From Aeromonas aquatica (GTDB lineage: Bacteria; Pseudomonadota; Gammaproteobacteria; Enterobacterales; Aeromonadaceae): a DNA stretch of 64,000 nt. A program made the translations under genes and the position numbers. How positions within the stretch are numbered: position 1 is the first letter of the stretch; each line of letters starts with the position of its first letter. The notes beneath the pieces were generated by a model. It was not told the origin of the DNA, did no database searches, and saw only the letters and a list, made by a program, of their open reading frames with translations. The stretch lies in NCBI RefSeq assembly GCF_000764655.1, contig NZ_JRGL01000161.1, forward strand, positions 1 through 64,000, in the 5' to 3' direction. Shown here piece after piece: positions 1 to 64,000 of the stretch.

Positions 1-96
1 GGTCAATACTCTGTTAGTCCATATAAAATTGAATCGTCAACTGAGCGGGAAGCTCTATTGGAAAAAATGAAAGTGACTTTCCAGAACTCAATTTGA
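1..96 (+). CDS. 3' end of an unidentified gene (partial)
   Basis: The first frame is open from the window edge to TGA at 94-96 and encodes a 31-residue C-terminus ending in KVTFQNSI. It is directly followed by a strong terminator, which supports a real gene end. Nothing in the visible tail identifies a family. It probably belongs to the prophage, given what lies to the right. Confidence 0.5.
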   Translation, partial: GQYSVSPYKIESSTEREALLEKMKVTFQNSI

Positions 97-107
97 GTCA
101 GATTTTT

Positions 108-142
108 TTTAAAAAAAAGGGGGCTTCGGCCTCCTTTTTTTA
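108..142 (+). terminator. Rho-independent terminator
   Basis: An A-run and G-rich arm pair through a TTCG-type loop with a C-rich arm followed by seven T. It ends the partial gene upstream, and the A-run would also serve the minus-strand umuDC transcript. Confidence 0.75.
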
Positions 143-314
143 TTCTTAAAATTCATCCTGTAGATAATTTATTATGTTATTTTCTCGCTTATGATTCTTG
201 ATTTTTCTTTAAAGTATATTTCCACATTCTAAACTACCCCATAATTATTACCTCTATTGCAAACGAGTGCTTTATATGCTTGTTAGCTGTTGTCTATTCG
301 ACACTTTTGATCTG
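143..314. other. AT-rich spacer between the partial gene and umuC
   Basis: The stretch is clearly richer in A+T than the flanking genes. No convincing ORF, promoter or RNA gene is visible. It lies downstream of both flanking genes, which converge here. Confidence 0.4.
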
Positions 315-1598
315 TTAGGTGGGATCAATTTTTACCATAGGGAGTTCGCTGATGCAGGTGGTGTAGCGGGGGCTGAGTTGCTCTCGTTTCATCATCCACT
401 CCCGCGTATCTCGGCCCCGGGCCGCGAAGTAGACCTTGCCCAGCTTTCCCCGATTTATCTGGTCAATCACCTTCATCAGCGCCTCGCTGCGAGGGGTCTG
501 TTGCTGGTTGGTGAATAGGTCGCCTTGCTGCATGCCTGCGGGCATGAAGTCCGTCAGCATGACTCCGCCTTTCATATAGCGGACATCATTCCGCCATATC
601 CGGCGCAGCAGTGGTTCAACCAGGGCAAGCAGGTCCCGGGTATCTGAGGTGGGTGTCTGCAACCGGGTCGATATCTGGTTGCTGTAGTAGGTTTCCCGCT
701 CCGAGAAGGGGCTGCTCCGGATAAACAGAGTCACATGGCGGCACCGTTGCCCCTCGGCACGCAGCTTCTCGGCGGCCCGCTCCATGTAGCCGGCCAGCGC
801 CTGCTGCATAGGGCCCAGTTCGGTGATGCGCTCGCCAAAGCTCCGGCTGCAGATGATCTGCTGCTTGGGCTGGGCCAATTGCTCCAGCTCGGCACAGGGG
901 AGCCCCCGCAGCTCTTGTACCGTGCGCTCGACCACCACGCCATACTGTCGACGCAGGCTCTTGGGGTCGGCCGCCACCAGATCAGCCACGGTGTTGATGC
1001 CCTGTTTGTTGAGCTTGGCGGTCAGCTTGCGCCCTATCCCCCAGACTTCCTCAACTGGGGTAATGGCCATCAGCTTGGCGCAGCGCCTCTCATCACGCAG
1101 ATCCACTACGCCGCCGGTGGCGGGCCACTTCTTTGCGGCATAGTTTGCCAGCTTGGCCAAGGTCTTGGTTGGTGCAATACCCACCCCGACGGTGAGGCCG
1201 GTCCACTGCTGCACCCGTTCGCGGATCTGGCGGCCATAGGCCAGCAGGTCACCAGCCCAAGATTCCCCGAGTTCAATGAATGCTTCATCAATGCTGTAGA
1301 CCTCGACGGTTGGGGCCATGCTCTCCAGGGTCGTCATCACCCGGTTCGACATGTCGCCGTAGAGGGCGTAGTTGGAGCTGAACCAGATGCCGCCCTGCTC
1401 TTCATAGACCTCGCGGATCTGGAAGTAGGGTACCCCCATCTTGACCCCCAACCTCTTGGCCTCTGCCGATCTGGCCACCACGCAGCCATCGTTGTTGGAG
1501 AGCACGACGATCGGCACCCCCTTGAGGTCGGGGCGGAACAAGCGCTCGCAGGAGGCATAGAAGTTGTTCACGTCGACCAGAGCAATGGCAGTTGGCAT
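315..1598 (-). CDS. umuC: UmuC, catalytic subunit of DNA polymerase V
   Basis: This is a Y-family translesion polymerase that copies damaged DNA with UmuD'2 during the SOS response. The 427-residue protein has the usual family length. Catalytic acidic residues are D9 in the N-terminal ALVDVNNFY motif and D104-E105 in YSIDEAF. The helix-hairpin-helix and little-finger regions follow ([11 protein letters not shown], about 180-190). The ATG at 1598 lies two bases after the umuD stop, so the two genes form one operon under the SOS box at 2029-2044. Its position next to phage lysis genes suggests it is carried by the prophage as an accessory mutagenesis cassette. Confidence 0.96.
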
Positions 1599-1600
1599 GG

Positions 1601-2017
1601 CTACCCTCGCCGGGTTTTGTGCAGGACGAAGGTGACGACACCGAAAATATCCAGCTCTTGCCCTTCTTGCAGAATGATGGGTGAGAAATCCGGGTTGGCC
1701 GGTAGTAGCGCGGGTGGGGCGGACTGCAAGATCTTGACGGTGAACTCACCATCCAGACAGGCCAGCACGATGTCGCCGTGGCGAGCAGTGATGGCGCGGT
1801 CGATGATCAGCATATCGCCGTCATTGATGCCTTCCCCGATCATGCTGTGGCCGCTGGCCCGCACATAGAAGGTGGCCGCCGGGTGGGGGACGCAGTGTTG
1901 GTTGAGGTCGATAGTCTGTTCCACATAGTCCTGAGCCGGGGAGGGGAACCCGCAGGCGGCAGGGGTGAGGAATAAAGGGAGTTCTATGATAGGTGCATCG
2001 GTCGCGTGGGGGATCAT
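1601..2017 (-). CDS. umuD: UmuD, SOS mutagenesis protein (self-cleaving)
   Basis: UmuD is a LexA-like S24 serine protease fold. RecA filaments stimulate its self-cleavage to UmuD', which activates UmuC. With the ATG at 2017 the protein has 138 residues, against 139 in E. coli. The cleavage site Cys22-Gly23 (ACGFPSPA), the catalytic Ser58 (ASGHSM) and Lys95 (FTVKIL) are present. A GTG at 2029 in the same frame would add four residues but lies inside the LexA operator, so the ATG is preferred. umuC follows after two bases. Confidence 0.95.
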
Positions 2018-2028
2018 GGTAAAGGTCA

Positions 2029-2044
2029 CTGTATGAACATACAG
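2029..2044 (-). promoter_or_regulatory. LexA (SOS) box of umuDC
   Basis: CTGTATGAACATACAG matches the CTGT-N8-ACAG consensus perfectly and is itself nearly palindromic. It sits 12 bases upstream of the umuD ATG, so LexA would block initiation. It is about 140 bases from the divergent SRAP gene and might also affect that gene. Confidence 0.93.
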
Positions 2045-2180
2045 TGATTTTAACTGAGGGATCCGGAAAGATCACTGGTCGGCGTTCGGGTCTTGGCAGG
2101 GCAAGGGGGTTCGTGGCCAATTATGCTTGGCAGAGACTGACCTGGTGAGTTTGGGCTCTCATACGACGGAGGGGCTGCGC

Positions 2181-2819
2181 ATGTGCATCAACTACATCCC
2201 GACCACCAAGGCGGAGCTGGTGGAATACTTCGGAGTTGATGACCCTGGGTACGATTGGAAGGAGGAGGTGTGGCAGGACTATCAGGCCCCGATCTTGATC
2301 CAGCGAGACGGACGGCGACTGGCGGTGATCGCCAGCTATGGGATGGTGCCGAAGAGGAAGGTGCAGCCTGGCAACAAGCACTACACCACAATGAACGCCA
2401 GGGCCGAGACGGTGGGTGAAAAGCCGACCTACCGCCACGCCTGGCAGCAGGGGCATCTCTGCCTGGTGCCAATGACCGGTTTCTTCGAGCCCTGTTACGA
2501 AAGCGGCAAGGCCGAGCGCTGGAGGATCAGCATGGCCGACAACATGCCCTTCGCAGTTGCCGGCATCTGGCGGGCATGGCAGGAGGAGCAGGGTTACACT
2601 TTCAGCTTCTCCCAGCTCACTATCAATGCCGACACGCACCCACTGCTGTGGCGAATGCACAAACCCGGGGACGAGAAGCGGAGCCTGGTCATTGTGTCGC
2701 CGGATGACTACGACGCTTGGTTGGGGTGCAAGGCCCCGGAACTGGCTCTAACCTATCTGGTGCACCAGCATGCTGAGCGATTGGTAGGGGCACCAAAACC
2801 GGTCCAGCATTGGAGATGA
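2181..2819 (+). CDS. SRAP-family protein (HMCES/YedK-like abasic-site shield)
   Basis: SRAP proteins form a thiazolidine cross-link through Cys2 with abasic sites in single-stranded DNA. The 212-residue reading from ATG 2181 puts the required cysteine directly after Met (MCINYIP), which fixes the start; GGAGGGG at 2170-2176 is the ribosome site. Other active-site residues are visible: N72 and E76 (NARAET), E103 (GFFEP) and H160 (WRMHKP). It diverges from umuDC, the neighbourhood after which the family was named. A likely role is protecting abasic sites or ssDNA gaps while polymerase V acts. Confidence 0.92.
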   Translation: MCINYIPTTKAELVEYFGVDDPGYDWKEEVWQDYQAPILIQRDGRRLAVIASYGMVPKRKVQPGNKHYTTMNARAETVGEKPTYRHAWQQGHLCLVPMTGFFEPCYESGKAERWRISMADNMPFAVAGIWRAWQEEQGYTFSFSQLTINADTHPLLWRMHKPGDEKRSLVIVSPDDYDAWLGCKAPELALTYLVHQHAERLVGAPKPVQHWR

Positions 2820-2921
2820 GATAAATCGAAGCAGTTACAGAATCATGGATGAGGTGCTGTCATAGAATGTTGAGTGTGATGGTAGCGTGCCTTTGAGGGC
2901 ATCAGAAAGGGAGTGTGGTGT

Positions 2922-3425
2922 ATGAAACAGTCAAATGACATCGAACGCGCTCGGGAGGATCATGCGTGGAACACTGTGGGTTGGTACGCTCTGGCTGCAG
3001 AAGCCAAAGGAGCGGTACCGATACCACTGATGTCAGCAGCCATTGCAGTGAATAATGGTGTGATGATTACTCATATCTCAAAGCAGTTCTCAGTGAAAAT
3101 AACTTGGGAAAGCGTTGTTCAGTCACTAGGGGTTGCAGGTGCTCTGAATGCCTGGGGCAGATTACTGTTCATTGAGGCTGCAAAGGCGATTTCTTGGGGA
3201 ACCGCTAATCCATGGGGCGCTGCAGCTCTATCTTGCTGCGGAATGGCTACCGCAGGTTTGCAAACGCTGTTGATTGGTGCTGTTGCTATCACCATTGCGA
3301 AAAATGGTGGTCAGCCATTAACCGCTAAGGAAGCCGCGTCAGTTCTCACAATGGCAAAGAAGAATTACAAGTCCTTTATTGAAGGTATGAAGGGTAAGAA
3401 TCCACCCGATCCTAGTCTGGCTTGA
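2922..3425 (+). CDS. hydrophobic hypothetical protein, DUF697/YcjF-like
   Basis: The 167-residue protein has several hydrophobic stretches (about 33-55, 65-90 and 95-125). Its pattern (WYALAAEAKGAVPIPLM..., ITHISKQFSVKITWE) resembles the DUF697 family of membrane proteins often found near GTPases. No GTPase is visible here, so the function is unknown. The ATG at 2922 is preferred over the GTG at 2913 because AAGGGAG at 2906-2912 is then spaced correctly. It lies between the SOS cassette and the lysis genes, a common place for prophage accessory genes. The family match is by eye only. Confidence 0.6.
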   Translation: MKQSNDIERAREDHAWNTVGWYALAAEAKGAVPIPLMSAAIAVNNGVMITHISKQFSVKITWESVVQSLGVAGALNAWGRLLFIEAAKAISWGTANPWGAAALSCCGMATAGLQTLLIGAVAITIAKNGGQPLTAKEAASVLTMAKKNYKSFIEGMKGKNPPDPSLA

Positions 3426-3525
3426 TGCAGATAACTCCACCGCAGGGTTACAGCAACAAAGAGCGTATACGGTGGGCGTTTGACAGTAACTAGCTAATTT
3501 GTGTAAATTGCGTCCCAATGATGGA

Positions 3526-3560
3526 AGACTGCACCCGAAAGGATGCAGTCTTTTTCTTTT
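3526..3560 (+). terminator. Rho-independent terminator
   Basis: An AGACTGCA stem with inner CC/GG pairs and a GAAA-type loop is followed by a T-rich tract. It ends transcription downstream of the DUF697-like gene. Confidence 0.75.
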
Positions 3561-3570
3561 CTGATTCCAA

Positions 3571-3595
3571 ACCTCGGCTCTGCCGGGGTTTTTTC
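3571..3595 (+). terminator. second terminator in tandem
   Basis: CCTCGGC pairs with GCCGGGG (one G-T pair) around a three-base loop, followed by six T. Together with the hairpin at 3526 it forms a double terminator just before the holin, so lysis genes likely depend on antitermination or on a promoter read through it. Confidence 0.7.
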
Positions 3596-3612
3596 GTTTC
3601 TGGGGTGGATTC

Positions 3613-3819
3613 ATGAATCAAGGACATGAGCAGATCGCTACCACTGTGGTCGGTGAAACTGCGAAATCTGCCCCTCCTGTAGCGGTGGTGAGTATGTCGT
3701 GGGCTGGTGTCTCTTTGAATGACTGGGTGCTGATCGCGACGCTTGTGTGGCTTTCGGTTCAGATTGGCTGGTTTATCTGGTCGAACATCATCAAGCCACG
3801 CGCCAAGCAGGTGGGGTAG
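3613..3819 (+). CDS. putative holin
   Basis: This small 68-residue protein has a polar N-terminus, one strong membrane segment at about 36-60 (NDWVLIATLVWLSVQIGWF) and a basic tail (KPRAKQ). Its place directly before a SAR endolysin and spanins argues for a holin, which would permeabilise or depolarise the inner membrane at lysis. The family is not certain from sequence. A pinholin-like role is plausible because the partner endolysin has a signal-anchor-release segment. Confidence 0.7.
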   Translation: MNQGHEQIATTVVGETAKSAPPVAVVSMSWAGVSLNDWVLIATLVWLSVQIGWFIWSNIIKPRAKQVG

Positions 3820-3821
3820 GC

Positions 3822-4313
3822 ATGACAAAAATGCGAATTGCCATAGCGGCGCTCACGCTCAGTGCAGCTGGTTTTGTGGGGATACTGAATCGGGAGGGGT
3901 GGGGGCCGGTCGCTTACCCCGACCCGGTACACGGGACCAGGCTGCCCACTATTGGATTTGGGAGCACCGAAGGGGTCAAGATGGGTGACACCATCACGCC
4001 CGTCGCCGCGGTGAACAGGAGCCTTCGGGAAGTGCGGGTTTTTGAGGATGCCCTCAAGGCCTGCATCCAGGTGCCACTCCACCAGTATGAGTTCGACGCC
4101 TATGTCGAGCTCTCCCACAACATTGGCCCCGGTGCCTTCTGCCGCTCCACCATCGTCAAGCGCCTGAACGCTGGCGACTACCCAGGTGCCTGCGAGGCGA
4201 TCCTGATGTTCAATCGTGCCGGCAAGCAGGACTGCTCGGCGCCAGGGAACCGGGTCTGCCCCGGGCTCTGGAAAGACCGGCTGCGCCTCAATGCAAAGTG
4301 CAAGGGGGCGTGA
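3822..4313 (+). CDS. SAR endolysin, GH24 lysozyme
   Basis: The enzyme cleaves the MurNAc-GlcNAc bond of peptidoglycan. The 163-residue protein starts with a weakly hydrophobic Ala/Gly-rich segment (residues 5-22) without a clear cleavage site, typical of a signal-anchor-release domain. The catalytic triad of T4/P21-type lysozymes follows: E25 (NREGWG), D34 (YPDP) and T43 (PTIGFG). The D-to-T distance is three residues longer than in T4. The start at 3822 is set by the SAR segment; longer upstream readings overlap the holin. Rz starts in the stop codon. Confidence 0.9.
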   Translation: MTKMRIAIAALTLSAAGFVGILNREGWGPVAYPDPVHGTRLPTIGFGSTEGVKMGDTITPVAAVNRSLREVRVFEDALKACIQVPLHQYEFDAYVELSHNIGPGAFCRSTIVKRLNAGDYPGACEAILMFNRAGKQDCSAPGNRVCPGLWKDRLRLNAKCKGA

Positions 4314-4852
4314 TGGGAGTGACTCCGCAGAGCAAGGCGCTGCTGTTCCTGGCCAGCGCCTTGGTGATAGCCGCCCTGGTGGGCGGTGGGGTAGCGATCT
4401 ATCGCTCCGGTCATTCTGCTGGGGAGGAGGGGGAGCGCAAGACCTGGCAGGCGAAGTGGAATGAAGAGGCTACCCGCCTCGCTACTGCCAGGACCAAGGC
4501 CGAGCAGAAGGCCCGGGAAGAGGAGCTGCGCCGTCAGTCTGAAATCGATGAGGTGAGAGACCATGCACAAGAAGAAATCGCCCAGGCACAGGCTGATGCC
4601 GCTGCTGCTGGCATTGAGTCTGGCCGGTTGCGCGAGCAAGCCCGCCGCCTGGCAGCCCGAGCAAGTCAGTGCGCCAGCGGTTCCGGTGCTCCCCAAGGAG
4701 GCCCGGCAGCCGAACAACCTGCCGTGGTGCTCGCCGACCTGCTCAGCCGGGCTGACGAAAGCGCGGGTGAGCTGGCAGCAGCGTATGACCGAGCTCGAGC
4801 GTCAGGATTGGCCTGTGAAAGAGCCTATATCTCATTGACCCAACCCCATTAA
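4313..4852 (+). CDS. Rz: Rz-type inner-membrane spanin
   Basis: This 179-residue i-spanin has a single N-terminal membrane segment (about 7-30) followed by a long charged Ala/Glu/Arg-rich periplasmic coiled coil (40-120). It joins with the Rz1 lipoprotein to fuse inner and outer membranes in the last step of lysis. The ATG overlaps the endolysin stop (TGATG, 4311-4315). The Rz1 gene lies entirely inside in another frame, as in lambda. Confidence 0.88.
   Translation: MGVTPQSKALLFLASALVIAALVGGGVAIYRSGHSAGEEGERKTWQAKWNEEATRLATARTKAEQKAREEELRRQSEIDEVRDHAQEEIAQAQADAAAAGIESGRLREQARRLAARASQCASGSGAPQGGPAAEQPAVVLADLLSRADESAGELAAAYDRARASGLACERAYISLTQPH
4563..4838 (+). CDS. Rz1: Rz1-type outer-membrane lipoprotein spanin (nested in Rz)
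   Basis: The 91-residue frame shifted relative to Rz begins with basic residues, a hydrophobic stretch and a textbook lipobox (LSLAGC, Cys23), followed by a Pro-rich segment as in lambda Rz1. It is wholly contained within Rz, ending before it. It is predicted to be an outer-membrane lipoprotein that contacts Rz through the periplasm. Confidence 0.88.
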   Translation: MHKKKSPRHRLMPLLLALSLAGCASKPAAWQPEQVSAPAVPVLPKEARQPNNLPWCSPTCSAGLTKARVSWQQRMTELERQDWPVKEPISH

Positions 4853-4915
4853 CCCAACTACCGCAATACTCCCCCCCCAGGTCAAAGGTACTCCCCCCAG
4901 CCCCCCGTCCTCGAC

Positions 4916-4951
4916 GGGTCGGCGAGGCGCGGGTTTTCACTACATACGAAA
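4916..4951 (+). other. cos: cos site closely matching lambda cosN
   Basis: GGGTCGGCGAGG followed by CGCGGGTTTTC and ACTACATACGAAA aligns without gaps with the lambda sequence GGGCGGCGACCT/CGCGGGTTTTC/GCTATTTATGAAA. By analogy the 12-nt cohesive overhang would be 4916-4927. Its place between Rz and the small terminase gene is that of cos in lambda. CCTCG/CGAGG symmetry around the site fits nicking by a terminase dimer. The overhang position is inferred. Confidence 0.85.
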
Positions 4952-4977
4952 CCCCAAGAAGTGAGGTTGTTGTTTAA

Positions 4978-5514
4978 ATGTCGGAGTCATCAGACAAGGA
5001 ACATGCAGCACCTGGTTGGCTAAAGAAATCCGACATGGCAGCCAGCCTTGGAATATCAGTTCAAGCCTTTGATAAATGGGGAGTTAAGCCGATAAAGAAG
5101 ATTGGTCGCAACGTCTATTTTGATGTGCGCTCGGTTGTGGATAACCGGATCGAGAACGCGATCCAGAAACACCAACCAACGGATCCCCAAGACATGGATG
5201 CGGATCAATTGGATTACCAGCGGTGGCGTCTCACCAAGGAGCAGGCCGACAAGGCAGAGCGTGAGAACAAGATCGCCGACCGCCATCAGGTACCAACCGA
5301 GTTTGCCACCTTCGCTTTGACCCGCATCGCCGCCAAGATTTCCAGCTTGCTAGACACTATCCCGCTCACCATGCGGCGCCGCTATCCAGAATTGCAGACC
5401 AAGCATATCGAAGGTTTCCAGCGCGAGCTGGTCACAGCCAGCAACGAGGCGGCCGCCATGGGTGATCTGCTGCCGGAGTTGCTAGATGAATATATCGACA
5501 GCGCAAGTAAGTAG
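4978..5514 (+). CDS. terminase small subunit, Nu1-like (DUF1441)
   Basis: The subunit recognises cos DNA and recruits the large terminase. The protein has 178 residues (lambda Nu1 has 181). An N-terminal winged-helix segment (about 15-50, SDMAASLGISVQAFDKWG) would bind cosB. A charged helix follows (80-105, RWRLTKEQADKAEREN), and the C-terminus would contact the large subunit. The gene starts 27 bases after the cos-like element and overlaps the large subunit gene by 29 bases. Confidence 0.9.
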   Translation: MSESSDKEHAAPGWLKKSDMAASLGISVQAFDKWGVKPIKKIGRNVYFDVRSVVDNRIENAIQKHQPTDPQDMDADQLDYQRWRLTKEQADKAERENKIADRHQVPTEFATFALTRIAAKISSLLDTIPLTMRRRYPELQTKHIEGFQRELVTASNEAAAMGDLLPELLDEYIDSASK

Positions 5515-7432
5515 CCTAGCGGCAGCTGTCAGTCTTGGATTGTCGGCTCTGCTGAGACCACCGGTACAGACAGCCACCGAGTGGATGGATGAAAACTACT
5601 ACCTGCCAGTGGAGTCCTCCTATCAGGAGGGGCGCTGGAAGTCGCTGCCGTTTCAGGTGGCCATCATCAACGCGATGGCCAACGACGATATCCGCGAAGT
5701 CAACTTCGTCAAGTCCGCTCGGGTCGGTTACACCAAGATGTTGCTCGGGGTGGCGGCCTACCTTCTGGAGCACAAAAAGCGCAACGGACTGATCTGGCAG
5801 CCTACCGATGGCGATGCCGAGCTGTTCGTCAAAAAGCACGTCGAACCCATGATCCGGGACGTGCCGAAAATCAGAGCGCTCGCGCCCTGGTTTGGCAAGA
5901 AGCACAAAGACAACACCCTGGATCTCAAGCGCTTCGCCAACGGGCGCGGCCTGGAGCTGCGCGGGGGAAAAGCCGCCAAGAACTACCGTGAAGCCTCGCC
6001 AGACTTCGGCATTTATGACGAGCTGGCGGCCTTTGACGATGATATCGAGAAAGAGGGCTCGCCCACCTTCCTCGGTGACAAGCGAATGGAAGGTTCTACC
6101 CATCCCAAGTCGATCCGGGGGTCTACCCCCAAGATTGCCGGCCAGTGCCAGATTGAACGGGCGGCCAGTGAGTCGCCGCACTTCATGCGCTATCACGTCA
6201 CATGCCCGCACTGCGGGGGTGAACAGTACCTCAAGTGGGGTGGCCCGGATGCCGAGTTCGGTATCAAGTGGGATGGTTCAGATCATCACAGCGCCTTCTA
6301 CCTCTGCGAGGTGAGCGGCTGCGTGATCCGTCAACATGAGATGAATTATGAGGAGGTTGAGCGCTGGGTCTGCGAGCGAACTGGCATCTGGACGCGAGAC
6401 GCAATCGACTGGTTCGACAGCAAAGACCAGCCGATCCCTCCACCCGAGTCGGTCACCTTCCATATTTGGACAGCTTACAGCCCGTTCACAACTTGGGTTC
6501 GGATCGCCTCCGACTTCCTCAAGGCGAAGGACGATCAGGGCAAGCTCAAGACCTTCGTCAACACCACTCTCGGCGAGACCTGGGAAGAAGAGACCGGCAC
6601 GAAACTGGAGTGGGAAGCTATCGGTGCCCGCCGCGAGGTATGGCCATCACCAGTGCCAGAGGGTGTGCTCTACATCACCATCGGCGCCGATACCCAGGAT
6701 GACCGTTTCGAATTCGAGATCACCGGCTGGGGAGAGGGAGAGGAGTCATGGGTGCTGGACTATCAGCGCCTCTATGGCGACCTGCACCGCTCCGAGATCT
6801 GGGAGCGGCTGCACGAGCAGTTCTCCCGCCAGTTCGTAAAAGCCACCGGTGAGGTGCTGGATATCGGCCTGGTGCTGATCGACTCGGGCGGCCACTACAC
6901 CGATGAGGTGTATCAGTTCTGCCGCCGCAACCCGCACAGATATATCCCTATCAGGGGCGCGCCGGTGATGGGCAAGCCCATCATCACCTTCCCTCGAAAG
7001 CGCAACCGCAAAGGGGTCTACCTATCCGAAGTGGGTACCGACTCTGCTAAGGACGTGCTCTATGGCCGACTGGGTGATGTGCCTGCGTCACTGTCCGGCC
7101 CGTTACCTGGTTATCGACACCACCCGGTGGCCGAGTGGGCCGATGATTTTTACTTCAAAGGTCTCACTTGCGAGCGCAAGCGGGTGGAGTTCATCAAGGG
7201 CCGCCGGGTGTACCGCTGGGTCGCACCGTCCGGTGCCCGTAACGAGCCGACCGACTGCGCGGTTTATTCCCTGGCGGCTATCCGCCTCGGGGTGCAGCAC
7301 CGTGGCTGGCGCCTGGTCGCCAAGCACCGCCCGACCACTATCAACCCATCTGCGCCCATCAAGTCAAAACCTGCAGCTACTACGGCGGCGGGTAGCAGCT
7401 GGCTGGGCACATCATCAGGAGGCTGGCTGTGA
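5486..7432 (+). CDS. terminase large subunit, lambda gpA family
   Basis: This is the ATPase and endonuclease that cuts at cos and pumps DNA into the prohead. It has 648 residues (lambda gpA 641). The gpA-type Walker A variant is at 76-84 (KSARVGYTK), and an acidic Walker B region is near 167-180 (FGIYDELAAF). A later acidic segment (GADTQDDRFEFE, about 400) fits the nuclease centre. It overlaps the small subunit gene at its 5' end and the gpW-like gene at its 3' end (GTGA). Confidence 0.96.
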   Translation: MNISTAQVSSLAAAVSLGLSALLRPPVQTATEWMDENYYLPVESSYQEGRWKSLPFQVAIINAMANDDIREVNFVKSARVGYTKMLLGVAAYLLEHKKRNGLIWQPTDGDAELFVKKHVEPMIRDVPKIRALAPWFGKKHKDNTLDLKRFANGRGLELRGGKAAKNYREASPDFGIYDELAAFDDDIEKEGSPTFLGDKRMEGSTHPKSIRGSTPKIAGQCQIERAASESPHFMRYHVTCPHCGGEQYLKWGGPDAEFGIKWDGSDHHSAFYLCEVSGCVIRQHEMNYEEVERWVCERTGIWTRDAIDWFDSKDQPIPPPESVTFHIWTAYSPFTTWVRIASDFLKAKDDQGKLKTFVNTTLGETWEEETGTKLEWEAIGARREVWPSPVPEGVLYITIGADTQDDRFEFEITGWGEGEESWVLDYQRLYGDLHRSEIWERLHEQFSRQFVKATGEVLDIGLVLIDSGGHYTDEVYQFCRRNPHRYIPIRGAPVMGKPIITFPRKRNRKGVYLSEVGTDSAKDVLYGRLGDVPASLSGPLPGYRHHPVAEWADDFYFKGLTCERKRVEFIKGRRVYRWVAPSGARNEPTDCAVYSLAAIRLGVQHRGWRLVAKHRPTTINPSAPIKSKPAATTAAGSSWLGTSSGGWL

Positions 7433-7638
7433 AGCTGGAAGATATCGACAGCATGATCGCGCTGTACATGCAGGCCGAGCGCGATGTGCTGGCCGGCAAG
7501 CAGGTCACGTTTCAGGGGCGCACCGTCACCTCGGAAAACCTCAATGAGATCCGCGCAGGCCGCCAGGAGTGGGAGCGCCGCCGCCAGAACGCCGTTGCTC
7601 CGCGCCGTCAACCCTACTCAGTGTCGAGGTTTACATGA
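7429..7638 (+). CDS. gpW-like head-tail joining protein
   Basis: The 69-residue protein matches lambda gpW (68 residues) in size, position and layout: two helices around a short strand segment (LAGKQVTFQGRTVTSENL). gpW closes the portal after packaging and prepares the site for tail joining. It begins with GTG overlapping the terminase stop, with AGGAGG at 7417-7422. Confidence 0.82.
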   Translation: MKLEDIDSMIALYMQAERDVLAGKQVTFQGRTVTSENLNEIRAGRQEWERRRQNAVAPRRQPYSVSRFT

Positions 7639-9197
7639 TCGCATTGGATAAGCTGCTCGGGTTTGTGTCGCCCGGATGGGCGGCCAACCGGATGCGTGAC
7701 CGTCTGCGCATGAAAGCCTATGAGGCTGCGATGCCGAGCCGCACCCACAACGCCAAGCGGGAGCGTCGAGGTGCCAACCTGGCGGTGCAGAATTCGGCTA
7801 TCAGCCTGCGTGAACAGGCGAGGGCGCTAGACGAAAACCACGACATCGTGATCGGCCTGCTCGACAAGCTGGAAGAGCGGATCGTGGGCGGCAAGGGCAT
7901 CCAGATCGAACCGCAACCGCGCTCGGTGGATGGTGTGCTGATGGTTGAGCTTGCCAAAGATATTCGACGCCGCTGGGGTGCCTGGTCACTTAAACCGGAA
8001 ACTACCGGCACCTTCACCCGCCCGGCGATGGAGCGGCTGGTCTGTCGTACCTGGTTGCGTGATGGCGAGGTGTTTGGCCGCCGCTTGATCGGCACCGTGG
8101 CGGGCTACAGCCACCACAGCGATACCCCCTACTCGATAGAGGTATTGGAACCCGATTTCGTCCCGTTCGACCTCAATCAGGTGGCGGACGGGATCCGGCA
8201 AGGCATCCAGCTCGATGGCTGGCGTCGCCCGAAATCCTACTTTGTGATGTTCGATCACCCCGGCGAGATGCAGGGTTATCGCTATCGCACCAAGGAGGTC
8301 GCTGCCAGCGAGATGTATCACCTGGCCTTGCGCAAGCGCATACACCAGTTGCGCGGTATCTCGCTGCTACACGGCGTAATCACCCGCCTGGCCGATCTCA
8401 AATCGGTGGAAGAGGCCGAGCGCGTGGCGGCACGTATCAGCGCCTCGCTCGCATTCTTCATCAAGAAGGAAACCCCGGAAGGTTACACCGAGCCGGATCA
8501 GCGTGATGGCCCCCAGGCCCAGCGGATGATCGACATCACTCCAGGCATGACGTTTGACGATCTGCGCCCCGGTGAAGATGTGGGGGTGATCCAGTCCAAC
8601 CGCCCGAACACAGCCCTCAACATCTGGCGATCCGGTCAGCTTCGTTCGTCCTGCGCTGGCACTCGCAGCCAATATTCGAGCGTGGCCCGCGACTATGACG
8701 GCACCTACTCCGCTCAACGTCAGGAGCTTGTCGAGGGATGGGAAGGGTTCGCCGTGCTGCAAGATGAGTTCGTGGCTGCCTGGTCTCGCCCAGTGTTCCG
8801 GGATTGGCTACTGGCCGAAACCCTGCGCAGCAAAGACCCATTGATCCTGCCTCCCGAGCTTGACCCGAAAACCCTGTACGACGCCATCTACCTCGCCCCC
8901 GTTATGCCCTGGATCGATCCAGAGCGGGAGGCCAACGGCTGGAAGGCAATCATCCGGGGCGGTGCCGGCACGGAGACAGAATGGATCCGGGCTCGCAACC
9001 GCAACCCTGACGAGGTGCGCGACCAACGCGTGGCCGAGTTGGAGTGGGCCGAGCAGAACGGCGTGATGACCGATACCAACCCAGCCAATGACCCAGGAGC
9101 ACAACCCAGTGAAAGTGACCCCCCTGTCAGCCGCGATTCAGAGCGCGCTGATGCCAGCGCGGGCAGCCGCCAACGGCCAGTCCGGACCCGAACATGA
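7635..9197 (+). CDS. portal protein, lambda gpB family
   Basis: This dodecameric ring at one capsid vertex is the DNA gate. The ATG at 7635 overlaps the gpW-like stop (ATGA) and gives 520 residues (lambda gpB 533). Family features include a basic N-terminus, the segment ALDENHDIVIGLLDKLEERIVGG split across residues 65-90, and a central Arg-rich region. The C-terminal tail is Asp/Ser/Arg-rich and overlaps the next gene by about 90-110 bases. Confidence 0.93.
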   Translation: MIALDKLLGFVSPGWAANRMRDRLRMKAYEAAMPSRTHNAKRERRGANLAVQNSAISLREQARALDENHDIVIGLLDKLEERIVGGKGIQIEPQPRSVDGVLMVELAKDIRRRWGAWSLKPETTGTFTRPAMERLVCRTWLRDGEVFGRRLIGTVAGYSHHSDTPYSIEVLEPDFVPFDLNQVADGIRQGIQLDGWRRPKSYFVMFDHPGEMQGYRYRTKEVAASEMYHLALRKRIHQLRGISLLHGVITRLADLKSVEEAERVAARISASLAFFIKKETPEGYTEPDQRDGPQAQRMIDITPGMTFDDLRPGEDVGVIQSNRPNTALNIWRSGQLRSSCAGTRSQYSSVARDYDGTYSAQRQELVEGWEGFAVLQDEFVAAWSRPVFRDWLLAETLRSKDPLILPPELDPKTLYDAIYLAPVMPWIDPEREANGWKAIIRGGAGTETEWIRARNRNPDEVRDQRVAELEWAEQNGVMTDTNPANDPGAQPSESDPPVSRDSERADASAGSRQRPVRTRT

Positions 9198-11202
9198 CAC
9201 CCCCAACGCCAAGAGTTGGTACACCATCAACGCCTTGGTGGGGACAGTGCCCACGGTCGAGATCTACATCTACGACGTGATCGGCTACTGGGGAATATCT
9301 GCCCAGCAGTTCATTTCTGATTGCCGGGCAGCAGGGGTGTTTGAGGCCAAGCAGCTCAACATCCACATCCACAGCCCCGGTGGCGATGTGATGGACGGCT
9401 TCGCCATCTACAACACCCTTGCCCGTCTGACCTGCCAGATCGATATCTGGAACGATGGCCTGGCGGCCAGCATGGCCTCGGTCATTCTGTGCCTGCCTAA
9501 TGCCACCGTGCATATGCCCGCCAATGCCTGGGTGATGATCCACAAGCCATGGTCTGGTGGGGTCGGCAATGCGGATGACCTACGCGATATGGCTGACTGG
9601 TTGGATCGCAATGAGGCGCTGTTGCTCAACGCCTATGAGAAGAAAACCGGCAAGCCCCGCGAGGAGTTGGCCGCGCTACTGTCGGCGGAGACCTGGCTCG
9701 ATGGCACCCAAGCCAAAGAGCTCGGTTTTGTCGATGTCCTGGAAGAGCCAATATCGGCCGCCGCTCACGTAAATGAGAACAAAATGAACGACTTCAACGC
9801 TATGCCCTCTTCGGCCCGAACCCTGTTCGGCGCCAAGGCCACCGGCGGCAACTCCTCGGTTACCCCGCCAGTCGTTGCTCCAGCGCCAACCACTCCGAAT
9901 CAGGCTGATGCGCTGGCCGCCTTCAAGGCTGCCGAGCAGGGCCGCCGCAACGAGATTCAGGATCTGTTCGCTCTCACCGGCGGCCGCTACCCCGAATTGA
10001 TGGCTGAATGCCTGGCCGATATGGACACCACCCCCGCGATGGCGCGGGAGCAGATCAAGGCGAAGCTGGGTCAGCCGGTGAGCGAGCAAGGCCCGACCGG
10101 TCCCGCAGCTCATATCCACCTGGGCAACGGCAACCTGATTGGCGACTCGGTACGCGCCTCCCTGTTGGCCCGCTGCGGTCACGCCAAGGCCGAAGGCGAT
10201 AACCGCTATGGCGGCTACAGCCTGCGCGAGCTGGCCCGTGCCTCCTTGGATGGTCGCGGTATTTCGACTGGCGGCCAGTCTCCACTGGGCTACGTTGGCA
10301 TGGCCTTCACCCATACCAGCTCTGACTTCGGCAAGATCCTGCTGGATGTTGCCAACAAGTCGGTGCTGCAAGGTTGGGAGAGTGCAGAAGAGACCTTCGA
10401 CAAGTGGACCCGCAAGGGCACTCTGACTGACTTCAAGGTATCGAGCCGTATCGGCCTGAGCGATATCCCCAGCCTGCGCCGGGTGCGTGAAGGGGCCGAG
10501 TACAAGCACGTCACTCTGGGGGATACCGGTGCCACCATCCAGCTGGCCACCTACGGCGAGCTGTTTGCCATCACCCGTCAGGCCATCATCAACGATGACC
10601 TCGACATGCTGACCCGCGTCCCGTCCCTGTTCGGCGCGGCTGCTCGGGGCACTATCGGTGACCTGGTTTATGCGGTACTGACCGGCAACGTCAAGATGCC
10701 GGATGGCAAGGCGCTGTTCCATGGCGATCACAAGAACTTGCTGGCCGGTGCGGATGCGGCGATGGGCATCAAGGCCCTCTCCGCTGGCAAGACCCTGATG
10801 CGCAGCCAGAAAGCAGTCGGCGCTGATGACAAGCCGGGCCGTGCCCTCAACATCCGTCCGGGCTATGCCTTGGTGCCGATCGAGCTGGAAGATACCGCGC
10901 TGCAGCTTATCAACAGCACCTCGGTGCCGGGTGCCGATGCCAACTCTGGCATTGCCAACCCGATCAAGGGCTTCGTGGATGTGATCGGCGAGCCGCGACT
11001 GTCCGACGCCAGCTCGCACGAGTGGTACTTGGCGGCCAAGGGGGGCGACACCATCGAGGTGGCCTATCTCGACGGTATGGACACCCCCTGGCTCGAACAG
11101 CAGGAAGGTTTCACCGTGGACGGTGTTACCACCAAGGTACGCATCGATGCTGGTGTGTCTGCGCTCGATTACCGTGGCCTGGTTAAGTCCAACGGCAAGT
11201 GA
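9088..11202 (+). CDS. ClpP-like prohead protease fused to major capsid protein
   Basis: The 704-residue protein joins three parts. Residues 42-220 are a ClpP-like serine protease: S128 (GLAASMAS), H152 (MIHKP) and E201, which occupies the place of the ClpP Asp (AETWL). Residues about 230-340 are low-complexity and helical, likely scaffold. Residues about 350-704 resemble the Mu gpT type major capsid protein (LFAITRQAIINDDLDML). Lambda keeps protease/scaffold (C/Nu3) and capsid (E) separate. GTG at 9109 with AGGAG at 9095-9099 is an attractive alternative start. Self-cleavage is expected to release mature capsid subunits. Confidence 0.92.
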   Translation: MTQEHNPVKVTPLSAAIQSALMPARAAANGQSGPEHDTPNAKSWYTINALVGTVPTVEIYIYDVIGYWGISAQQFISDCRAAGVFEAKQLNIHIHSPGGDVMDGFAIYNTLARLTCQIDIWNDGLAASMASVILCLPNATVHMPANAWVMIHKPWSGGVGNADDLRDMADWLDRNEALLLNAYEKKTGKPREELAALLSAETWLDGTQAKELGFVDVLEEPISAAAHVNENKMNDFNAMPSSARTLFGAKATGGNSSVTPPVVAPAPTTPNQADALAAFKAAEQGRRNEIQDLFALTGGRYPELMAECLADMDTTPAMAREQIKAKLGQPVSEQGPTGPAAHIHLGNGNLIGDSVRASLLARCGHAKAEGDNRYGGYSLRELARASLDGRGISTGGQSPLGYVGMAFTHTSSDFGKILLDVANKSVLQGWESAEETFDKWTRKGTLTDFKVSSRIGLSDIPSLRRVREGAEYKHVTLGDTGATIQLATYGELFAITRQAIINDDLDMLTRVPSLFGAAARGTIGDLVYAVLTGNVKMPDGKALFHGDHKNLLAGADAAMGIKALSAGKTLMRSQKAVGADDKPGRALNIRPGYALVPIELEDTALQLINSTSVPGADANSGIANPIKGFVDVIGEPRLSDASSHEWYLAAKGGDTIEVAYLDGMDTPWLEQQEGFTVDGVTTKVRIDAGVSALDYRGLVKSNGK

Positions 11203-11206
11203 TCCC

Positions 11207-11229
11207 ATGGCCCACCCGGCGCGGGCCAT
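11207..11229 (+). other. intercistronic hairpin
   Basis: ATGGCCC pairs with GGGCCAT between the capsid gene and the DUF2190 gene. There is no T-tract, so it is more likely an mRNA stability or partial attenuation element than a terminator. Confidence 0.4.
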
Positions 11230-11260
11230 CTACTGACAGCCTCAACACAGGAGTAATCCC

Positions 11261-11575
11261 ATGGCTAAAAATTTTGTTTGTGAGGGCCGTCAAATGCCCT
11301 TCATCGCCCCAGCGGGCGGTGTCATCTCTGGCAAGCCGATCAAGATCGGCGCCCTAACCGTTGTTCCCCTTGAGTTGGCAAAAGTGGGGGAGGAGTTTAC
11401 CGGCGCCCTCGGCGGCGTCTGGCTGCTCCCCTGCGACACAGCCTTGGCGGCTGGTGCTGCCGTGAAGTGGGACGGCACCAAACTGGTGGCAGATACCACC
11501 AAGGATGCCGATGATTTCGGCAAATTGGTTACCAGTGGCGCCAGCGGCTATGCCGAGGCGTTGATCGTCCAGTGA
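11261..11575 (+). CDS. DUF2190 capsid cement/decoration protein
   Basis: The 104-residue beta-rich protein has the DUF2190 pattern: N-terminal FVCEGRQMPFIAPAG, a central AGAAVKWDG and a C-terminal Ala/Gly-rich strand. Family members bind the outside of capsids and stabilise them, like lambda gpD, which sits in the same gene position. GGAG at 11250-11253 precedes the ATG. Confidence 0.85.
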   Translation: MAKNFVCEGRQMPFIAPAGGVISGKPIKIGALTVVPLELAKVGEEFTGALGGVWLLPCDTALAAGAAVKWDGTKLVADTTKDADDFGKLVTSGASGYAEALIVQ

Positions 11576-11874
11576 GCGGCGTGAGCGGCGGCCGGTGGCA
11601 GCGAGCTGCTGGCCGTCTTAACGTTGCTGTGGATGATGCCATGGCGATCTCCGCCATCATCGCAGGGCACCCCTTGACGGTGCTCTACGATGAGCAGCCT
11701 GATGCCTTTGCCGAAGTGGCGACTTGCTTGCGTGAGTTGGCCGTGAGCCGGCCCCCTGCGGGGGTACGTTTTCGCAAAGGGGACAAGGTTGAGATCGAGA
11801 GCATGTCGCTGGTCAGCTCCGTCAGGATATCGCCCTTCATGCGCGCCGGTCTGTTGATTATTCCTATCGTGTGA
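11572..11874 (+). CDS. head-tail completion-like hypothetical protein
   Basis: The 100-residue protein starts with GTG overlapping the DUF2190 stop (GTGA). It has a helical N-terminal half (DDAMAISAIIAGHP) and a beta-rich C-terminal half (FRKGDKVEIESMSLVSSVRI). In lambda this place is held by FI/FII, and size and context suggest a head-tail connector of the FII type. There is no diagnostic motif, so the role rests on position. Confidence 0.55.
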   Translation: MSGVSGGRWQRAAGRLNVAVDDAMAISAIIAGHPLTVLYDEQPDAFAEVATCLRELAVSRPPAGVRFRKGDKVEIESMSLVSSVRISPFMRAGLLIIPIV

Positions 11875-11881
11875 GGAAGCT

Positions 11882-12490
11882 ATGTCCATCAAGCAGGATC
11901 TGGATAAGGCGCTGGACAACCTGAGTCTACTGCCATCCAAGCTGGTGCCAAAGGCAAGCGCCCAGGCGGTCAACCGGGTGGCGACCAGGGCATCTAGTCG
12001 GGCGATCCGGCTGACGGCCAAGGACGAACGGGTGAAGGTGCCGGCCAAGCTGCTGCGGCCCAGGGTGAAGATTTTCAAGGCATCGCAACAGAAGCCAACC
12101 GCGACGATCCGGGTGCGCCGCCGGCCTATCCCTTTGATCAAGGTGGGTGCCACTCAGCAGCGCATCATCCGCTATCGAAACACATCTTTCACCGGCATAG
12201 GGGATATGCAGGTCGGTCGCCACCGGGTGACTGGCGGCTTTGTTGCCGATGGCTCCCACGGGTTCGGTGAATATAACCGAGGTGGCGGCTATGCGGGCAC
12301 CAAGCTCAAAAGTTGGCAGATCCTGCGACGGGTAGGCAAGGGGCGGCATGCCCTGGAGGTGATGCGGATCCCACTGGTGACCCCCATTACCGAACACTAT
12401 GAGCGGGAATCAAAAGCGGGCATGGCCCGTGACATGCCCCGTGAAATGGAGCAGGCGCTTTTGCGACAGCTTCAAATGACATTCAAATGA
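11882..12490 (+). CDS. minor tail protein, gpZ-like
   Basis: The 202-residue protein matches lambda gpZ (192 residues) in size, place and the strongly basic middle (KVPAKLLRPRVKIFKASQQ, TIRVRRRPIPLIK). gpZ is needed to finish the tail so that it can join the head and pass DNA. The gene begins 7 bases after the preceding stop and ends before a small membrane-protein gene. Confidence 0.82.
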   Translation: MSIKQDLDKALDNLSLLPSKLVPKASAQAVNRVATRASSRAIRLTAKDERVKVPAKLLRPRVKIFKASQQKPTATIRVRRRPIPLIKVGATQQRIIRYRNTSFTGIGDMQVGRHRVTGGFVADGSHGFGEYNRGGGYAGTKLKSWQILRRVGKGRHALEVMRIPLVTPITEHYERESKAGMARDMPREMEQALLRQLQMTFK

Positions 12491-12523
12491 GGATAGGATC
12501 GCGACTCCATACGAGGAGGGGGC

Positions 12524-12703
12524 ATGATCTTACTTAAACTGCCGTTGGCCATCCTGATGATCGCCATGATTGCCGGCGGCATCTATGTCGGTGGCATCAT
12601 TGGTTTCTTGGCCACGGTTGGAATGACCGTGGTGTTGAGCATGATGATAGGTCGCTGGGAGAGAAATCTCACCGAGCGCCGTCGGCGCAGCAAACAACCT
12701 TAA
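12524..12703 (+). CDS. 59-residue membrane protein (possible moron)
   Basis: An ATG at 12524 preceded by the strong ribosome site AGGAGGGGG (12513-12521) opens a 59-codon frame ending at TAA 12701-12703. The product has two closely spaced hydrophobic stretches (about 3-20 and 20-43, rich in Met, Ile and Gly) and a basic tail (RWERNLTERRRRSKQ). A perfect terminator follows at once. Lambda has no gene between Z and U. The unit looks like an inserted accessory gene; superinfection exclusion or another lysogen trait is possible but unproven. Confidence 0.7.
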   Translation: MILLKLPLAILMIAMIAGGIYVGGIIGFLATVGMTVVLSMMIGRWERNLTERRRRSKQP

Positions 12704-12727
12704 ACCCGCCTCGGCGGGTTTTTTATT
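12702..12727 (+). terminator. Rho-independent terminator after the 59-residue gene
   Basis: AAACCCGCC pairs with GGCGGGTTT across a two-base loop, followed by six T in all. It lies inside the tail operon and so must be read through during late expression. Confidence 0.85.
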
Positions 12728-12736
12728 GGGTGACAA

Positions 12737-13132
12737 ATGACAATCAGAACAGACATTCGCGAGGCGCTGGCCGCTCTGGTGCAGACAGCCTTGCCCGAAT
12801 TGCGGGCCGTTTACCCTTCTCGGCCTTGCTCTGTGGACCCCGAAGATCTGCCGCTGGCCTTCTGCTATTTCACAGAGGGCGGCGATGGGGATTACGCCCT
12901 CGATGAGGAAGGCGAGGCCGCCCCGCTGACGGTGTCCATCTATGTCAGCGAACACAACCAGGCTGATGCTGAGCTCGATGCACTGGCTGACAAGGTGAAG
13001 CTGAAAGGGAATGAGCTTGGCGGTCTGCTCTTGGAGGGGTTATCCAGCGCCGGTTGGCAGTATGGCGCTGATGAGCAAGGCACCGGTCTTGCGTCTCTTA
13101 CCCTGAACTTTAACGCAACCTGGAGTGAATAA
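12737..13132 (+). CDS. minor tail protein, gpU-like (tail terminator)
   Basis: The protein has 131 residues, exactly the size of lambda gpU, and starts with the family's helical N-terminus (IREALAALVQTALPEL). A beta region (YALDEEGEAAPLTVSIYVSE) follows. gpU forms a hexamer that stops tail-tube growth at the right length. The gene ends in TAATG with the tube gene. Confidence 0.88.
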   Translation: MTIRTDIREALAALVQTALPELRAVYPSRPCSVDPEDLPLAFCYFTEGGDGDYALDEEGEAAPLTVSIYVSEHNQADAELDALADKVKLKGNELGGLLLEGLSSAGWQYGADEQGTGLASLTLNFNATWSE

Positions 13133-13608
13133 TGGCTGTTGATGCAACCAAGCCAGTCAAAGGGGCTGGCACTCAATTTTTCATGGCGGCCGAGTCGGGT
13201 GCCGCCAAGCCGAACCCTGCCACCGAGGGGACCGTCATTCGCCTGGCGGATGTCAAAGAGCTGGGCGCCCCAGAGATGAGCGCCGAAGAGGTCGATGATC
13301 CGTATCTCGATACGGATGACCCTGAGTGGAAAGAGAAGACGCCCGGCCAGATTGATCCCGGTCAGCTCTCCGTTACCCTGGCTTGGAAACCGGCCGACTC
13401 AGCCCAGAAGCAGTTGACCAATCTGCTCGGCAAGGAAAAGCGCTGGTTCTTCATCAAGTACCCCAATGGTGCCTGGGATGGATTCTATGGCTTTGTCAGC
13501 GGGGTCGGGAAAGCCATTCAGGCAAAAGAGACGATCACCCGCTCGGTGAAAATCTCGCTCTCTGGCCGCCAGTCGCCGGCTGAATCGGACTGGAACCCTG
13601 CCACATGA
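13132..13608 (+). CDS. major tail tube protein, gpV-like
   Basis: The 158-residue protein has the tail-tube fold pattern: an N-terminal GAGTQFFMA segment, an acidic loop (DVKELGAPEMSAEEVDD), then PGQLSVTLAWKP and a C-terminal strand with FYGFVSGVGK. It sits between U and G as in lambda. It is somewhat shorter than lambda gpV because it lacks a C-terminal Ig-like domain. Confidence 0.87.
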   Translation: MAVDATKPVKGAGTQFFMAAESGAAKPNPATEGTVIRLADVKELGAPEMSAEEVDDPYLDTDDPEWKEKTPGQIDPGQLSVTLAWKPADSAQKQLTNLLGKEKRWFFIKYPNGAWDGFYGFVSGVGKAIQAKETITRSVKISLSGRQSPAESDWNPAT

Positions 13609-14039
13609 TCGAACCACTGATCGACAGCCGCATTGTCAAACTGATCACGCCCGGCGGGATCAGTGCTGACGTCACTGTGCGGGCCTTGAACGCCCTGCAG
13701 TTGTTTGAATATCAGTCGGGCCTGGTTGACGTTGAATGGCCAGAGGCGCCGCCAGAGGGGAACGCCAGGGCGATCCACAAGTACACGCTCAAGGTGCAGA
13801 AGCTGATTTATGAGCTGAACGCGACCATGGCAGCCTTTGGCTTGCAGTACCTGCACCCCGGCAAGCCTATCGATGAGGTTAAGGCACTGGTGATGGAAAG
13901 CTACCTCCCAGACCATGCCTTGCGCTTGGCGATGGCCGTCAAGGCATTGAGCGGGTTGGCAACAGCCCCAGCCAGCGAAGGCTCGCCGGCAGCGGATGCA
14001 GATGAGCAGCGCGAGCCCGCCGACCCAAAAAAAGCCTAG
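13605..14039 (+). CDS. tail assembly chaperone gpG-like
   Basis: The 144-residue product coats the tape measure protein during tail assembly. It is helical with an Ala/Glu/Pro-rich acidic tail and ends ten residues beyond a run of acidic codons with PKKA. The final lysine codons lie in a run of seven A, where part of the ribosomes should shift to make the longer gpGT form. The start overlaps the tube gene (ATGA). Confidence 0.88.
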   Translation: MIEPLIDSRIVKLITPGGISADVTVRALNALQLFEYQSGLVDVEWPEAPPEGNARAIHKYTLKVQKLIYELNATMAAFGLQYLHPGKPIDEVKALVMESYLPDHALRLAMAVKALSGLATAPASEGSPAADADEQREPADPKKA

Positions 14040-14377
14040 CGGCTGAAAAGGCATTCATTCTAAGCCTGGCCCGCCAGTTTGGCCGAGCAGACTGGCGGCG
14101 CTGGCTGAGTGAGTTTTCAGCTGTTGAGTATCTCGATTGGGTGGCTGATTTCTCGGAACATCCGACCGATTACCGGATCCGCCAATATGAAACCGGCCAG
14201 ATCTGCGCCCTCCTGTTGAATGTCCACCTCAAGTCCGAGCACTGGGTCAGCCCCTCAGAGTTTTTCTACAACCGCCCCGTCCCTGCGGTGGTTGAACAGA
14301 GCGATGAGGAGATCGCCAGCCTGGCTGCCACTATCCCCGGAATAGAGAGAACCTATGTCATCGACCCAGATTGCTGA
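13605..14377 (+). CDS. gpGT-like tail assembly chaperone, made by -1 frameshift
   Basis: After the slippery run at 14027-14033, the -1 frame is open without stops to TGA at 14375-14377. It adds 114 residues after shifting and gives about 257 residues in all. The T part begins SLAAEKAFILSLARQFG and contains DYRIRQYETGQICALLL, the pattern of lambda T-type domains. The T frame has no good start of its own near the junction; a GTG at 14141 would cut off its conserved beginning. It overlaps the tape measure gene by 23 bases. Confidence 0.88.
14027..14033 (+). promoter_or_regulatory. programmed -1 ribosomal frameshift site
   Basis: The heptamer A-AAA-AAA is read in the gpG frame as two Lys codons, three codons before the TAG stop. 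Both tRNAs can re-pair perfectly after slipping back by one base. Lambda uses GGGAAAG for the same purpose. Confidence 0.87.
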
Positions 14378-16487
14378 TCTGCGGGTTCTGCTGAGCGCCG
14401 ATCCCAGCAAACTGAATGCCGATGTCCGGCAGGCTATGGGGGTGCTCAAGAGCTATGTGGCAGATGCGAAAAATGCCGAAGATGCCACCTTCAATTTTGG
14501 CCGTTCGTTCAATGACACCGCTGATCTGCTGTCCAATAAATCCATGGCCATCGTCCAGGGATTCAGTGTGGTGCAAGGTGCCGTGCTTGGCCTGACCGGT
14601 ACGGCAGTGGGTCTTGCTGCCTCCGTCAGCTCACTGGCTGCCACTGGCCGCGAGATTGAACAGATGGCCCTCAAGGCGGGCGTCTCTGTCGAGAAGATGC
14701 AAGAGCTCGCCTATGCCACCGAACAGTACAACGTCAGCGGCGACAAGCTGGCTGACATGCTCAAGGATGTGCAGGACAAGCTCGGCGATTTCTCCGCCAC
14801 CGGCGGCGGCGAGTTCAAGGATTGGATGGAAAACATTGCCCCCAAGGTTGGGCTGACTGTTGCCAAGTTGCAGCAGATGGCTGGCCCGGAGGCACTGATT
14901 GCCGTTCAGAAAGCGATGGATGCCACCAACGTTTCTGCGTCTGAACAGGTGTTCTACCTGGAGGCTATCGCCAATGACGTTTCCGTGTTGCAGCCCCTGC
15001 TGCGCAATAATGGCGCCGAATTACAGCGGCTGACAACTCATTATCGAAACCTCAACGTTGCCCTATCCCAGACTGACATCAGCCAGCTGAAAGAGCTGGA
15101 TCAGAAGCTCAAGGACATCAGCCTGCGGCTGCAAAGTTCGTTCGCCCAGGGAGTGCTGGGCGCCTCCGAACAGATCGACTGGCTGACGGAAAAGCTCGGC
15201 TATGCGGTGAGTTATTGGGGCACCTTGCTAGATAGCTGGGCCGATAGCCCTCGCACGATTGACGGGATGAGCCGCCGCCTCGGCAACCTGCGCGAGGAGC
15301 TGAAGGGGCTGGATGAACAGATCAAAGAAACCAGCAACCAAAAGCAGTTTGGTGGAGTGGGATTTTTTGACGCCTTGCTGGGTGATACCGCCGGCAAATC
15401 TGCGCTGCCAGATCTGCAGCGCCAGCGTGCTGAGATAGAGGCCGAGATTGATCGGATTCAGGAGCTGTATGGCCGCAAGCGTTTAGGGATCGGCGAACAA
15501 CCAGAGTACCAGCCGCCCGAACCGGTCAGCTCCCGCGACACCAGTGCCGACACCAAGAAGCTACTGGATCAGGGTGAAAAGCGGCTATCCACCCTTGATA
15601 TGCAGTACGCCAGCGAGCTGGAAAAGCTGCGCCTCGCCCATGAGGAGCGGCTTGCCGAGATCGACGGCATGCAGGTTAGCGAAGCTGAATTGCGCCGCCG
15701 CGGCTATGACAGCCTGGGCGCCCTGCGTGAAGAGTACCGCCAGAAAGAAGCGGATCACTTCACCCAGGAGCAGGCCGATTACATGGCCAAGCGTGAAGAG
15801 GCGATGGCCAAAGAGCTGGAGGTTGATCAGCGCAAGCAGGATCAGTTGGCCGAGCAAGAGCGGCAGCGGGTCGAGAAACAGAAATCCTACCAGCAGCAGG
15901 CCGCCCGTGATCTGCTCAATTTCACCAGTCAGACCATTGGTCTGACTACCGACATGCTGGCGGAGTCTGGCAAAGAGCAGAGTGGTGTGATGAAGGCGCT
16001 GTTGGCTGCCCAGAAGCTGATGGCAATCCCTGCAATCTTCATCGCAGGCCAGCAGGCCGCCGCCGGTGCCGAAGCATTTGCAGCCCTCACGGGTGGCATG
16101 ATTGGCGCCGCTACGGCTCGCAAGGTGATAGAGGCGCAGACCATGGTCTCTATCGGCCTGGTCACCGGCACAGCCATCGCCGGCATGGCGCACGATGGCA
16201 TCGAGTCGATCCCGCGAGAGGGAACTTGGCTGCTCAATACTGGCGAGCGTGTCTACACCAACAAATCAGCCCAACGCATCGATCAGATGTATGACCAGCT
16301 GATGAGTGGTGGCGGCAGTGTCGCCGGCGGCGGTGGTGCCGTGTTTGAGCAGCATCTGCACTTTAGCGGCGACATGAACGAAACGGAGCGGCAGCAGATG
16401 ATCGCCGCTGCTGCCCAACAGGGTTATCAGATGTTTATTGAAGACATCAGCAACTACGGCCAAGGCCGCCGTCTTTTGGGGGTATAG
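14355..16487 (+). CDS. tail length tape measure protein, gpH-like
   Basis: This 710-residue protein is mostly helical with long coiled coils (240-340 and 400-560) and a hydrophobic segment at about 65-100 (VVQGAVLGLTGTAVGLAASV), as in other tape measure proteins. A second hydrophobic Ala/Gly stretch lies near 560-620. It sets tail length during assembly and helps DNA cross the membrane. At about 0.15 nm per residue the tail would be near 105 nm; this estimate is inference. GGAG-like AATAGAGAG precedes the start. Confidence 0.93.
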   Translation: MSSTQIADLRVLLSADPSKLNADVRQAMGVLKSYVADAKNAEDATFNFGRSFNDTADLLSNKSMAIVQGFSVVQGAVLGLTGTAVGLAASVSSLAATGREIEQMALKAGVSVEKMQELAYATEQYNVSGDKLADMLKDVQDKLGDFSATGGGEFKDWMENIAPKVGLTVAKLQQMAGPEALIAVQKAMDATNVSASEQVFYLEAIANDVSVLQPLLRNNGAELQRLTTHYRNLNVALSQTDISQLKELDQKLKDISLRLQSSFAQGVLGASEQIDWLTEKLGYAVSYWGTLLDSWADSPRTIDGMSRRLGNLREELKGLDEQIKETSNQKQFGGVGFFDALLGDTAGKSALPDLQRQRAEIEAEIDRIQELYGRKRLGIGEQPEYQPPEPVSSRDTSADTKKLLDQGEKRLSTLDMQYASELEKLRLAHEERLAEIDGMQVSEAELRRRGYDSLGALREEYRQKEADHFTQEQADYMAKREEAMAKELEVDQRKQDQLAEQERQRVEKQKSYQQQAARDLLNFTSQTIGLTTDMLAESGKEQSGVMKALLAAQKLMAIPAIFIAGQQAAAGAEAFAALTGGMIGAATARKVIEAQTMVSIGLVTGTAIAGMAHDGIESIPREGTWLLNTGERVYTNKSAQRIDQMYDQLMSGGGSVAGGGGAVFEQHLHFSGDMNETERQQMIAAAAQQGYQMFIEDISNYGQGRRLLGV

Positions 16488-17084
16488 ATGAACACCTATG
16501 ACTGGCCTGCCGAGTTCCGGGTGCGTGAAAACTCGCTCGACCTGGAAACCATGGGGCGTGTATTCGAGTCGCCCTTTGATGGGTCAGAGCAGACGGCTAC
16601 CACGCCGGGAAGCAAGTGGTTGATGGAGCTGACCATGGGCAAGATGGAGCCAGCGGTCGCCCGCCGGCTGGAGTCCTTCATCGCCAAGCTGGATGGCAAA
16701 ACCAACCGGGTCCGGCTGTGGGATTTCGCGCACCCGAGGCAGCCGGTGCAGGGGGCGCCCATCGTGAGCGAGGCGTTAAACATGCGAACCGCCATGACCA
16801 GCCGTGGCTGGAAGCCATCTACCCTGGTGTTGCGTGATGGAGATTGGCTGCAGGTGGGGGATGAGCTCAAGCGGATCACGGCGGATGTTTGGTCTGATCA
16901 GTCCGGCGCGGCGCGTATCGAGTTCGCGCCCATGTTGCGGATGAGTCACCCGAGTGGCACCAAGCTGATTGTTGAGCGCCCCGTGGGGGTATTTCGTCTC
17001 GATGGCGGCGGCAAGTCGCGCCGCCCCTCCGGCCTGCGCCGCGACCTGGGCACCATCAAATTCAAGGAGAGCTTCTACCCATGA
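16488..17084 (+). CDS. minor tail protein in gpM position (distal tail-like)
   Basis: The 198-residue protein has an N-terminal half rich in beta strands and the segment DGKTNRVRLWDFAHPRQP followed by a beta-rich C-terminal half (LVLRDGDWLQVGDELKRI), which resembles distal tail proteins of siphophages. It follows the tape measure gene directly and overlaps the next gene (ATGA). It is assigned to the tail tip by position and pattern. Confidence 0.7.
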   Translation: MNTYDWPAEFRVRENSLDLETMGRVFESPFDGSEQTATTPGSKWLMELTMGKMEPAVARRLESFIAKLDGKTNRVRLWDFAHPRQPVQGAPIVSEALNMRTAMTSRGWKPSTLVLRDGDWLQVGDELKRITADVWSDQSGAARIEFAPMLRMSHPSGTKLIVERPVGVFRLDGGGKSRRPSGLRRDLGTIKFKESFYP

Positions 17085-17665
17085 TCACCGGCCTTGATCC
17101 TGATGTGGTTGCCGCGCTCAACCTGCCAAACGTGACGGCAATCTATGCCCTCAAGTTGGATCTGGTGAGCGGGATCAGCCGCCTGCACTCCGGCCTCGGC
17201 GAACTGGTGATCGGGGGTGAGGTTTATTACGGAGTCGGGTCATTGGGGGTGGTCAGCCCCCAGAAAGAACAGATCTCCACCTCACCGACCAAGCTCAATG
17301 TTTCCCTGACCGGGCTGGATAACTCGCTGCTGGCCGAGGTCATGCGCGAGCGCATCGTTGATCGGATGGCCTGGCTTTACCTGGTGGTGCTCGGCCCTGA
17401 CGGCGCCCCCCTCAATGCCTGCCTGCAGTTCAGCGGCAAGATAGCCCAGACCCCCATCAAGGCGGGGCGTACCAATACCATCCAGCTCACCATCTCGAAC
17501 AAGTTTGAGGATTGGCAGAAGGGGCTCAATCGGCGCAACACCGACGAGAGCCACCGCCGCCTCCATCCGAATGACCGCTTCTATCGCTATCAAAACCAGA
17601 TGGCCGATCGCTCCATTTACTGGGGCTCAAAGAAAGACGCTCCGAGTTTCAACTATAAGGACTGA
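17081..17665 (+). CDS. tail tip/hub protein in gpL position (DUF2163-like)
   Basis: The 194-residue protein begins with a DUF2163-like pattern (ALKLDLVSGISRLHSGLGELVI, KLNVSLTGLDNSLL) typical of baseplate hub N-termini. The C-terminus has a basic and Tyr-rich region (PNDRFYRYQNQMADRSIYWG). Lambda gpL, which binds an iron-sulphur cluster, occupies the same place, but a conserved cysteine cluster is not seen here. Confidence 0.7.
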   Translation: MITGLDPDVVAALNLPNVTAIYALKLDLVSGISRLHSGLGELVIGGEVYYGVGSLGVVSPQKEQISTSPTKLNVSLTGLDNSLLAEVMRERIVDRMAWLYLVVLGPDGAPLNACLQFSGKIAQTPIKAGRTNTIQLTISNKFEDWQKGLNRRNTDESHRRLHPNDRFYRYQNQMADRSIYWGSKKDAPSFNYKD

Positions 17666-17670
17666 CCGCC

Positions 17671-18072
17671 ATGCGCCATCCAGACTGGCAACTCCGCATC
17701 ATCACTACCATCCAGGCCGCCTCAGAGCGGCCTTTTTGTTGGGGTGAAAATGATTGCTGTCTGTTTGTCGCCGATGTCTGCCTTGCGGCCTGTGACAAGG
17801 ATCCCGCTGCCGAATACCGGGGGCGATATGCCACCGAGATCGGCGCCAAGCGCGTGCTTGCCAAAACTCACGGCAGCATCGAGGCGGCGCTCGATGCCCA
17901 GTTCGCCCGCATTTCTGTTGCCATGGCGCAACGGGGCGATGCCCTGGTGTTCGATGGCCCCAATGGGCTGACCGCCGGGGTGATGTGGGCGGGGAAAGTC
18001 TGGGCTATGACCGAGCAAGGTGCCCGCCCCATCCCTGATCAAACCCCCCTCATTGCCTGGAGAGTTGAATAA
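17671..18072 (+). CDS. DUF6950/NlpC-P60-like tail tip protein (gpK position)
   Basis: The 133-residue protein carries CWGENDCCLFVADV (residues 23-36), with a Cys placed like the nucleophile of NlpC/P60 cysteine peptidases. A downstream beta segment (RGDALVFDGPNGLTAGVM) could hold the partner residue. In lambda gpK such a domain may cut peptidoglycan or process the tail tip. A terminator-like hairpin lies inside the 5' part of the gene (17715-17737). Confidence 0.7.
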   Translation: MRHPDWQLRIITTIQAASERPFCWGENDCCLFVADVCLAACDKDPAAEYRGRYATEIGAKRVLAKTHGSIEAALDAQFARISVAMAQRGDALVFDGPNGLTAGVMWAGKVWAMTEQGARPIPDQTPLIAWRVE

Positions 18073-21000
18073 TGCCAGCCGCTGCTATTCCGCTGATTGC
18101 CGGTGTCGCGGCAGGGGCGGCCTCAACCCTGGTTGTGACCACGGCCACGGCCATCGCCATCGGTACGGCGGTGGCGAGTGCCACCATGATGTTGACGGCC
18201 AAGACCCCATCCATGGCCGACTATCGCAGCGCCAGCGAACGCAACCAGGTACTGCGGGCCGCCGCCAGTGATAAGACCTGTGTCTATGGGCGGGTGGTCT
18301 CTTCCGGCCTGCTGTCGTTCGCTGCCGAGCAGGCTGGTGAACAGGACGAGGGTGAGTTGTTGCACCTCGCCCTGGTGATCGCCGGCCACAAGCTGTCCCG
18401 CATTGGCGGCCTCTGGCTGGGTGATGACCCGATCGGTGACTTTTCGGATCTGGTCTCTTACGAGCTCCACGCCGACCGCCAGACCTGTGACCCCTTCATG
18501 TTGGCCAAGTGCGCCGATTGGAAGGAAGACATGATCGGCCAGGGTATTACCTGGTTGCGGATCTCCCTCAAATTCGATGCCCAGAAATTCCCGTCCGGCC
18601 TGCCCAACATCAAGGTGGAGAAGTTCGGGAAAGAGGTCTGGGATCCCCGCGATAGCAAGTGGAAGTGGAGCGATAACGTTGCCCTGATCATCCTCGACTA
18701 TTACCGGTCGTGGCTGAAAGTGCCGGATGACGAGATCCGCATGAACGAGTTTATCGTTGCGGCCAATATCTGTGACGAGCTGCTGACTCGCCCGGATGGG
18801 ACGCTGGAGCCTCGTTATACCGCCAACTTTGAATTCGACCTCGGCGAGCCTCGCGCCAAGGTGCTGGAAGCGATGCACATGGCTTGCGCCGGTCAGCCGA
18901 CCTATATCGGCGGCAAGCACGGCATCATCGCCGGTGCCTATTACGGCCCCGCCAGCGATGAGCTGCGCGACTATCAGCTCGCCGGCGACATCGAGCTGCT
19001 GCCCGAGCCTGCCAGCAGCGACAAGATCAACCAGGTGACCGGGACGTTTGTGGACCCGGTCACCTTCAAGCAAACCGACTTCCCGGCGGTGATCGTCCAA
19101 GAGTGGGTGGAAGAGGATGGCGGCCTTGAGCTGCTTGAAGATCTCGACCTGCGTTGCGTGACCAGTGAATACCAGGCCCAGCGTCTGGCCAACATCATGC
19201 TGCGGCAGCGCCGCGCCGCCCGCACCCTGACCTGTCCGGTCAATTTGTCGGGCTGGCGCTACCGCCCCGGTAGTTCGCTCAAGCTCTATATTCCGGCCCT
19301 TGGCATCAACGGGCCTGAGTTTAGGGTGGTCGATTGGTCATTTTCTCTGACCAGCGGGGTCGATTTGACCCTGCGGGAGGAGTCGCCGCTGTTCTGGGCC
19401 GATGCCATCGGGAAGCCGATGGAGCGCCCGGAGATCACCGAGCTGCCCACCGGCGGCATGGCCATGCCGGATCAGCTGCGCTATGAAGTGGAGCAGGTCG
19501 GCGAGGTGCTCCAAGGGGTGCTGTCATGGCGCAACCTGGGCACGACGGCCTACAACCAGGTGATCATCCAGCGCCTTGAGCCGGGTAAACCAGCGGTTGT
19601 CGTCTTGACGGCCCAGGTGCCAGGGCAATCCTGCCGGGTCAACGGCCTGGCCGCCGGCAACTACGTGGGCCAAGTGAGGGCCATTGCCATGACAGGCGCC
19701 CCCTCACCGGTTGCCTCTGTCAACTTCGTCATTGAAGTCCCGGCCATCCCGGTCGGGGTGGAGGTTGAGGCGGGCAACTGGTCGCTGGCGTTCCGTCCCC
19801 GGTTCACCGGCGGCCAGTCCTACGGCACCTTGTGTGAATGGTGGGTGAGCACAGTCAACCTACCCCTCGCCGATGTGATGACCAAGGCCAGGGCTGGCGG
19901 GCTGGGATCTTACATGCTGTTCACTCAGCTCCAGCCCGACACCACCTATTACGTGTGGCTGCGGGCCGTCAATGCCTACGGCAAGTCTGGCCTGCTCGCG
20001 GCCAGCGGCAAAACCTCTTATGACGCCGCCAGCATCCTCGACATCCTGGATGGGGAGATCGGTGGCGAGCACCTGCGCGAGGAACTGCGCAAGCCCATCG
20101 AGCAGATCCCGGATATCGCCGGCAAGCTGGAGCTGGTCGAGCGGGGGTTTACCGATCTCAGCGAAACCGTGGCCCCGATTGCTGATCGGGTGCCGGTGAT
20201 AGACCGTGAGTTGACCGGACTGGGCTCTGCCATGGTCGCGCTCGATGAGCGGTCAAAGCAGACTGAAAACCTGCTGCGGGATGAGCAGAACAACCTGGGT
20301 GAAATGGGGATCGATAACGCCCTGCAGCAAGACAAGCTGCACAGCAAGATCGACCGAGTGCAGACTGAAATGGGTGATCTGCGGGATGCCATTTTCACTG
20401 TCGATCCGGAGTCCGGCAAGATAGAAATGGATGTCGTGCGGGCCTTGCGCGACGAGACCCACGCCAGCTTTACCCAGGTCAAACAACAGCTGGACGCCGC
20501 GACCGGCACCCTGGCCACCAAGGCCGACCACGCCGTGGTAGATGCCCAGGGCGAGCGCCTGACCGAGGCCGAGCAGGTATTGGACGGCATCAATGCCAAG
20601 CTGACCCAGACCGTCACCAAGTCGGAGTTCACCACCGAGCAGCAGCGGCTGACAGAGGTCAGCAGCTCGCTCGATGCCGCCAAAGGTGAGCTGGTCCAGA
20701 AGGCCGCTCAGTCCACGGTGACCGAGCAGGGCGAGCGCCTGGCCGCCGCCGAGCAGAAGATCACCGCTAACAGCGATGCCACCTCGGCCATGGCCGAGCG
20801 GGTATCCGGCCTCAAGGCCGAGCTGGAAGGCGATGATAAAACCCTGCTGGCCAACATCACCGAAGTGGCCCGCGTCAGCACCGAGGCTGACAAGGTGCTG
20901 GCCCAGCGAGTCAGCGGGGTCGAGGTTCGCACCGGCACCGCCGAGGGCAAGATCCGGGCGCTGGAGGAAGTCGTTGAGGATGCGGGCGGGATCACAGCTG

Positions 21001-23468
21001 GCCGCTTTGACGAGATCGCCGCCGCCATCGACCTGACCGCCATGGCCGCCGAGCAGGCCGCCGCCGCTGGTATCGCCAACGCCCTGGCTGGTGATCAGGG
21101 TGAGCAGCGCCAACGCACGGCAGAGGCGGCGATCCGCCATGATCAAAAGGTGCAGCTCGATCAGCATCAAGCCCTGGCGAGCGAGGTCACCGATCTCACC
21201 GCCAAGTTTGAGGGGGAGCAAGCAGACACCGCTGCCCGGCTCACAGTCGTTCGGGAGGTGATCGCCGGGGTGGAGCAGTCCACCGCCAAGCAGATCACCC
21301 AGCTGAACACCGAGTACCAGGAGGCCGACCGCAAGACCAATGCCGCCCTGGAGGAAAGCAGCAAGGCCCTGAGCGATGCCGACCAGGCGATGAGCGAGCG
21401 GGTCACTCAGCTACAGGCCACCCTGGAAGGGGATGATCGGACGCTCAATGCGGCGCTTCTGGAAACCCAGCGCACTCAGGCGCAGGGTGATCAGGCGCTG
21501 GCTGAGCAGATCGGCCAGCTCAAGACCAGCAGCGGCGAGCAATCCGCACAGCTGACCAGCCTGGGCAAAGTGGTCAGCGATGGCCAGCAGGCCACCGGCG
21601 AGGCATTGCAACAGCTCACCGCCAAGACGGACAAGACTCAAGCCGCCGTGGGCACGCTCTCTGAGGTCGTTTCAGAGCAGGGCAAAGCCCTGGCAGCCAA
21701 ACAGGATGACCTCTCGTCTGAGGTCGATCTGACGGCCCTGGCCAGCATCGGCAATACCCTGGCAGATGAAGAGGGGGAGGCGCGTGCCCGCAAGGCGAGC
21801 GCCGTAATAACTCAACGTCAGGAGACTCAGGCAGACGATCACCAGGCGCTGGCCCGTGAGGTCACCCAGTTCAAGGCTGATTTTGAGGGGGAGAAGGCCG
21901 ACACCAGCGCCGCGCTCACGGTGGTTCGGGAGGTGATCGCCGGGGTGGAACAGTCCACCGCCAAGCAGATCACCCAGCTGAACACCGAGTACCAGGAGGC
22001 CGACCGCAAGACCAATGCCGCTCTGGAGGAGAGCAGCAAGACCCTGAGCGCCGCCGACCAGGCCATGGCCGAGCGGGTCACCCAGCTACAGGCCACCCTG
22101 GAGGGGGATGACCGGACACTCAACGCCGCGATCCTGGAGACCCAGCGCACCCAGGCGCAGGGTGATCAGGCACTGAGCGAGCGAGTCACCCAGCTGCAAG
22201 CCAAGGTGGTGGCCGATGACAAGGTGCTCGACGCGGCCATCAAGCAGAACCAGCAGGCCCAGGTGACCGGGGACAGTGCCCTGGCCACTCGCATGGATCA
22301 GATGCAAGCCACCCTGGAAGGGGATGATCGGACGCTCAATGCCGCGATTCTGGAGACTCAGCGCACCCAGGCGCAGGGGGATCAGGCGCTGGCATCGAGC
22401 ATCAGCCAGCTGCAAGCCAAGGTGACGGACGGAGACAAGAGCCTCAGCGCCGCCATCCAGCAGACCCAGCAGGCGCAGGTGGAGGGTGACAAGGCCAATG
22501 CCGAGCAGATCAGCAAGGTGCAAGCCACCCTCAACAACACCACGGCCGCCGTGCAAACGGTGGCCAGCGCCGTGGCAGACCTTGAGGGAGACGTTGAGGC
22601 GGGCTGGTACACCAAGGCCCAGATCAACGGGGAGGGCGGCGGTTTCGGCCTGTCGGTCAAGCTGAATGCGGATGGGACAGTGCTGAGCACCTTTGTAATC
22701 GATGCAGATGTGTTCGCGGTGATGTCCAGGGCGGGTGGTGCCACCACCAAGCGCAACCCGTTCATCATCAAGAACGGCACCGTTTACATGAACCACGCCC
22801 TGATGGATACGGCAGAGATCGGTAACGTGATCGCCAAGTACATCAAGGTCACCAACCTGTCAGCGGTCACCATCGAGAACTCGGATTTCAAAGGCGGCAA
22901 TGCCGGCTATGGACGGGGCGGGCCATATAGCGCCTGGGGCGAAGGATGGCACACCATCATCTATAACGATGGCACCATTCGGACTAACCGCCTCTATGCC
23001 GCAGATGGCACCTTTACCGGCGAGGTGAATGCCAACCGGGGCACGATGAACAACGTGGTGATCAGGGAAAACTGCCAGATCCTGGGCACGCTCGATGTGA
23101 ACCAGGTCGTGGGAGACATTACCCAGCTCGTCAAAGCGCTGGCCAACTTCTCTATCCCGGCTTATCGACGGGCAAGGAATCTGGTTTGCCTAAAGCCAGT
23201 CACCGGCTATGGCAGTGTGTCGGGCCAGGGGACCATTGGCATGGTGGTGATCTGTTACCTCAACGGGGTGGAGGTAGATCGGGTGTCCCGTACCGAATAC
23301 GTGGCCACGGGCGGCACCAGGTCTTTCTCAATTCAGATCCAACCCGCCTTCGATATACCGGCATACGCCCCCGCCAATATCACCTTTGGCATCGAGCCAA
23401 TCGGCAGCAATTCCATTAGCTCAACCGGCTTTAGTGGCCAAGCCTCTTGGCTCACTGGCTTGAAGTAA
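18072..23468 (+). CDS. J-like central tail fibre / host specificity protein
   Basis: This 1798-residue protein forms the tail tip and central fibre that contacts the receptor. An Ala/Gly-rich N-terminus (1-45) resembles lambda gpI/J fusion-type tips. Residues about 60-460 are the hub region, and 470-660 include FnIII-like modules (LQPDTTYYVWLRAVNAYGKSG). Residues about 660-1505 are coiled coil with internal duplications, 1510-1600 a DUF1983-type fibre domain, and the rest a C-terminal beta-rich tip. The coiled-coil part is far longer than in lambda J (1132 residues). Confidence 0.92.
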   Translation: MPAAAIPLIAGVAAGAASTLVVTTATAIAIGTAVASATMMLTAKTPSMADYRSASERNQVLRAAASDKTCVYGRVVSSGLLSFAAEQAGEQDEGELLHLALVIAGHKLSRIGGLWLGDDPIGDFSDLVSYELHADRQTCDPFMLAKCADWKEDMIGQGITWLRISLKFDAQKFPSGLPNIKVEKFGKEVWDPRDSKWKWSDNVALIILDYYRSWLKVPDDEIRMNEFIVAANICDELLTRPDGTLEPRYTANFEFDLGEPRAKVLEAMHMACAGQPTYIGGKHGIIAGAYYGPASDELRDYQLAGDIELLPEPASSDKINQVTGTFVDPVTFKQTDFPAVIVQEWVEEDGGLELLEDLDLRCVTSEYQAQRLANIMLRQRRAARTLTCPVNLSGWRYRPGSSLKLYIPALGINGPEFRVVDWSFSLTSGVDLTLREESPLFWADAIGKPMERPEITELPTGGMAMPDQLRYEVEQVGEVLQGVLSWRNLGTTAYNQVIIQRLEPGKPAVVVLTAQVPGQSCRVNGLAAGNYVGQVRAIAMTGAPSPVASVNFVIEVPAIPVGVEVEAGNWSLAFRPRFTGGQSYGTLCEWWVSTVNLPLADVMTKARAGGLGSYMLFTQLQPDTTYYVWLRAVNAYGKSGLLAASGKTSYDAASILDILDGEIGGEHLREELRKPIEQIPDIAGKLELVERGFTDLSETVAPIADRVPVIDRELTGLGSAMVALDERSKQTENLLRDEQNNLGEMGIDNALQQDKLHSKIDRVQTEMGDLRDAIFTVDPESGKIEMDVVRALRDETHASFTQVKQQLDAATGTLATKADHAVVDAQGERLTEAEQVLDGINAKLTQTVTKSEFTTEQQRLTEVSSSLDAAKGELVQKAAQSTVTEQGERLAAAEQKITANSDATSAMAERVSGLKAELEGDDKTLLANITEVARVSTEADKVLAQRVSGVEVRTGTAEGKIRALEEVVEDAGGITAGRFDEIAAAIDLTAMAAEQAAAAGIANALAGDQGEQRQRTAEAAIRHDQKVQLDQHQALASEVTDLTAKFEGEQADTAARLTVVREVIAGVEQSTAKQITQLNTEYQEADRKTNAALEESSKALSDADQAMSERVTQLQATLEGDDRTLNAALLETQRTQAQGDQALAEQIGQLKTSSGEQSAQLTSLGKVVSDGQQATGEALQQLTAKTDKTQAAVGTLSEVVSEQGKALAAKQDDLSSEVDLTALASIGNTLADEEGEARARKASAVITQRQETQADDHQALAREVTQFKADFEGEKADTSAALTVVREVIAGVEQSTAKQITQLNTEYQEADRKTNAALEESSKTLSAADQAMAERVTQLQATLEGDDRTLNAAILETQRTQAQGDQALSERVTQLQAKVVADDKVLDAAIKQNQQAQVTGDSALATRMDQMQATLEGDDRTLNAAILETQRTQAQGDQALASSISQLQAKVTDGDKSLSAAIQQTQQAQVEGDKANAEQISKVQATLNNTTAAVQTVASAVADLEGDVEAGWYTKAQINGEGGGFGLSVKLNADGTVLSTFVIDADVFAVMSRAGGATTKRNPFIIKNGTVYMNHALMDTAEIGNVIAKYIKVTNLSAVTIENSDFKGGNAGYGRGGPYSAWGEGWHTIIYNDGTIRTNRLYAADGTFTGEVNANRGTMNNVVIRENCQILGTLDVNQVVGDITQLVKALANFSIPAYRRARNLVCLKPVTGYGSVSGQGTIGMVVICYLNGVEVDRVSRTEYVATGGTRSFSIQIQPAFDIPAYAPANITFGIEPIGSNSISSTGFSGQASWLTGLK
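21145..21509 (+). repeat. first copy of a 675-bp-spaced duplication within the J-like gene
   Basis: This stretch is repeated, nearly identically at the DNA level over its central part, 675 bases downstream (21820-22184). It encodes the VREVIAGVEQSTAKQITQLN segment and one 36-residue coiled-coil unit (21402-21509). Confidence 0.88.
21820..22184 (+). repeat. second copy of the duplication within the J-like gene
   Basis: This is the partner of 21145-21509 with a constant offset of 675 bases (225 codons), which keeps the reading frame. The most conserved part runs from the VREV codons to the first 36-residue unit. Confidence 0.88.
22077..22508 (+). repeat. four tandem 108-bp units (36 residues each)
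   Basis: Units start at 22077, 22185, 22293 and 22401. Units one and three are almost the same (LQATLEGDDRTLNAAILETQ core), and units two and four form a second type (LQAKV...D...L.AAI.Q.QQAQ). This A-B-A-B order points to duplication of a two-unit block. A further A-type unit is at 21402-21509. Confidence 0.9.
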
Positions 23469-23484
23469 ATTTGACCCCAATCAC

Positions 23485-23513
23485 AACCCGGCCCCGCGCC
23501 GGGTTTTTCTTTT
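23485..23513 (+). terminator. Rho-independent terminator after the J-like gene
   Basis: CCCGGC pairs with GCCGGG around a short C/G loop and is followed by TTTTTCTTTT. It separates the J-like gene from the side-fibre module. Confidence 0.85.
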
Positions 23514-23527
23514 GAAGGAACCTTGCA

Positions 23528-25222
23528 ATGGCAGGACTTTGGCAACGCACCGGCAATGTCACGGTGACGAACGGCAGCAAGACCGTCACCGGTTTTGGCA
23601 CCAAGTGGAAAACCGGCACCCTCCCGATCCAGAAGGGGCACTCCTTCTATGGCCCGGACAACGCCGCCTATGAGGTGGACACCGTGGTCAGCGACACCGA
23701 GATCCTGTTGGTGGAGGCATATCGCGGCGGCACCCTGGCCAACCAGCCATACCGGATCGACATCACCCGCACCTCGACCATCAGCCAGTTCGCCGCCGAC
23801 CTCGCCTCCCTGGTGGGCAAGTACCGCGCCTGGTACGACGGCATGATGGCCTGGCTCACCGGCTCGGGGGATGTGCCTATCCTCAATCCGGACACCGGCA
23901 CCACCATCACTATTCCCAGCTGGAAGAAGGTGGCCAGCGAAGGCGAGGGTCAGGCGGCCCGCGCCAAGGTGGAGGCCGACAAGGCCGTAGCCGCCGCAGC
24001 GGTGGCGGTAGATGTAGTCAGGGCAGCAGCATTACCTCTACCCGATGTGTGGATCCCCCTCACCGACTCATTGCGTATGTTCACCGGATATGGGCGGGAG
24101 GCTAAAGTCGGCGAGGATGTTGTGGCCCGATACGTTAACTTTTCTCGCGCGACCACAGCCACTTTCATCGATAAATCTGGGGGCTTGCGAGTAGCTGCTG
24201 TAAATGAGCCGAGGTTTGAAACGGAAGGGTTGCTCGTCGAGGGGTTATCAACGAACCTGACCAATTTCTCAGAGGGCTGGTCATCAAACAGTGGGGCTAC
24301 AGCGGGCAATGCTTGGAGCCATACGTCGAAAGATTCAGCAGGATGGATAACAGTTAGCGGTGGGACTGATGATGGTCGCTCAGAGGGGTCCTATAGGGAC
24401 TTCGCCCAGGGCGCGGCGATTCAGGGGCAGACGGCCACGTTTTCGTTCGATGTGAAAAAGGTGGCCGGGTATAAATTCCGGGTGTCAATTTTTGTCGGAG
24501 GGACCGGATCAGATGGGCTCGGCACTGGCTTGGCCGCGTTTGTGGATGGCCAAGCATTTCCTTCAATTCCTGGGCTGATAGTGAAGGATATGGGGACGTG
24601 GTTGCGCATCTCGATTACTCGCAAGTTTGGGGATGGCACGAGCATCTTTCGTCTGTATCCGTTCGGTAGTAACCCTGATTCAAACGGATCGCTAACATAT
24701 CGGCGTGTACAAGTCGAAACCCAACCATATGCAACCTCATACATACCCACCACGGGCGCAGCAGCGAGTCGAGCCGCAGATGCGGTCAGCATCCCATCAG
24801 CCAGAAACATAAATCCGACAAACACCGATGTCACCTATGCAATGCAGGTGGAGTTTAGAGGTGTGCAAGTTCGTCCGTTTAGAACTGATGCGTCAATATC
24901 TCCGTCGGGCGCAGTGATTTCATCCAGCGGTAAGGCATGGTTTTTTTCGGATGCGGCAACGACAGTGCCTACATCATCGAATATGGCGGTGTTAGGGATG
25001 AATGACTTCGTTACGAACAACAACGCAGCCGGTGTCGTGGTGTGCATAAATGGGGTGCTCGGGGGGCCAAGAACTCCGTCAAGAGGGGCGGCGGAGACCA
25101 ACGCCTCTACGTTGTTCATCGGCGCAGGACAATCCCTCACAGATCCGATAAACGGCCATATCAGAAACTTCCGCATCTATCACCAGGTAACCACCGATGC
25201 GCAAATTAAGGCCATCCGATGA
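23528..25222 (+). CDS. tail side fibre with LamG-like C-terminal domain
   Basis: This 564-residue protein likely binds the host surface. The N-terminal part (1-160) looks like a virion-attachment domain with GSKTVTGFGTKW. A short Ala-rich helix follows at 140-165. The rest is a beta jelly-roll region (WIPLTDSLRMF at about 175; NGHIRNFRIYHQVTTDAQI at the C-terminus), typical of concanavalin A/LamG-type folds. From about 24000 the DNA is less GC-rich with different codon choice, suggesting the receptor-binding part was exchanged. Confidence 0.85.
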   Translation: MAGLWQRTGNVTVTNGSKTVTGFGTKWKTGTLPIQKGHSFYGPDNAAYEVDTVVSDTEILLVEAYRGGTLANQPYRIDITRTSTISQFAADLASLVGKYRAWYDGMMAWLTGSGDVPILNPDTGTTITIPSWKKVASEGEGQAARAKVEADKAVAAAAVAVDVVRAAALPLPDVWIPLTDSLRMFTGYGREAKVGEDVVARYVNFSRATTATFIDKSGGLRVAAVNEPRFETEGLLVEGLSTNLTNFSEGWSSNSGATAGNAWSHTSKDSAGWITVSGGTDDGRSEGSYRDFAQGAAIQGQTATFSFDVKKVAGYKFRVSIFVGGTGSDGLGTGLAAFVDGQAFPSIPGLIVKDMGTWLRISITRKFGDGTSIFRLYPFGSNPDSNGSLTYRRVQVETQPYATSYIPTTGAAASRAADAVSIPSARNINPTNTDVTYAMQVEFRGVQVRPFRTDASISPSGAVISSSGKAWFFSDAATTVPTSSNMAVLGMNDFVTNNNAAGVVVCINGVLGGPRTPSRGAAETNASTLFIGAGQSLTDPINGHIRNFRIYHQVTTDAQIKAIR

Positions 25223-25449
25223 CCCGCCACTATTGCACGGGGCTTGGCCCCGTCTCACCCGACGCTAACAGCTGCTGCAAGCAGCACGACAACGACTACG
25301 GCGCTCGCGGTAAGGTTTCCCGTGTCGAGGCTGACAGGCGCTTGCGCCACTGCATGATTGCCCAGGGCAAGCAGGTGATGGCCTGGCTGTTCTGGGCCGC
25401 CTGCCGCGTGGGCGGCTGGTATTTCTGGAAGGACAAGACGAATGATTGA
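25219..25449 (+). CDS. small protein with parvovirus-type phospholipase A2-like motif
   Basis: The 76-residue protein overlaps the fibre stop (ATGA). It has GLGPVSPDANSCC at 8-20, then KQHDNDYG with H23-D24 and Y27, and later EADRRL with D39. This is the order of the PLA2 catalytic His-Asp motif (HDxxY) followed by the second Asp. In parvovirus-type PLA2 domains the Gly-Pro loop before the His binds calcium. A hydrophobic Trp-rich tail (54-70) could bind membrane. Activity is not proven, but the motif match is good. A cell-entry or lysis role is possible. Confidence 0.65.
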   Translation: MTRHYCTGLGPVSPDANSCCKQHDNDYGARGKVSRVEADRRLRHCMIAQGKQVMAWLFWAACRVGGWYFWKDKTND

Positions 25450-25741
25450 TCTCTATCTTAAGGCCGGCAGCAAGTCGGCCATGACGCTGGCCCTCAAGGC
25501 GGCGGGCTTTAGCCAGGATCCCGACGGCGGGGCGCTCTATCATCCTGCCGCCGCGCTCGATGTGATCGGCACCATCTATGCGCCGACCGGTGAGACCGCC
25601 ATGGTGGAGGGCGAGCGGGTGCCGGTGACAGCTCCAGTCCCCGGCTACCATGCCAACGTGCGCACCACATCGGAGGCGCTGGCCACTGCCCTCGATGCCC
25701 TGCGACTCTACCCCGATACGCCCGTGCGAGTGTGGGCCTGA
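25442..25741 (+). CDS. hypothetical phage protein downstream of the fibre
   Basis: This 99-residue protein, with a hydrophobic first segment (LYLKAGSKSAMTLALKAAGF) and a C-terminal helix (SEALATALDALRLY), overlaps the PLA2-like gene by eight bases. No known family was recognised. It is the last gene of the prophage's late operon. Confidence 0.6.
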   Translation: MIDLYLKAGSKSAMTLALKAAGFSQDPDGGALYHPAAALDVIGTIYAPTGETAMVEGERVPVTAPVPGYHANVRTTSEALATALDALRLYPDTPVRVWA

Positions 25742-25751
25742 TGTGAATCCG

Positions 25752-25770
25752 CCCCGGCCAAGTGCCGGGG
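25752..25770 (+). terminator. hairpin at end of the late operon
   Basis: CCCCGGC pairs with GCCGGGG around a five-base loop 10 bases after the last stop. There is no T-tract, so it is a weak intrinsic terminator or a 3'-end stabiliser. Confidence 0.45.
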
Positions 25771-26062
25771 TGTCAAAATGTACGACGGCAGAAGGCCTAA
25801 TCCTATCAAAGTCATATCAGGTACAAAATCTGGTACAGAATTAAAGTTGGTGGTAAGTTTTTAATAAAATTCAGATGTTTACTATGCGGTTTCGTAATCG
25901 TGGAAGTAGAAAGTGGGCTCGCTGCCGGGCTGTGCTGTTTTGCTCATGTTGCTCGAGGTGAGGTGTCCGATGGCGGCGCCATGGCGCCTGGGTGGGCGGT
26001 GCCATGCACCGCAGTTGTCAGCATGGTAAACCATAGCGCCGGCAGATCGAAGCACGGGCGTC

Positions 26063-26089
26063 CCGCCTGCCGGTTTAATCGGCAGGCGG
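26063..26089. repeat. 10-bp inverted repeat
   Basis: CCGCCTGCCG pairs with CGGCAGGCGG around a seven-base loop just downstream of the minus-strand NERD gene. It may be its transcription terminator, although no T-tract follows on that strand. Confidence 0.6.
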
Positions 26090-26097
26090 CCAATATG

Positions 26098-27000
26098 CTA
26101 CTTGGCGATATCCCTCACTTTTTGCTCTACCTGATGAGCAATGGCCTGGATATGTGCCAGTTCCAGCATGCCGACGCGCAACTGTGGCAACACCTTGGGT
26201 AGTGCCGCCGCGCTCACGACATAGGGGGCCGTGGCCTTCTGGCATAACTCTATGTACCAGCCAGGCAGCACCAGGATACCGCCCACAGGCACATCGGTGC
26301 CCGTGGCGCTATTGAGCCAGTTACGCACCGAGGTGACATTGCGTCTGACCTGCTCCAGTGGCTCGGTTTCCACATGGTTCGGGAAGTGAAGCGCATTGTT
26401 CTCCACCCTGACCTTGAACTGCTTGGTGCCGTCATTGATGGGTTTGGAACGCCCCTTGGTTTCGACCACGAAGACGCCGTTGGGGGAGATGATCAGATGA
26501 TCGATGTTGAAGCCATTGAACGGAATATCGTGATAGACCCGATAGGGGTGATCCTTTGGCCTGACCAGATATTCGAGTTCCTGACCGACTGCGAGCTCGC
26601 AGGCATAACCGAGTGTCAGATATTGAAGATGTCTGACGATTTTATAGATGCGGTAGGAGAAATAGCTGAGAGTGCCAGCCGCCATTACGCCGAACATTAC
26701 TAGCTGGTTCGTCGATATCCGAGTGTCATCCAGGGTGTTTTGCAACAGCGGCATCAGGGCAAACATCAACAGCATCAATGGTGTCACTACCATGGTGCCG
26801 AACAGCTCAATCTTCTTGTCATCGATCTGCTCCTGCAGGCTATGGCCCGCCGGTCTGAGCAGATCCCTGGTCAGCGGGCTGGCGTGAGACCGCTTGTACC
26901 TTTTCATGATGGGCACCATGGCACCAATCAGTAGGAAGAAGGGGCCAAAAAAGAGCAGGACGACGGCCAGCGTCGATGTGACCACAGAGGGGAGTTCCAT
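26098..27000 (-). CDS. membrane protein with NERD nuclease-related domain
   Basis: With the start at 27000 (AAGGAGA ribosome site) the protein has 300 residues. Three membrane segments lie at about 7-30, 66-86 and 98-118, followed by a cytoplasmic NERD domain from about 130. D167 (FNIDHLI), E180 and K182 (VVETKG) form the D-ExK pattern of the PD-(D/E)XK-like nuclease fold, so the catalytic set appears intact. The real substrate is unknown. It is the first chromosomal gene after the prophage. The upstream in-frame ATG at 27015 overlaps the ribosome site and is unlikely. Confidence 0.85.
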   Translation of the reverse strand: MELPSVVTSTLAVVLLFFGPFFLLIGAMVPIMKRYKRSHASPLTRDLLRPAGHSLQEQIDDKKIELFGTMVVTPLMLLMFALMPLLQNTLDDTRISTNQLVMFGVMAAGTLSYFSYRIYKIVRHLQYLTLGYACELAVGQELEYLVRPKDHPYRVYHDIPFNGFNIDHLIISPNGVFVVETKGRSKPINDGTKQFKVRVENNALHFPNHVETEPLEQVRRNVTSVRNWLNSATGTDVPVGGILVLPGWYIELCQKATAPYVVSAAALPKVLPQLRVGMLELAHIQAIAHQVEQKVRDIAK

Positions 27001-27182
27001 TCCATCTCCTTGCATCGTGATATAGAGCGGGATAATTGAAGATTAATCCCTGTGCGGCGGTCCCTTTTTCTCGCTCGAACAGAGGGTTGCAGAGAAAGGA
27101 TAGTGGTCGTGAGGGTCGGCAGGTAACTCATATGGCTGTGGGAACCATATAGGGCACCACGCCTAGTCTTGAGGAGCTCTGC

Positions 27183-27899
27183 TTAGGGGGAGGGAGATAG
27201 GCTTACCGGTGTCAGGCTATGCAGATCGAGCAGGGTAAAGAAGCCCCCTGCATGGGGATACCAGCCGCCGGTGTCGATGTAGAACACATTGCCGAGGCGG
27301 GCCGGGGCGCTCAGCGGGGTGTGGCCCACTATCAGGGCGACCAGACCCTCGATGCCGCGCTCATCCATCAGCTCGATGCGGCGGCGTGACCAGAGGCAGA
27401 CGTTCTTGATGGCCCGCAGCTGGCCGCCGGTGACTCCGCCGTCCAGCCTGTCCAGCAGCGTTTGCCAGGAGGGGAAGGGGCAGTCGGCATGGAGCAGCCC
27501 GACGGGGCCGGCCGGGGTGGCCACCTCGATGGCGATCGGCAGCATGCGATAACGGGCGGCAAAGCTGTCCTGCTCGGCCCGGCTCAGGCACTGAAACCAG
27601 CTGCCCCCGTTCTGGATCCAGTTCTCCCGGTCGCAGCTCTGGTGGCGGCAGACGTAGTCGTCGTGATTGCCGCAGACCGGGTGGAACCAGGGCTTATCCA
27701 GCCAGTCGAGGGCCTCTGCGCACTCGGGACCGCGATCGGTCAGATCGCCGACGGAGAAGAGGCGATCCCGGGCCTGATCAAAGCCGGCTCTATCCAACGC
27801 CCGTTGCAGCAGCGCGAAGTATCCGTGGATGTCGCCGACGGCCAGATCGCGCCCCCGCTCGTTGAGGGGGAAACGGCTGATCAATGCTCCCTCGCTCAT
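27183..27899 (-). CDS. PrpA/PphA-like serine/threonine protein phosphatase
   Basis: This metallophosphoesterase of the bacterial PPP family hydrolyses phosphoserine, phosphothreonine or phosphotyrosine. With ATG 27899 (AAAGGAG upstream) it has 238 residues. Metal-binding motifs are GDIHG (D23, H25), GDLTDRGP (D52), GNHD (77-80), and later His in LLHAD and VGHTPL. A longer frame reaches 28040, but its added residues look unrelated and the inner start has the better ribosome site. Confidence 0.88.
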   Translation of the reverse strand: MSEGALISRFPLNERGRDLAVGDIHGYFALLQRALDRAGFDQARDRLFSVGDLTDRGPECAEALDWLDKPWFHPVCGNHDDYVCRHQSCDRENWIQNGGSWFQCLSRAEQDSFAARYRMLPIAIEVATPAGPVGLLHADCPFPSWQTLLDRLDGGVTGGQLRAIKNVCLWSRRRIELMDERGIEGLVALIVGHTPLSAPARLGNVFYIDTGGWYPHAGGFFTLLDLHSLTPVSLSPSP

Positions 27900-28194
27900 C
27901 TCTGCACTCCTTTCTGCACTCTTTGTCTGGTCGCCTGGCGCCGTCCGTGCCCGATACCCCGTGGCCGGTACTGACGGTTGGACTGTGGATAAGTGCAGCA
28001 TGGCACGACCCGCCTCGCCGGGGTAGAGGGCTGCTTGCACCTGTCCTGCGTCTCTCGGCGAGGGCGGCCCCGTCGCGCCTTATCGCCGTCGATTTTCCGG
28101 GAATATTTCGGTGTGCTATCCCATCCTAATGAAACACCGCCATCTGCTTCACACGCTGTATCACACAAGCGGTACCACACAAGGGAGTCCCATC
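27900..28194. other. divergent promoter region
   Basis: About 295 bases separate the phosphatase and flavin reductase genes, which diverge. No clear operator or RNA gene was recognised. Confidence 0.3.
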
Positions 28195-28920
28195 ATGGCC
28201 GAATACAGGGTTCGTCTGATCGCCCGCCAGCCACTTGCCGAAGGCACCCTGGCTTTTCACCTCGAAAAGCCCGCCGGGTTTGACCACAAACCGGGTCAGG
28301 CCCTGAATCTCACCCTGCCAGGGCATCATGAGAACCCCAGATCTCCCGATGCCCGCCACACCTTCTCCATCGTCACGGCTCCCCATGAGGATGAGCTGGT
28401 GGTCGCCACCCGCATGCGGGACAGTCCCTTCAAGCGCGCGCTCGGGGCTCTTCCCCTGGGCACAGAGCTGCAAATCAACGGCCCCTTCGGCTCGCTCACC
28501 CTGCACAAGAGCCTGGATCGCGCCGGGGTGCTCATCGCCGGTGGCATAGGGATCACTCCCTTCATGAGCATGCTGAGGCACGCGGCGGCGCAACAGACGC
28601 CCCAGGATCTGCTGCTGATCTACAGCAACCGGCGTCCCGAAGATGCTGCCTTCCTGGATGAGTTGCAGCGGCTCGAGCAACAGAACCCGAGATTTCGCCT
28701 GCTGGCGACCATGACGGACATGGCGCACTCGGCGCAGCCCTGGCAGGGGGAGACCCACAGGCTCGACGGCGCCTGGTTGTGGCAGGCCATCAGTGGGCTG
28801 ACCAAGCCGGTCTGCTATGTGTCCGGTCCGCCCCCCATGGTCGAGGCCATCAGCGAGACGCTGAAGGCGACCGGATTGGACGAGGAGGATCTGCACAGCG
28901 AATCCTTCTACGGCTACTGA
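28195..28920 (+). CDS. ferredoxin-NADP reductase-type flavoprotein (FAD/NAD binding)
   Basis: The 241-residue protein has the two-domain FNR fold. The FAD-binding half carries RHTFSI (RxxS type, about 57-62) and a GPFGSL turn. The NAD half carries GGIGITPFMSM (about 118-128), and YVSGPPPMVEA lies near the C-terminus. It resembles the reductase module of flavohemoglobins or Hcr but lacks haem and iron-sulphur domains, so it must pass electrons to a separate partner. AAGGGAG at 28181-28187 supports the ATG at 28195. Confidence 0.88.
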   Translation: MAEYRVRLIARQPLAEGTLAFHLEKPAGFDHKPGQALNLTLPGHHENPRSPDARHTFSIVTAPHEDELVVATRMRDSPFKRALGALPLGTELQINGPFGSLTLHKSLDRAGVLIAGGIGITPFMSMLRHAAAQQTPQDLLLIYSNRRPEDAAFLDELQRLEQQNPRFRLLATMTDMAHSAQPWQGETHRLDGAWLWQAISGLTKPVCYVSGPPPMVEAISETLKATGLDEEDLHSESFYGY

Positions 28921-28934
28921 TAGTTGGCTGCGAC

Positions 28935-28974
28935 AAAAGGGTGCCCGGCAGCCTGGTCTGCCGGGCACCCTTTT
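28935..28974 (+). terminator. strong bidirectional terminator
   Basis: AAAAGGGTGCCCGGCAG pairs perfectly with CTGCCGGGCACCCTTTT around a six-base loop, with A and T runs at both ends. It ends the flavoprotein gene. Confidence 0.92.
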
Positions 28975-29226
28975 ATCTGTTCGTACAAAAGGTTACAGAA
29001 GAAGCATGGCGGCCAGGGGAGGCGCTGATGAATCATAGGGGGCTTGAGCGAGGCCGGCAGGCTGAATCGTCAGCCTTGTTCGGGGCCCGGCCGCCCTCTA
29101 TGGCGGGCGGCGGAGTGGTCTGCCAAGGTGCGTTCTCATTTGGGTTGTATTTTTTTCACCCTGGACTGATTTTGCCAGTAGTCTCAACAGGGTGTCTCCA
29201 TCATCTCTTCTCGCGACAGGAAGCTT
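28975..29226. other. upstream region of mprF
   Basis: No ORF of note lies here. CAGGAAG at 29217-29223 is the mprF ribosome site. No regulator site could be named. Confidence 0.3.
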
Positions 29227-31782
29227 ATGCGGCGTCAGCTGTTGATCTGGATTGGCCCTCTGTGCAGCTTGCTGCTGCTGGGGGTGGCATTGACCGTGCT
29301 CTATCGTTTGACTCACCTCTGGCATTGGCACGACATCCGGCTGGCTGTCTGGTCCCAGCCGCTGCCACAGCTGGGGGGTGCCCTGCTGCTGACCCTGCTC
29401 AGCTACGCCTGCCTCTGTTGTTATGACCTGCTGGCGGTGCGCATGATAGGCAAGCCGCTGCCCTGGCAGCAGGTCGGGGTGACCTCCTTCATCGCCTACA
29501 CCTTCTCCAATACCCTGGGGTTTGCGCTGCTGACCGGCTCCTCGGTGCGCTATCGCCTTTACTCTGCCCTCGGCCTCGGCACGGGGGAGGTGGCCCGCGT
29601 CATCCTGTTCTGCTCCATCACCTTCTTCCTCGGCCTGCTGGGGTGGGGCGGCGGCGCCCTGTTGCTGGGGCAGGCCACCAGCCTGCTGCCCGGCTGGCCG
29701 GACTGGGCCGGCTGGTCGTTGCAGGTGACAGGCGCCCTGGCGCTGCTGGCGGTGTTGGGCTATCTGCTCTGGCCCAAACCGGCGATCGCCTGGCGTGGAC
29801 ACGAGCTGATCCTGCCGTCTTTCAAGCTGCGGCTGCTGCAACTGCTGATCGCCCTGTTCGACTGGATGGCCGCCGCCGCCGTGCTCTTTGTGCTGTTGCC
29901 GACAGAGAGCGTGCCCTATTCGGTGTTGCTCAGCGCCTTCGTGCTCTCCAGCCTGCTCGGGGTGCTGGCCCATGTGCCGGGCGGGATAGGGGTGTTCGAG
30001 GCGAGCATGAGCCTGCTGCTGGCCCAGTATCTGCCGGTGGACAAGCTGCTGGCGGCCCTGCTGCTCTATCGCTGCGTCTATTATCTGTTGCCCTTCCTCT
30101 GCGCCCTGCTGCTGTTTACCGGCCAGGAGGCGCTGCAGCAGCGCGCGCGCTGGCACCGGCTGCAGGGGATCATGATCGCCAGCCGGGAGTTCGTGCCGGC
30201 CCTGATCAGCATGGGAACCTTCGCGGCCGGCAGCTTGCTGCTCTGCTCCGGCATGATCCCGACCATGCGGGAGCGGATAGAGACGTTTTTACAGGTGCTG
30301 CCGCTGCATCTGCTGGAACTGTCCCACGTGCTCGGCAGCGTCAGCGGTGTGCTGCTGATCCTGCTGGCGCACAGTCTCTACCGCCGCCACGACGGGGCCT
30401 TCCGGATCACCCAGTGGTTGCTGGCGCTCGGTATCCTCTTCTCCCTGTTCAAGGGATTTGACTGGGAATCTGCCCTGCTGCTGGGCGGCTTCTTGCTGAT
30501 CATCAGCCCCTGCCGCTCGCTGTTCTATCGCAAGGGCTCCCTGCTGCACGCTCAGTTCACCCCGGCCTGGCTGATGTCGGTGGGGGCCGTGCTGCTGGGG
30601 GCCCTGTGGCTGCTGCTGTTCTCCTATCGCCATGTGGAATACGAACACGGGCTCTGGCTCCATTTTTCGCCCCACGGCCCAGGGGCTGCGTCTCGTGGCC
30701 TGCGGGCCATGGGGAGCGTGGTCGCCGTGCTGGCGGTGGTCGGGGTGGCGCAGTTGCTGGCCCCCTTGCGGGTCTTTGGCAACAAGCCGAGCAAGGAGGA
30801 GTTGGCCCGGGCGCAGGCGCTGGTGTTGCGGGAAGGGGGAGGCCACGGTTATCTGGCCCAACTGGGCGACAAGTCCCTGCTGTTTCATCCCGCCGGCGAG
30901 GCGTTTCTGATGTACGGGGTCGAGGGAAACTGCTGGATAGTGATGGGGGAGCCCATCGGCCAGGCCGCCCTCGTCGAGGAGTTGCTCTGGCAGTTTCGCG
31001 AGCTGTGCGATGAGCACGACGTCAACCCGGTGTTCTATCAGGTGTCGGCCCGCTATCTGCCGCTCTATCTGGATCTCGGCCTCATCCCGTTCAAGCTCGG
31101 CGAAGAAGCCATCGTCGGTCTGCGCGACTTCGATCTCGCCGGCAGTCGCCTGCGCAACCTGCGCCAGAGCCATGCCAAGGGCAAGCGGGAAGGGTTGTCG
31201 TTCGAGGTGGTGGAGGCCGGCCAGGTGGCCGCCCTGCTGCCCGAGTTGAAGGCCATCTCCGACACCTGGCTGCAGAGCAAGCAGGGCAAGGAGAAGGGCT
31301 TCTCGGTGGGCAGTTTCGAGCCGGATTACCTAACCCTGAGCCCGGCGGCTCTGGTGCGGCACTGCGGGCAGGTGGTCGGCTTTGCCAACCTCTGGGTCAG
31401 CGACAACAGGGAGAGCCTCTCCATCGATCTGATGCGCTACAGCATGGACACGGGGGCGGCGCCCATCATGGACTTCCTGTTCGTCGAGCTGCTGTTGTGG
31501 GGCAAGGCAGAGGGGTATGAGAGCTTCAATCTCGGCATGGCGCCCATGTCCGGTTTCAACGATCACCCCCTCGGCGGTTACTGGGCCCGGCTCGGCAACA
31601 CCCTGTTCACCCGAGGCAGCCGCTTCTACAACTTCCAGGGCTTGCGGCGCTACAAGGAGAAGTTCTCCCCGCGCTGGGAGCCTCGCTATCTGCTCTGCAC
31701 CAGTCGGCTGGCGTTGCCCAAGACCCTGACCCAGTTGATCTCCCTGATAAGCCGCGGCCCGTTCGGGCTAATGAAGAAATAG
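29227..31782 (+). CDS. mprF: MprF-type phosphatidylglycerol aminoacyltransferase/flippase
   Basis: MprF adds an amino acid (usually Lys from Lys-tRNA) to phosphatidylglycerol and flips the product outward, lowering the negative surface charge and raising resistance to cationic peptides. The 851-residue protein has an N-terminal membrane half with about 14 helices (to about residue 525; FANTLGFALLTGSSVRYRL-like flippase segment near 98-118). The C-terminal cytoplasmic DUF2156 GNAT-type domain ends with NLGMAPMSGF and FQGLRRYKEKFSPRW. The downstream virJ gene begins within ten bases of its stop. Confidence 0.94.
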   Translation: MRRQLLIWIGPLCSLLLLGVALTVLYRLTHLWHWHDIRLAVWSQPLPQLGGALLLTLLSYACLCCYDLLAVRMIGKPLPWQQVGVTSFIAYTFSNTLGFALLTGSSVRYRLYSALGLGTGEVARVILFCSITFFLGLLGWGGGALLLGQATSLLPGWPDWAGWSLQVTGALALLAVLGYLLWPKPAIAWRGHELILPSFKLRLLQLLIALFDWMAAAAVLFVLLPTESVPYSVLLSAFVLSSLLGVLAHVPGGIGVFEASMSLLLAQYLPVDKLLAALLLYRCVYYLLPFLCALLLFTGQEALQQRARWHRLQGIMIASREFVPALISMGTFAAGSLLLCSGMIPTMRERIETFLQVLPLHLLELSHVLGSVSGVLLILLAHSLYRRHDGAFRITQWLLALGILFSLFKGFDWESALLLGGFLLIISPCRSLFYRKGSLLHAQFTPAWLMSVGAVLLGALWLLLFSYRHVEYEHGLWLHFSPHGPGAASRGLRAMGSVVAVLAVVGVAQLLAPLRVFGNKPSKEELARAQALVLREGGGHGYLAQLGDKSLLFHPAGEAFLMYGVEGNCWIVMGEPIGQAALVEELLWQFRELCDEHDVNPVFYQVSARYLPLYLDLGLIPFKLGEEAIVGLRDFDLAGSRLRNLRQSHAKGKREGLSFEVVEAGQVAALLPELKAISDTWLQSKQGKEKGFSVGSFEPDYLTLSPAALVRHCGQVVGFANLWVSDNRESLSIDLMRYSMDTGAAPIMDFLFVELLLWGKAEGYESFNLGMAPMSGFNDHPLGGYWARLGNTLFTRGSRFYNFQGLRRYKEKFSPRWEPRYLLCTSRLALPKTLTQLISLISRGPFGLMKK

Positions 31783-31791
31783 GAGTTGGCC

Positions 31792-32508
31792 ATGAGAGCC
31801 TTGCTGTTGTTGCTGGTATGTCTTGCGTTTCCGCTGTTCGCCGCTCCCTCATCCAGCGGGGTGAAGGCGGATCTGGGGCTGGTGGAGTTGCCGGTGGCGC
31901 AAGCCTCGTCTGCCCCCATGGTGGTGTTTATGAGCGGGGATGGCGGCTGGGCCGCGCTGGACAAGGGGCTCAGCGCCGAGCTGCAGCGCCACGGCATGCC
32001 GGTGGTGGGCTGGAGTTCCCTCAGCTACTACTGGAAGAAGAAGACGCCTGAGCAGGCGAGCGCCGATCTGGTGCGGATCTTATCGGATTACCAGTCCCGC
32101 TGGGGGCGCCAGCGCTGGCTGCTGGTGGGCTTCTCCTTCGGTGCCGAGATAGTCCCCTTCGTCATCAATCGCCTGCCACAGGCCTATCGCAATAGCCTGG
32201 TGGGGGCCGTGATGCTCTCTCCTTCGACCGCATCGGACTTCGAGATCCACGTCAGCGACATGGTGGTGCACGACAAGGCGGGCAGCTATCCCACCCTGCC
32301 GGAGGTCAAGGCCATCAAGAGCCTGCCGCTGCTCTGTGTGCAGGGGGCGGACGACGACTCCCCGGTGAAGCTCTGTCCGCACCTGCAGCAGCCGAACGTC
32401 ACCGTGGTGACCCTGCCGGGATCCCACCACTTCGACGACGACTACGGGGTGCTGTACCAAAGCATCGCCGATCGGTTGCCCTGGGCGGGGGATGAGCCGG
32501 ATCACTGA
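31792..32508 (+). CDS. virJ: VirJ/AcvB-like alpha/beta hydrolase, probable lysyl-PG hydrolase
   Basis: The 238-residue secreted protein has a signal peptide (1-19) and an alpha/beta hydrolase core with the nucleophile in GFSFGAE, an acid in GADDDS and a His in GSHHFD. Agrobacterium AcvB, of the same family, is known to hydrolyse lysyl-phosphatidylglycerol in the periplasm. Its gene follows mprF here with the ribosome site (AGGAG, 31781-31785) overlapping the mprF stop, so the two are co-translated. It probably tunes the level of the lipid that MprF makes. The TTG at 31786 is rejected in favour of the ATG. Confidence 0.86.
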   Translation: MRALLLLLVCLAFPLFAAPSSSGVKADLGLVELPVAQASSAPMVVFMSGDGGWAALDKGLSAELQRHGMPVVGWSSLSYYWKKKTPEQASADLVRILSDYQSRWGRQRWLLVGFSFGAEIVPFVINRLPQAYRNSLVGAVMLSPSTASDFEIHVSDMVVHDKAGSYPTLPEVKAIKSLPLLCVQGADDDSPVKLCPHLQQPNVTVVTLPGSHHFDDDYGVLYQSIADRLPWAGDEPDH

Positions 32509-32565
32509 GCCAGCCTGGACCATCGGGTAAGGGAAGTTGACTGGGCGGGCCATTTAGCTGTCAAT

Positions 32566-32609
32566 AGAATAAAACAACGCCAGTCAATTGACTGGCGTTG
32601 TTTTATTCT
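32566..32609. terminator. 44-base perfect palindrome, bidirectional terminator
   Basis: The centre is at 32587/32588, and 22 bases on each side are exact complements, ending in AGAATAAAA/TTTTATTCT. The A and T runs make it a terminator for both converging transcripts (virJ and the binding-protein operon). Confidence 0.93.
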
Positions 32610-32642
32610 GTGATACGTCGTCTGATAGCGAGTCAATCGGCC

Positions 32643-33413
32643 TTAGAGCAGGTCTTCCAGCTGATACTTCTTGAGCAGTTGATCGAAGGTGCCATCGGCC
32701 TTGACGCTGTCGATAGCGGCATCGAATTGACCCTTGAGTTTGGCGTCGTTCTTGCGCAGCGCCACCGCCACCCCTTCACCCAGGGTCTTGTCCTGAGTGC
32801 CGTTGAACTGGGGGCCGACGAAGGCGAACTGCTTGCCCATCTCCTTGTCGAGGAAACCCACTTTCAGCTGCACCATGTTGCCGAAGGTGTAATCGGCGCG
32901 GCCGGACTGCAGATCCAGCATGGGGGACTGGGCGTTGACGTAGCGCTTGATCTTGGCCACGTCACCGTAGCGGGCGGTGATGAAGTTGTCCTGAGGGGTC
33001 CCTTCCTGCACCGCTATCACCTTGCCCTTGAAGTGTGCCTGGTCGTCGGCAAAGGTGGCGGCCTTGTCGCTGCGGCCCACGAAGCGGTTCTGCATCATGT
33101 AATAGACCTGGCTGAAGTCCACCTTCTGGCGCCGCTCGTCGGTGATGTTCATGGAGGACATGATGGCGTCGTACTTGCGCACCTGCAGGCCCGGCAGCAG
33201 GGCATCCCAGGGCTGGTTGATCACCTCGCATTCGGTCTTCATGGCTGCGCACAGGGCGTAGGCCAGTTCGACCTCGAAGCCGCCGAGCTTGCCGCTGCTA
33301 TCGACCATCTCGAAGGGGGGGTAGGTGGCATCGGTGGCGATCACCAGGGGTTTGGCGGCGGCCTGGCCGGCGGTGGCCAGGGCCACCAGCATCATGGCGG
33401 TGTTGAGTTTCAT
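32643..33413 (-). CDS. periplasmic amino-acid binding protein (SBP family 3)
   Basis: The 256-residue protein has a signal peptide (1-20, ending AAA-KP) and the SBP_bac_3 pattern: LVIATDATYPPFEMVD (24-39), GFEVELAYALC and the ligand-loop DAIMSSMNITDERR (about 83-96). It resembles HisJ/ArgT/ArtJ proteins that bind basic amino acids. No permease or ATPase gene lies nearby, so it must share one encoded elsewhere. It is the third gene of the operon with the aminotransferase and amidase. Confidence 0.9.
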   Translation of the reverse strand: MKLNTAMMLVALATAGQAAAKPLVIATDATYPPFEMVDSSGKLGGFEVELAYALCAAMKTECEVINQPWDALLPGLQVRKYDAIMSSMNITDERRQKVDFSQVYYMMQNRFVGRSDKAATFADDQAHFKGKVIAVQEGTPQDNFITARYGDVAKIKRYVNAQSPMLDLQSGRADYTFGNMVQLKVGFLDKEMGKQFAFVGPQFNGTQDKTLGEGVAVALRKNDAKLKGQFDAAIDSVKADGTFDQLLKKYQLEDLL

Positions 33414-33458
33414 GGTCAGTCCCTTGCAGTTGTGGTGTCTGTGGCGTCATGCCGATGG

Positions 33459-34292
33459 TCATGAGTTGTGTCGGCTTGCGGTGCCGACGGGTATCTTGCG
33501 ATGGTTGAGGGCCGGCAACTGGCTGCGCACGTTGCGCTGGGCCGCCAGATCCAGGGTGGCGATGGCCATGCCCTGGCCCTCTTCCACCCGTGCCAGCACT
33601 CGGCCCCAGGGATCGATGATCATGCTGTGGCCGAAGGTACGACGGCCACCCGGATGATGACCCCCCTGGGCGGAGGCCAGCACGAAGGCCAGGTTCTCCA
33701 CCGCCCGGGCCCGCAGCAGCAGCTCCCAATGGGCCAAGCCCGTGGTATGGGTGAAGGCGGCGGGCAGGGCGATGAAGTCGGGAGCGGGATCGAGTCGAAA
33801 CAGCTCGGGGAAGCGCAAGTCGTAACAGATCCCCAAACGCAGCAGGCCCCAGGGCAGGGGATGGCTCACCACCTGCCGGCCCGGGCTCATGGTCGCGGCC
33901 TCGTCATACTGCTCCTGCCCGTTGCAAAAGCCAAACAGGTGCAACTTGTCATAACGGCTGGCGAGTTGCCCTTGGGGATCGATGAGCAGGCTGCTGTTGT
34001 GCATCTTACCGGGCTCTTCGCTTGCGAGCGGCAATGTGCCCGCCAGGATCCAGAGCCCGAGCTCCCGGGCCAGCCCTTGCGCCCATGCCAGCAGGGGATG
34101 CGCTTCCACGGGGGCCGCCAGGGCGACCCGCGCCCGCTCATCGGCTGGCATCAGGTAGAAATACTCGGGCAACTGGGCAAACTCGGCCCCTTCGGCCGCG
34201 GCCTGGCGCAGCAGCCCCTCGGCCTGCGCCAGGTTATGGGCAAGATCATCGCCGGACACCATCTGCAAGACGGCAACGCGTACGCAATCCAT
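33459..34292 (-). CDS. nitrilase-superfamily amidase, omega-amidase-like (YafV/Nit)
   Basis: This 278-residue carbon-nitrogen hydrolase has the Glu-Lys-Cys triad: E43 (LPEYFY), K116 (YDKLHLF) and C156 (GICYDLRFPE). Omega-amidases hydrolyse alpha-ketoglutaramate or alpha-ketosuccinamate, made when glutamine or asparagine is used as amino donor. The upstream neighbour is a YbdL-like aminotransferase of exactly that kind, eight bases away. AGGAGG lies at the end of that gene before the ATG at 34292. A deaminated glutathione amidase is the main alternative. Confidence 0.87.
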   Translation of the reverse strand: MDCVRVAVLQMVSGDDLAHNLAQAEGLLRQAAAEGAEFAQLPEYFYLMPADERARVALAAPVEAHPLLAWAQGLARELGLWILAGTLPLASEEPGKMHNSSLLIDPQGQLASRYDKLHLFGFCNGQEQYDEAATMSPGRQVVSHPLPWGLLRLGICYDLRFPELFRLDPAPDFIALPAAFTHTTGLAHWELLLRARAVENLAFVLASAQGGHHPGGRRTFGHSMIIDPWGRVLARVEEGQGMAIATLDLAAQRNVRSQLPALNHRKIPVGTASRHNS

Positions 34293-34300
34293 GGAGCCTC

Positions 34301-35452
34301 CTAGACGCCGCACAGGCGCTCGGCGCCTGCCAGCAGGGTGTCATCGTCCTTGGAGAAGGAGAGGCGGATGACCCGCTGATCCGTGCCGTCGTGATAGAAG
34401 GCGGAGACGGGAATGGTGGCGACCCCGTGCTCGCGAATGAGCCGCTGCACGAACAGGCTGTCCGACTCGTCGCTGATCCGCTCGTAGCTGGCCAGCATGA
34501 AGAAGCTGCCGGCGGAGGGCAACAAAGTAAAGCGCGAATCTGCCAGGGCCGAGACCAGCAGATCCCGCTTGCGCTGATAGAAGGCCGCCAGCCCCTGATA
34601 GTGGGCCGGTTGCTGCAACAGGTGGGCGAAGCCGTACTGCATGGGGGTATCGGCGGCGAACATGGCGAACTGGTGCACCTTGCGGATCTCCTCCATCAGG
34701 GGGCGGGGGGCGACGCAGTAGCCCACTCGCCAGCCGGTGACGTGGAAGGTCTTGCCGAAGGAGAAGACGGCGACGGAACGCTCCACCAGCTCCGGATAGC
34801 GGATGACGCTCTGGTGCAGGGCGCCATCGAACACCACGTGTTCATACACCTCGTCCGAGAGGATGACGATGTCGGTGCCACGCACCAGGCGGGCGAGGCG
34901 TTCCTGATCCCCTGCCTGCCAGACGGTGCCGGTCGGGTTGTGGGGGGTGTTGAGCACTATCATGCGGGTGCGGGGCGTGATGCGGGCCGCCACCTCGTCC
35001 CAGGGGATGGCAAAGCTCGGTGCCTTGAGGGCGATCACCACAGGGGTGGCCCCCTGCAGCTGGATCATGGGGCGGTAGCTGTCAAACGCCGGCTCGAACA
35101 TGATCACCTCGTCCCCGGGGTGCACCAGGGCCGTGATGGCGCAGAACAGGGCCTCGCTGGCGCTGGCGGTGATGGTGATCTCCTCGCCGACATCGTAATG
35201 ATGGCCGTAGCTGGTGGCTATCTTGGTCGCCAGCTGTTCGCGCAGGGCGGGCAGCCCCGTCATGGGGGCATACTGGTTTTCGCCGGTCAGCATGGCCTCA
35301 TGGGTGACCCGGATGAGATCAGGATCGCAGGGGAAGCTCGGGGCCCCCTGGGAGAGGTTGATGCTGGGATGGCGGTCGGCCAGATCCCCGATGACGCTGA
35401 AGATGGTGGTGCCCACCTGGGGCAGTTTGCTGAGAATGCGGGGGGAGGACAT
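34301..35452 (-). CDS. PLP-dependent aminotransferase, YbdL/methionine aminotransferase-like
   Basis: The 383-residue class I/II aminotransferase transfers the amino group between methionine or aromatic amino acids, glutamine and keto acids. The PLP lysine lies in SFGKTFHVTGWRVGY, and NTPHNPTG and SDEVYEHV are the other cofactor motifs. E. coli YbdL is a methionine aminotransferase. It is first in an operon with the amidase, giving a complete transaminase/omega-amidase (glutaminase II) route that might regenerate methionine from its keto acid. Confidence 0.88.
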   Translation of the reverse strand: MSSPRILSKLPQVGTTIFSVIGDLADRHPSINLSQGAPSFPCDPDLIRVTHEAMLTGENQYAPMTGLPALREQLATKIATSYGHHYDVGEEITITASASEALFCAITALVHPGDEVIMFEPAFDSYRPMIQLQGATPVVIALKAPSFAIPWDEVAARITPRTRMIVLNTPHNPTGTVWQAGDQERLARLVRGTDIVILSDEVYEHVVFDGALHQSVIRYPELVERSVAVFSFGKTFHVTGWRVGYCVAPRPLMEEIRKVHQFAMFAADTPMQYGFAHLLQQPAHYQGLAAFYQRKRDLLVSALADSRFTLLPSAGSFFMLASYERISDESDSLFVQRLIREHGVATIPVSAFYHDGTDQRVIRLSFSKDDDTLLAGAERLCGV

Positions 35453-35568
35453 GGCGCCATCACCGATGTGTGTGTGAAAGATGTCCCTTTTTAGCCTCGC
35501 GGGCCCTTGCCGGACAACGGATTATTCGGCATGTTATGCATGAGTTTTTCTCAAGCATGGAGCCTTGA

Positions 35569-36459
35569 ATGTTGACCAGCCAGCCCCGTAGCCACTTGCC
35601 CCTCTACGGCCTGCAGGTGTTCGAGTGTGCCGCCCGCCATCTGAGTTTCACCCTGGCGGCCGACGAGCTGTGCGTGAGTCAGGGGGCGGTGAGCAAGCAG
35701 ATAGCCCAGCTGGAGGAGCGGCTCGGCCATCTGCTGTTCGTGCGCGGTACCCGTTGCCTGAGCCTGACCCCGGCCGCCGAGCGGCTGCTGCCCTTCATCG
35801 GGGAGGGACTGGCTCGCATGGGGGAGGGGGTCAGCGCCCTGCAAAGCCTGGCCCATGAGCAGGCCATCAGCATCAAGGTGCCCTCCTGCGCCAGTCGCTG
35901 GTTGCTGCGACGGTTGCAAGCGTTCGAAGGGGAGGTGGTCGAGGTGCGCGGCAGCCACAGCCACGGCATCGATTTTTCCCGTGAGCCCTTCGATCTCGCC
36001 ATCGTCTATCAATCCACCCAGGCCAGATACCCCCACAGCCAGCCGCTGTTTCGGGAGCGCTTGACCCCCATCTGCGCCCCCGCCTTCGCGGCCAGGCATC
36101 GGCTGTTCGAGCGCTCCCTCGAGGAGCTGCCCCAGTTGCCGCTGCTCCATGCCAGCGCGGATCGGCGGGACTGGCGCAACTGGTTTGGCGCCTTCCTCGA
36201 TACCTCCTGGCAGCCTCAGGGAGGCCAGCTGTTCGATACCCTGGACCTGGCGATGAATGCGGCCTTGCAGGGCTTTGGTCTCTCCCTCGGGGATCCCACC
36301 ATAGTGGCGGAGGAGCTCGGCAGCGGCTTGCTGGTAGCACCCTTTGCCCCCGTGCTCAGCACGGAGCATGAGTATGCCCTGCTCGCCCGTCCCGACAGCC
36401 AGCGCCCCGGTGTGGCCCGGGTCTGCCACTGGTTGCAGGACAGCCCTCCACATCCCTGA
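35569..36459 (+). CDS. LysR-family regulator, GcvA-like
   Basis: The 296-residue regulator has an N-terminal helix-turn-helix (about 17-50, LSFTLAADELCVSQGAVSKQ) with the GcvA-group look, and an effector-binding domain with VPSCASRWLLRRL (about 103-115). It diverges from the aminotransferase operon, the usual sign of a LysR regulator acting on its neighbour. The effector is unknown; a glutamine- or methionine-related compound would fit. Confidence 0.88.
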   Translation: MLTSQPRSHLPLYGLQVFECAARHLSFTLAADELCVSQGAVSKQIAQLEERLGHLLFVRGTRCLSLTPAAERLLPFIGEGLARMGEGVSALQSLAHEQAISIKVPSCASRWLLRRLQAFEGEVVEVRGSHSHGIDFSREPFDLAIVYQSTQARYPHSQPLFRERLTPICAPAFAARHRLFERSLEELPQLPLLHASADRRDWRNWFGAFLDTSWQPQGGQLFDTLDLAMNAALQGFGLSLGDPTIVAEELGSGLLVAPFAPVLSTEHEYALLARPDSQRPGVARVCHWLQDSPPHP

Positions 36460-36648
36460 TCCCTCTCTTTACTGCTGGCAGGGACCACGCTGCATCAGAT
36501 TATCGATAGGTGAGGCGTTGATTAATCCGTTTGGGGCCATCAGGCAAGATAGGGTATCGCCTATCCCTGTTAGCCGGTAGCGAGGGGATGGTTGAAGCGG
36601 GGAATATGGTTGAGCCCGGAGGGTAAAAGAGATCACGAGGTGATGATG

Positions 36649-36674
36649 ACGGGCCCGACCAGGATCGGGCCCGT
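36649..36674 (-). terminator. hairpin after eda
   Basis: ACGGGCCCGA pairs with TCGGGCCCGT around a six-base loop just after the eda stop on the minus strand. There is no long T-tract, so termination strength is uncertain. Confidence 0.6.
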
Positions 36675-36681
36675 TGCATTA

Positions 36682-37302
36682 TCAGAGGGCGGCCATGGCC
36701 TCGCGCACCAGGGCGCCTATCTTGTCCCACTCCTGCCGATCGATGAGATCGCCCGGCACCATCCAGGTGCCGCCACAGGCGAACACCGAGCCTTGGGCGA
36801 GATAGTCCTTCACATTGCTCGGGCTGACGCCGCCGGTCGGCATGAAGCGGACCGGGTAGACGGCGCTCATGGCCTTGAGCATGGGCAGGCCGCCGGAGGG
36901 CTCGGCCGGGAAGAATTTGAGGGTGCGAAGGCCCAGCTCCATCGCCTGCTCGACCAGGCTGGGGTTGTTGACCCCGGGGATCATCAGCACACCGCGCGCC
37001 TGGCAATACTGGACGATGCGCGGGTTGAGGCCGGGGCTCACGATGAAGTCCACACCGGCGTCGATGGCTTGATCCACCTGGGCCGTGGTGAGCACTGTGC
37101 CGGCCCCGATGATCATCTCGGGGAAGGCGGCGCGCATCTGACGAATGGCATCGGCGGCGGCAGGGGTACGGAAGGTGATCTCCGCGCTCGGCATGCCGTT
37201 GTCCATCAGGGCACGGCCCAGGGCCACGGCGTCATCGGCGTTCTTGATGGCGATGACGGGGATGATCTTCAGGGTCGACAGTTTTTCAAGCAATGCTGAC
37301 AT
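36682..37302 (-). CDS. eda: 2-dehydro-3-deoxyphosphogluconate (KDPG) aldolase
   Basis: Eda splits KDPG to pyruvate and glyceraldehyde-3-phosphate, the last step of uronate breakdown. The 206-residue protein has the Schiff-base lysine in LKFFPAE, the catalytic Glu in AEITFRT, and GAGTVLT and PTGGVSP phosphate motifs. kdgK is directly upstream: a GTG at 37314 would overlap its stop, but ATG 37302 gives the usual length and is preferred; neither has a strong ribosome site. Translational coupling to kdgK is likely. Confidence 0.92.
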   Translation of the reverse strand: MSALLEKLSTLKIIPVIAIKNADDAVALGRALMDNGMPSAEITFRTPAAADAIRQMRAAFPEMIIGAGTVLTTAQVDQAIDAGVDFIVSPGLNPRIVQYCQARGVLMIPGVNNPSLVEQAMELGLRTLKFFPAEPSGGLPMLKAMSAVYPVRFMPTGGVSPSNVKDYLAQGSVFACGGTWMVPGDLIDRQEWDKIGALVREAMAAL

Positions 37303-37310
37303 GGAATGTC

Positions 37311-38246
37311 TCACAGGGTAGGGGTAGTTGCTGGCATCGCCAGGTGAGGAATGATGGCCCCGCGATGCTGAATGACGGTGCTGGCCAGCAGGTGGGCATA
37401 GCGGGCCGCCTCGCTTGTCGAGGCCTTGGCCAGTCGCTTGGCGAGGTACCCGGCACTGAAGGAGTCGCCGGCTGCCGTGGTGTCGATCACCTGATCCTTC
37501 GCCAGTTGCACGGCCGGTATTTCGTCACGCTTATCGCTCTGTACGATGAGGCAGGGCTCGGCCCCGCGCTTGAGGACGATTTCACCGACGCCGAGTGCTC
37601 GGGTACGTGTCAGCGTCTGTTCAACCTGAGTGTCTCCCCACAAGGCAAATTCGTCGTCCAGGGTCAGGAAGGCGATGTCGGTCAGGGCCAGCATGGCGCT
37701 ATAGATCTGTTGTGCAGCCTCTTTGCTTTCCCACAGCCCTGGTCGGAAGTTGTTGTCAAAGGCGATCTTCACCCCCTTGACCCGACACAAGGCCAGTTGC
37801 TGCAGCAGGTTGGCCCGATCGGCGGGGGGGAGGATGGCGAGGCTGATGCCGCTCAAGTAGAGCCAGTCAAAGCGCTGCAACTGCTGGCAGATAGACCCGG
37901 CGTCCTCTCCCTGCAACCAGTAGCGGGCCGCCGCATCGTTGCGCCAATAGTGGAAGGTACGCTCCCCCTGCTCGTCGGTTTCGATGAGATAGAGGCCGGG
38001 CAGTTTGTGCTCGAGACGCTGTACCAGCTCGATGTGTACCCCTTCCTGCTGCCACTGGGTCAGCATGGCGTCGCTCATGGTGTCGGTGCCGAGGGCAGTG
38101 ACATAGGAGACGGCCAGCTCGGGGTTGGTACGCGTCAGGTAGATGGCGGTGTTGAGGGTGTCTCCTCCAAAATGACGCACTATGCCCGCCTTGCTCTCGG
38201 ATAGTTCGATCATGCACTCGCCAATGATGGCAATCTTGGTCGGCAT
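37311..38246 (-). CDS. kdgK: 2-dehydro-3-deoxygluconate kinase
   Basis: KdgK phosphorylates 2-keto-3-deoxygluconate to KDPG with ATP. The 311-residue PfkB-family protein has IGECMIEL and FGGDTLNTAIYL near the N-terminus, and the anion-hole/catalytic motif DTTAAGDSFSAGY (D is the base) near 255-267. It is followed directly by eda. The promoter carries a KdgR-like box (38305-38325) and a good TATAAT, so it should be induced when KDG binds KdgR. Confidence 0.95.
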   Translation of the reverse strand: MPTKIAIIGECMIELSESKAGIVRHFGGDTLNTAIYLTRTNPELAVSYVTALGTDTMSDAMLTQWQQEGVHIELVQRLEHKLPGLYLIETDEQGERTFHYWRNDAAARYWLQGEDAGSICQQLQRFDWLYLSGISLAILPPADRANLLQQLALCRVKGVKIAFDNNFRPGLWESKEAAQQIYSAMLALTDIAFLTLDDEFALWGDTQVEQTLTRTRALGVGEIVLKRGAEPCLIVQSDKRDEIPAVQLAKDQVIDTTAAGDSFSAGYLAKRLAKASTSEAARYAHLLASTVIQHRGAIIPHLAMPATTPTL

Positions 38247-38273
38247 ATGCCCTCCCGTGTTGATGACACCGTC

Positions 38274-38301
38274 ATTATATTTAATGATTTATCATCATCA
38301 A
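38274..38301 (-). promoter_or_regulatory. kdgK-eda promoter
   Basis: On the minus strand TTGATG (38301-38296) and a perfect TATAAT (38279-38274) lie 16 bases apart, about 30 bases before the kdgK start. The KdgR-like box lies immediately upstream of the -35. Confidence 0.6.
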
Positions 38302-38304
38302 ATA

Positions 38305-38325
38305 AAATGAAACATTATTTCATAA
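38305..38325 (-). promoter_or_regulatory. KdgR operator-like box
   Basis: The palindrome ATGAAACATTATTTCAT has the GAAA-N5-TTTC core of enterobacterial KdgR boxes. It lies at the kdgK promoter and 236 bases from kdgR, so it may serve both genes. Confidence 0.72.
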
Positions 38326-38560
38326 ATATGTGATGCGACCCGTTGATGGGTCTGGCCGTATGTTCTTGATGCCAGGGGGCACTGCATGGGCAGCCGTGCC
38401 GCTCGGTTGCAAGGGGAGTGGAGTCGGTCAGCCTGGTCTGTGACCCCATCTGCAATAGACGAGGGCGATGGTGTTGTCCCATCCCTGAAACGCACCCATG
38501 GCTATGATTGGGCTTGCGTTTCAAATACACTAAAACGATGGAGCTTATAAGGAGAACCCT

Positions 38561-39355
38561 ATGTCAGTGGTAGATACCTCGCCAGATTCCGTTTCATCGG
38601 TCCTGAAAGTTTTCGGCATCCTGCAGGCGCTGGGCGAGCAGAAAGAGATCGGCGTGACCGAGTTGTCCCAGCGGATCATGATGTCCAAGAGCACCGTCTA
38701 TCGCTTCCTGCAGACGATGAAGACGCTGGGCTACGTCAACCAGGAGGGGGAAACCGACAAATACACCCTGAGTCTGAAGTTGTTCGAACTCGGTGGCAAG
38801 GCGCTGGAGCATCAGGATCTGATCCAGATAGCGGATGTCGAGATGTACCAGCTGGGCAAGCTGACCAAGGAGACCCTGCATCTGGGGGCGCTCGACGAAG
38901 ACAGCATCGTCTATCTGCACAAGATTGACTCCGAGTACAACCTGCGGATGTATTCGCGCATTGGTCGTCGCCGCCCTCTCTACAGTACCGGGCTTGGCAA
39001 GGTGATGATGGCCTGGTTGCCGGAAGAGGAAGTGCGCAGCATGCTGGCCAAGGTGACGTTCGAGCGCTTCACCGAGCACACCCTGAGCAATGTCGATGAA
39101 GTGCTGGCTGAACTGGTGCAGGTGCGTGAGCAAGGTTATGCCGAAGACAATGAAGAGATGGAGCCGGGCCTGCGCTGCTTCGCCGTGCCCATCTACAGCC
39201 GGATGGGGCGCATCATCGCGGGGCTCTCCCTGTCGCTGCCCCTGGTGCGCTTCAGTGAAGAGAACAAGGGTGAGCTGGTGGGCTTGTTGCATCAGGCCGC
39301 GGCTCGCATCTCGGCCGGGCTTGGTTTTCACGACTACCCTTTTACCCCGCGCTGA
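38561..39355 (+). CDS. kdgR: KdgR-type IclR-family regulator
   Basis: KdgR represses uronate and pectin genes until 2-keto-3-deoxygluconate binds. The 264-residue protein has an N-terminal winged helix (about 28-60; LSQRIMMSKSTVYRFLQTMK) and an IclR effector domain with YSRIGRRRPLYSTGLGKVMM and the GLRCFAVPIYSRMG ligand-pocket segment. It lies between kdgK and the kdu genes. AAGGAG at 38549-38554 precedes the ATG. Confidence 0.93.
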   Translation: MSVVDTSPDSVSSVLKVFGILQALGEQKEIGVTELSQRIMMSKSTVYRFLQTMKTLGYVNQEGETDKYTLSLKLFELGGKALEHQDLIQIADVEMYQLGKLTKETLHLGALDEDSIVYLHKIDSEYNLRMYSRIGRRRPLYSTGLGKVMMAWLPEEEVRSMLAKVTFERFTEHTLSNVDEVLAELVQVREQGYAEDNEEMEPGLRCFAVPIYSRMGRIIAGLSLSLPLVRFSEENKGELVGLLHQAAARISAGLGFHDYPFTPR

Positions 39356-39422
39356 GGCTTCCAGGTTTTGTGGTAGTTCATAGTCATATCGGCTGATTTA
39401 TCAGCACAATATATGGCCTGAG

Positions 39423-39470
39423 GCCGGTGAGCACGCTGTTTGATGACGGCAATGCCACCGGCTTTTTTAT
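39423..39470 (+). terminator. Rho-independent terminator after kdgR
   Basis: GCCGGTG (39423-39429) pairs with CACCGGC (39456-39462) across a longer loop, followed by six T. It also faces the 3' end of the YgjV-like gene. Confidence 0.7.
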
Positions 39471-39477
39471 TGCTGAT

Positions 39478-39999
39478 TTAGCTTAATTGTCGCGCTGCTG
39501 CACCTCGCGCCCGATGCAGGGTCAAGATGGTGCGGCCGTTGACGATCAAAAAACTGCCTTCCAGCAAGATCCCCCCCATCGACCCCGCCCAGAGGTTGTG
39601 CGTCAGCCAGCAGAGGGTGCTGCTCAGCATGCACAGGCGCAGCGCAAGACCTTCCAGCCGAAACAGGGCATAGGTGCTCAGGGTGGTCCCGATCAGGGTC
39701 AGCACCTGGATCGGGTGCGCCACCTGCGGCATGACCAGCAGCCAGGCCATCCCCAGGAAAAACAGCATCACCCCCAGGCCGCGATAGTAACCGGAGACCC
39801 AGGTCCTCACCGCACAGAGCAGGCAGTTGATGGCGGCGGCCGTGGCGCCAAGCAGCATGAAATGCAGGGCCATTAGCACGCCGTTGAGGGTCAGGTGCAG
39901 TCGCAGCTTCCCGTCCTGGCGTTGCAGGAAGGCGGTGACACCGATGGCGCAGGCCAGCAGGCCAAGCAGTTGGGCTAACCAGGGGGCATCGAGCAGCAT
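39478..39999 (-). CDS. YgjV-family inner-membrane protein
   Basis: The 173-residue protein has five to six membrane segments (LAQLLGLLACAIGVTAFL near the start; HFMLLGATAAAINCLLCAVR in the middle) and matches E. coli YgjV in length and pattern. The function is unknown. In E. coli ygjV lies in a uronate-related neighbourhood (uxaA, exuT), and here it sits after kduD, which hints at a shared role but proves nothing. A terminator at 40028-40050 separates it from kduD. Confidence 0.8.
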   Translation of the reverse strand: MLLDAPWLAQLLGLLACAIGVTAFLQRQDGKLRLHLTLNGVLMALHFMLLGATAAAINCLLCAVRTWVSGYYRGLGVMLFFLGMAWLLVMPQVAHPIQVLTLIGTTLSTYALFRLEGLALRLCMLSSTLCWLTHNLWAGSMGGILLEGSFLIVNGRTILTLHRARGAAARQLS

Positions 40000-40027
40000 G
40001 AGGCGGTTTCCGTGACGATAAATGATA

Positions 40028-40050
40028 AAAGGCGCCTGATGGCGCCTTTC
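40028..40050 (-). terminator. Rho-independent terminator after kduD
   Basis: AAAGGCGCC pairs with GGCGCCTTT around a four-base loop, downstream of the kduD stop on the minus strand. Confidence 0.8.
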
Positions 40051-40065
40051 TTATGGGAGGAGCTG

Positions 40066-40827
40066 TTAGCGGGCCAGCCAACCACCGTCGACGGCGATGG
40101 TGTAGCCGTTGATGTAGTCGGAAGCGGCGGAGGCCAGGAACACCACTGGGCCCATCATGTCATCCGGCACGCCCCAGCGACCGGCCGGGATCCGCTCCAG
40201 GATGGCGGCGTTGCGATCTTCATCGGCGCGCAGGGCAGTGGTGTTGTTGGTGGCCATGTAACCGGGGGCGATGGCGTTGACATTGATGCCCTGGCTGGCC
40301 CATTCGTTGGCCAGCAGACGGGTGATCCCCATGACGGCACTCTTGGAGGCGGTATAAGAGGGCACCCGGATCCCGCCCTGATAGGAGAGCATGGAGGCGA
40401 TGTTGACTATCTTGCCGCCCTGGCCCTGGGCGATGAACTGTTTGGCGACCGCCTGGGACATGAAGAAGACACTCTTGATGTTGATGTTCATCACATCGTC
40501 CCAGTCTTTCTCACTGAAGTTGATGGCATCGTCGCGGCGGATGATGCCAGCGTTGTTGACCAGGACATCGACGCGACCGAACTGGGAGACCGCCTGATCC
40601 ACCAGGGCGGGCAGGGTATCCACCTTGCTGACATCGGCCTTGAGGCTCAGGAATTGGCGACCGAGCGCTTCAACTTTGGCGATGGTCTCTGTGGGCTCGA
40701 CGATGTTGATGCCCACGATGTCACAGCCGGCTTCGGCCAGACCCAGTGCCATGCCTTGGCCCAGGCCGGTGTCACAACCGGTCACGATGGCAACCTTACC
40801 CTTCAAGTCGAATGCGTTGAGAATCAT
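40066..40827 (-). CDS. kduD: 2-dehydro-3-deoxy-D-gluconate 5-dehydrogenase
   Basis: KduD reduces 2,5-diketo-3-deoxygluconate to KDG with NADH. The SDR-family protein has 253 residues, as in E. coli. The cofactor motif is VTGCDTGLGQGMA (about 16-28), NNAG is near 90, and the catalytic Ser and YTASK follow. ATG 40827 is fixed by AGAGGAAA upstream and the family N-terminus; longer frames run into kduI. It is directly downstream of kduI, about 85 bases away. Confidence 0.95.
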   Translation of the reverse strand: MILNAFDLKGKVAIVTGCDTGLGQGMALGLAEAGCDIVGINIVEPTETIAKVEALGRQFLSLKADVSKVDTLPALVDQAVSQFGRVDVLVNNAGIIRRDDAINFSEKDWDDVMNINIKSVFFMSQAVAKQFIAQGQGGKIVNIASMLSYQGGIRVPSYTASKSAVMGITRLLANEWASQGINVNAIAPGYMATNNTTALRADEDRNAAILERIPAGRWGVPDDMMGPVVFLASAASDYINGYTIAVDGGWLAR

Positions 40828-40912
40828 CTTGTTTCCTCTGCTGCCACCCGAAGTGGCAGATGTAAATGGGGGAAAATACGGGCAGTGCAGACTGCCCGGC
40901 ACAGAATGGGAA

Positions 40913-41749
40913 TTAGCGCAGATCCTTGACGGCCACATGATCCATGTCGCCGAACACCTGGTTCTCACCGACCATGCCCCAGATGAAGGTGTAGGCCTGG
41001 GTACCGACACCGGCGTGGATAGACCAACTCGGGGAGATGACGGCTTGCTCGTTGTGAACCAGCAGATGACGGGTCTCGTCCGGCTTGCCCATCATGTGGA
41101 ACACGGCGGCATCGTCTTTCATGTTGAAGTAGAAGTAGACCTCCATGCGACGCTCGTGGGTGTGGCAGGGCATGGTGTTCCACAGGCTGCCTTCCTCCAG
41201 TTGGGTCATGCCCATCACCAGCTGGCAGGTCGGCAGCACGTCCGGCACCAGGTACTTGTAGATGGTGCGGCGGTTGCTGGTGGCGGCATCGCCGAGGGTG
41301 CTCGGAGACGCCTGCGCCTGGGTGACCTTGCGGGTCGGGAAGCTCACGTGGGCCGGGGCGCTGTTGTAGTAGAACTTGGCGGGTTGCGAGGCATCGATGC
41401 TGGCGAAGCTCAGCTCACGGGCACCTTGTCCCACATAGAGCGCCTCGGCGTTGCCGATCTCGAAGGGGGTGCCATCGATCATCACCACACCGGGGCCGCC
41501 GATGTTGATGAGACCGAGCTCGCGGCGCTCGAGGAAGTAGCTGACACCGAAAGTCTTGCCCAGCGCATCCGAAAAACCGAGGGTGCCGCGCACCGGCATG
41601 ATGCCACCGAACACGATGCGGTCGATGTGGCTGTAGGTCATGGTCAGCCGATCGGCACAGAAGATCTCTTCCACCAGGAATTCACGGCGCAGGCCCTGAG
41701 TGTCCAGCTGTTTGGCATGATCGCTGTGAATGCTTTGACGAATTTGCAT
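40913..41749 (-). CDS. kduI: 5-dehydro-4-deoxy-D-glucuronate isomerase
   Basis: KduI isomerises 5-keto-4-deoxyuronate to 2,5-diketo-3-deoxygluconate. The protein has 278 residues, the same length as E. coli KduI, and the same N-terminal RQSIHS and C-terminal [10 protein letters not shown]. Zinc-binding residues are in [13 protein letters not shown] (two His and a Glu), with a fourth His in SWSIHAG. ATG 41749 is preferred over an upstream start by similarity. The promoter faces the SemiSWEET-like gene with a shared KdgR-like box. Confidence 0.97.
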
Positions 41750-41828
41750 GGTTAACCTCAATGAGCGTCCGCACGTGTTGGCAGGCGCGTTGTCTGTAAT
41801 GGAAACAATCCTATCAAAGAAAAATAAA

Positions 41829-41850
41829 AATCAAAACAGCGTTTTGTATT
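41829..41850. promoter_or_regulatory. KdgR-like box between kduI and the SemiSWEET-like gene
   Basis: CAAAAC/GTTTTG form an inverted repeat (41832-41846) with the same five-base centre spacing as the kdgK box, within an A- and T-rich palindromic frame. It would control both divergent genes. The match is weaker than at kdgK. Confidence 0.5.
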
Positions 41851-41992
41851 TTTGTTTTTGTGAGATTAAAATATGCATCACGGTGTGCCCAGGGTGGTTC
41901 GCCGTCGCTTGTCCCTGGTGGCTATTGTCCGACGGGGAGCTCAGGCGCCACAGGACGTTTATTGCCAATCTCACTCAACAACGGGTTTACAA

Positions 41993-42325
41993 ATGAAGAC
42001 GTGTGTTACCTCCAATCGACTGATCTTGCTGGCCGGCGTGGCCACGCTGAGCCTGGTATTGTTTGCCTTTGATACCGCTTCTCTCGGGCTCTGTGCGGCA
42101 TTTCTGACCACGGGATCCTTCTCGCTGCAGGTGTTCGATATCCTCAAGACGCGGGAAACCAAGGCTATTTCCACCAAGATGTACCTGGTATTCATCAGTG
42201 GATTGGCGCTGTGGCTGACCTATGGTCTGAAGTCGGGCGACACGCCCCTGATCATGGCCAATGGCATCACCCTGCTGCTGGCCAGTGCCGTGATGTTGCT
42301 GAAATGGCGCAATGAGCGGGTCTGA
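41993..42325 (+). CDS. SemiSWEET/PQ-loop-like sugar transporter
   Basis: This 110-residue protein has the SemiSWEET three-helix pattern: AAFLTTGSFSLQVFDILKTR, MYLVFISGLALWLTYGL and LIMANGITLLLASAVMLL. SemiSWEETs work as dimers and let sugars pass. The usual Pro-Gln of the PQ motif reads Leu-Gln here. An extra hydrophobic segment at 10-27 precedes the core, so four helices are predicted. It diverges from kduI with a shared regulatory region, so the cargo may be a uronate product, which is inference. Earlier in-frame starts lack a clear ribosome site. Confidence 0.78.
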   Translation: MKTCVTSNRLILLAGVATLSLVLFAFDTASLGLCAAFLTTGSFSLQVFDILKTRETKAISTKMYLVFISGLALWLTYGLKSGDTPLIMANGITLLLASAVMLLKWRNERV

Positions 42326-42353
42326 GCCGGGGAAGGTTTCCTCTTTCCCCATC

Positions 42354-42382
42354 AGCGGCGCCTCGGGCGCCGCTTCTTTTTT
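42354..42382 (+). terminator. Rho-independent terminator
   Basis: AGCGGCGCC pairs with GGCGCCGCT around a three-base loop, followed by TCTTTTTT. It ends the SemiSWEET-like gene and faces the TIM-barrel gene. Confidence 0.88.
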
Positions 42383-42406
42383 CAGGCTTTCGAGCTGATT
42401 TGCGAC

Positions 42407-43240
42407 TCAGCGACTCAGCTCACGTAAATAGGCCACACTCTCCTGCAGCTCGTCACCCGTCAGCTCCTCGACGATGATCGGGATATGACTCAGTTTGAAG
42501 CTGTCCAGCATGGCCAATACCTCCGCATAATCGATCAGGCCCTTGTCCAGGCCCACCGATACCTTGTCACGCCCTCGCAAGATGAAGTTCTTGAAATGGA
42601 ACAACTGTATCCGCTCGCCGTGGGTGTGCAAAAAGCCCTTGAGGAGGGTGCGCCAGTCGGCGGCATTGTCGGCATCCAGCAGGTTGGCAAGGTCGAGGGT
42701 GACCGAGAAACGATCTCCCAGCCGATGGTTGAGTCGCGCCAGGCTATCGGCATCGTGGATGACGTGATCCCGCACGGCTTCCACCAGAAAGTCGCGACTC
42801 GCTTGCTCCAGATCGGGCTTGAGCTGCGCCAATGTCTGTTCCGCCTTGTTGAAGGCGGCAAGGCTGTGGTTGTCCGGGTGGAAGGTCCACTCATCATCGT
42901 TCAGAGAGCCGGTTTCACTGCCGATCAGCCTGATGCCACAACGCGTTCCCAAGTCAATGTTGAAGCGAGCCCGCTCCAGCTCACAAGCCAGAAAAGCGGC
43001 GTTCGAATGAACGGGATTGAAGTAGCTGGCCAGCAGGAAGATGGGCAGGCCAGCCTGCTGGAGATGCTGGATATGGGCGGCCAGAGTGTCGAGATCGCGG
43101 GCCTGATAGGCCTCTGGCCAGCTCTTGTGGATAGCCAGTTGCAGGCCGTCAATACCCGCCTCACGGGCTTGCACCACCAGTTCTTCCGGGGTTTGCCCCC
43201 TGAAGTCATGAGCGCGGGCACCTATCTTCAATGTGTGCAT
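42407..43240 (-). CDS. sugar phosphate isomerase/epimerase-like TIM-barrel protein
   Basis: The 277-residue protein belongs to the xylose-isomerase-like AP-endonuclease 2 fold. Recognisable strands include DGLQLAIHK, FLLASYFNP, RLIGSETG (metal-binding Glu), VTLDLANLLD and FHFKNF, ending in IPIIVEEL. This fits divalent-metal isomerases or epimerases. AAGGAGTA upstream supports ATG 43240. It is the last gene of the block after the PTS gene, with a hairpin between. The substrate is unknown; an epimerisation of the second sugar freed by GH105 is one option. Confidence 0.78.
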   Translation of the reverse strand: MHTLKIGARAHDFRGQTPEELVVQAREAGIDGLQLAIHKSWPEAYQARDLDTLAAHIQHLQQAGLPIFLLASYFNPVHSNAAFLACELERARFNIDLGTRCGIRLIGSETGSLNDDEWTFHPDNHSLAAFNKAEQTLAQLKPDLEQASRDFLVEAVRDHVIHDADSLARLNHRLGDRFSVTLDLANLLDADNAADWRTLLKGFLHTHGERIQLFHFKNFILRGRDKVSVGLDKGLIDYAEVLAMLDSFKLSHIPIIVEELTGDELQESVAYLRELSR

Positions 43241-43393
43241 AAATACTCCTTGGGGAGCCAGGAGAAGCGAATGGCAACCGCACTGTCGGCGGCCTCTCAC
43301 TGCCTGGAATAGAACGTCATTGTTCACCCCTGCCACGAGGTCAAGCCACCGGGACCGGGGTTCAAAAGATCTGTGTATCCTTCTGACGCAAGC

Positions 43394-43427
43394 GGCCATG
43401 CCACCCCGACAAGGGATTGGCATGGCC
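43394..43427 (-). terminator. hairpin between the PTS gene and the TIM-barrel gene
   Basis: GGCCATGCCA pairs with TGGCATGGCC around a 14-base loop just after the PTS stop on the minus strand. There is no strong T-tract on that strand, so it may only reduce downstream expression or protect the mRNA. Confidence 0.45.
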
Positions 43428-43451
43428 ATTCTTTGGTTTGTCAGGTCAATA

Positions 43452-45095
43452 TCAGGCTGCCGGCAACGGGGTTTCCTGTGCCGACAGTGCGGCCCGTTCC
43501 TTGTTGACCTCTTGCTCGAAATACTCGCGAACCAGAGGCGCTGACAGGCCGACCACTACCTGCAAGTTCTTGCCCGTGCGCATCACCCCAAGGGCGCCAG
43601 CCTGCTTGAGGGCCTTGTCATCCTGCACCAGGGCCTGATCCTTCACGACCAGGCGCAGACGGGTCTGACAGTTGCCTATGGTGTCGATGTTGGTGCAGCC
43701 ACCTACGCTGCGCAGGATGGCGGCGGCCCTGAGGCGATCCGGTTCCTGGCCAGCCACACCCTTGCCAGCCTGTTTGTCGCGGTAATCCTGTTTGGAGTAG
43801 AGGCGTACGTCATCTTCCTCTTCATCATCGCCACGTCCCGGGGTCAGGAAGTTGAACTTCAGGATGAGGTAGCGGAACACGAAGAAGTTGAGGGCGGCAA
43901 AGCCCAAGCCCAAGGCCAGGTGGATCCAGATCAGGTGCGCGTGGTTCTTCGCATAGAAGACCCAGTTGAACAGGATGATGTCGTTCAGACCACCGCCCAT
44001 GAAGCCGACGACACCGGACAGATAGAGCGCCACGCACAGGGTCGCGCCGATGAGGGCGTTGACCAGGTAGAGCACGGGGGCCACGAAGAGGTAGGTAAAC
44101 TCGATGGGTTCGGTGATACCGACGGCCATGGCGGTGATGATGGCCGGGATCACCAGGGCGGCGATCTTGCGTTTCATCTTCTTCTTGGCGGTGGCATAGA
44201 TGGCCAAACCGGCGCCCAGGGAGCAGAACACGCTGATGTTGCCGTACAGGGAGTAACCGGCAGCCGGGAACTGTTCAACCAGAGGCACGGTGGAGGCCGC
44301 ATAGGTGGAGACGTTCTCGATCCAGTGGGTGTAGAGGCCACCGTCGACCACGGCCGGGCCGAAGAAGAAGGGGAAGTAGACGAAACGGTGCAGACCGGTC
44401 GGCACCAGGATCCGTTCCACGAAGGCGAGCATCCACATACCGAAGGCATCGGCTTCGACATAGAAGCCCTGCATGGCATTGATCCCGACCTGTACCTTCG
44501 GCCACATCAGGCAGGTCAGATACGCCATGGGCAGCATGGTGCAGAAGGCGATGATGAACACCAGACTCATGCCCTGGAAGATGGAGAGGTAGTCAGGCAA
44601 TCTCTTCTCGAAGAAGCGATTGTGGATCCAGGTCACCACGCCACCGATGATGAGGGAGAAGATGATGCTGGTATCCAGCGTCTTGACTCCCCCCACCAGT
44701 GCCAGGCCGCTTGAGCCACCGACTTCCTGATTGAAATCGACCCCAAACTCGGGCCCCCAGAAGGTGAGCATGCTGTTGGTGAAGTAGTTGTATGCCATGT
44801 AGGCAAAGAAGGCGACCAGAGCGGCGCGCCCTTGTGCCGATTTTGCCAGACCCACCGGCAATGCCATGCAGAACAGCAGCGGGAAGTTCTTGAAGATGGT
44901 CCAACCGCCGGACTTGATGACGGTCATCACCTTGAAGAAGTTGGAGTCGGGATGGGCCAGATCGCCCATGATATCGGGCATGGTGAGCAAGCCGGTGAAG
45001 GCGAGCAACAAGCCGGTGAAGGGCAGGAAGGCGATGGGGACCGCCATGGCACCGCCAAAAGTCTGGAAGGCCCCCATAAAGTTCCGTTTGGACAT
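43452..45095 (-). CDS. PTS EIICB, glucose superfamily
   Basis: The 547-residue PTS permease has an N-terminal EIIC domain (to about 410) with GITEPIEFTYLFVAPVLYLV, the sugar-site motif of this superfamily, and a C-terminal EIIB domain with the phosphorylated Cys in IDTIGNCQTRLRL. There is no EIIA part, so it probably uses Crr (EIIA-Glc). By length it resembles the alpha-glucoside EIICB (AglA/MalX) group, but the neighbours are uronate genes. It follows GH105 by 37 bases. The imported and phosphorylated sugar is unknown and likely carries an unsaturated uronate. Confidence 0.87.
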   Translation of the reverse strand: MSKRNFMGAFQTFGGAMAVPIAFLPFTGLLLAFTGLLTMPDIMGDLAHPDSNFFKVMTVIKSGGWTIFKNFPLLFCMALPVGLAKSAQGRAALVAFFAYMAYNYFTNSMLTFWGPEFGVDFNQEVGGSSGLALVGGVKTLDTSIIFSLIIGGVVTWIHNRFFEKRLPDYLSIFQGMSLVFIIAFCTMLPMAYLTCLMWPKVQVGINAMQGFYVEADAFGMWMLAFVERILVPTGLHRFVYFPFFFGPAVVDGGLYTHWIENVSTYAASTVPLVEQFPAAGYSLYGNISVFCSLGAGLAIYATAKKKMKRKIAALVIPAIITAMAVGITEPIEFTYLFVAPVLYLVNALIGATLCVALYLSGVVGFMGGGLNDIILFNWVFYAKNHAHLIWIHLALGLGFAALNFFVFRYLILKFNFLTPGRGDDEEEDDVRLYSKQDYRDKQAGKGVAGQEPDRLRAAAILRSVGGCTNIDTIGNCQTRLRLVVKDQALVQDDKALKQAGALGVMRTGKNLQVVVGLSAPLVREYFEQEVNKERAALSAQETPLPAA

Positions 45096-45132
45096 TGATT
45101 TTTTTCTCCGAGTAATTACAACACTAAAACTG

Positions 45133-46206
45133 TTAGGCCAACCACTGGCCCTGCTCCAGCTCGAGCAGCAGCAACATCGTCAACGCCTGGGCATAGGGCA
45201 CGGGCGCCATGGCAATGTCGCAGTAGTACTGATGATCGTGGCCAATCATGGTTCCCTTGGAGGCTTCAAGGACGATGCCGCCCTCATCGATGCGCTGCCA
45301 TACCGCCCGGGCCGCCCGCAGGGCTGGCTCAATCACGCTCTCATCGAGCAGACCCAGACGGACGCCGCGCAGCATGCCGTAGGCGATCCCCGCCGTGGCG
45401 GAGGACTCTTGCGGTGAGTCGGGATCGTCGAGCACCGTGTGCCACATGCCGTTATCGGCCTGCAGCTCACACAGGGAGCGCACCTGGCGCGCCACGACTT
45501 GGGTGAGGAAGCGCCTCGTACCGGCATCCAGATGTTCCCCCATCAGATCGATGAACTCGGGGATGGCGACGGTGATCCAGGCGTTACCCCTGGCCCAGAA
45601 AGCCTCGGCGAAATGATGCCGACCGAGGTAAGTCCAGCCGTGATACCAGAGGCCGCTTTTGGGCTCGCTCAGGTAGCGGGTGTGCAGCAGAAACTGATAG
45701 ACGGCTTCGTCGATCAAGTCTTGCCGCTCCAGCACTCTCCCGGCGGTACCGAGGAACAGACAGGTCATGAAGAGGGTGTCGTCCCAGAGCTGGCCGGTAT
45801 TGGGTTGCTCCTTGACCACGTGCTGGAAGCCGCCTTCTTCGGTTCTGGGCAGGTTGGCGAGGAGATCGTCGGCCCAGTGACTGACTGCTTCACGCAGATC
45901 GGCGCGGCCGCTGTGGCCCGCCAGCAGTGCCAGGGTGATCATGGGCGCCGTGGTGTTGATCTGCATGGCAGGCAACCCCTTGGTGATCTGCCCTTCGTAC
46001 CAGGCCAGCAGGGAGGCTTGCAGCTCGGCGTCGCCCTTGTGCTCGGCATAGCGCCAGAAGCCGTAGAGACCGACGCCGACCTCCCATTCCCACTGCTCGA
46101 ACTGGATGGACAGACCCTGGCTGGCGGTCAGCTCCCCCATACCTTTCAACTGGCAGAAGCCATGGACCACCCGCTCCAGGGTGGGGATCAGTGCGTGTGG
46201 TTTCAT
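45133..46206 (-). CDS. GH105 unsaturated uronyl hydrolase, cytoplasmic
   Basis: GH105/YteR enzymes hydrate the 4,5-double bond of a terminal unsaturated uronic acid and so free it as 5-keto-4-deoxyuronate, the KduI substrate. The 357-residue protein has the (alpha/alpha)6-barrel motifs QLWDDTLFM (D142/D143, the expected acid/base) and AFWARGNAWI (about 209-218). There is no signal peptide. It overlaps the 821-residue protein gene by four bases and precedes the PTS gene, so it probably acts on imported disaccharide, perhaps phosphorylated. Confidence 0.9.
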   Translation of the reverse strand: MKPHALIPTLERVVHGFCQLKGMGELTASQGLSIQFEQWEWEVGVGLYGFWRYAEHKGDAELQASLLAWYEGQITKGLPAMQINTTAPMITLALLAGHSGRADLREAVSHWADDLLANLPRTEEGGFQHVVKEQPNTGQLWDDTLFMTCLFLGTAGRVLERQDLIDEAVYQFLLHTRYLSEPKSGLWYHGWTYLGRHHFAEAFWARGNAWITVAIPEFIDLMGEHLDAGTRRFLTQVVARQVRSLCELQADNGMWHTVLDDPDSPQESSATAGIAYGMLRGVRLGLLDESVIEPALRAARAVWQRIDEGGIVLEASKGTMIGHDHQYYCDIAMAPVPYAQALTMLLLLELEQGQWLA

Positions 46207-48668
46207 TGTGCCTCTCCACGGTAGATCACGATGGGGTCAGATCCCGCCTCGGCGGGGAAGACGTGCGAGACGCCATTGACCAGGCAGTCACCCTGCCAGC
46301 TCAGGCGCATCAGTTCCTCTTGCGCCGTGCTGGCGATGGCGGTCTCACCCTCCATCAGACGTACCTCGAGGGTCGCCATGCGCTGACAGAAGGCGGCGAA
46401 GGCTGTCTCATCTCCGTGGCCGATCTCGATATACCAGGCCACCTGACGGGCGTAGGCGCGAACCTCGCAGCCCGCCGTCATGCCCTCGGTCACCGCCTGT
46501 AGCGGTGCCGAGCAGCCGATGGCGGCGAAGGCATTCCCCGCCCGCACTACACGGCTGTGGGGGGTGGTGATCACCCGATCGAAGGCCTCGGCCGGCAGGT
46601 AGAGGTGGGTCCAGGGGAAGGGCTCGTCCTCGGCCAGTTGATAAAGCTGCAGGACACGGTTTTCCACCTGCATCACCCGCGGCAACACGCCATTGCCGGA
46701 CCAGTAGGAGGGGCGTTTCTCGCCGCCGGGTTCGGCCTCGCCCGGGTGGTTGACCCAGAGCTTGGCGTCATGGCAGGAGGCGAACTGCAGATCCACCAGA
46801 TGCTGCTGGTGGCCCCGCTGGCCGCTGTGGTGATCGACGCAGCTGGAGAGGCTGACGCCGGGCTCCTTCCAGACGACGATCTTGCCGCCGCCGCACTGGT
46901 AATGGGCCGACAGCGAGCCTTGGTGCAGGGTTGCGTAACCATCGGCCTCGACCGGCGGTTGGTAATCGCTGGCGCAGAACAGCGGCAGTGAGGCGCATTT
47001 GCGGTTATACCAGCCACCGCTCCAGGCGACGTTGCCGTAGGCCGACAGCTCGGTGAGCACACCCGCCAGCAGCTCTTTTTCGTAGACCCGGCCCATGGTG
47101 CCGGTGGCGATGCCGGCCTGGTAGTGCAGGGCACTCAGCCGCATCAGCCGATCGATCAGTCCTTTGGCGCGCTCGCGCACCCAGGCATCGTCCGCCAGCT
47201 GATAGAGGGCAAACAGACCTATGTAGTCGACCGGGTAGTAGGGGGCCGAATTCCACTCGACGAAGCCGTGCTCCTCGATGGCATCGAACCACAGACCCAG
47301 GCGCTGGGCAGCCAGGGCACGTTGCTGCTCGCCCTTGCGGCCGGAGGCCAGGAACAGCTCATTCGGGAACATCTGGCCAGCCAGATACTGGGCTGCGTGG
47401 AAGCAGAGGGTGTGGTTCTCGCTCCAGAACCACATCACGTCGTTGCCCGGCTCATCCAGCCAGTAGCGGTAGCCGAGTATGGTAGAACGCACTCGCCGCC
47501 ACAGGGTGGCCGGGAAGTGCTCACCCTCGTGCTGGCACCAGATCCAGAGCAGCGGCACCAGGGAGAAGTCGGAGCAATCCTCGCGGGCGCTGATCCGTTT
47601 CAGGGTATCGAGCAGCAGTTGCTCCGCGTCGGCCGTGATCTCGCCGCAGTGCAGCATGGCCAGCAGGCGGGCGGTTCTATCCATACCGTGTTGCGCGGTA
47701 TAACGCAGGGCCTGCTGCTTGCGCGCTGGCAGGCTAGCCTCGGTCCCGGCCGCGCAGGGTTCGGCCATGAGGTTGACGCCGAAGCTGCGGTTGAGGCTGA
47801 CACCGTCGCAGCTCAGGGTCAGGACTATCTGGTAGTGAGCGGGGCCAATCTCGGCGGGGAGGGTCAGGGTCAACGCCTGGCTGTTCGCCGCGAGTTCACC
47901 GAAGTCGACCCGGCGGGGCCTGAAGTTGTCGTTGCCCATGCCATGGATCTCGCCATGCAGGCGGACAGTACGGGCAGGGGAGGCGTCACCGAGGCGGATC
48001 CGCACCTGATTGTGCCAGGCCGCGAGCTCGGGGCGCATGCTGGCGGCCAAGCGGGTCAGGTCGTCGAGCACGGGAGCGGCTATGCCGGGCAGGGAGACAC
48101 CCAGCGACACCTTACCCTGGTAGACGAGCTGCAGGGCAAAGATGGTATCGCGCTCGAACAGCTCCTCCAGGTGGATCCGCAGGTTGTTTTTTCCCGCCCG
48201 CAGCGGCAACGCCACATCGAGGCTCTGCATCTTGTTGCGGGTGAAGGGGGTAAATCTGGCAACGGCCACGCCGTCACACCAGAGGCGGGCGCCGCCACAG
48301 GTCGACAGCCGGAATGGATAGGTGCCTGCCTCATCGGCGTGCAACTCCACCTCCAGCCAACGCTGTACATGAAACGGCAGGCGATTGAAGGAGGAGAAGG
48401 AGACGACATCCCCCTCGCCAGTGAAGCTGACCTGGGTCAGTGGCAGGATCTGTGCCGGATCCACTGTCCGCTCGGCCATCTGCTGGCGGAAGATCTGCCG
48501 ACAGAAGGCATCCTCTTTCGGCCCCCCGCCGTTCTGGAACCGATAGTCCATGGTCATGTCCATGGTTTCTCCGGTGAAGAACTCGGCGAATCGCTCCTCA
48601 CGGGGAGCTGAGACACAAAAACGCGTGAGTGCCGAATTTGGCTCGAGCACCCAACTTCCAAGCTTCAT
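46203..48668 (-). CDS. unrecognised 821-residue cytoplasmic protein, (alpha/alpha)-toroid-like
   Basis: I do not recognise a named family. Residues about 80-200 look like a beta-sandwich (VQRWLEVELHADEAGTYPF, RLWCDGVAVARF). Residues about 350-570 are helical with rich aromatic motifs (DVMWFWSENHTLCFHAAQYL, GFVEWNSAPYYPVDYIGL, GTMGRVYEKE) like lyases or hydrolases with an alpha/alpha barrel. The C-terminal third is beta-rich with many His and Trp. There is no signal peptide. AGGAG precedes the ATG at 48668, and it is the first gene of the operon with GH105 and PTS. A polysaccharide lyase or glycoside hydrolase role is likely but unproven. Confidence 0.8.
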   Translation of the reverse strand: MKLGSWVLEPNSALTRFCVSAPREERFAEFFTGETMDMTMDYRFQNGGGPKEDAFCRQIFRQQMAERTVDPAQILPLTQVSFTGEGDVVSFSSFNRLPFHVQRWLEVELHADEAGTYPFRLSTCGGARLWCDGVAVARFTPFTRNKMQSLDVALPLRAGKNNLRIHLEELFERDTIFALQLVYQGKVSLGVSLPGIAAPVLDDLTRLAASMRPELAAWHNQVRIRLGDASPARTVRLHGEIHGMGNDNFRPRRVDFGELAANSQALTLTLPAEIGPAHYQIVLTLSCDGVSLNRSFGVNLMAEPCAAGTEASLPARKQQALRYTAQHGMDRTARLLAMLHCGEITADAEQLLLDTLKRISAREDCSDFSLVPLLWIWCQHEGEHFPATLWRRVRSTILGYRYWLDEPGNDVMWFWSENHTLCFHAAQYLAGQMFPNELFLASGRKGEQQRALAAQRLGLWFDAIEEHGFVEWNSAPYYPVDYIGLFALYQLADDAWVRERAKGLIDRLMRLSALHYQAGIATGTMGRVYEKELLAGVLTELSAYGNVAWSGGWYNRKCASLPLFCASDYQPPVEADGYATLHQGSLSAHYQCGGGKIVVWKEPGVSLSSCVDHHSGQRGHQQHLVDLQFASCHDAKLWVNHPGEAEPGGEKRPSYWSGNGVLPRVMQVENRVLQLYQLAEDEPFPWTHLYLPAEAFDRVITTPHSRVVRAGNAFAAIGCSAPLQAVTEGMTAGCEVRAYARQVAWYIEIGHGDETAFAAFCQRMATLEVRLMEGETAIASTAQEELMRLSWQGDCLVNGVSHVFPAEAGSDPIVIYRGEAQ

Positions 48669-49196
48669 ACAACACTCCTTGAAGCTATTGACACCCATGA
48701 GGTGCTATTTATATTGATGACGCGGTAATCCCTCCGCTATTAACGGGGGATCACCGGTCACCTTGAACAGGCAAGGATTATGTCAGGCGACGGTGAGTCT
48801 CATCTTCGTGGGATGATATTCATTGCCCCTTTGACATATCCTTTTACTACTCGTTCAGCGGCTCATCTCGAACTGTGAGGTGAATAACAAGTTGAGATAC
48901 TGCCTCCCAGGATCTTTTCTGAACCCAGGCATAACGACGAATAACAGCCGATAACGGGGTGAGGCCAAGTCAATATCGGATAAACCGGCATCCTGTGATC
49001 CACTGCACGTATTCCATAAACGCCAGGCGGGGCTTCGAATAAACAGGATTCATTAAATGCCTGCTTGTGCTTGCCTCGCGGAATTTATTTTTTGCGATGA
49101 CGGCGGTCACCATTCCATGAATATCTGGCCCTAATGACTCTTTATGCCGGATTGCATGCGACGAGCGTCAATCCTTCCTGAACGAGCCGACCCTGC
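48669..49196. other. 528-base region upstream of the 821-residue gene
   Basis: It separates the operon from the kdgM-like gene. A CRP-like site (TGTGA-N6-TAACA, 48874-48889) is the only clear signal. I saw no GAAA-N5-TTTC box, RNA gene or ORF. Confidence 0.4.
48874..48889. promoter_or_regulatory. possible CRP-binding site
   Basis: TGTGAGGTGAATAACA fits TGTGA-N6-TCACA with one mismatch in the core. It lies about 205 bases before the 821-residue gene, where catabolite control of a carbon-source operon would be expected. Confidence 0.4.
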
Positions 49197-49904
49197 TTAG
49201 AAGATGTACTCAACCCCGACACGCCAGCGCCACTGCCAATCGTTGGGGTAGGGGCTGTCATCGGTCGGATCGTTGTAGGAGACATAACCAATCTCGGTAA
49301 ACGGACGCCAGTTCTTGTTAATAGGGACGCGGATGGTGACGTTATTCAGATAGGAATAGTCTTCACCATTGAAATCAGGGTAGTCGAGCTTCTTATATTC
49401 GAAGTCGTAGGCGATGGACCAGTTCTCCGCGTTATAGCCGAGATAATAATTCAACTGGAAATAGTGACCATTTTCCTTGTTCATTTCGTCAACATAATTA
49501 CGCTGACCCACCCGGAAACGTGCGGCAGTATAGAAGTTCTCGTTTATCCAATAAGTTGGCTTGAAATGAACACGCAGATCTTGCACGTCATCCGTGATCT
49601 CGGTATTGAATCCAGCCTCCCACCACCATTTATCGTTGGGCTTGGCAAGGTAGCTCAAATCATATTCTGTTCCCGTGGTGTGGAGTTCATCGAATGCCCC
49701 TTCTCCCTCACCCCCGCTGGTAAATTTGGACTCTACGCCAAAGCCCCAGCCATTATCGAAACGATGTGATACTACCAGGCGATCGCTCTGTTGATCCTGC
49801 TTCTCCAGAAACTCGTGGCGATAATTGAGGCTCCATGCATTGGCATTCATGCTGGTGAGCGCCGAGCAGGCGGCAATGGCGGCACATGCAAATTTTAACT
49901 TCAT
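49197..49904 (-). CDS. kdgM: KdgM/NanC-family acidic-oligosaccharide porin
   Basis: KdgM-type porins are monomeric 12-stranded barrels that let acidic oligosaccharides such as oligogalacturonates through the outer membrane. The 235-residue protein has a signal peptide (1-23, ending NANA) and alternating amphipathic strands with many Tyr and Trp (WSLNYRHEFLEKQ at the start). It ends RVGVEYIF, with the terminal Phe used for barrel insertion. It lies near the uronate genes with KdgR-like boxes upstream. The oligosaccharide type is not certain. Confidence 0.9.
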   Translation of the reverse strand: MKLKFACAAIAACSALTSMNANAWSLNYRHEFLEKQDQQSDRLVVSHRFDNGWGFGVESKFTSGGEGEGAFDELHTTGTEYDLSYLAKPNDKWWWEAGFNTEITDDVQDLRVHFKPTYWINENFYTAARFRVGQRNYVDEMNKENGHYFQLNYYLGYNAENWSIAYDFEYKKLDYPDFNGEDYSYLNNVTIRVPINKNWRPFTEIGYVSYNDPTDDSPYPNDWQWRWRVGVEYIF

Positions 49905-50112
49905 ACCTTTCGATCAATCCTATGAAACGGCGGCTAATGGTGGTCCAAGTCAGATAGCGCGCTGCATGGCTACCAATCCAGGCTGGACTCATTGAGGTCG
50001 TAGTTGAACACCAAGTCGCGACAGTGGTGATGAAGTGCAGGGACGCTACCGGTTTGAGGTTCGTATGAGCACATTTCATTCTGCGAATCTTGATTTTCAA
50101 AACAACGGTTCA

Positions 50113-50142
50113 AATATAATGTTTTTGGCGTTTCATTTGCAA
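50113..50142 (-). promoter_or_regulatory. possible kdgM promoter
   Basis: On the minus strand TTGCAA (50142-50137) and TATATT (50118-50113) lie 18 bases apart. The sequence between holds a KdgR half-site-like ATGAAAC. Confidence 0.4.
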
Positions 50143-50189
50143 TGATGGTGGCAGGATGACATATGAAAAATGAGACCTTCGTCTACATA

Positions 50190-50209
50190 AAATGAAATGG
50201 CGTTTCTTT
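50190..50209. promoter_or_regulatory. KdgR-like box upstream of kdgM
   Basis: AAATGAAATGGCGTTTCTTT keeps the GAAA-N5-TTTC core of the kdgK box. It is about 290 bases before the kdgM start and about 70 bases above the proposed promoter. Confidence 0.5.
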
Positions 50210-50505
50210 TTGTGTTCAATGGGGTCTTCTATGGCATCTGTGCGACCGCAAAGCATGGGAAAGGGCCTGGGCGTCGAACGTCTGCCAACAAGAGGCCGAA
50301 GGTGGCCTCCGTTGTCCATGGCGAGAGGATGAGGCTGCCGCCAATGGCATCCTGGATTGGGATCAGGGGGTTAATTTCAGAGGGCTAGCTGAGGTGTTGC
50401 TGCCCGCAAGGATTCGTGTCAAGGGGGCGAACGTTGGGTCAGGGAAATGTTGCTGGGATGGGGGAGGGTTGCAAGCGCAGTGCGAGAGGTGATCCGGGGG
50501 GGGGG

Positions 50506-50543
50506 CGTTGTAACGGGGGCTTGCCTGCTCCCCCGTAACAACG
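50506..50543 (-). terminator. terminator hairpin after brnQ
   Basis: CGTTGTAACGGGGG pairs with CCCCCGTAACAACG (one mismatch) around a short loop directly after the brnQ stop on the minus strand. Confidence 0.65.
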
Positions 50544-50553
50544 AGTGGTGAGG

Positions 50554-51873
50554 TTACTGGTAGGCCGTCACAGACTCACGACCAAGCAGTCGGTCATAGA
50601 TGGCGGCCAGCATCAGCCCCAGCAGGGAGGGCAGCAACCAGGCGAGGCCCTGCTCCGCCAGCGGTAGATGTAGGCTCCACTCGGGCAGCATGCCAGCCAG
50701 TGCCGAGCCCTTGATGCCGTCGATCATGCCAAACAGCAGGCTGATCTGCATGGTCGGGATAACGACGCGAGAGGCATTGTTCCACCAGCGCAGGGTGAAG
50801 CTCAGCAGCACCAGCACGATGCACGGGGGGTAGATGGCCGTCAGCACCGGGATGGAGAGCTGGATCAGGTGGCTCAGCCCCAGGTTGGAGACCAGGGTGG
50901 AGAAGCCCCCGAGCACAAACACCAGAGTGCGATACGAGAACGGCAGGTGGCGGGAGAAAAACTCCGCGCAGGCACAGGTCAGGCCAACCGCAGTGACCAT
51001 GCAGGCGATGAAGATAAGCAGGGCCAGGAAGGCGCTGCCCATGCCCCCGAAAGTGTGCTGCACATAGGCATGCAGGATCTCGGCGCCATTCTGGGCATTG
51101 GGCACCAGCTCACCACTGCTGGCACCCAGCTTGAACAGGCCCAGATAGACCAGGGTCAGGCCCACGCCGGCGATGAGACCGGCCAGTATGGTATAGCGGG
51201 TCAGCAATTTGGCGCTGTCGACGCCCCGCGAGCGGGCTGCGTTGACGATGACGATGCCGAACACCATGGCCCCCAGGGTATCCATGGTCAGGTAGCCGTT
51301 GACGAAACCGTTGGAGAGGGGGAGTTGCTGATAGGCCTCGGTGGCGGGGATGGTGCCACCTGCGGGCCAGAGCAGCGCGGCAAGGCCGAGCACCGACAAC
51401 GCCAGGATCTTCATCGGTGCCAGCACATGACCGACCGTGTCCAGCAGCCGTCCCGGATAGAGGGAGATGCCGATCACCAGGGAGAAGTAGACGACGCTGT
51501 AGATGAGCAACGGGGTCGCATCGCTGCCAAAGAAGGGGGCCAGACCCACTTCATAGGAGACGGTTGCGGTGCGTGGCGTGGCAAACAGCGGGCCGACGGC
51601 CAGGTAGCAGACGGTGGCCAGCAGCACACCGGCCCGCTTGCCGATGGGCAGGCTGAGGGCGTCTATGCCGCCGCCGACCCGCGCCAGCGCGATCACGGTC
51701 AAGACGGGTAGCCCGACCGCCGTCAGCAGGAAGCCCAGCGCGGCGGTCCAGACTTGTTCACCGGCCTGCAAACCGACCATGGGGGGGAAGATGATGTTGC
51801 CTGCGCCGACGAAGAGCGCAAAGGTCATAAATCCCAAGGCGACGATATCTTTGGGTGCTAATTGTTGTTTCAT
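50554..51873 (-). CDS. brnQ: branched-chain amino acid transporter BrnQ
   Basis: BrnQ imports leucine, isoleucine and valine with Na+ or H+. The 439-residue protein has the length of the E. coli one and starts with the family segment [23 protein letters not shown]; about 12 membrane helices follow. A longer frame reaches 51948 but adds non-family residues; ATG 51873 agrees with family length, though its ribosome site is weak. No leader peptide was found in the long upstream gap. Confidence 0.95.
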
Positions 51874-52685
51874 TGGTGTGTCATACCTGTCTGAAAGTGC
51901 TGCTGCCGTCAAAAAAACTGTAGCAATCTGTGTCTGCGGAATAATCATCCTGAGAAATCAGGGGAAAATATTTATTGGTTTTATATCGCTCGCCGTGGCG
52001 GCGGGTGGCAAGTAAATCGATTATCGCGTGGCAAGGCAAGTGCCATGGATTAATCAAAAATATTCCACTGGGTAATAAATTAAACAAAGAGAATGATGCT
52101 GGTTTTTCATAAAACCTCAATCTTATAGACTGCCACAAGAGGGCCTCTTCTGGGGTGCTCTGCCTCGCTATTCAGCTGCTATGAAACCATCCTGCGGGAT
52201 TATCGTCTGAATCCTGCAGAGAGGGAGTACCCGCGGGAGTGAACAATCGGAGACATCTGGCAGCTTGCGTCAGCCTGCAGGCGAATCACGGTGGAAAGTC
52301 TGAGGGCAGATGTCTGCACAATCGGGAAGGACTGCGAGTCTTGGGGTGAAAAACCACTCAGGCTGTGGAGGCCGGAGACTCAGCACTGGCACGCCTTGGC
52401 GCTGGGTTGCTCTTGCCGATCACGGGCAAGTTGTCGCGGCGATGTGCGATCTGGCCACCAAGCGATCGGCAGATTTCAGGGACGCTCGCATTTTTATGGT
52501 TTTTTTTCCGGTACTGAGAAATGGGGTCAAACTGCCTATTCCTGGGGGAGATTTGGCTCTTGGGAGGCAGAAAATACGCCTCGGGTCGAGGCATTGCATG
52601 AGTCATTACCGGGGAGATGGTCGGGCACTTTACTTTTGACAATAACTGTATAAAAATACAGTTATAAATCATGGAGAGCTATCCT
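51874..52685. other. 812-base gap between brnQ and dinI
   Basis: The left part is the brnQ 5' region. The middle (52290-52640) contains ORFs on the + strand without recognisable features and a short CTTGCC/GGGCAAG hairpin near 52410. The right end has the dinI promoter with a LexA box. A small RNA or a gene remnant could be hidden in the middle, but nothing firm is visible. Confidence 0.4.
52636..52661 (+). promoter_or_regulatory. dinI promoter region with LexA box
   Basis: CTGTATAAAAATACAG (52646-52661) is a perfect CTGT-N8-ACAG LexA box; TTGACA (52636-52641) lies five bases upstream as a likely -35. GGAG at 52673-52676 is the ribosome site of the gene that follows. Confidence 0.9.
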
Positions 52686-52940
52686 ATGCGCCTGGAAATC
52701 ATCATCGACAAGAAACATCAGATCCCCACTTCAACCATGGAGGCGCTGCGGCAGGAGTTGCTCAAGCAATTGGGCGAGCCGTTCCCCGACTTGCATGTGC
52801 GGGTCGCGCCGGGCAGCGCCATGGCGCTGACGGTCAGCCGCGCCAGCAAGGAAGACAGGGAGCGGGCGGAGGCCATGGTGCAGGAGGTGTGGGAGAATTC
52901 CGACAGCTGGATGCCCGAGGCGGAAAACGCCGACGCCTGA
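52686..52940 (+). CDS. dinI: DinI-family SOS protein
   Basis: DinI binds RecA filaments and changes their co-protease action, affecting UmuD processing and SOS recovery. The 84-residue protein has the DinI layout: MRLEIIID strand, a helix (TMEALRQELLKQL), then LTVSRASKEDRERAEAMV and WENSDSWMPE, the conserved acidic C-terminal helix. ATG 52686 is chosen over 52671 by the ribosome site and family N-terminus. The LexA box confirms SOS control. Confidence 0.92.
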   Translation: MRLEIIIDKKHQIPTSTMEALRQELLKQLGEPFPDLHVRVAPGSAMALTVSRASKEDRERAEAMVQEVWENSDSWMPEAENADA

Positions 52941-53002
52941 ACGGGATAGTCGTGGTAGATGACAGTGTCTGCACAGGATGTGCGGTGCTACCCGGATCAA
53001 AC

Positions 53003-53028
53003 AAAACGCAGCCAGGGGCTGCGTTTTT
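53003..53028 (+). terminator. Rho-independent terminator after dinI
   Basis: AAACGCAGCC pairs with GGCTGCGTTT around a three-base loop, followed by six T in all. Confidence 0.88.
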
Positions 53029-53089
53029 TGTTGGTGGCGTGGTCGGTGTCAGTGGGTGAAGGAATGGCTCGGCAACGCCGCCGGCTCGT

Positions 53090-53902
53090 TCAGAGCCCGG
53101 CCCACTGTTTGAGACTGTCTTGTTGCACCCGCTGGTTGGCCTGGGCGATGTCGCCGTTGCTGCGCAGGGCCTTGATGGCGATGGGCAGGGCGGTGCGTAC
53201 CTCGTCGGCGCTCATGCCCGCATGCAGAGCCGGGTGATAGGCGAGCTTGAGCAGCACGTAATCGAGCCCGGTCGGGAAACGGTCGACGCTGTGGTCGTTG
53301 AAGATGGAGGGAAACACCTTGTCCGAGTCGTTGGGCAAGCCCATGATCTGGGTGAGCTCCTCCACCACGCAGTCCAGGAAGCGCCCCTTGTCACGGCTGT
53401 AATCCACCGGAATGATGACGGTGGCGCGGGTGATTTCATAGGCGGCATTGGTGGCAAAGTTGGCCAGGCAGATCCCCTCCTTGAGGGCGATCTTGACCGA
53501 GCCATCCTGGCCTATGGTGCGGCTGGCCCAGTGCGCCATCTGCTTGTGCCGGGTCATGATGAGGGTGAGATTGGGGTTGTCGTTGACGAGCCGGATCGGT
53601 TGGCCGGTGATCCTGGCCAGGTGCTGGCTCTGGATCCTGACCACCTCGGCCTGTAATGGCTTGTCGCCAAATTCGTTGATGAGTTTGAGGCGAATGGGGG
53701 TCTGCCAGCGCGAGAAACGCACATGCTGCTCGTGGCCGTATTCCCGCTTCATGGCGACCTCGAAGAAGCTCTGGATCAGGTAGTCATCGTTCTGCCAGCG
53801 CTCGGCTGAGAAGGCGGGCAGGGAGAGCAGCCACAGGCCCAGCATCCGGCAGATCCAGACGAGATGACCAGCTTGCCGCGCGGGGTGTCGCCATGGATTC
53901 AT
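53090..53902 (-). CDS. DUF2927 secreted protein, metallopeptidase-like
   Basis: The 270-residue protein has an N-terminal basic segment and a signal-type hydrophobic stretch (about 15-32, LVWICRMLGLWLLSLPAFSA), then a DUF2927 domain with CVVEELTQIMGLPNDSDKVFPSIF near 180-203. The EELTQ motif is where zincin-like members carry metal ligands, but a canonical HExxH is absent. AAGGAGG lies before ATG 53902. It follows the YgjP-like gene by 23 bases and shares its operon. Confidence 0.75.
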   Translation of the reverse strand: MNPWRHPARQAGHLVWICRMLGLWLLSLPAFSAERWQNDDYLIQSFFEVAMKREYGHEQHVRFSRWQTPIRLKLINEFGDKPLQAEVVRIQSQHLARITGQPIRLVNDNPNLTLIMTRHKQMAHWASRTIGQDGSVKIALKEGICLANFATNAAYEITRATVIIPVDYSRDKGRFLDCVVEELTQIMGLPNDSDKVFPSIFNDHSVDRFPTGLDYVLLKLAYHPALHAGMSADEVRTALPIAIKALRSNGDIAQANQRVQQDSLKQWAGL

Positions 53903-53925
53903 GTTGCCTCCTTGCAACCGGGGAC

Positions 53926-54429
53926 TCAGCCCCTGGTGCGCTCAAGGTCGCGCCAGGTGAGCCAGAGCCTGAGATCGAACTCCAGTTGATGATAGTCCGG
54001 TTCCATATGCTGGCAGAGCTGGTAGAAGGCCTTGTTGTGATCCTTCTCTTTGAGGTGGGCCAGCTCGTGCACCACGATCATTTTCAGGAAGGCGGGATGG
54101 GCCTCCTTGAACAGGGCGGCGATGCGGATCTCGTTCTTGGCCTTGAGTTTGTTGCCCTGCACCCGGCTGACATAGGTGTGCAGCCCGAGGGCATCCTTGA
54201 TCACGTTGATCTTGCCATCGAAGATCACCTTGGAAAGGGGGGAGGAGCTTTTGAGGTAGCGGTTCTTCAGCTCCATGGTATAGCTCAGCAGCGCCTTGTC
54301 ACTCTGGATGAGGTGCGTATCGGGGTAGCGTTTGGCCAGCATGTCGCCGAGCTTGCCAGCCGCGATCAACTGCTGTACCTGAGCCTTGAGCGGGTCTGGA
54401 TAGCCCCCCAGATAGGTCAGTTCCGCCAT
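53926..54429 (-). CDS. YgjP-like metal-dependent hydrolase (DUF45/M48-type)
   Basis: The 167-residue protein has a zincin core: H121-E122-x-x-H125 in VVHELAHLKEKDH, with H131 as the likely third ligand. YgjP/DUF45 proteins (WLM/SprT-like family) are predicted metallopeptidases of unknown substrate. It lacks a signal peptide. It precedes the DUF2927 gene in a two-gene operon. Confidence 0.85.
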   Translation of the reverse strand: MAELTYLGGYPDPLKAQVQQLIAAGKLGDMLAKRYPDTHLIQSDKALLSYTMELKNRYLKSSSPLSKVIFDGKINVIKDALGLHTYVSRVQGNKLKAKNEIRIAALFKEAHPAFLKMIVVHELAHLKEKDHNKAFYQLCQHMEPDYHQLEFDLRLWLTWRDLERTRG

Positions 54430-54521
54430 GATTTCTCAGCCTCCACACGAAAAAAGAGCGCCATTGTAGTCATGATGTGGCCGTTTGAACACCGCTGGCG
54501 TCTTCTCATAACCGACAAAAA

Positions 54522-54547
54522 GGCCGTCATCGTTGCCAATGACGGCC
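54522..54547 (-). terminator. hairpin after the glycosyltransferase gene
   Basis: GGCCGTCAT pairs with ATGACGGCC around an eight-base loop between the converging YgjP-like and glycosyltransferase transcription units' 3' ends. Confidence 0.65.
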
Positions 54548-54577
54548 CTCTCTTGCTTGTCAGTCGGGATGCGCGGT

Positions 54578-56221
54578 TCAGCGACGGCGATAGAGGCCGG
54601 GATCAACCTCCTCATAGCGCTCCGTCAGGTATTGATAGAAGGCGAGGCTGGAGGGGGAGCTCGGCTTTTTCAGCTCAGCCGCGATCCGCTCCGGCTTGGC
54701 GATGATGAACTTGGGGTTCTGGCGTTTGAGATCGGCCAGCACTCGCTCGCGCACGTCGTAGGGCGGGTTGACGTTGGCAAAGAACAGGTAGGCGGACGCC
54801 GGCTGGCGATCGGTCCACAGGTAGTATTGCGGCTGGATGCCATCGACCCAGATCTTGTCGGTCGGGCTGGTCTCGGCCTTGATCCTGTCGACCCGCACCT
54901 GGGCCGGCGGGTTGAACGGCCTGCCCTTGAGAGTGCCCTCCCAGGCATTGTTGAGCAGCAGGGCCAGCATGGCCAGCGAGGCGAGCCAGGGGGTGGCACT
55001 GCGCACATCCCAGGCGCGCCACAGGGGCACCAGGATCAGCACCGGCAGGGCCCACAGCAGGCTGTTGCCGAGCACTTCACGCACCCGTTCCAGCGACCAC
55101 TCCTTGGTGCTCCAGCCGTAGCCGAGCTGTTGGGCCAGCAGCCAGCTGGCCGTCAGCACCACCAGCGAGATGCAGAGCAGGCCGAGGGCATCGGTCTGCT
55201 GCTCGCTGCGATCCAGCAGGCAGGCGAGGGGCAGCAGGCCCAGTTGCAGATAGAGCACATCGTAGTGATCGAACACATGGCCGGAGACCGAGTTGGCGAC
55301 CAGGGTAAACAGCACCCCGAGCAGGGTGGCGCACAGAACGGGCAGGTGCCACTCCTGCCGCCTGGTCAGCATCAGCACGATGAAGGCGGGCAGCAGCATG
55401 ATGAGGCCGGTGCGCAGCAGGCCGACGGCGCCCACCTCGGGAGAGAAGCCGTTACCGTAGCTGCCCTCGAAGAAGATGCCGAAGGCGTAATACTGGAACT
55501 CGGCCAGCAGACCATGGTGCTGGAAGTAGGCAAACAGCGGGCCGCCGACCAGCGCCAACCCCAGCAGGCTGGAGAGGAGCAGGCCAAAGGCGCAGCGCCA
55601 CTGCTCGCGCAGGCACCAGTGGCAGAACAGCACCAGATACCAGGCGCCCCAGAAGGCGCCGTTGTTGGTGCGCATCCAGGCGACGATGGCGAAGGTGACG
55701 GCCGCCACCAGTGCCGGTCCCCAGCTGAAGCGCTTGTCCAGCAGCAGGGTGATGAAGGCCCACTGGGCGATGAGGGCCAGATAGAAGGTCCAGTCCTCGG
55801 TCATGTTGCCGTAGTAATAGCGGGTGCCATAGAGCGCCAGCAGTGCCAGCATGCTGCCGAGCCGCGCCCGCAGGGAGAGGCCGAGCTGGGCAAAGGCTTG
55901 CCAGCTGGCGAGCAGCCCCAGCCAGCACAGTACCCACTCCAGCAGCCAGATCCCGAAGAAGCCACCCATCCCATAGCCGAGCGCATCGAGGGCGAAGATC
56001 ATCGGGCCCTTGATGTCGATCATGTCCCGATAGAGCACGCCCCCCTCGCTCCACATCTTGCCCATGACCGCGAACAGCGAGGCATCGAAGCCCGGTGCCA
56101 TGCCATGAAACAGCGGGTTGCGCAGGCAAAACAGCAGTGCCATCAGGGCGGTGAGCAGGACAACCAGTGGTTTGAGCCCCGGATTGTGGCGTTGTGGGGT
56201 AAAACGGATGCTGTTATTCAT
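54578..56221 (-). CDS. GT-C (GT39/ArnT-like) membrane glycosyltransferase
   Basis: The 547-residue protein has about 11 membrane helices and an acidic first periplasmic loop (GFDASLFAVMGKMW, then YRDMIDIKGPM), the place where GT-C enzymes keep their catalytic acid. The C-terminal soluble part (about 440-547) includes KIWVDGIQPQYYLWTD. It likely transfers a sugar from a polyprenyl-phosphate donor to a cell-surface glycan or lipid. The acceptor is unknown. Its upstream DNA holds the 109-bp tandem repeat. Confidence 0.8.
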   Translation of the reverse strand: MNNSIRFTPQRHNPGLKPLVVLLTALMALLFCLRNPLFHGMAPGFDASLFAVMGKMWSEGGVLYRDMIDIKGPMIFALDALGYGMGGFFGIWLLEWVLCWLGLLASWQAFAQLGLSLRARLGSMLALLALYGTRYYYGNMTEDWTFYLALIAQWAFITLLLDKRFSWGPALVAAVTFAIVAWMRTNNGAFWGAWYLVLFCHWCLREQWRCAFGLLLSSLLGLALVGGPLFAYFQHHGLLAEFQYYAFGIFFEGSYGNGFSPEVGAVGLLRTGLIMLLPAFIVLMLTRRQEWHLPVLCATLLGVLFTLVANSVSGHVFDHYDVLYLQLGLLPLACLLDRSEQQTDALGLLCISLVVLTASWLLAQQLGYGWSTKEWSLERVREVLGNSLLWALPVLILVPLWRAWDVRSATPWLASLAMLALLLNNAWEGTLKGRPFNPPAQVRVDRIKAETSPTDKIWVDGIQPQYYLWTDRQPASAYLFFANVNPPYDVRERVLADLKRQNPKFIIAKPERIAAELKKPSSPSSLAFYQYLTERYEEVDPGLYRRR

Positions 56222-56246
56222 GGATGACCTGTGGCTGCGGGAGAAA

Positions 56247-56525
56247 CGAAAAGCGGGCCTATCTTGCCGAGGCTAGCAGTTCTATGCAATGGGTGAAGGG
56301 AAGGTGCTTGAAATAATTCGTAAAAGTGTCGTTTTAGCATCTGTGGCGCGCGAGGCGAAAAGCGGGTCTAAGCGTTGCCGAGGCTAGCAGCTCTATGCAA
56401 TGGGGTGGGGGGATGTGCTTGAAATAATTTATAAAAGTATCGTTTTCAGTCCTTCACGGGGAGACGAAAAGCGGGGCCCAGTGTTGCCGAGGCGCTCATT
56501 TCCTATGCATTTTGATAGTTAAAAA
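56247..56525. repeat. 109-bp tandem repeat, about two and a half copies
   Basis: Copies start at 56247, 56356 and 56465 with CGAAAAGCGGG. Each has TTGCCGAGGC, then CTATGCA, and the first two also GTGCTTGAAATAATT and AAAAGTRTCGTTTT. The third copy is cut short after CTATGCA. The minus strand of copy one reads TTGCAT-N17-CAAGAT, a possible promoter for the glycosyltransferase. Confidence 0.88.
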
Positions 56526-56652
56526 TATCGATACACTTAAATTAATATAACTTTATGCTGACAATTGCATGTATATGCTCCTCATTTTGCTAATGAATCG
56601 CAGTATGGTGGACTTTTTGACTGCCATTGTGGCTGGTGTCGTCTCGTGGGAT

Positions 56653-56684
56653 AAGGCCCTTCCCCCGCAAGGGGAAAGGGCCTT
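56653..56684 (-). terminator. terminator hairpin after the UshA-like gene
   Basis: AAGGCCCTTCCCC pairs with GGGGAAAGGGCCTT (one mismatch) around a short loop downstream of the nucleotidase stop on the minus strand. Confidence 0.8.
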
Positions 56685-56713
56685 CGCTGATACCAGTCAC
56701 CACGGGCAAGGGC

Positions 56714-58360
56714 CTAGCCCTGATATTCCACCAGCGCCGGCAGAGGCGCGAGTTCGGGCAGATAGCGGGCCCAGCGGATAAAGGCATCCGCCAGGGTGAT
56801 GCCAAGCTCCTGATTATGCTGGGTCAGGGTGCGGGCCAGGGCTGTGTAGCCTTCCTTGCCGGAGGCGGTGTAGGCGCTGGAGACCCCCCGATAGATGGCA
56901 TCCGGCTCGACCGCTTGCCACAGCCCCGGGCTCGCCTCCCATTCGAGACGGGTGATCCTGCGTCCCTTGGGCTTGTCCGCCTGATAGCAGAAGCGCACCC
57001 CGGCGGTGTAGGGGAAGCTGCCGCTGCCATTGCCGACCACGCCGTTGTTGGTGGCGTTGTCGATGGCCCCCTCCAGCGCCTCGGCGAGCTCATGGCCGTG
57101 CACCCGATAGAGGGTGAGCGGGATGGCAAAGGGCAGCAGGCGGCCGGCGATGTCCGCCTCGCTCAAGGGGCCTGGCTCCAGGGAGCAGCGCACGCCCCCG
57201 GCGTTATGCAGGGCGAAATCCACCTGGCCGACCTGCTCGCGGGCGCCGGTCAGCATGGCCTGGGCCACCAGGGGCGCCACCTGGCTGCCGGCGGGCAGGG
57301 CCGCATCGGGCAGGCGCTGGTGGTGCAGTGGCCCGGCGAGCCGGGTCACGATACGCCGGGTCATGGTCTCGAGTTCGGGCCGGTAGCGTTTGGCCAGATG
57401 TTGCTCAAGCGCGGGTGCGGGCTCGCAGAAGTGCAGCCCGGCCGGTGGCTCTGAGGCGAAGGGCCAGGGCTGCCAGGGCAGCCATTCGAGTTGGCCGGCG
57501 CTGCGTTGCACCCGGCCATTGTCGTCAAACTCCAGCTCGCAGACCCCGAGGCAGAGCGCGCTGTGGGCGGCATGCAGGATGGCGACCCCCTCGACCATCA
57601 GCGGGTAGCTGCCCTCGCTGACGAGCCCGAGCGGAGCCAAGTCCCCCAGCTGACTGTGGGTGTGACCGCCGACGATGAGGCTGAGCTCGGGGAAGCGCGC
57701 GGCCAGGCGTTTGTCCTGCTCGAGCCCGAGATGGCTCAGCAGCATGATGTGGTGGATGCCCTCGGCCTTGATCTCACTGAGGGCGGCGGTGAGGGTCTGC
57801 TCGATGCCGTGAAAGTGGGTGTGGGCATCCGGGCTCGCGATGGCCGCCATCTGCGGCAAGGTGATGCCGAGCAGGGCGAAGGGCACGCCGTCGATGAGGC
57901 GTTTGTGCCAGGGGCGGCTGGCGTCGTGCAGCATGGGCAGGCCGCGCAGTCGCAGCGGGGCGTCGGCAGGCTCCTGGCTGTTGTCGAGGTTGGCGGCCAG
58001 CACCGGGAACGCGAGTTGGCGCAGAAACTCCACCAGGGGACCGTTGCCGAGATCGAACTCGTGATTGCCGATCACCATGGCATCGGGTCGCAGCAGGCCG
58101 AGCAAGTCGGCGTTGGCCCGTCCCTTGAAGCGGTTGAAATAGAGCGAGCCCTGGAAGGTGTCGCCGCCGTGCAGCAGCAGGCAGCATTGACCTGCGGCCG
58201 CGGCGTGCTGGCGCAAGGCGGTCAGCCGGGAAAGGATGCGGGCATAGCCGCCACACTGGGTGCGCCACTCGGACTCGCCTGTGGGGAGGAAGCGCATGGG
58301 CGCGCCATCGAAGTGGGAGTGGCAGTCACTGAAGTGGGCAAGTTGAACCGTAATACTCAT
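56714..58360 (-). CDS. UshA-like 5'-nucleotidase/metallophosphatase without signal peptide
   Basis: The 548-residue protein has the N-terminal calcineurin-like domain (FSDCHSHF, LLHGGDTFQGS, MVIGNHEFDLG, LLSHLG, VGGHTHSQ) and the C-terminal 5'-nucleotidase domain from about 345 (HNAGGVRCSL). E. coli UshA is periplasmic; here the catalytic DxH motif begins about ten residues from ATG 58360, so no signal peptide exists and the enzyme should be cytoplasmic. AAGGAGG supports the start. Substrates may be nucleotides or UDP-sugars. Confidence 0.9.
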   Translation of the reverse strand: MSITVQLAHFSDCHSHFDGAPMRFLPTGESEWRTQCGGYARILSRLTALRQHAAAAGQCCLLLHGGDTFQGSLYFNRFKGRANADLLGLLRPDAMVIGNHEFDLGNGPLVEFLRQLAFPVLAANLDNSQEPADAPLRLRGLPMLHDASRPWHKRLIDGVPFALLGITLPQMAAIASPDAHTHFHGIEQTLTAALSEIKAEGIHHIMLLSHLGLEQDKRLAARFPELSLIVGGHTHSQLGDLAPLGLVSEGSYPLMVEGVAILHAAHSALCLGVCELEFDDNGRVQRSAGQLEWLPWQPWPFASEPPAGLHFCEPAPALEQHLAKRYRPELETMTRRIVTRLAGPLHHQRLPDAALPAGSQVAPLVAQAMLTGAREQVGQVDFALHNAGGVRCSLEPGPLSEADIAGRLLPFAIPLTLYRVHGHELAEALEGAIDNATNNGVVGNGSGSFPYTAGVRFCYQADKPKGRRITRLEWEASPGLWQAVEPDAIYRGVSSAYTASGKEGYTALARTLTQHNQELGITLADAFIRWARYLPELAPLPALVEYQG

Positions 58361-58460
58361 CTCGGTCCTCCTTAGAGACAAAAGAGGACCGAGTCTACTC
58401 CAATCACGGGGAGAGATACCAGCCCGGCGGGGACCGGGCGGGTGGCAGATCAGGCGCGAC

Positions 58461-59813
58461 TCAGGCAGGCACCAGGATCTGGGTGGCGAGGATCACCACC
58501 ACCAGGCCGACCGCGACCGGTACCGAGGTGCGCTTGACCACTTCGAACGGCGACAGGTTGCCCATGCCCGCACAGGCGACCACCACCCCGGATACCGGCG
58601 AAATAGTGCGGCCCAGGTTGGAGGCCTGCAGCATGGGGATGACCAGGTAGGCGGGGTTGACGCCGAGGCTGGTGGCCAGATGGGGGATCAGCTCCACGAA
58701 GGCATAGAAGGGCGCATTGCCCGAGCCCGTGGTGAAGGCCGCCAATGTGGTGATGACCACCAGCACCAGCATGATGACGACGCCGCCGGTGCCGAAGCTC
58801 TGGGCGAGATCCAGCAGATTGGCGATGAAGCCGAGCCCCATCAGCCCCTGGGCGAAGACCCCGGCACCCACCAGCAGCATGACCACGCCGGCGAAGGCGT
58901 CGGCCATGCTGCGCCAGCACACCTGCAGGCCATCCAGCAGCTCTTTACCGTTGCGCTTGCGCACCAGCTCCAGCAGGGCGGCCAGCACCAGGCAGATGAC
59001 GATGATGGTGACGATGTCGAGCTTGGGCCCGACTTTGCCGTCAAACAGCAGCACGCCGATGATGGGGGTGAACGGCAGTATGGCGTAGAGCGCCGGCGCA
59101 TCGGTGATGAGATCGCTCGGGGCGACCGGGGCGTTGTGCTCGCCGGACTTCTGGTCCAGATAGCGCTGCCAGAAGAAATGGGTCACCGCCATGGCGGCGA
59201 TGGCTGCCAGCGAGATGGGCAGGGTCAGCTTGAAGGCAAACTCGATGAGCTCCATGTTGGCCGCTTGCGCCGCCATCACCACGTCTCCCGAGGTGGGGGC
59301 CAGTATGATGGCCGCAGGGGAGGCGCACACCGCCGCCGCCGCGCCGCGGGAGATCCCCATGTTGACCATCAGCGGGAACAGGGTCGCCATCAAGAGCACG
59401 CCGAGACCGGTGGCGGAACTCACCGCCAGCGACATGGCGCAGGCCACCAGATAGGCGGCGACCAGCAGGATGTAGGGGGACTTGATGATACCGAGGGGCT
59501 TGCTGGCGAGCTTGACCAAGATGGTGTTGGCGCCGATGTGGCTCATGTAGCCGGCGAAGCCGCACAGCACCATGATCAGCATGCCAAGACCACCGCCACG
59601 GTCGACCAGCAGGAAGCGCACGTACTCGAACACGTCGGTGGCCACGTGGCCGGTGGAGGCGACGCTGGCGGGCAACACGGCCTTGCCCATCAGGGCGGTG
59701 ATCGCCAGCAGCAGCAAGCCGCCGCTGAGCAGCACCCCGGTGGCCGAGTAGCCCTTGAAGATGTAGCGACCCACGGCCAGGGTGACCAGGGTGCCAATAA
59801 GGAGTTCCATCAT
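58461..59813 (-). CDS. dcuC: anaerobic C4-dicarboxylate transporter DcuC
   Basis: DcuC exports succinate during fumarate respiration or fermentation. The 450-residue protein matches family length and has the N-terminal VGRYIFKGYSATGVLLSGG-type start and the SNLGRTISPVSGVVVACAGM motif near 400, with about 12 helices. AGGA at 59829-59832 on the minus strand precedes the ATG at 59813. No FNR site could be named with confidence upstream. Confidence 0.95.
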   Translation of the reverse strand: MMELLIGTLVTLAVGRYIFKGYSATGVLLSGGLLLLAITALMGKAVLPASVASTGHVATDVFEYVRFLLVDRGGGLGMLIMVLCGFAGYMSHIGANTILVKLASKPLGIIKSPYILLVAAYLVACAMSLAVSSATGLGVLLMATLFPLMVNMGISRGAAAAVCASPAAIILAPTSGDVVMAAQAANMELIEFAFKLTLPISLAAIAAMAVTHFFWQRYLDQKSGEHNAPVAPSDLITDAPALYAILPFTPIIGVLLFDGKVGPKLDIVTIIVICLVLAALLELVRKRNGKELLDGLQVCWRSMADAFAGVVMLLVGAGVFAQGLMGLGFIANLLDLAQSFGTGGVVIMLVLVVITTLAAFTTGSGNAPFYAFVELIPHLATSLGVNPAYLVIPMLQASNLGRTISPVSGVVVACAGMGNLSPFEVVKRTSVPVAVGLVVVILATQILVPA

Positions 59814-60129
59814 AGCGTCAATTCCTGAGTACGAAATAAGGGTTGGGGTCAGGTGGCGATCGGTCCTTGGTGGATCTGACCAGTCTCAACCTACTCCGAC
59901 AAAAATCGTGCTGATTATTAGCCCTAAAGTAGTATTTTTCTTTGATCTACCTCCCCATCTTGAAATTTAACGCTCTGCAACGCGGTGGTGCTCTGCGGCT
60001 TTGTCAGGGGGCGCAGCGACAGCAGGTGACAGCGCCCAGGATCGCGGTTAATCTCCCACCCTGAGTATTAATTCATTGATTCTTAATTGAATTCACGCTG
60101 GGACTCACAAGGGGCAAGACTGCGGAAAG
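59814..60129. other. divergent region between dcuC and the DUF922 gene
   Basis: About 316 bases, AT-rich in the middle. TTGATCTACC near 59942 faintly resembles half an FNR site (TTGAT), but the second half is missing. Confidence 0.3.
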
Positions 60130-60735
60130 ATGGGACTCTTCACTAAGACAGGCGTGGTGGCTGCCTTGATGTTCGCCGCCGCAAGCGGGGCCGAGCCTTC
60201 CCATTATGCCGGCGTCAGGCTAGCCCCCGACATCAAGGTGGATTTCCAGTTTTATCGGGTCTCCGGCACCGATGTCGCCGCCGTCATGAACCAGATAGCC
60301 AAACAGGGGGCCGCTCAGGCCGACGGCCACATCGGCAGGGCCAGCTATCAGCTCTCCTGGCAGTTGCAGACGAGGCCGACCGCCAGCCGCTGCGAGCTGG
60401 AGCAGAGCGGCGTGACGGCGCGCATTCAGGTGCGGGTGCCGAACTGGATGGACAAGGCCAAGGCATCCGCCGCCGAGCGGCAGAAGTGGGACAAGCTGGT
60501 GGCCGCCATGTTCGACTACGAGAGCCGCCACAAGGACATACTGCTGGAGAGCGTCAGCCAGCTTGGTACCCGGCTCGCCCAGTTGCCGGTGACGCGCGAT
60601 TGCGCCGCCCTGCAGTCGCAAGGCTGGCAAGAGGGGCAGGCGGTGCTGAACAGCACCCGTGCACGCTTTGCCGCGCTGGCGCAGCAGACCGAGGGGGGTC
60701 GCAAGCTCGGGCTGGTGTGGCCGAAACCGAGCTGA
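60130..60735 (+). CDS. DUF922 secreted protein with altered HExxH motif
   Basis: The 201-residue protein has a signal peptide (1-21) and a DUF922-like domain. Family members carry an HExxH-type zinc motif in a helix; here the matching helix (WDKLVAAMFDYESRHKDIL) reads Y130-E131-S-R-H134, so the first His is Tyr. The helix keeps its Glu and second His, and two Cys (C88, C157) could pair. Protease action is therefore doubtful; the fold may have another role. Confidence 0.7.
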   Translation: MGLFTKTGVVAALMFAAASGAEPSHYAGVRLAPDIKVDFQFYRVSGTDVAAVMNQIAKQGAAQADGHIGRASYQLSWQLQTRPTASRCELEQSGVTARIQVRVPNWMDKAKASAAERQKWDKLVAAMFDYESRHKDILLESVSQLGTRLAQLPVTRDCAALQSQGWQEGQAVLNSTRARFAALAQQTEGGRKLGLVWPKPS

Positions 60736-60756
60736 TCCACCTTCTTATGGGATCAA

Positions 60757-60788
60757 AAAACGGGCTGTCCGCAAGGACAGCCCGTTTT
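60757..60788. terminator. bidirectional terminator
   Basis: AAAACGGGCTGTCC pairs perfectly with GGACAGCCCGTTTT around a GCAA loop, serving the DUF922 gene and the converging mnmC. Confidence 0.93.
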
Positions 60789-60836
60789 CATTGGCAGCGA
60801 CCATGAGGGGTGGCTACCGGCTCTGGCGAGCGAGGG

Positions 60837-62888
60837 TTAGCCGCGCAGCGGCTTGCCCTTGAGCAGCTTGCGCACCCAGTAACGGGCGGGATGCAGCGCC
60901 TCCAGCAGGTCGGTCGGCAGCGGCAGGGGATCCCCACAGATCTCGCTGGCGACCAGCTCGCCACACAGGGGCGCCGAACAAAGTCCCCGCGAACCGAGCG
61001 CCCCTAGCACGAACAGGCCGGGGTGCAGCGGCAAGGGCGCGGCATCCGCCTGCCGGGTTCTGAGGTGGGCGTAATGCTCCTCAAGCTGTGCCAACCTGAC
61101 GACGGGCCCCGCCACCGGCAGGTGATCCCGGCTGGCGCAGCGCACCCCGACGCGCGCCTCACCGCCGCTCACATCCACCTCGCTTGGCCAGACCGCCTCC
61201 GGCAGGCAGGCCTGCAACCGGCTTTGGTTCTGAGCCTGCTCCTCGGGGCTGTAGTCGGTCCCGCTCTGGTTGCGGCCGTAGCTGGCGCCGATGCAGTGCG
61301 CTCCGTTGTGGGCCGGGGTGAGATAGCCGTCGTAGCAGAGCACCGTCTTGAGGCGACTCAAACTGGCGGTGGTCGGCACATGGCTCACCTGACCGCGCAC
61401 CGGATAGAGCGGCAGCTCGGCGAAGGGCAACAGCGCGGGCAACTGATGGCCTGCGGCAACCACCAGGGTGGGGGCCTGCCAATGGCGACCCTCCCGACTT
61501 TCCACTCGCCAGCCGCCCTCCAGCTCGCTGAGCGCCGTGATTTCGGCGCCGTATTCCAGTCGCAGCAACCCGGTCGCTTGCGCCTCGGCCAGCGCCGCGC
61601 GGGTCAGATCCGCCGGACAGAGCCAGCCCCCCAGGGGGTAGATGACGCCACCATGGCCACAGGGCAGGCCGCTGCGTTGTTCCACCTCGGCGGCATCGAG
61701 CGGGCGCATCAGCGCGGGCGGGAAGGGGCCCTGACTCATCTTGGCGAGCTTGGCGGCAGACTTGTCGTCGTAGCCCAGTTGCACCACGCCACCCTGTGAT
61801 CCCTTATCCGAGTCCTCCCCCAGCCCGAAGGCGATGGCGTGGTGCCTGGCAAGGGCCAGCAGACGATTGCGGGCATAACCAAACGCCAGGGCATAGAAGC
61901 GGGAAAGGGCGTCGTGCTCCCCATTGAGCAGCGGATAGAGCGCCCCCTGGCGGTTGCCGGAGGCGCCGGTGGCTGGCTCGTCGCCCTCGCACAGCAGGGT
62001 GACAGCGCGGCCCCGCTCCACCAGTGAGAGCGCCGCCATGGCCGAGGCGATGCCGCCGCCGATGATCAACACCTCGCCGGTGCTGTTGGCTTCGGTGCGG
62101 GCATACCAGGGGGCTATGGTGGGCTCGGGCATCTTGCCCTCCCGCATCCCCGCCAGCATCTCCCGCTTGCTGCCGTGCCCCTTGACCTTCTTCGCACCAA
62201 AACCGGCGGCAATCAGCCCGCGCCGCACGAAGCCGGCGCAGGTGAAGGTCGAGATGGTGGCGGCGGGGCGGGCGAGGCGGGCGAGGCCGTCGAACAACTC
62301 TTGCGTCCACATCTCGGGATTCTTGGCGGGGGAGAAGCCATCCAGATACCAGGCATCCACCAAGCCGTGTGGACCCTGGGGCACCAGGGGCAGGGTGTCT
62401 TTGATGTCGCCAAACCAGAGGTCGAGCCGAACTCGGCCCTCGGCGAACTGCAGGCGGTGACAGCCCTCGATAGGCAGTGGCCACTGCTCGATGAGCGCCT
62501 GACTCAAGGACGCAAGCTCCGGCCAGGCTCCTAGCGCCTTGCCAAGGTCTGCCTGGGTGAGAGGGTATTTTTCGAAGCTGATAAAGTGCAGGCGAGCGCA
62601 GCGCTCGGGGTCGCTTCCCTGTTCCAAAAAGGCGGCCATTGTCGCCAGAAAGTTAAGGCCTGTGCCGAAACCTGTTTCGCCAATCACGAAATTGTCACTA
62701 TCGTGGTGTGAAAATCGCGCCGGTAACCGGTTTTGCTGTAAAAAGACGTAGCGGGTTTCACTTAGACCGTTATCATTGGAAAAGTACACATCCCCGAACT
62801 CACTGGAGACTGGAGTTCCCGCTTCATTCCAGTCCAATCGGGCATGATGTAAGGATGTTTGACTCACGTTTTCCTCTGCTCGCGTCAT
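60837..62888 (-). CDS. mnmC: bifunctional tRNA mnm5s2U biosynthesis protein MnmC
   Basis: MnmC makes the last two steps of 5-methylaminomethyl-2-thiouridine at tRNA wobble position 34. The 683-residue protein has the N-terminal methyltransferase (Mnm[14 protein letters not shown] about 69-81, [15 protein letters not shown] near 177-191) and the C-terminal FAD-dependent oxidase ([17 protein letters not shown] about 272-288; [16 protein letters not shown] near 640). The order and length match E. coli, as does its divergent position to fabB. Confidence 0.96.
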
Positions 62889-62978
62889 AAATTCGCGGGC
62901 ATTCTACGTGAAAGCAGACCAGTTTGGCAGCCGAAAGCGGGTAGACTCGGTGCCAGTTTTTCCAGACGAGATGAATTA

Positions 62979-64000
62979 ATGAGAAGAGCAGTGATCACCG
63001 GTATCGGCGTCATCTCCAGTATCGGCAACAACAAGGAAGAAGTGCTGGCCTCCCTGAAAGCAGGCAAATCCGGCATCACCTATTCCGAGCAGTTTGAACA
63101 ATACAACCTGCGCAGCCGTGTCTGGGGTAACATCAAACTCGATCCGTCTGAACTGATCGACCGTAAAGTCATGCGTTTCATGGGCGACGCCGCCGCGTAT
63201 GCCTATCTCTCCATGCAGCAGGCCATCGACGACGCCGGGCTGCCGGAGGATCAGGTCTCCAACGAGCGCACCGGCATCGTGGTCGGCTCTGGCGGTGCGT
63301 CCGGCAAGAACACCTCGGAGTCTGCGGATATTGCCCGTGAGAAAGGCGTCAAGCGCGTGGGTCCCTACATGGTGCCGCGCACCATGTCCTCCACCACCTC
63401 TGCCTGCCTGGCCACCCCGTTCAAGATCAAGGGTGTCAACTACACAATCAGCTCCGCCTGTGCCACCTCTGCCCACTGCATAGGTCACGCCCTGGAGCTG
63501 ATCCAGCTTGGCAAGCAGGACATCGTCTTCGCCGGCGGCGGCGAGGAGCTGGACTGGTCTTCCACCATCCAGTTCGATGCCATGGGCGCCCTTTCCACCA
63601 AGTACAATGACACCCCGGAAAAGGCGTCCCGTACCTATGATGCGGACCGCGACGGTTTCGTCATCTCCGGTGGCGGCGGCATCCTGGTGGTCGAGGAGCT
63701 GGAGCATGCCCTGGCCCGTGGTGCTCACATCTACGCCGAGATCACCGGCTACGGTGCCACTTCCGACGGCTACGACATGGTCGCGCCGAGCGGTGAAGGC
63801 GCGGTGCGTTGCATGAAGATGGCGATGAAGGACGTCGGCTCCGTGGACTACATCAACACCCACGGTACTTCCACCCCGGTCGGTGATACCAAGGAGCTGG
63901 AAGCCATTCAGACTCTGTTTGGCAGCAATGCGCCCAAGCTCTCTGCCACCAAGGCCATGACGGGTCATGCCCTGGGCGCCGCCGGTGTGCACGAGGCCGT
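62979..64000 (+). CDS. fabB: beta-ketoacyl-ACP synthase I (5' part, runs off the window)
   Basis: FabB condenses malonyl-ACP with acyl-ACP and is needed for unsaturated fatty acids. The frame from ATG 62979 is open to the window end (340 codons of about 405). It begins [18 protein letters not shown]; the nucleophile is in [11 protein letters not shown], and two His lie in INTHGTSTP and TGHALGAAG. The gene diverges from mnmC with about 90 bases between, as in E. coli. Confidence 0.97.

Follow-up and report, generated by a model that had tools for sequence, protein, structure and literature searches.

Uronate oligosaccharides enter enterobacterial cells through TogMNAB, TogT or similar transporters, and GH105 enzymes of the YteR/RhiN type are unsaturated rhamnogalacturonyl hydrolases. 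The locus described here lies in a 64,000-nucleotide stretch of Aeromonas aquatica DNA, hereafter the window (Table 1). It shares with the enterobacterial kdg/kdu regulon the same downstream genes and KdgR-like boxes, but has a PTS permease, EIICB, where TogMNAB or TogT serve. Its GH105 belongs to the same family as YteR and RhiN and has the same probable cytoplasmic location, but it is distinguished by its PTS partner, with which a rhamnose-ended substrate is improbable, and by a near-constant neighbour, the 821-residue protein Y821. Carriers recognized by the alpha-glucoside PTS model TIGR02005 are of the same permease family as EIICB and share with it the EIIB cysteine, the ITEP motif, the lack of an EIIA domain of their own and pocket Glu/Arg residues that are kept in most members; EIICB differs from them in having GH105 and Y821 for GH4, arginine for histidine at residue 237, and a separate, long-stemmed clade.

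The entry path that the original prediction called unusual is indeed so, but it has a precedent in Streptococcus agalactiae, for which PMC6837340 demonstrates PTS import of unsaturated hyaluronan disaccharide followed by DhuI and DhuD. The UGL of the streptococcal glycosaminoglycan cluster is a GH88 enzyme, according to PMC12838403. That cluster and the Aeromonas locus, as we read it, have in common PTS entry of a uronate sugar, a cytoplasmic unsaturated-uronyl hydrolase and an isomerase-reductase route to KDG. The streptococcal system, however, is that of a Firmicute acting on host glycans with a mannose-family EIIA/B/C/D and GH88, whereas the Aeromonas system is proteobacterial and pairs a glucose-superfamily EIICB and the general EIIA-Glc with GH105 and Y821. 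It seems that a re-purposed phosphorylating sugar pump feeds acidic-sugar breakdown in Aeromonas.

Gene order and predicted KdgR sites

Every gene named in the original prediction was found in its place by domain or family models (eda by eye; Y821 as an open reading frame that matches no such model), and the proximity of kduI, kduD, kdgK, eda, kdgR and the KdgM porin to the Y821, GH105 and EIICB operon is confirmed. This minus-strand operon runs in the order Y821, GH105, EIICB, with a TIM-barrel gene as its fourth member, and the GH105 ATG overlaps the Y821 stop codon (ATGA). Because a plus-strand SemiSWEET gene separates the TIM-barrel gene from kduI, the kdu genes are adjacent to the operon and outside it; kduI and kduD matches also adjoin the Y821-GH105 module at locus L083. 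The TIM-barrel family is narrow, with 41 database matches (Aeromonas, Buttiauxella, Yokenella and a few others), and a longer reading frame of the gene gave no domain match. The porin gene kdgM, 528 nt upstream of Y821, occupies the same position at loci L004, L005 and L015.

A search of the window with a KdgR-box consensus returned two predicted sites against 0.07 expected, of which the one upstream of kdgM has 2 mismatches; no such box lies directly upstream of Y821. KdgR-like boxes also precede kdgM in L004 and L005, and weakly in L015. A looser pattern gave two more matches remote from the pathway, at positions 68 and 32852.

Table 1. Features of the uronate locus, in window coordinates
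Feature	Position	Strand	Assignment or remark
eda (KDPG aldolase)	36682-37314	-	identified by eye
kdgK	37311-38246	-	NF052444, 482 bits, above NCBIfam cut-off
KdgR-box-like palindrome	38306-38324		upstream of kdgK-eda
kdgR	38561-39355	+	NF011671, 418 bits, above NCBIfam cut-off
kduD	40066-40827	-	TIGR01832, 442 bits, above NCBIfam cut-off
kduI	40913-41749	-	NF002091, 443 bits, above NCBIfam cut-off
SemiSWEET gene	41873-42325	+	
Xylose-isomerase-like TIM-barrel protein	42407-43240	-	PF01261 at 2e-17
EIICB, glucose superfamily	43452-45095	-	PTS_EIIC and PTS_EIIB domains
GH105 unsaturated uronyl hydrolase	45133-46206	-	PF07470, 282 bits
Y821, 821 aa	46203-48668	-	without known family
KdgM-type acidic-oligosaccharide porin	49197-49904	-	PF06178, 141 bits, above Pfam cut-off
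KdgR-box-like palindrome	50191-50209		~287 nt upstream of kdgM

A GH105-linked clade of EIICB carriers

EIICB scores 657 bits against TIGR02005, above the curated cut-off of 607.3; GH4-linked carriers above this cut-off score 701-907 bits. In a quick tree that leaves out L087, EIICB falls in a clade of its own of 11 rows, on a long stem with SH-aLRT 100. The original prediction had held that a clear grouping with alpha-glucoside carriers, together with uronide growth unaffected by its loss, would speak against it; EIICB does pass the family model but forms a separate clade. GH105 lies beside all 11 clade members (9 fetched loci plus L008 and L010) and GH4 beside none, whereas GH4 lies beside 49 of the 51 TIGR02005 relatives outside the clade; the 60 loci around TIGR02005 relatives divide into 9 with GH105 beside EIICB, 49 with GH4, and 2 (L147 and L148) with neither. 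Residue 237 is arginine in 11/11 clade members and histidine in 48/48 GH4-linked carriers, a count that excludes L147, L148 and the broken L153. Among the best 120 of 1315 database matches, Arg237 occurs in all 19 proteins at least 64% identical to EIICB, and histidine in the other 101.

These observations bear on whether EIICB is an ordinary alpha-glucoside carrier, placed beside uronate genes by accident or importing unrelated glucosides. The TIGR02005 score would be explained, as would the name alpha-glucoside-specific that several of its nearest relatives carry in the databases, but the clade is monophyletic and invariably GH105-linked, R237 is invariant, and in Aeromonas this EIICB is found only with Y821. 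We therefore rejected an ordinary alpha-glucoside PTS on gene linkage, clade and R237, and regard it as the least probable account of the locus. The database names 'alpha-glucoside-specific PTS' and 'beta-galactosidase BglB' are probably misleading for these genes; searches of the open-licence literature brought up no report that pairs GH105 with such an EIICB, nor the publication behind the Agrobacterium names BglB and PglB.

Arg237 changes the sugar-site motif GLHH of TIGR02005 carriers to GLHR and aligns with PtsG His212, which makes weak contact with glucose O6 according to PMC11393339. Replacement of this histidine might disturb C6 phosphorylation, and EIICB might then mainly sense its sugar or pass it unphosphorylated while a further importer exists, for which the 14 SBP_bac_1 matches in the genome could be cited. 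Yet the EIIB phosphocysteine, Cys476 in the motif NCQTRLR, and Glu329 of the EIIC ITEP motif are both intact, and none of the 10 SBP_bac_1 matches compared resembles two SBPs from Y821 loci, leaving such a role very unlikely in our view. The genome has no GPH symporter above cut-off. EIICB is without an EIIA domain, and one EIIA-Glc-type protein was found in the genome.

The Y821-GH105 module and its neighbouring transporters

The neighbourhood search for EIICB, GH105 and Y821 that had been proposed with the original prediction was made at the best 80 of the 496 Y821 relatives found in one genome scan. GH105 adjoins Y821 in 77/80 loci, and the metagenome protein P0113 (1190 aa) is a Y821-GH105 fusion; the association exceeds chance. 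Transporters at the same 80 loci comprise 9 EIICB, 52 MalK-type ABC, 8 Opp-type ABC and 4 GPH, with none found at 7. Six of the 80, all Kluyvera, keep Y821-GH105 with no such EIICB among the matches listed for the genome, and G233 and G275, of the same order, have Y821 with only GH4-linked carriers, so this EIICB is not required everywhere. Of 394 genomes sampled from the order, three have such an EIICB (>1100 bits; next 627), and these are the same three Aeromonas that carry Y821 among 61 relatives (37 Aeromonas). Sugar kinases are present at 0/9 PTS loci versus 11/71 other loci (12 if L027 is counted), a base rate too low for their absence to serve as proof of phosphorylation, and we dropped that argument.

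Because of this transporter exchange, the GH105-linked EIICB clade, Arg237 and the KdgR-like boxes, PTS-coupled entry of a uronate sugar appears well supported at the level of sequence; that EIICB is the importer, that its cargo is phosphorylated, and the order of steps are what we infer from it. The PTS route originally predicted is thus upheld insofar as EIICB is tied to GH105 and Y821, not GH4, but not in its premise that the cargo is already an unsaturated disaccharide. Import in that form is doubtful since Y821 looks cytoplasmic and is almost always paired with GH105, so that an intracellular origin of the unsaturated end is more likely.

The nearest PDB entries to GH105 (3pmm, 3qwt and 4xuv) are GH105 structures, and a search of the whole genome turned up no other GH88/105 match; it is a probable cytoplasmic hydrolase of unsaturated uronides. 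Neither it nor Y821 has an N-terminal hydrophobic stretch, and Y821, too, is probably cytoplasmic. No Pfam, NCBIfam or PDB relative of Y821 was detected. Its N-terminal part is weakly PA14-like (E 0.11 for Y821 itself; a match in 20/49 relatives, best 4.5e-5), and the single match of a PDB profile search, at E 0.34, falls inside this stretch. Residues N418-H419, Y477, H620-Q-Q-H623 and D626 are invariant in 69/69 alignment rows and resemble, in kind and spacing, what we take to be the pattern of the toroid-type lyases PL12/15/17/21 (an N-H pair, a Tyr ~58 residues on and a C-terminal His cluster), although motif matches alone are weak. The lyase call rests on this pattern because profile comparisons were negative: there was no Pfam heparinase match among 49 family members at E up to 10, no profile match between Y821 and heparinase II/III-type enzymes across 30 proteins and the proteins of 20 further regions, and an hhalign probability of at most 0.3%, a figure that leaves out one set of 12 sequences. 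We infer that Y821 is probably a uronate lyase acting by beta-elimination, and its family is likely a new carbohydrate-active enzyme.

Y821 might instead be a glycoside hydrolase, removing for example an alpha-linked cap, with GH105 acting on an externally made product. The failure of profiles to place it in a lyase family would fit, as would GH28 hydrolases near the Y821-GH105 pair in 42 of the 80 loci, but the invariant residues resemble toroid-type uronate lyases, and we consider a hydrolase doubtful while giving it real weight. Somewhat less probable, and unlikely in our judgement, is that an outside lyase makes an unsaturated disaccharide that enters through the PTS and receives its phosphate on the hexose at the reducing end, with Y821 in another role, for example trimming off a decoration or cleaving longer chains. 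GH105 and the kdu genes fit this, and the streptococcal PTS described in PMC6837340 takes up just such a hyaluronan product. Against it, Y821 stays beside GH105 whatever the transporter, as a maker of the GH105 substrate would, and no polysaccharide lyase was noticed by eye in the window. Moreover, unsaturated rhamnogalacturonan disaccharide, the substrate for which GH105 enzymes are best known, has rhamnose at its end and so offers no C6-OH.

Proposed pathway and candidate cargo

In the pathway that we favour, an acidic oligosaccharide would cross the outer membrane through KdgM, and EIICB, receiving its phosphate from the general EIIA-Glc (Crr), would move it inward while phosphorylating one of its hexose units at C6. 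In the cytoplasm, Y821 would then cut beside the uronate, with beta-elimination as the most likely mechanism, to leave a terminal 4,5-unsaturated uronate for removal by GH105. KduI, KduD, KdgK and Eda would process the unsaturated uronate, and glycolysis would take up the hexose phosphate, with KdgR repressing until KDG accumulates. We hold this whole explanation, a PTS-fed Y821 lyase and GH105, jointly with the view that the module is fed elsewhere by ABC transporters or GPH symporters and here by a PTS, to be somewhat more probable than its negation.

Rhamnose and uronates have no C6-OH available for phosphorylation. We therefore set aside the disaccharides of rhamnogalacturonan, ulvan, homogalacturonan and alginate as cargo for the PTS; the pectin, rhamnogalacturonan and ulvan digests proposed earlier are, on chemical grounds, improbable sources, since their disaccharides have no hexose bearing a free C6-OH. 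The GlcA-(1->6)-Gal disaccharide of gum arabic was set aside because its C6 is blocked.

A decidedly speculative reading, to which we give little credence, is that Y821 founds a new cytoplasmic lyase family in a module for breaking down Hex(N)-(1->4)-GlcA-inositol, which forms the head group of plant GIPC sphingolipids. EIICB would phosphorylate the terminal hexose, Y821 would free hexose-6-phosphate via beta-elimination, and GH105 would separate unsaturated GlcA from inositol. In plants, the GlcA-inositol of GIPCs bears Man, Glc, GlcN or GlcNAc, according to PMC9113257. If true, this reading would unite several neighbour genes, most of whose matches fall below curated cut-offs: mannose-handling genes at the marine Y821 loci L017, L018 and L019; a GlcNAc-kinase-like gene in 10/10 Pectobacteriaceae Y821 loci (two scanned); a kinase and weakly NagB-II-like and inositol-dehydrogenase-like genes in Devosia (L040); and iol genes adjoining the module in some Rhizobiales (IolG and IolC in L071 and IolC in L069, above cut-off). 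At L078 an inositol dehydrogenase match falls just under cut-off. Inositol use in the window's own organism is unsupported, since its genome has no iolE above cut-off; such a match occurs in 1/3 Y821-bearing and 1/34 other Aeromonas.

What emerges is a conserved module that would split uronates inside the cell, and whose importer appears to have been swapped among ABC, symporter and PTS types. In one PTS clade, GH105 takes the place that a GH4 phospho-glycosidase holds beside related carriers, and the altered residue at the sugar O6 site, R237, would offer a precise handle on specificity. Y821 represents a widespread family without Pfam or NCBIfam match.

Gene layout and the Y821-GH105 pair

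The window lies on contig C70 of a 4.58-Mb genome, and every gene listed in the original prediction is present, although its account of the minus-strand operon had overlooked a fourth gene encoding a TIM-barrel protein. Past this gene come an opposite-strand SemiSWEET gene, kduI and kduD, and then kdgK-eda, with kdgR divergent. SemiSWEET-like membrane proteins lie on either side of kduI-kduD; the plus-strand one passes NF037968 and has a counterpart adjoining the TIM-barrel gene in L004 and L005 also, and the minus-strand one was recognised by eye only. Also in the window is a long run of genes that looks like a prophage; its terminase-, portal-, protease/capsid-, tape-measure- and tail-tip-like members were all recognised by eye only.

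Features of the window
Feature	Position	Strand	Remark
kdgM	49197-49904	minus	
Y821	46203-48668	minus	
GH105	45133-46206	minus	ATGA overlap with Y821
EIICB	43452-45095	minus	
TIM-barrel gene	42407-43240	minus	fourth operon gene
SemiSWEET-like	41873-42325	plus	
SemiSWEET-like	39478-39999	minus	
Phage-like run	~5400-25200	plus	

Using a KdgR-box consensus and allowing at most 3 mismatches, we found 2 candidate boxes in 64 kb against 0.07 expected, one upstream of kdgK-eda and the other ~287 nt upstream of kdgM. A looser form gave 4 matches against 0.67 expected: the same two, and two at 68 and 32852 that do not lie near the pathway genes. Counterparts of the kdgM-upstream box are present in A. 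rivipollensis with 1 mismatch and in Yokenella with 2; Buttiauxella has a weak one with 3, and another 3-mismatch site of this kind elsewhere. Upstream of Y821, no box at up to 4 mismatches was found in 12 Enterobacteriaceae loci without kdgM.

Searches of Pfam, NCBIfam and PDB gave no match to Y821; the one exception is a stretch with weak PA14 similarity, seen in 20 of 49 relatives. Relatives were scanned in one genome per species and the best 80 of 496 kept; GH105 adjoins Y821 in 77 of these 80 loci (exceptions L040, L047 and L056), and a metagenome protein of 1190 aa, P0113, is a natural Y821-GH105 fusion. Because neither protein has a hydrophobic N-terminus, both should act in the cytoplasm. 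The genome search returned one GH88/105 protein. The window GH105 passes NF051900, whose name, "beta-galactosidase BglB", looks doubtful for this protein; its Rhizobiales relatives adjoin a gene passing "polygalacturonase PglB" (L049). Invariant residues of Y821 (N418-H419, Y477 and H620-Q-Q-H623-x-x-D626, 69 of 69 rows) are reminiscent, in kind and spacing, of toroid-type lyases; profile comparison with heparinase II/III-type proteins did not back the lyase reading.

Transporters and the EIICB clade

Transporter classes were assigned at the same 80 loci, the most similar of the 496 relatives rather than a random sample. A MalK-type ABC transporter accompanies Y821 at 52 (Pectobacterium, Dickeya, most Rhizobiales), an Opp-type ABC transporter at 8, and a GPH symporter at 4 (Photobacterium, Catenovulum, Psychromonas, an Alteromonadaceae bin). 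The combination of EIICB, GH105 and Y821, for which a neighbourhood search had been proposed, recurs, with EIICB at 9 of the 80 (Aeromonas, Yokenella, Buttiauxella, Silvania twice, an Enterobacteriaceae isolate, Klebsiella, Cedecea, Lelliottia). No transporter was found within the 6.5-kb limit at 7 loci: Oryzibacter L066, where Opp-type genes lie past that limit, and six Kluyvera loci (L009, L011, L012, L013, L014, L016), which retain Y821-GH105 with no window-type EIICB among the matches listed for their genomes and no recognised adjoining transporter. Upstream of the Kluyvera pair, as in 12 Enterobacteriaceae loci, is a ~557-aa protein without Pfam or NCBIfam match.

A clear place for EIICB among alpha-glucoside carriers, together with unaffected uronide growth on its loss, had been named as evidence against the original prediction, and the placement is mixed. 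At 657 bits EIICB clears the cut-off (607) of TIGR02005, the alpha-glucoside model, but the AglA-like carriers found in Kluyvera and its relatives reach ~890-907, and EIICB forms a separate clade in which GH105 replaces the GH4 partner of its relatives. Among 60 loci round TIGR02005-type genes, the best-scoring 30 from each of two match lists, the neighbour is GH105 in 9, GH4 in 49 (counting L153, a broken pair) and neither in 2. A quick tree of 62 rows sets the 11 window-type rows on one side of a single branch (SH-aLRT 100), with the sister group unsure because of long branches, notably L150. Window-type EIICB occurs in 3 of 394 sampled genomes of the order (>1100 bits; next best 627); these are also the 3 Aeromonas genomes, out of 37, that gave a Y821 match. 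Beyond that genus Y821 also occurs without it, namely in G233, G275 and six Kluyvera. EIICB would be served by the one EIIA-Glc-type protein that the genome search returned, which is encoded on another contig.

The sugar-site motif is GLHR in window-type EIICB, in contrast to GLHH in related carriers. R237 is present in 11 of 11 window-type rows, and His in 48 of 48 GH4-linked rows; among the best 120 of 1315 database matches, all 19 proteins with 64% or higher identity to the window EIICB carry R237, and the remaining 101, none above 51% identity, carry His. By shared motif and by alignment with the PtsG-like protein of the same genome (L086), R237 occupies the position of PtsG His212, to which PMC11393339 assigns a weak contact with glucose O6 and a part in gating the site. 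R237 may help hold an acidic sugar. EIICB retains its EIIB cysteine (in NCQTRLR) and its EIIC glutamate (in ITEP). Cargo may differ between members of the clade: Silvania-type EIICB (L006, L020, P0176, P0177, P0186) has FINH instead of FVER, a change touching residues that hold O2/O3 in PtsG.

Substrate and proposed pathway

Carriers of this kind phosphorylate the C6-OH, as is generally known and as PMC6837340 also states; the cargo therefore needs a glucose, mannose or hexosamine unit, and rhamnose-ended disaccharides (rhamnogalacturonan, ulvan) and all-uronate ones (pectin, alginate) are poor candidates. Neighbouring genes give conflicting clues. GH28, which lies near Y821-GH105 at 42 of the 80 loci (41 of the MalK-type ABC class, 1 of the GPH class), hints at a pectic sugar. 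Mannose is hinted at by mannose-isomerase-like genes (L017, L019) and by ManA with a manno/fructokinase-like gene (L018), ManA scoring over its cut-off and the others below theirs. Hints of an amino sugar come from Devosia, where one gene weakly resembles NagB-II (68 bits against a cut-off of 430), and from a BadF-type GlcNAc-kinase-like gene in all 10 Pectobacteriaceae loci (Pectobacterium and Dickeya; L022, L024-L032), two of which were scanned and gave 214-223 bits against a cut-off of 370. At these 10 loci this gene and a neighbour, both divergent from Y821, follow the SBP gene; the neighbour encodes a ~183-aa protein, and one of two scanned copies matched BadF weakly. Inositol is hinted at by IolG (440, cut-off 355) and IolC (413, cut-off 300) at L071, IolC (350) at L069 and an inositol dehydrogenase at L078 (523.5, below its cut-off of 540), a clue weakened by the general abundance of such genes in rhizobia.

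The plant GIPC head group is one glycan class with all hinted units except GalA (PMC9113257). The combined proposal that Y821 founds a new cytoplasmic lyase family and that the module digests this head group strikes us as very improbable; the window's own genome has no iolE over cut-off, and across Aeromonas the presence of iolE does not follow that of Y821 (1 of 3 genomes with Y821, 1 of 34 others).

The entry path had been called unusual. Its kind is already known, because a streptococcal PTS is established as importing unsaturated hyaluronan disaccharide, feeding UGL (GH88) and an isomerase-reductase route (PMC6837340, PMC12838403). New here, by comparison, are a glucose-superfamily carrier of alpha-glucoside descent, its pairing with GH105 instead of GH4, R237 and the partner Y821. 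In the literature searched we found no paper that brings these features together.

PTS import, phosphorylation and the GH105 step are retained from the original prediction as a proposal, but the unsaturated end, which it took to be present at import, is now tentatively attributed to intracellular Y821, because of the near-constant GH105 pairing under any transporter and the lyase-like kind and spacing of the invariant residues. The pathway probably runs from KdgM, as outer entry for an acidic oligosaccharide, to EIICB, which would take it in and phosphorylate it; Y821 would then cleave it, creating the unsaturated end inside the cell, and GH105 would free an unsaturated uronate to be degraded to the end via KduI-KduD-KdgK-Eda.
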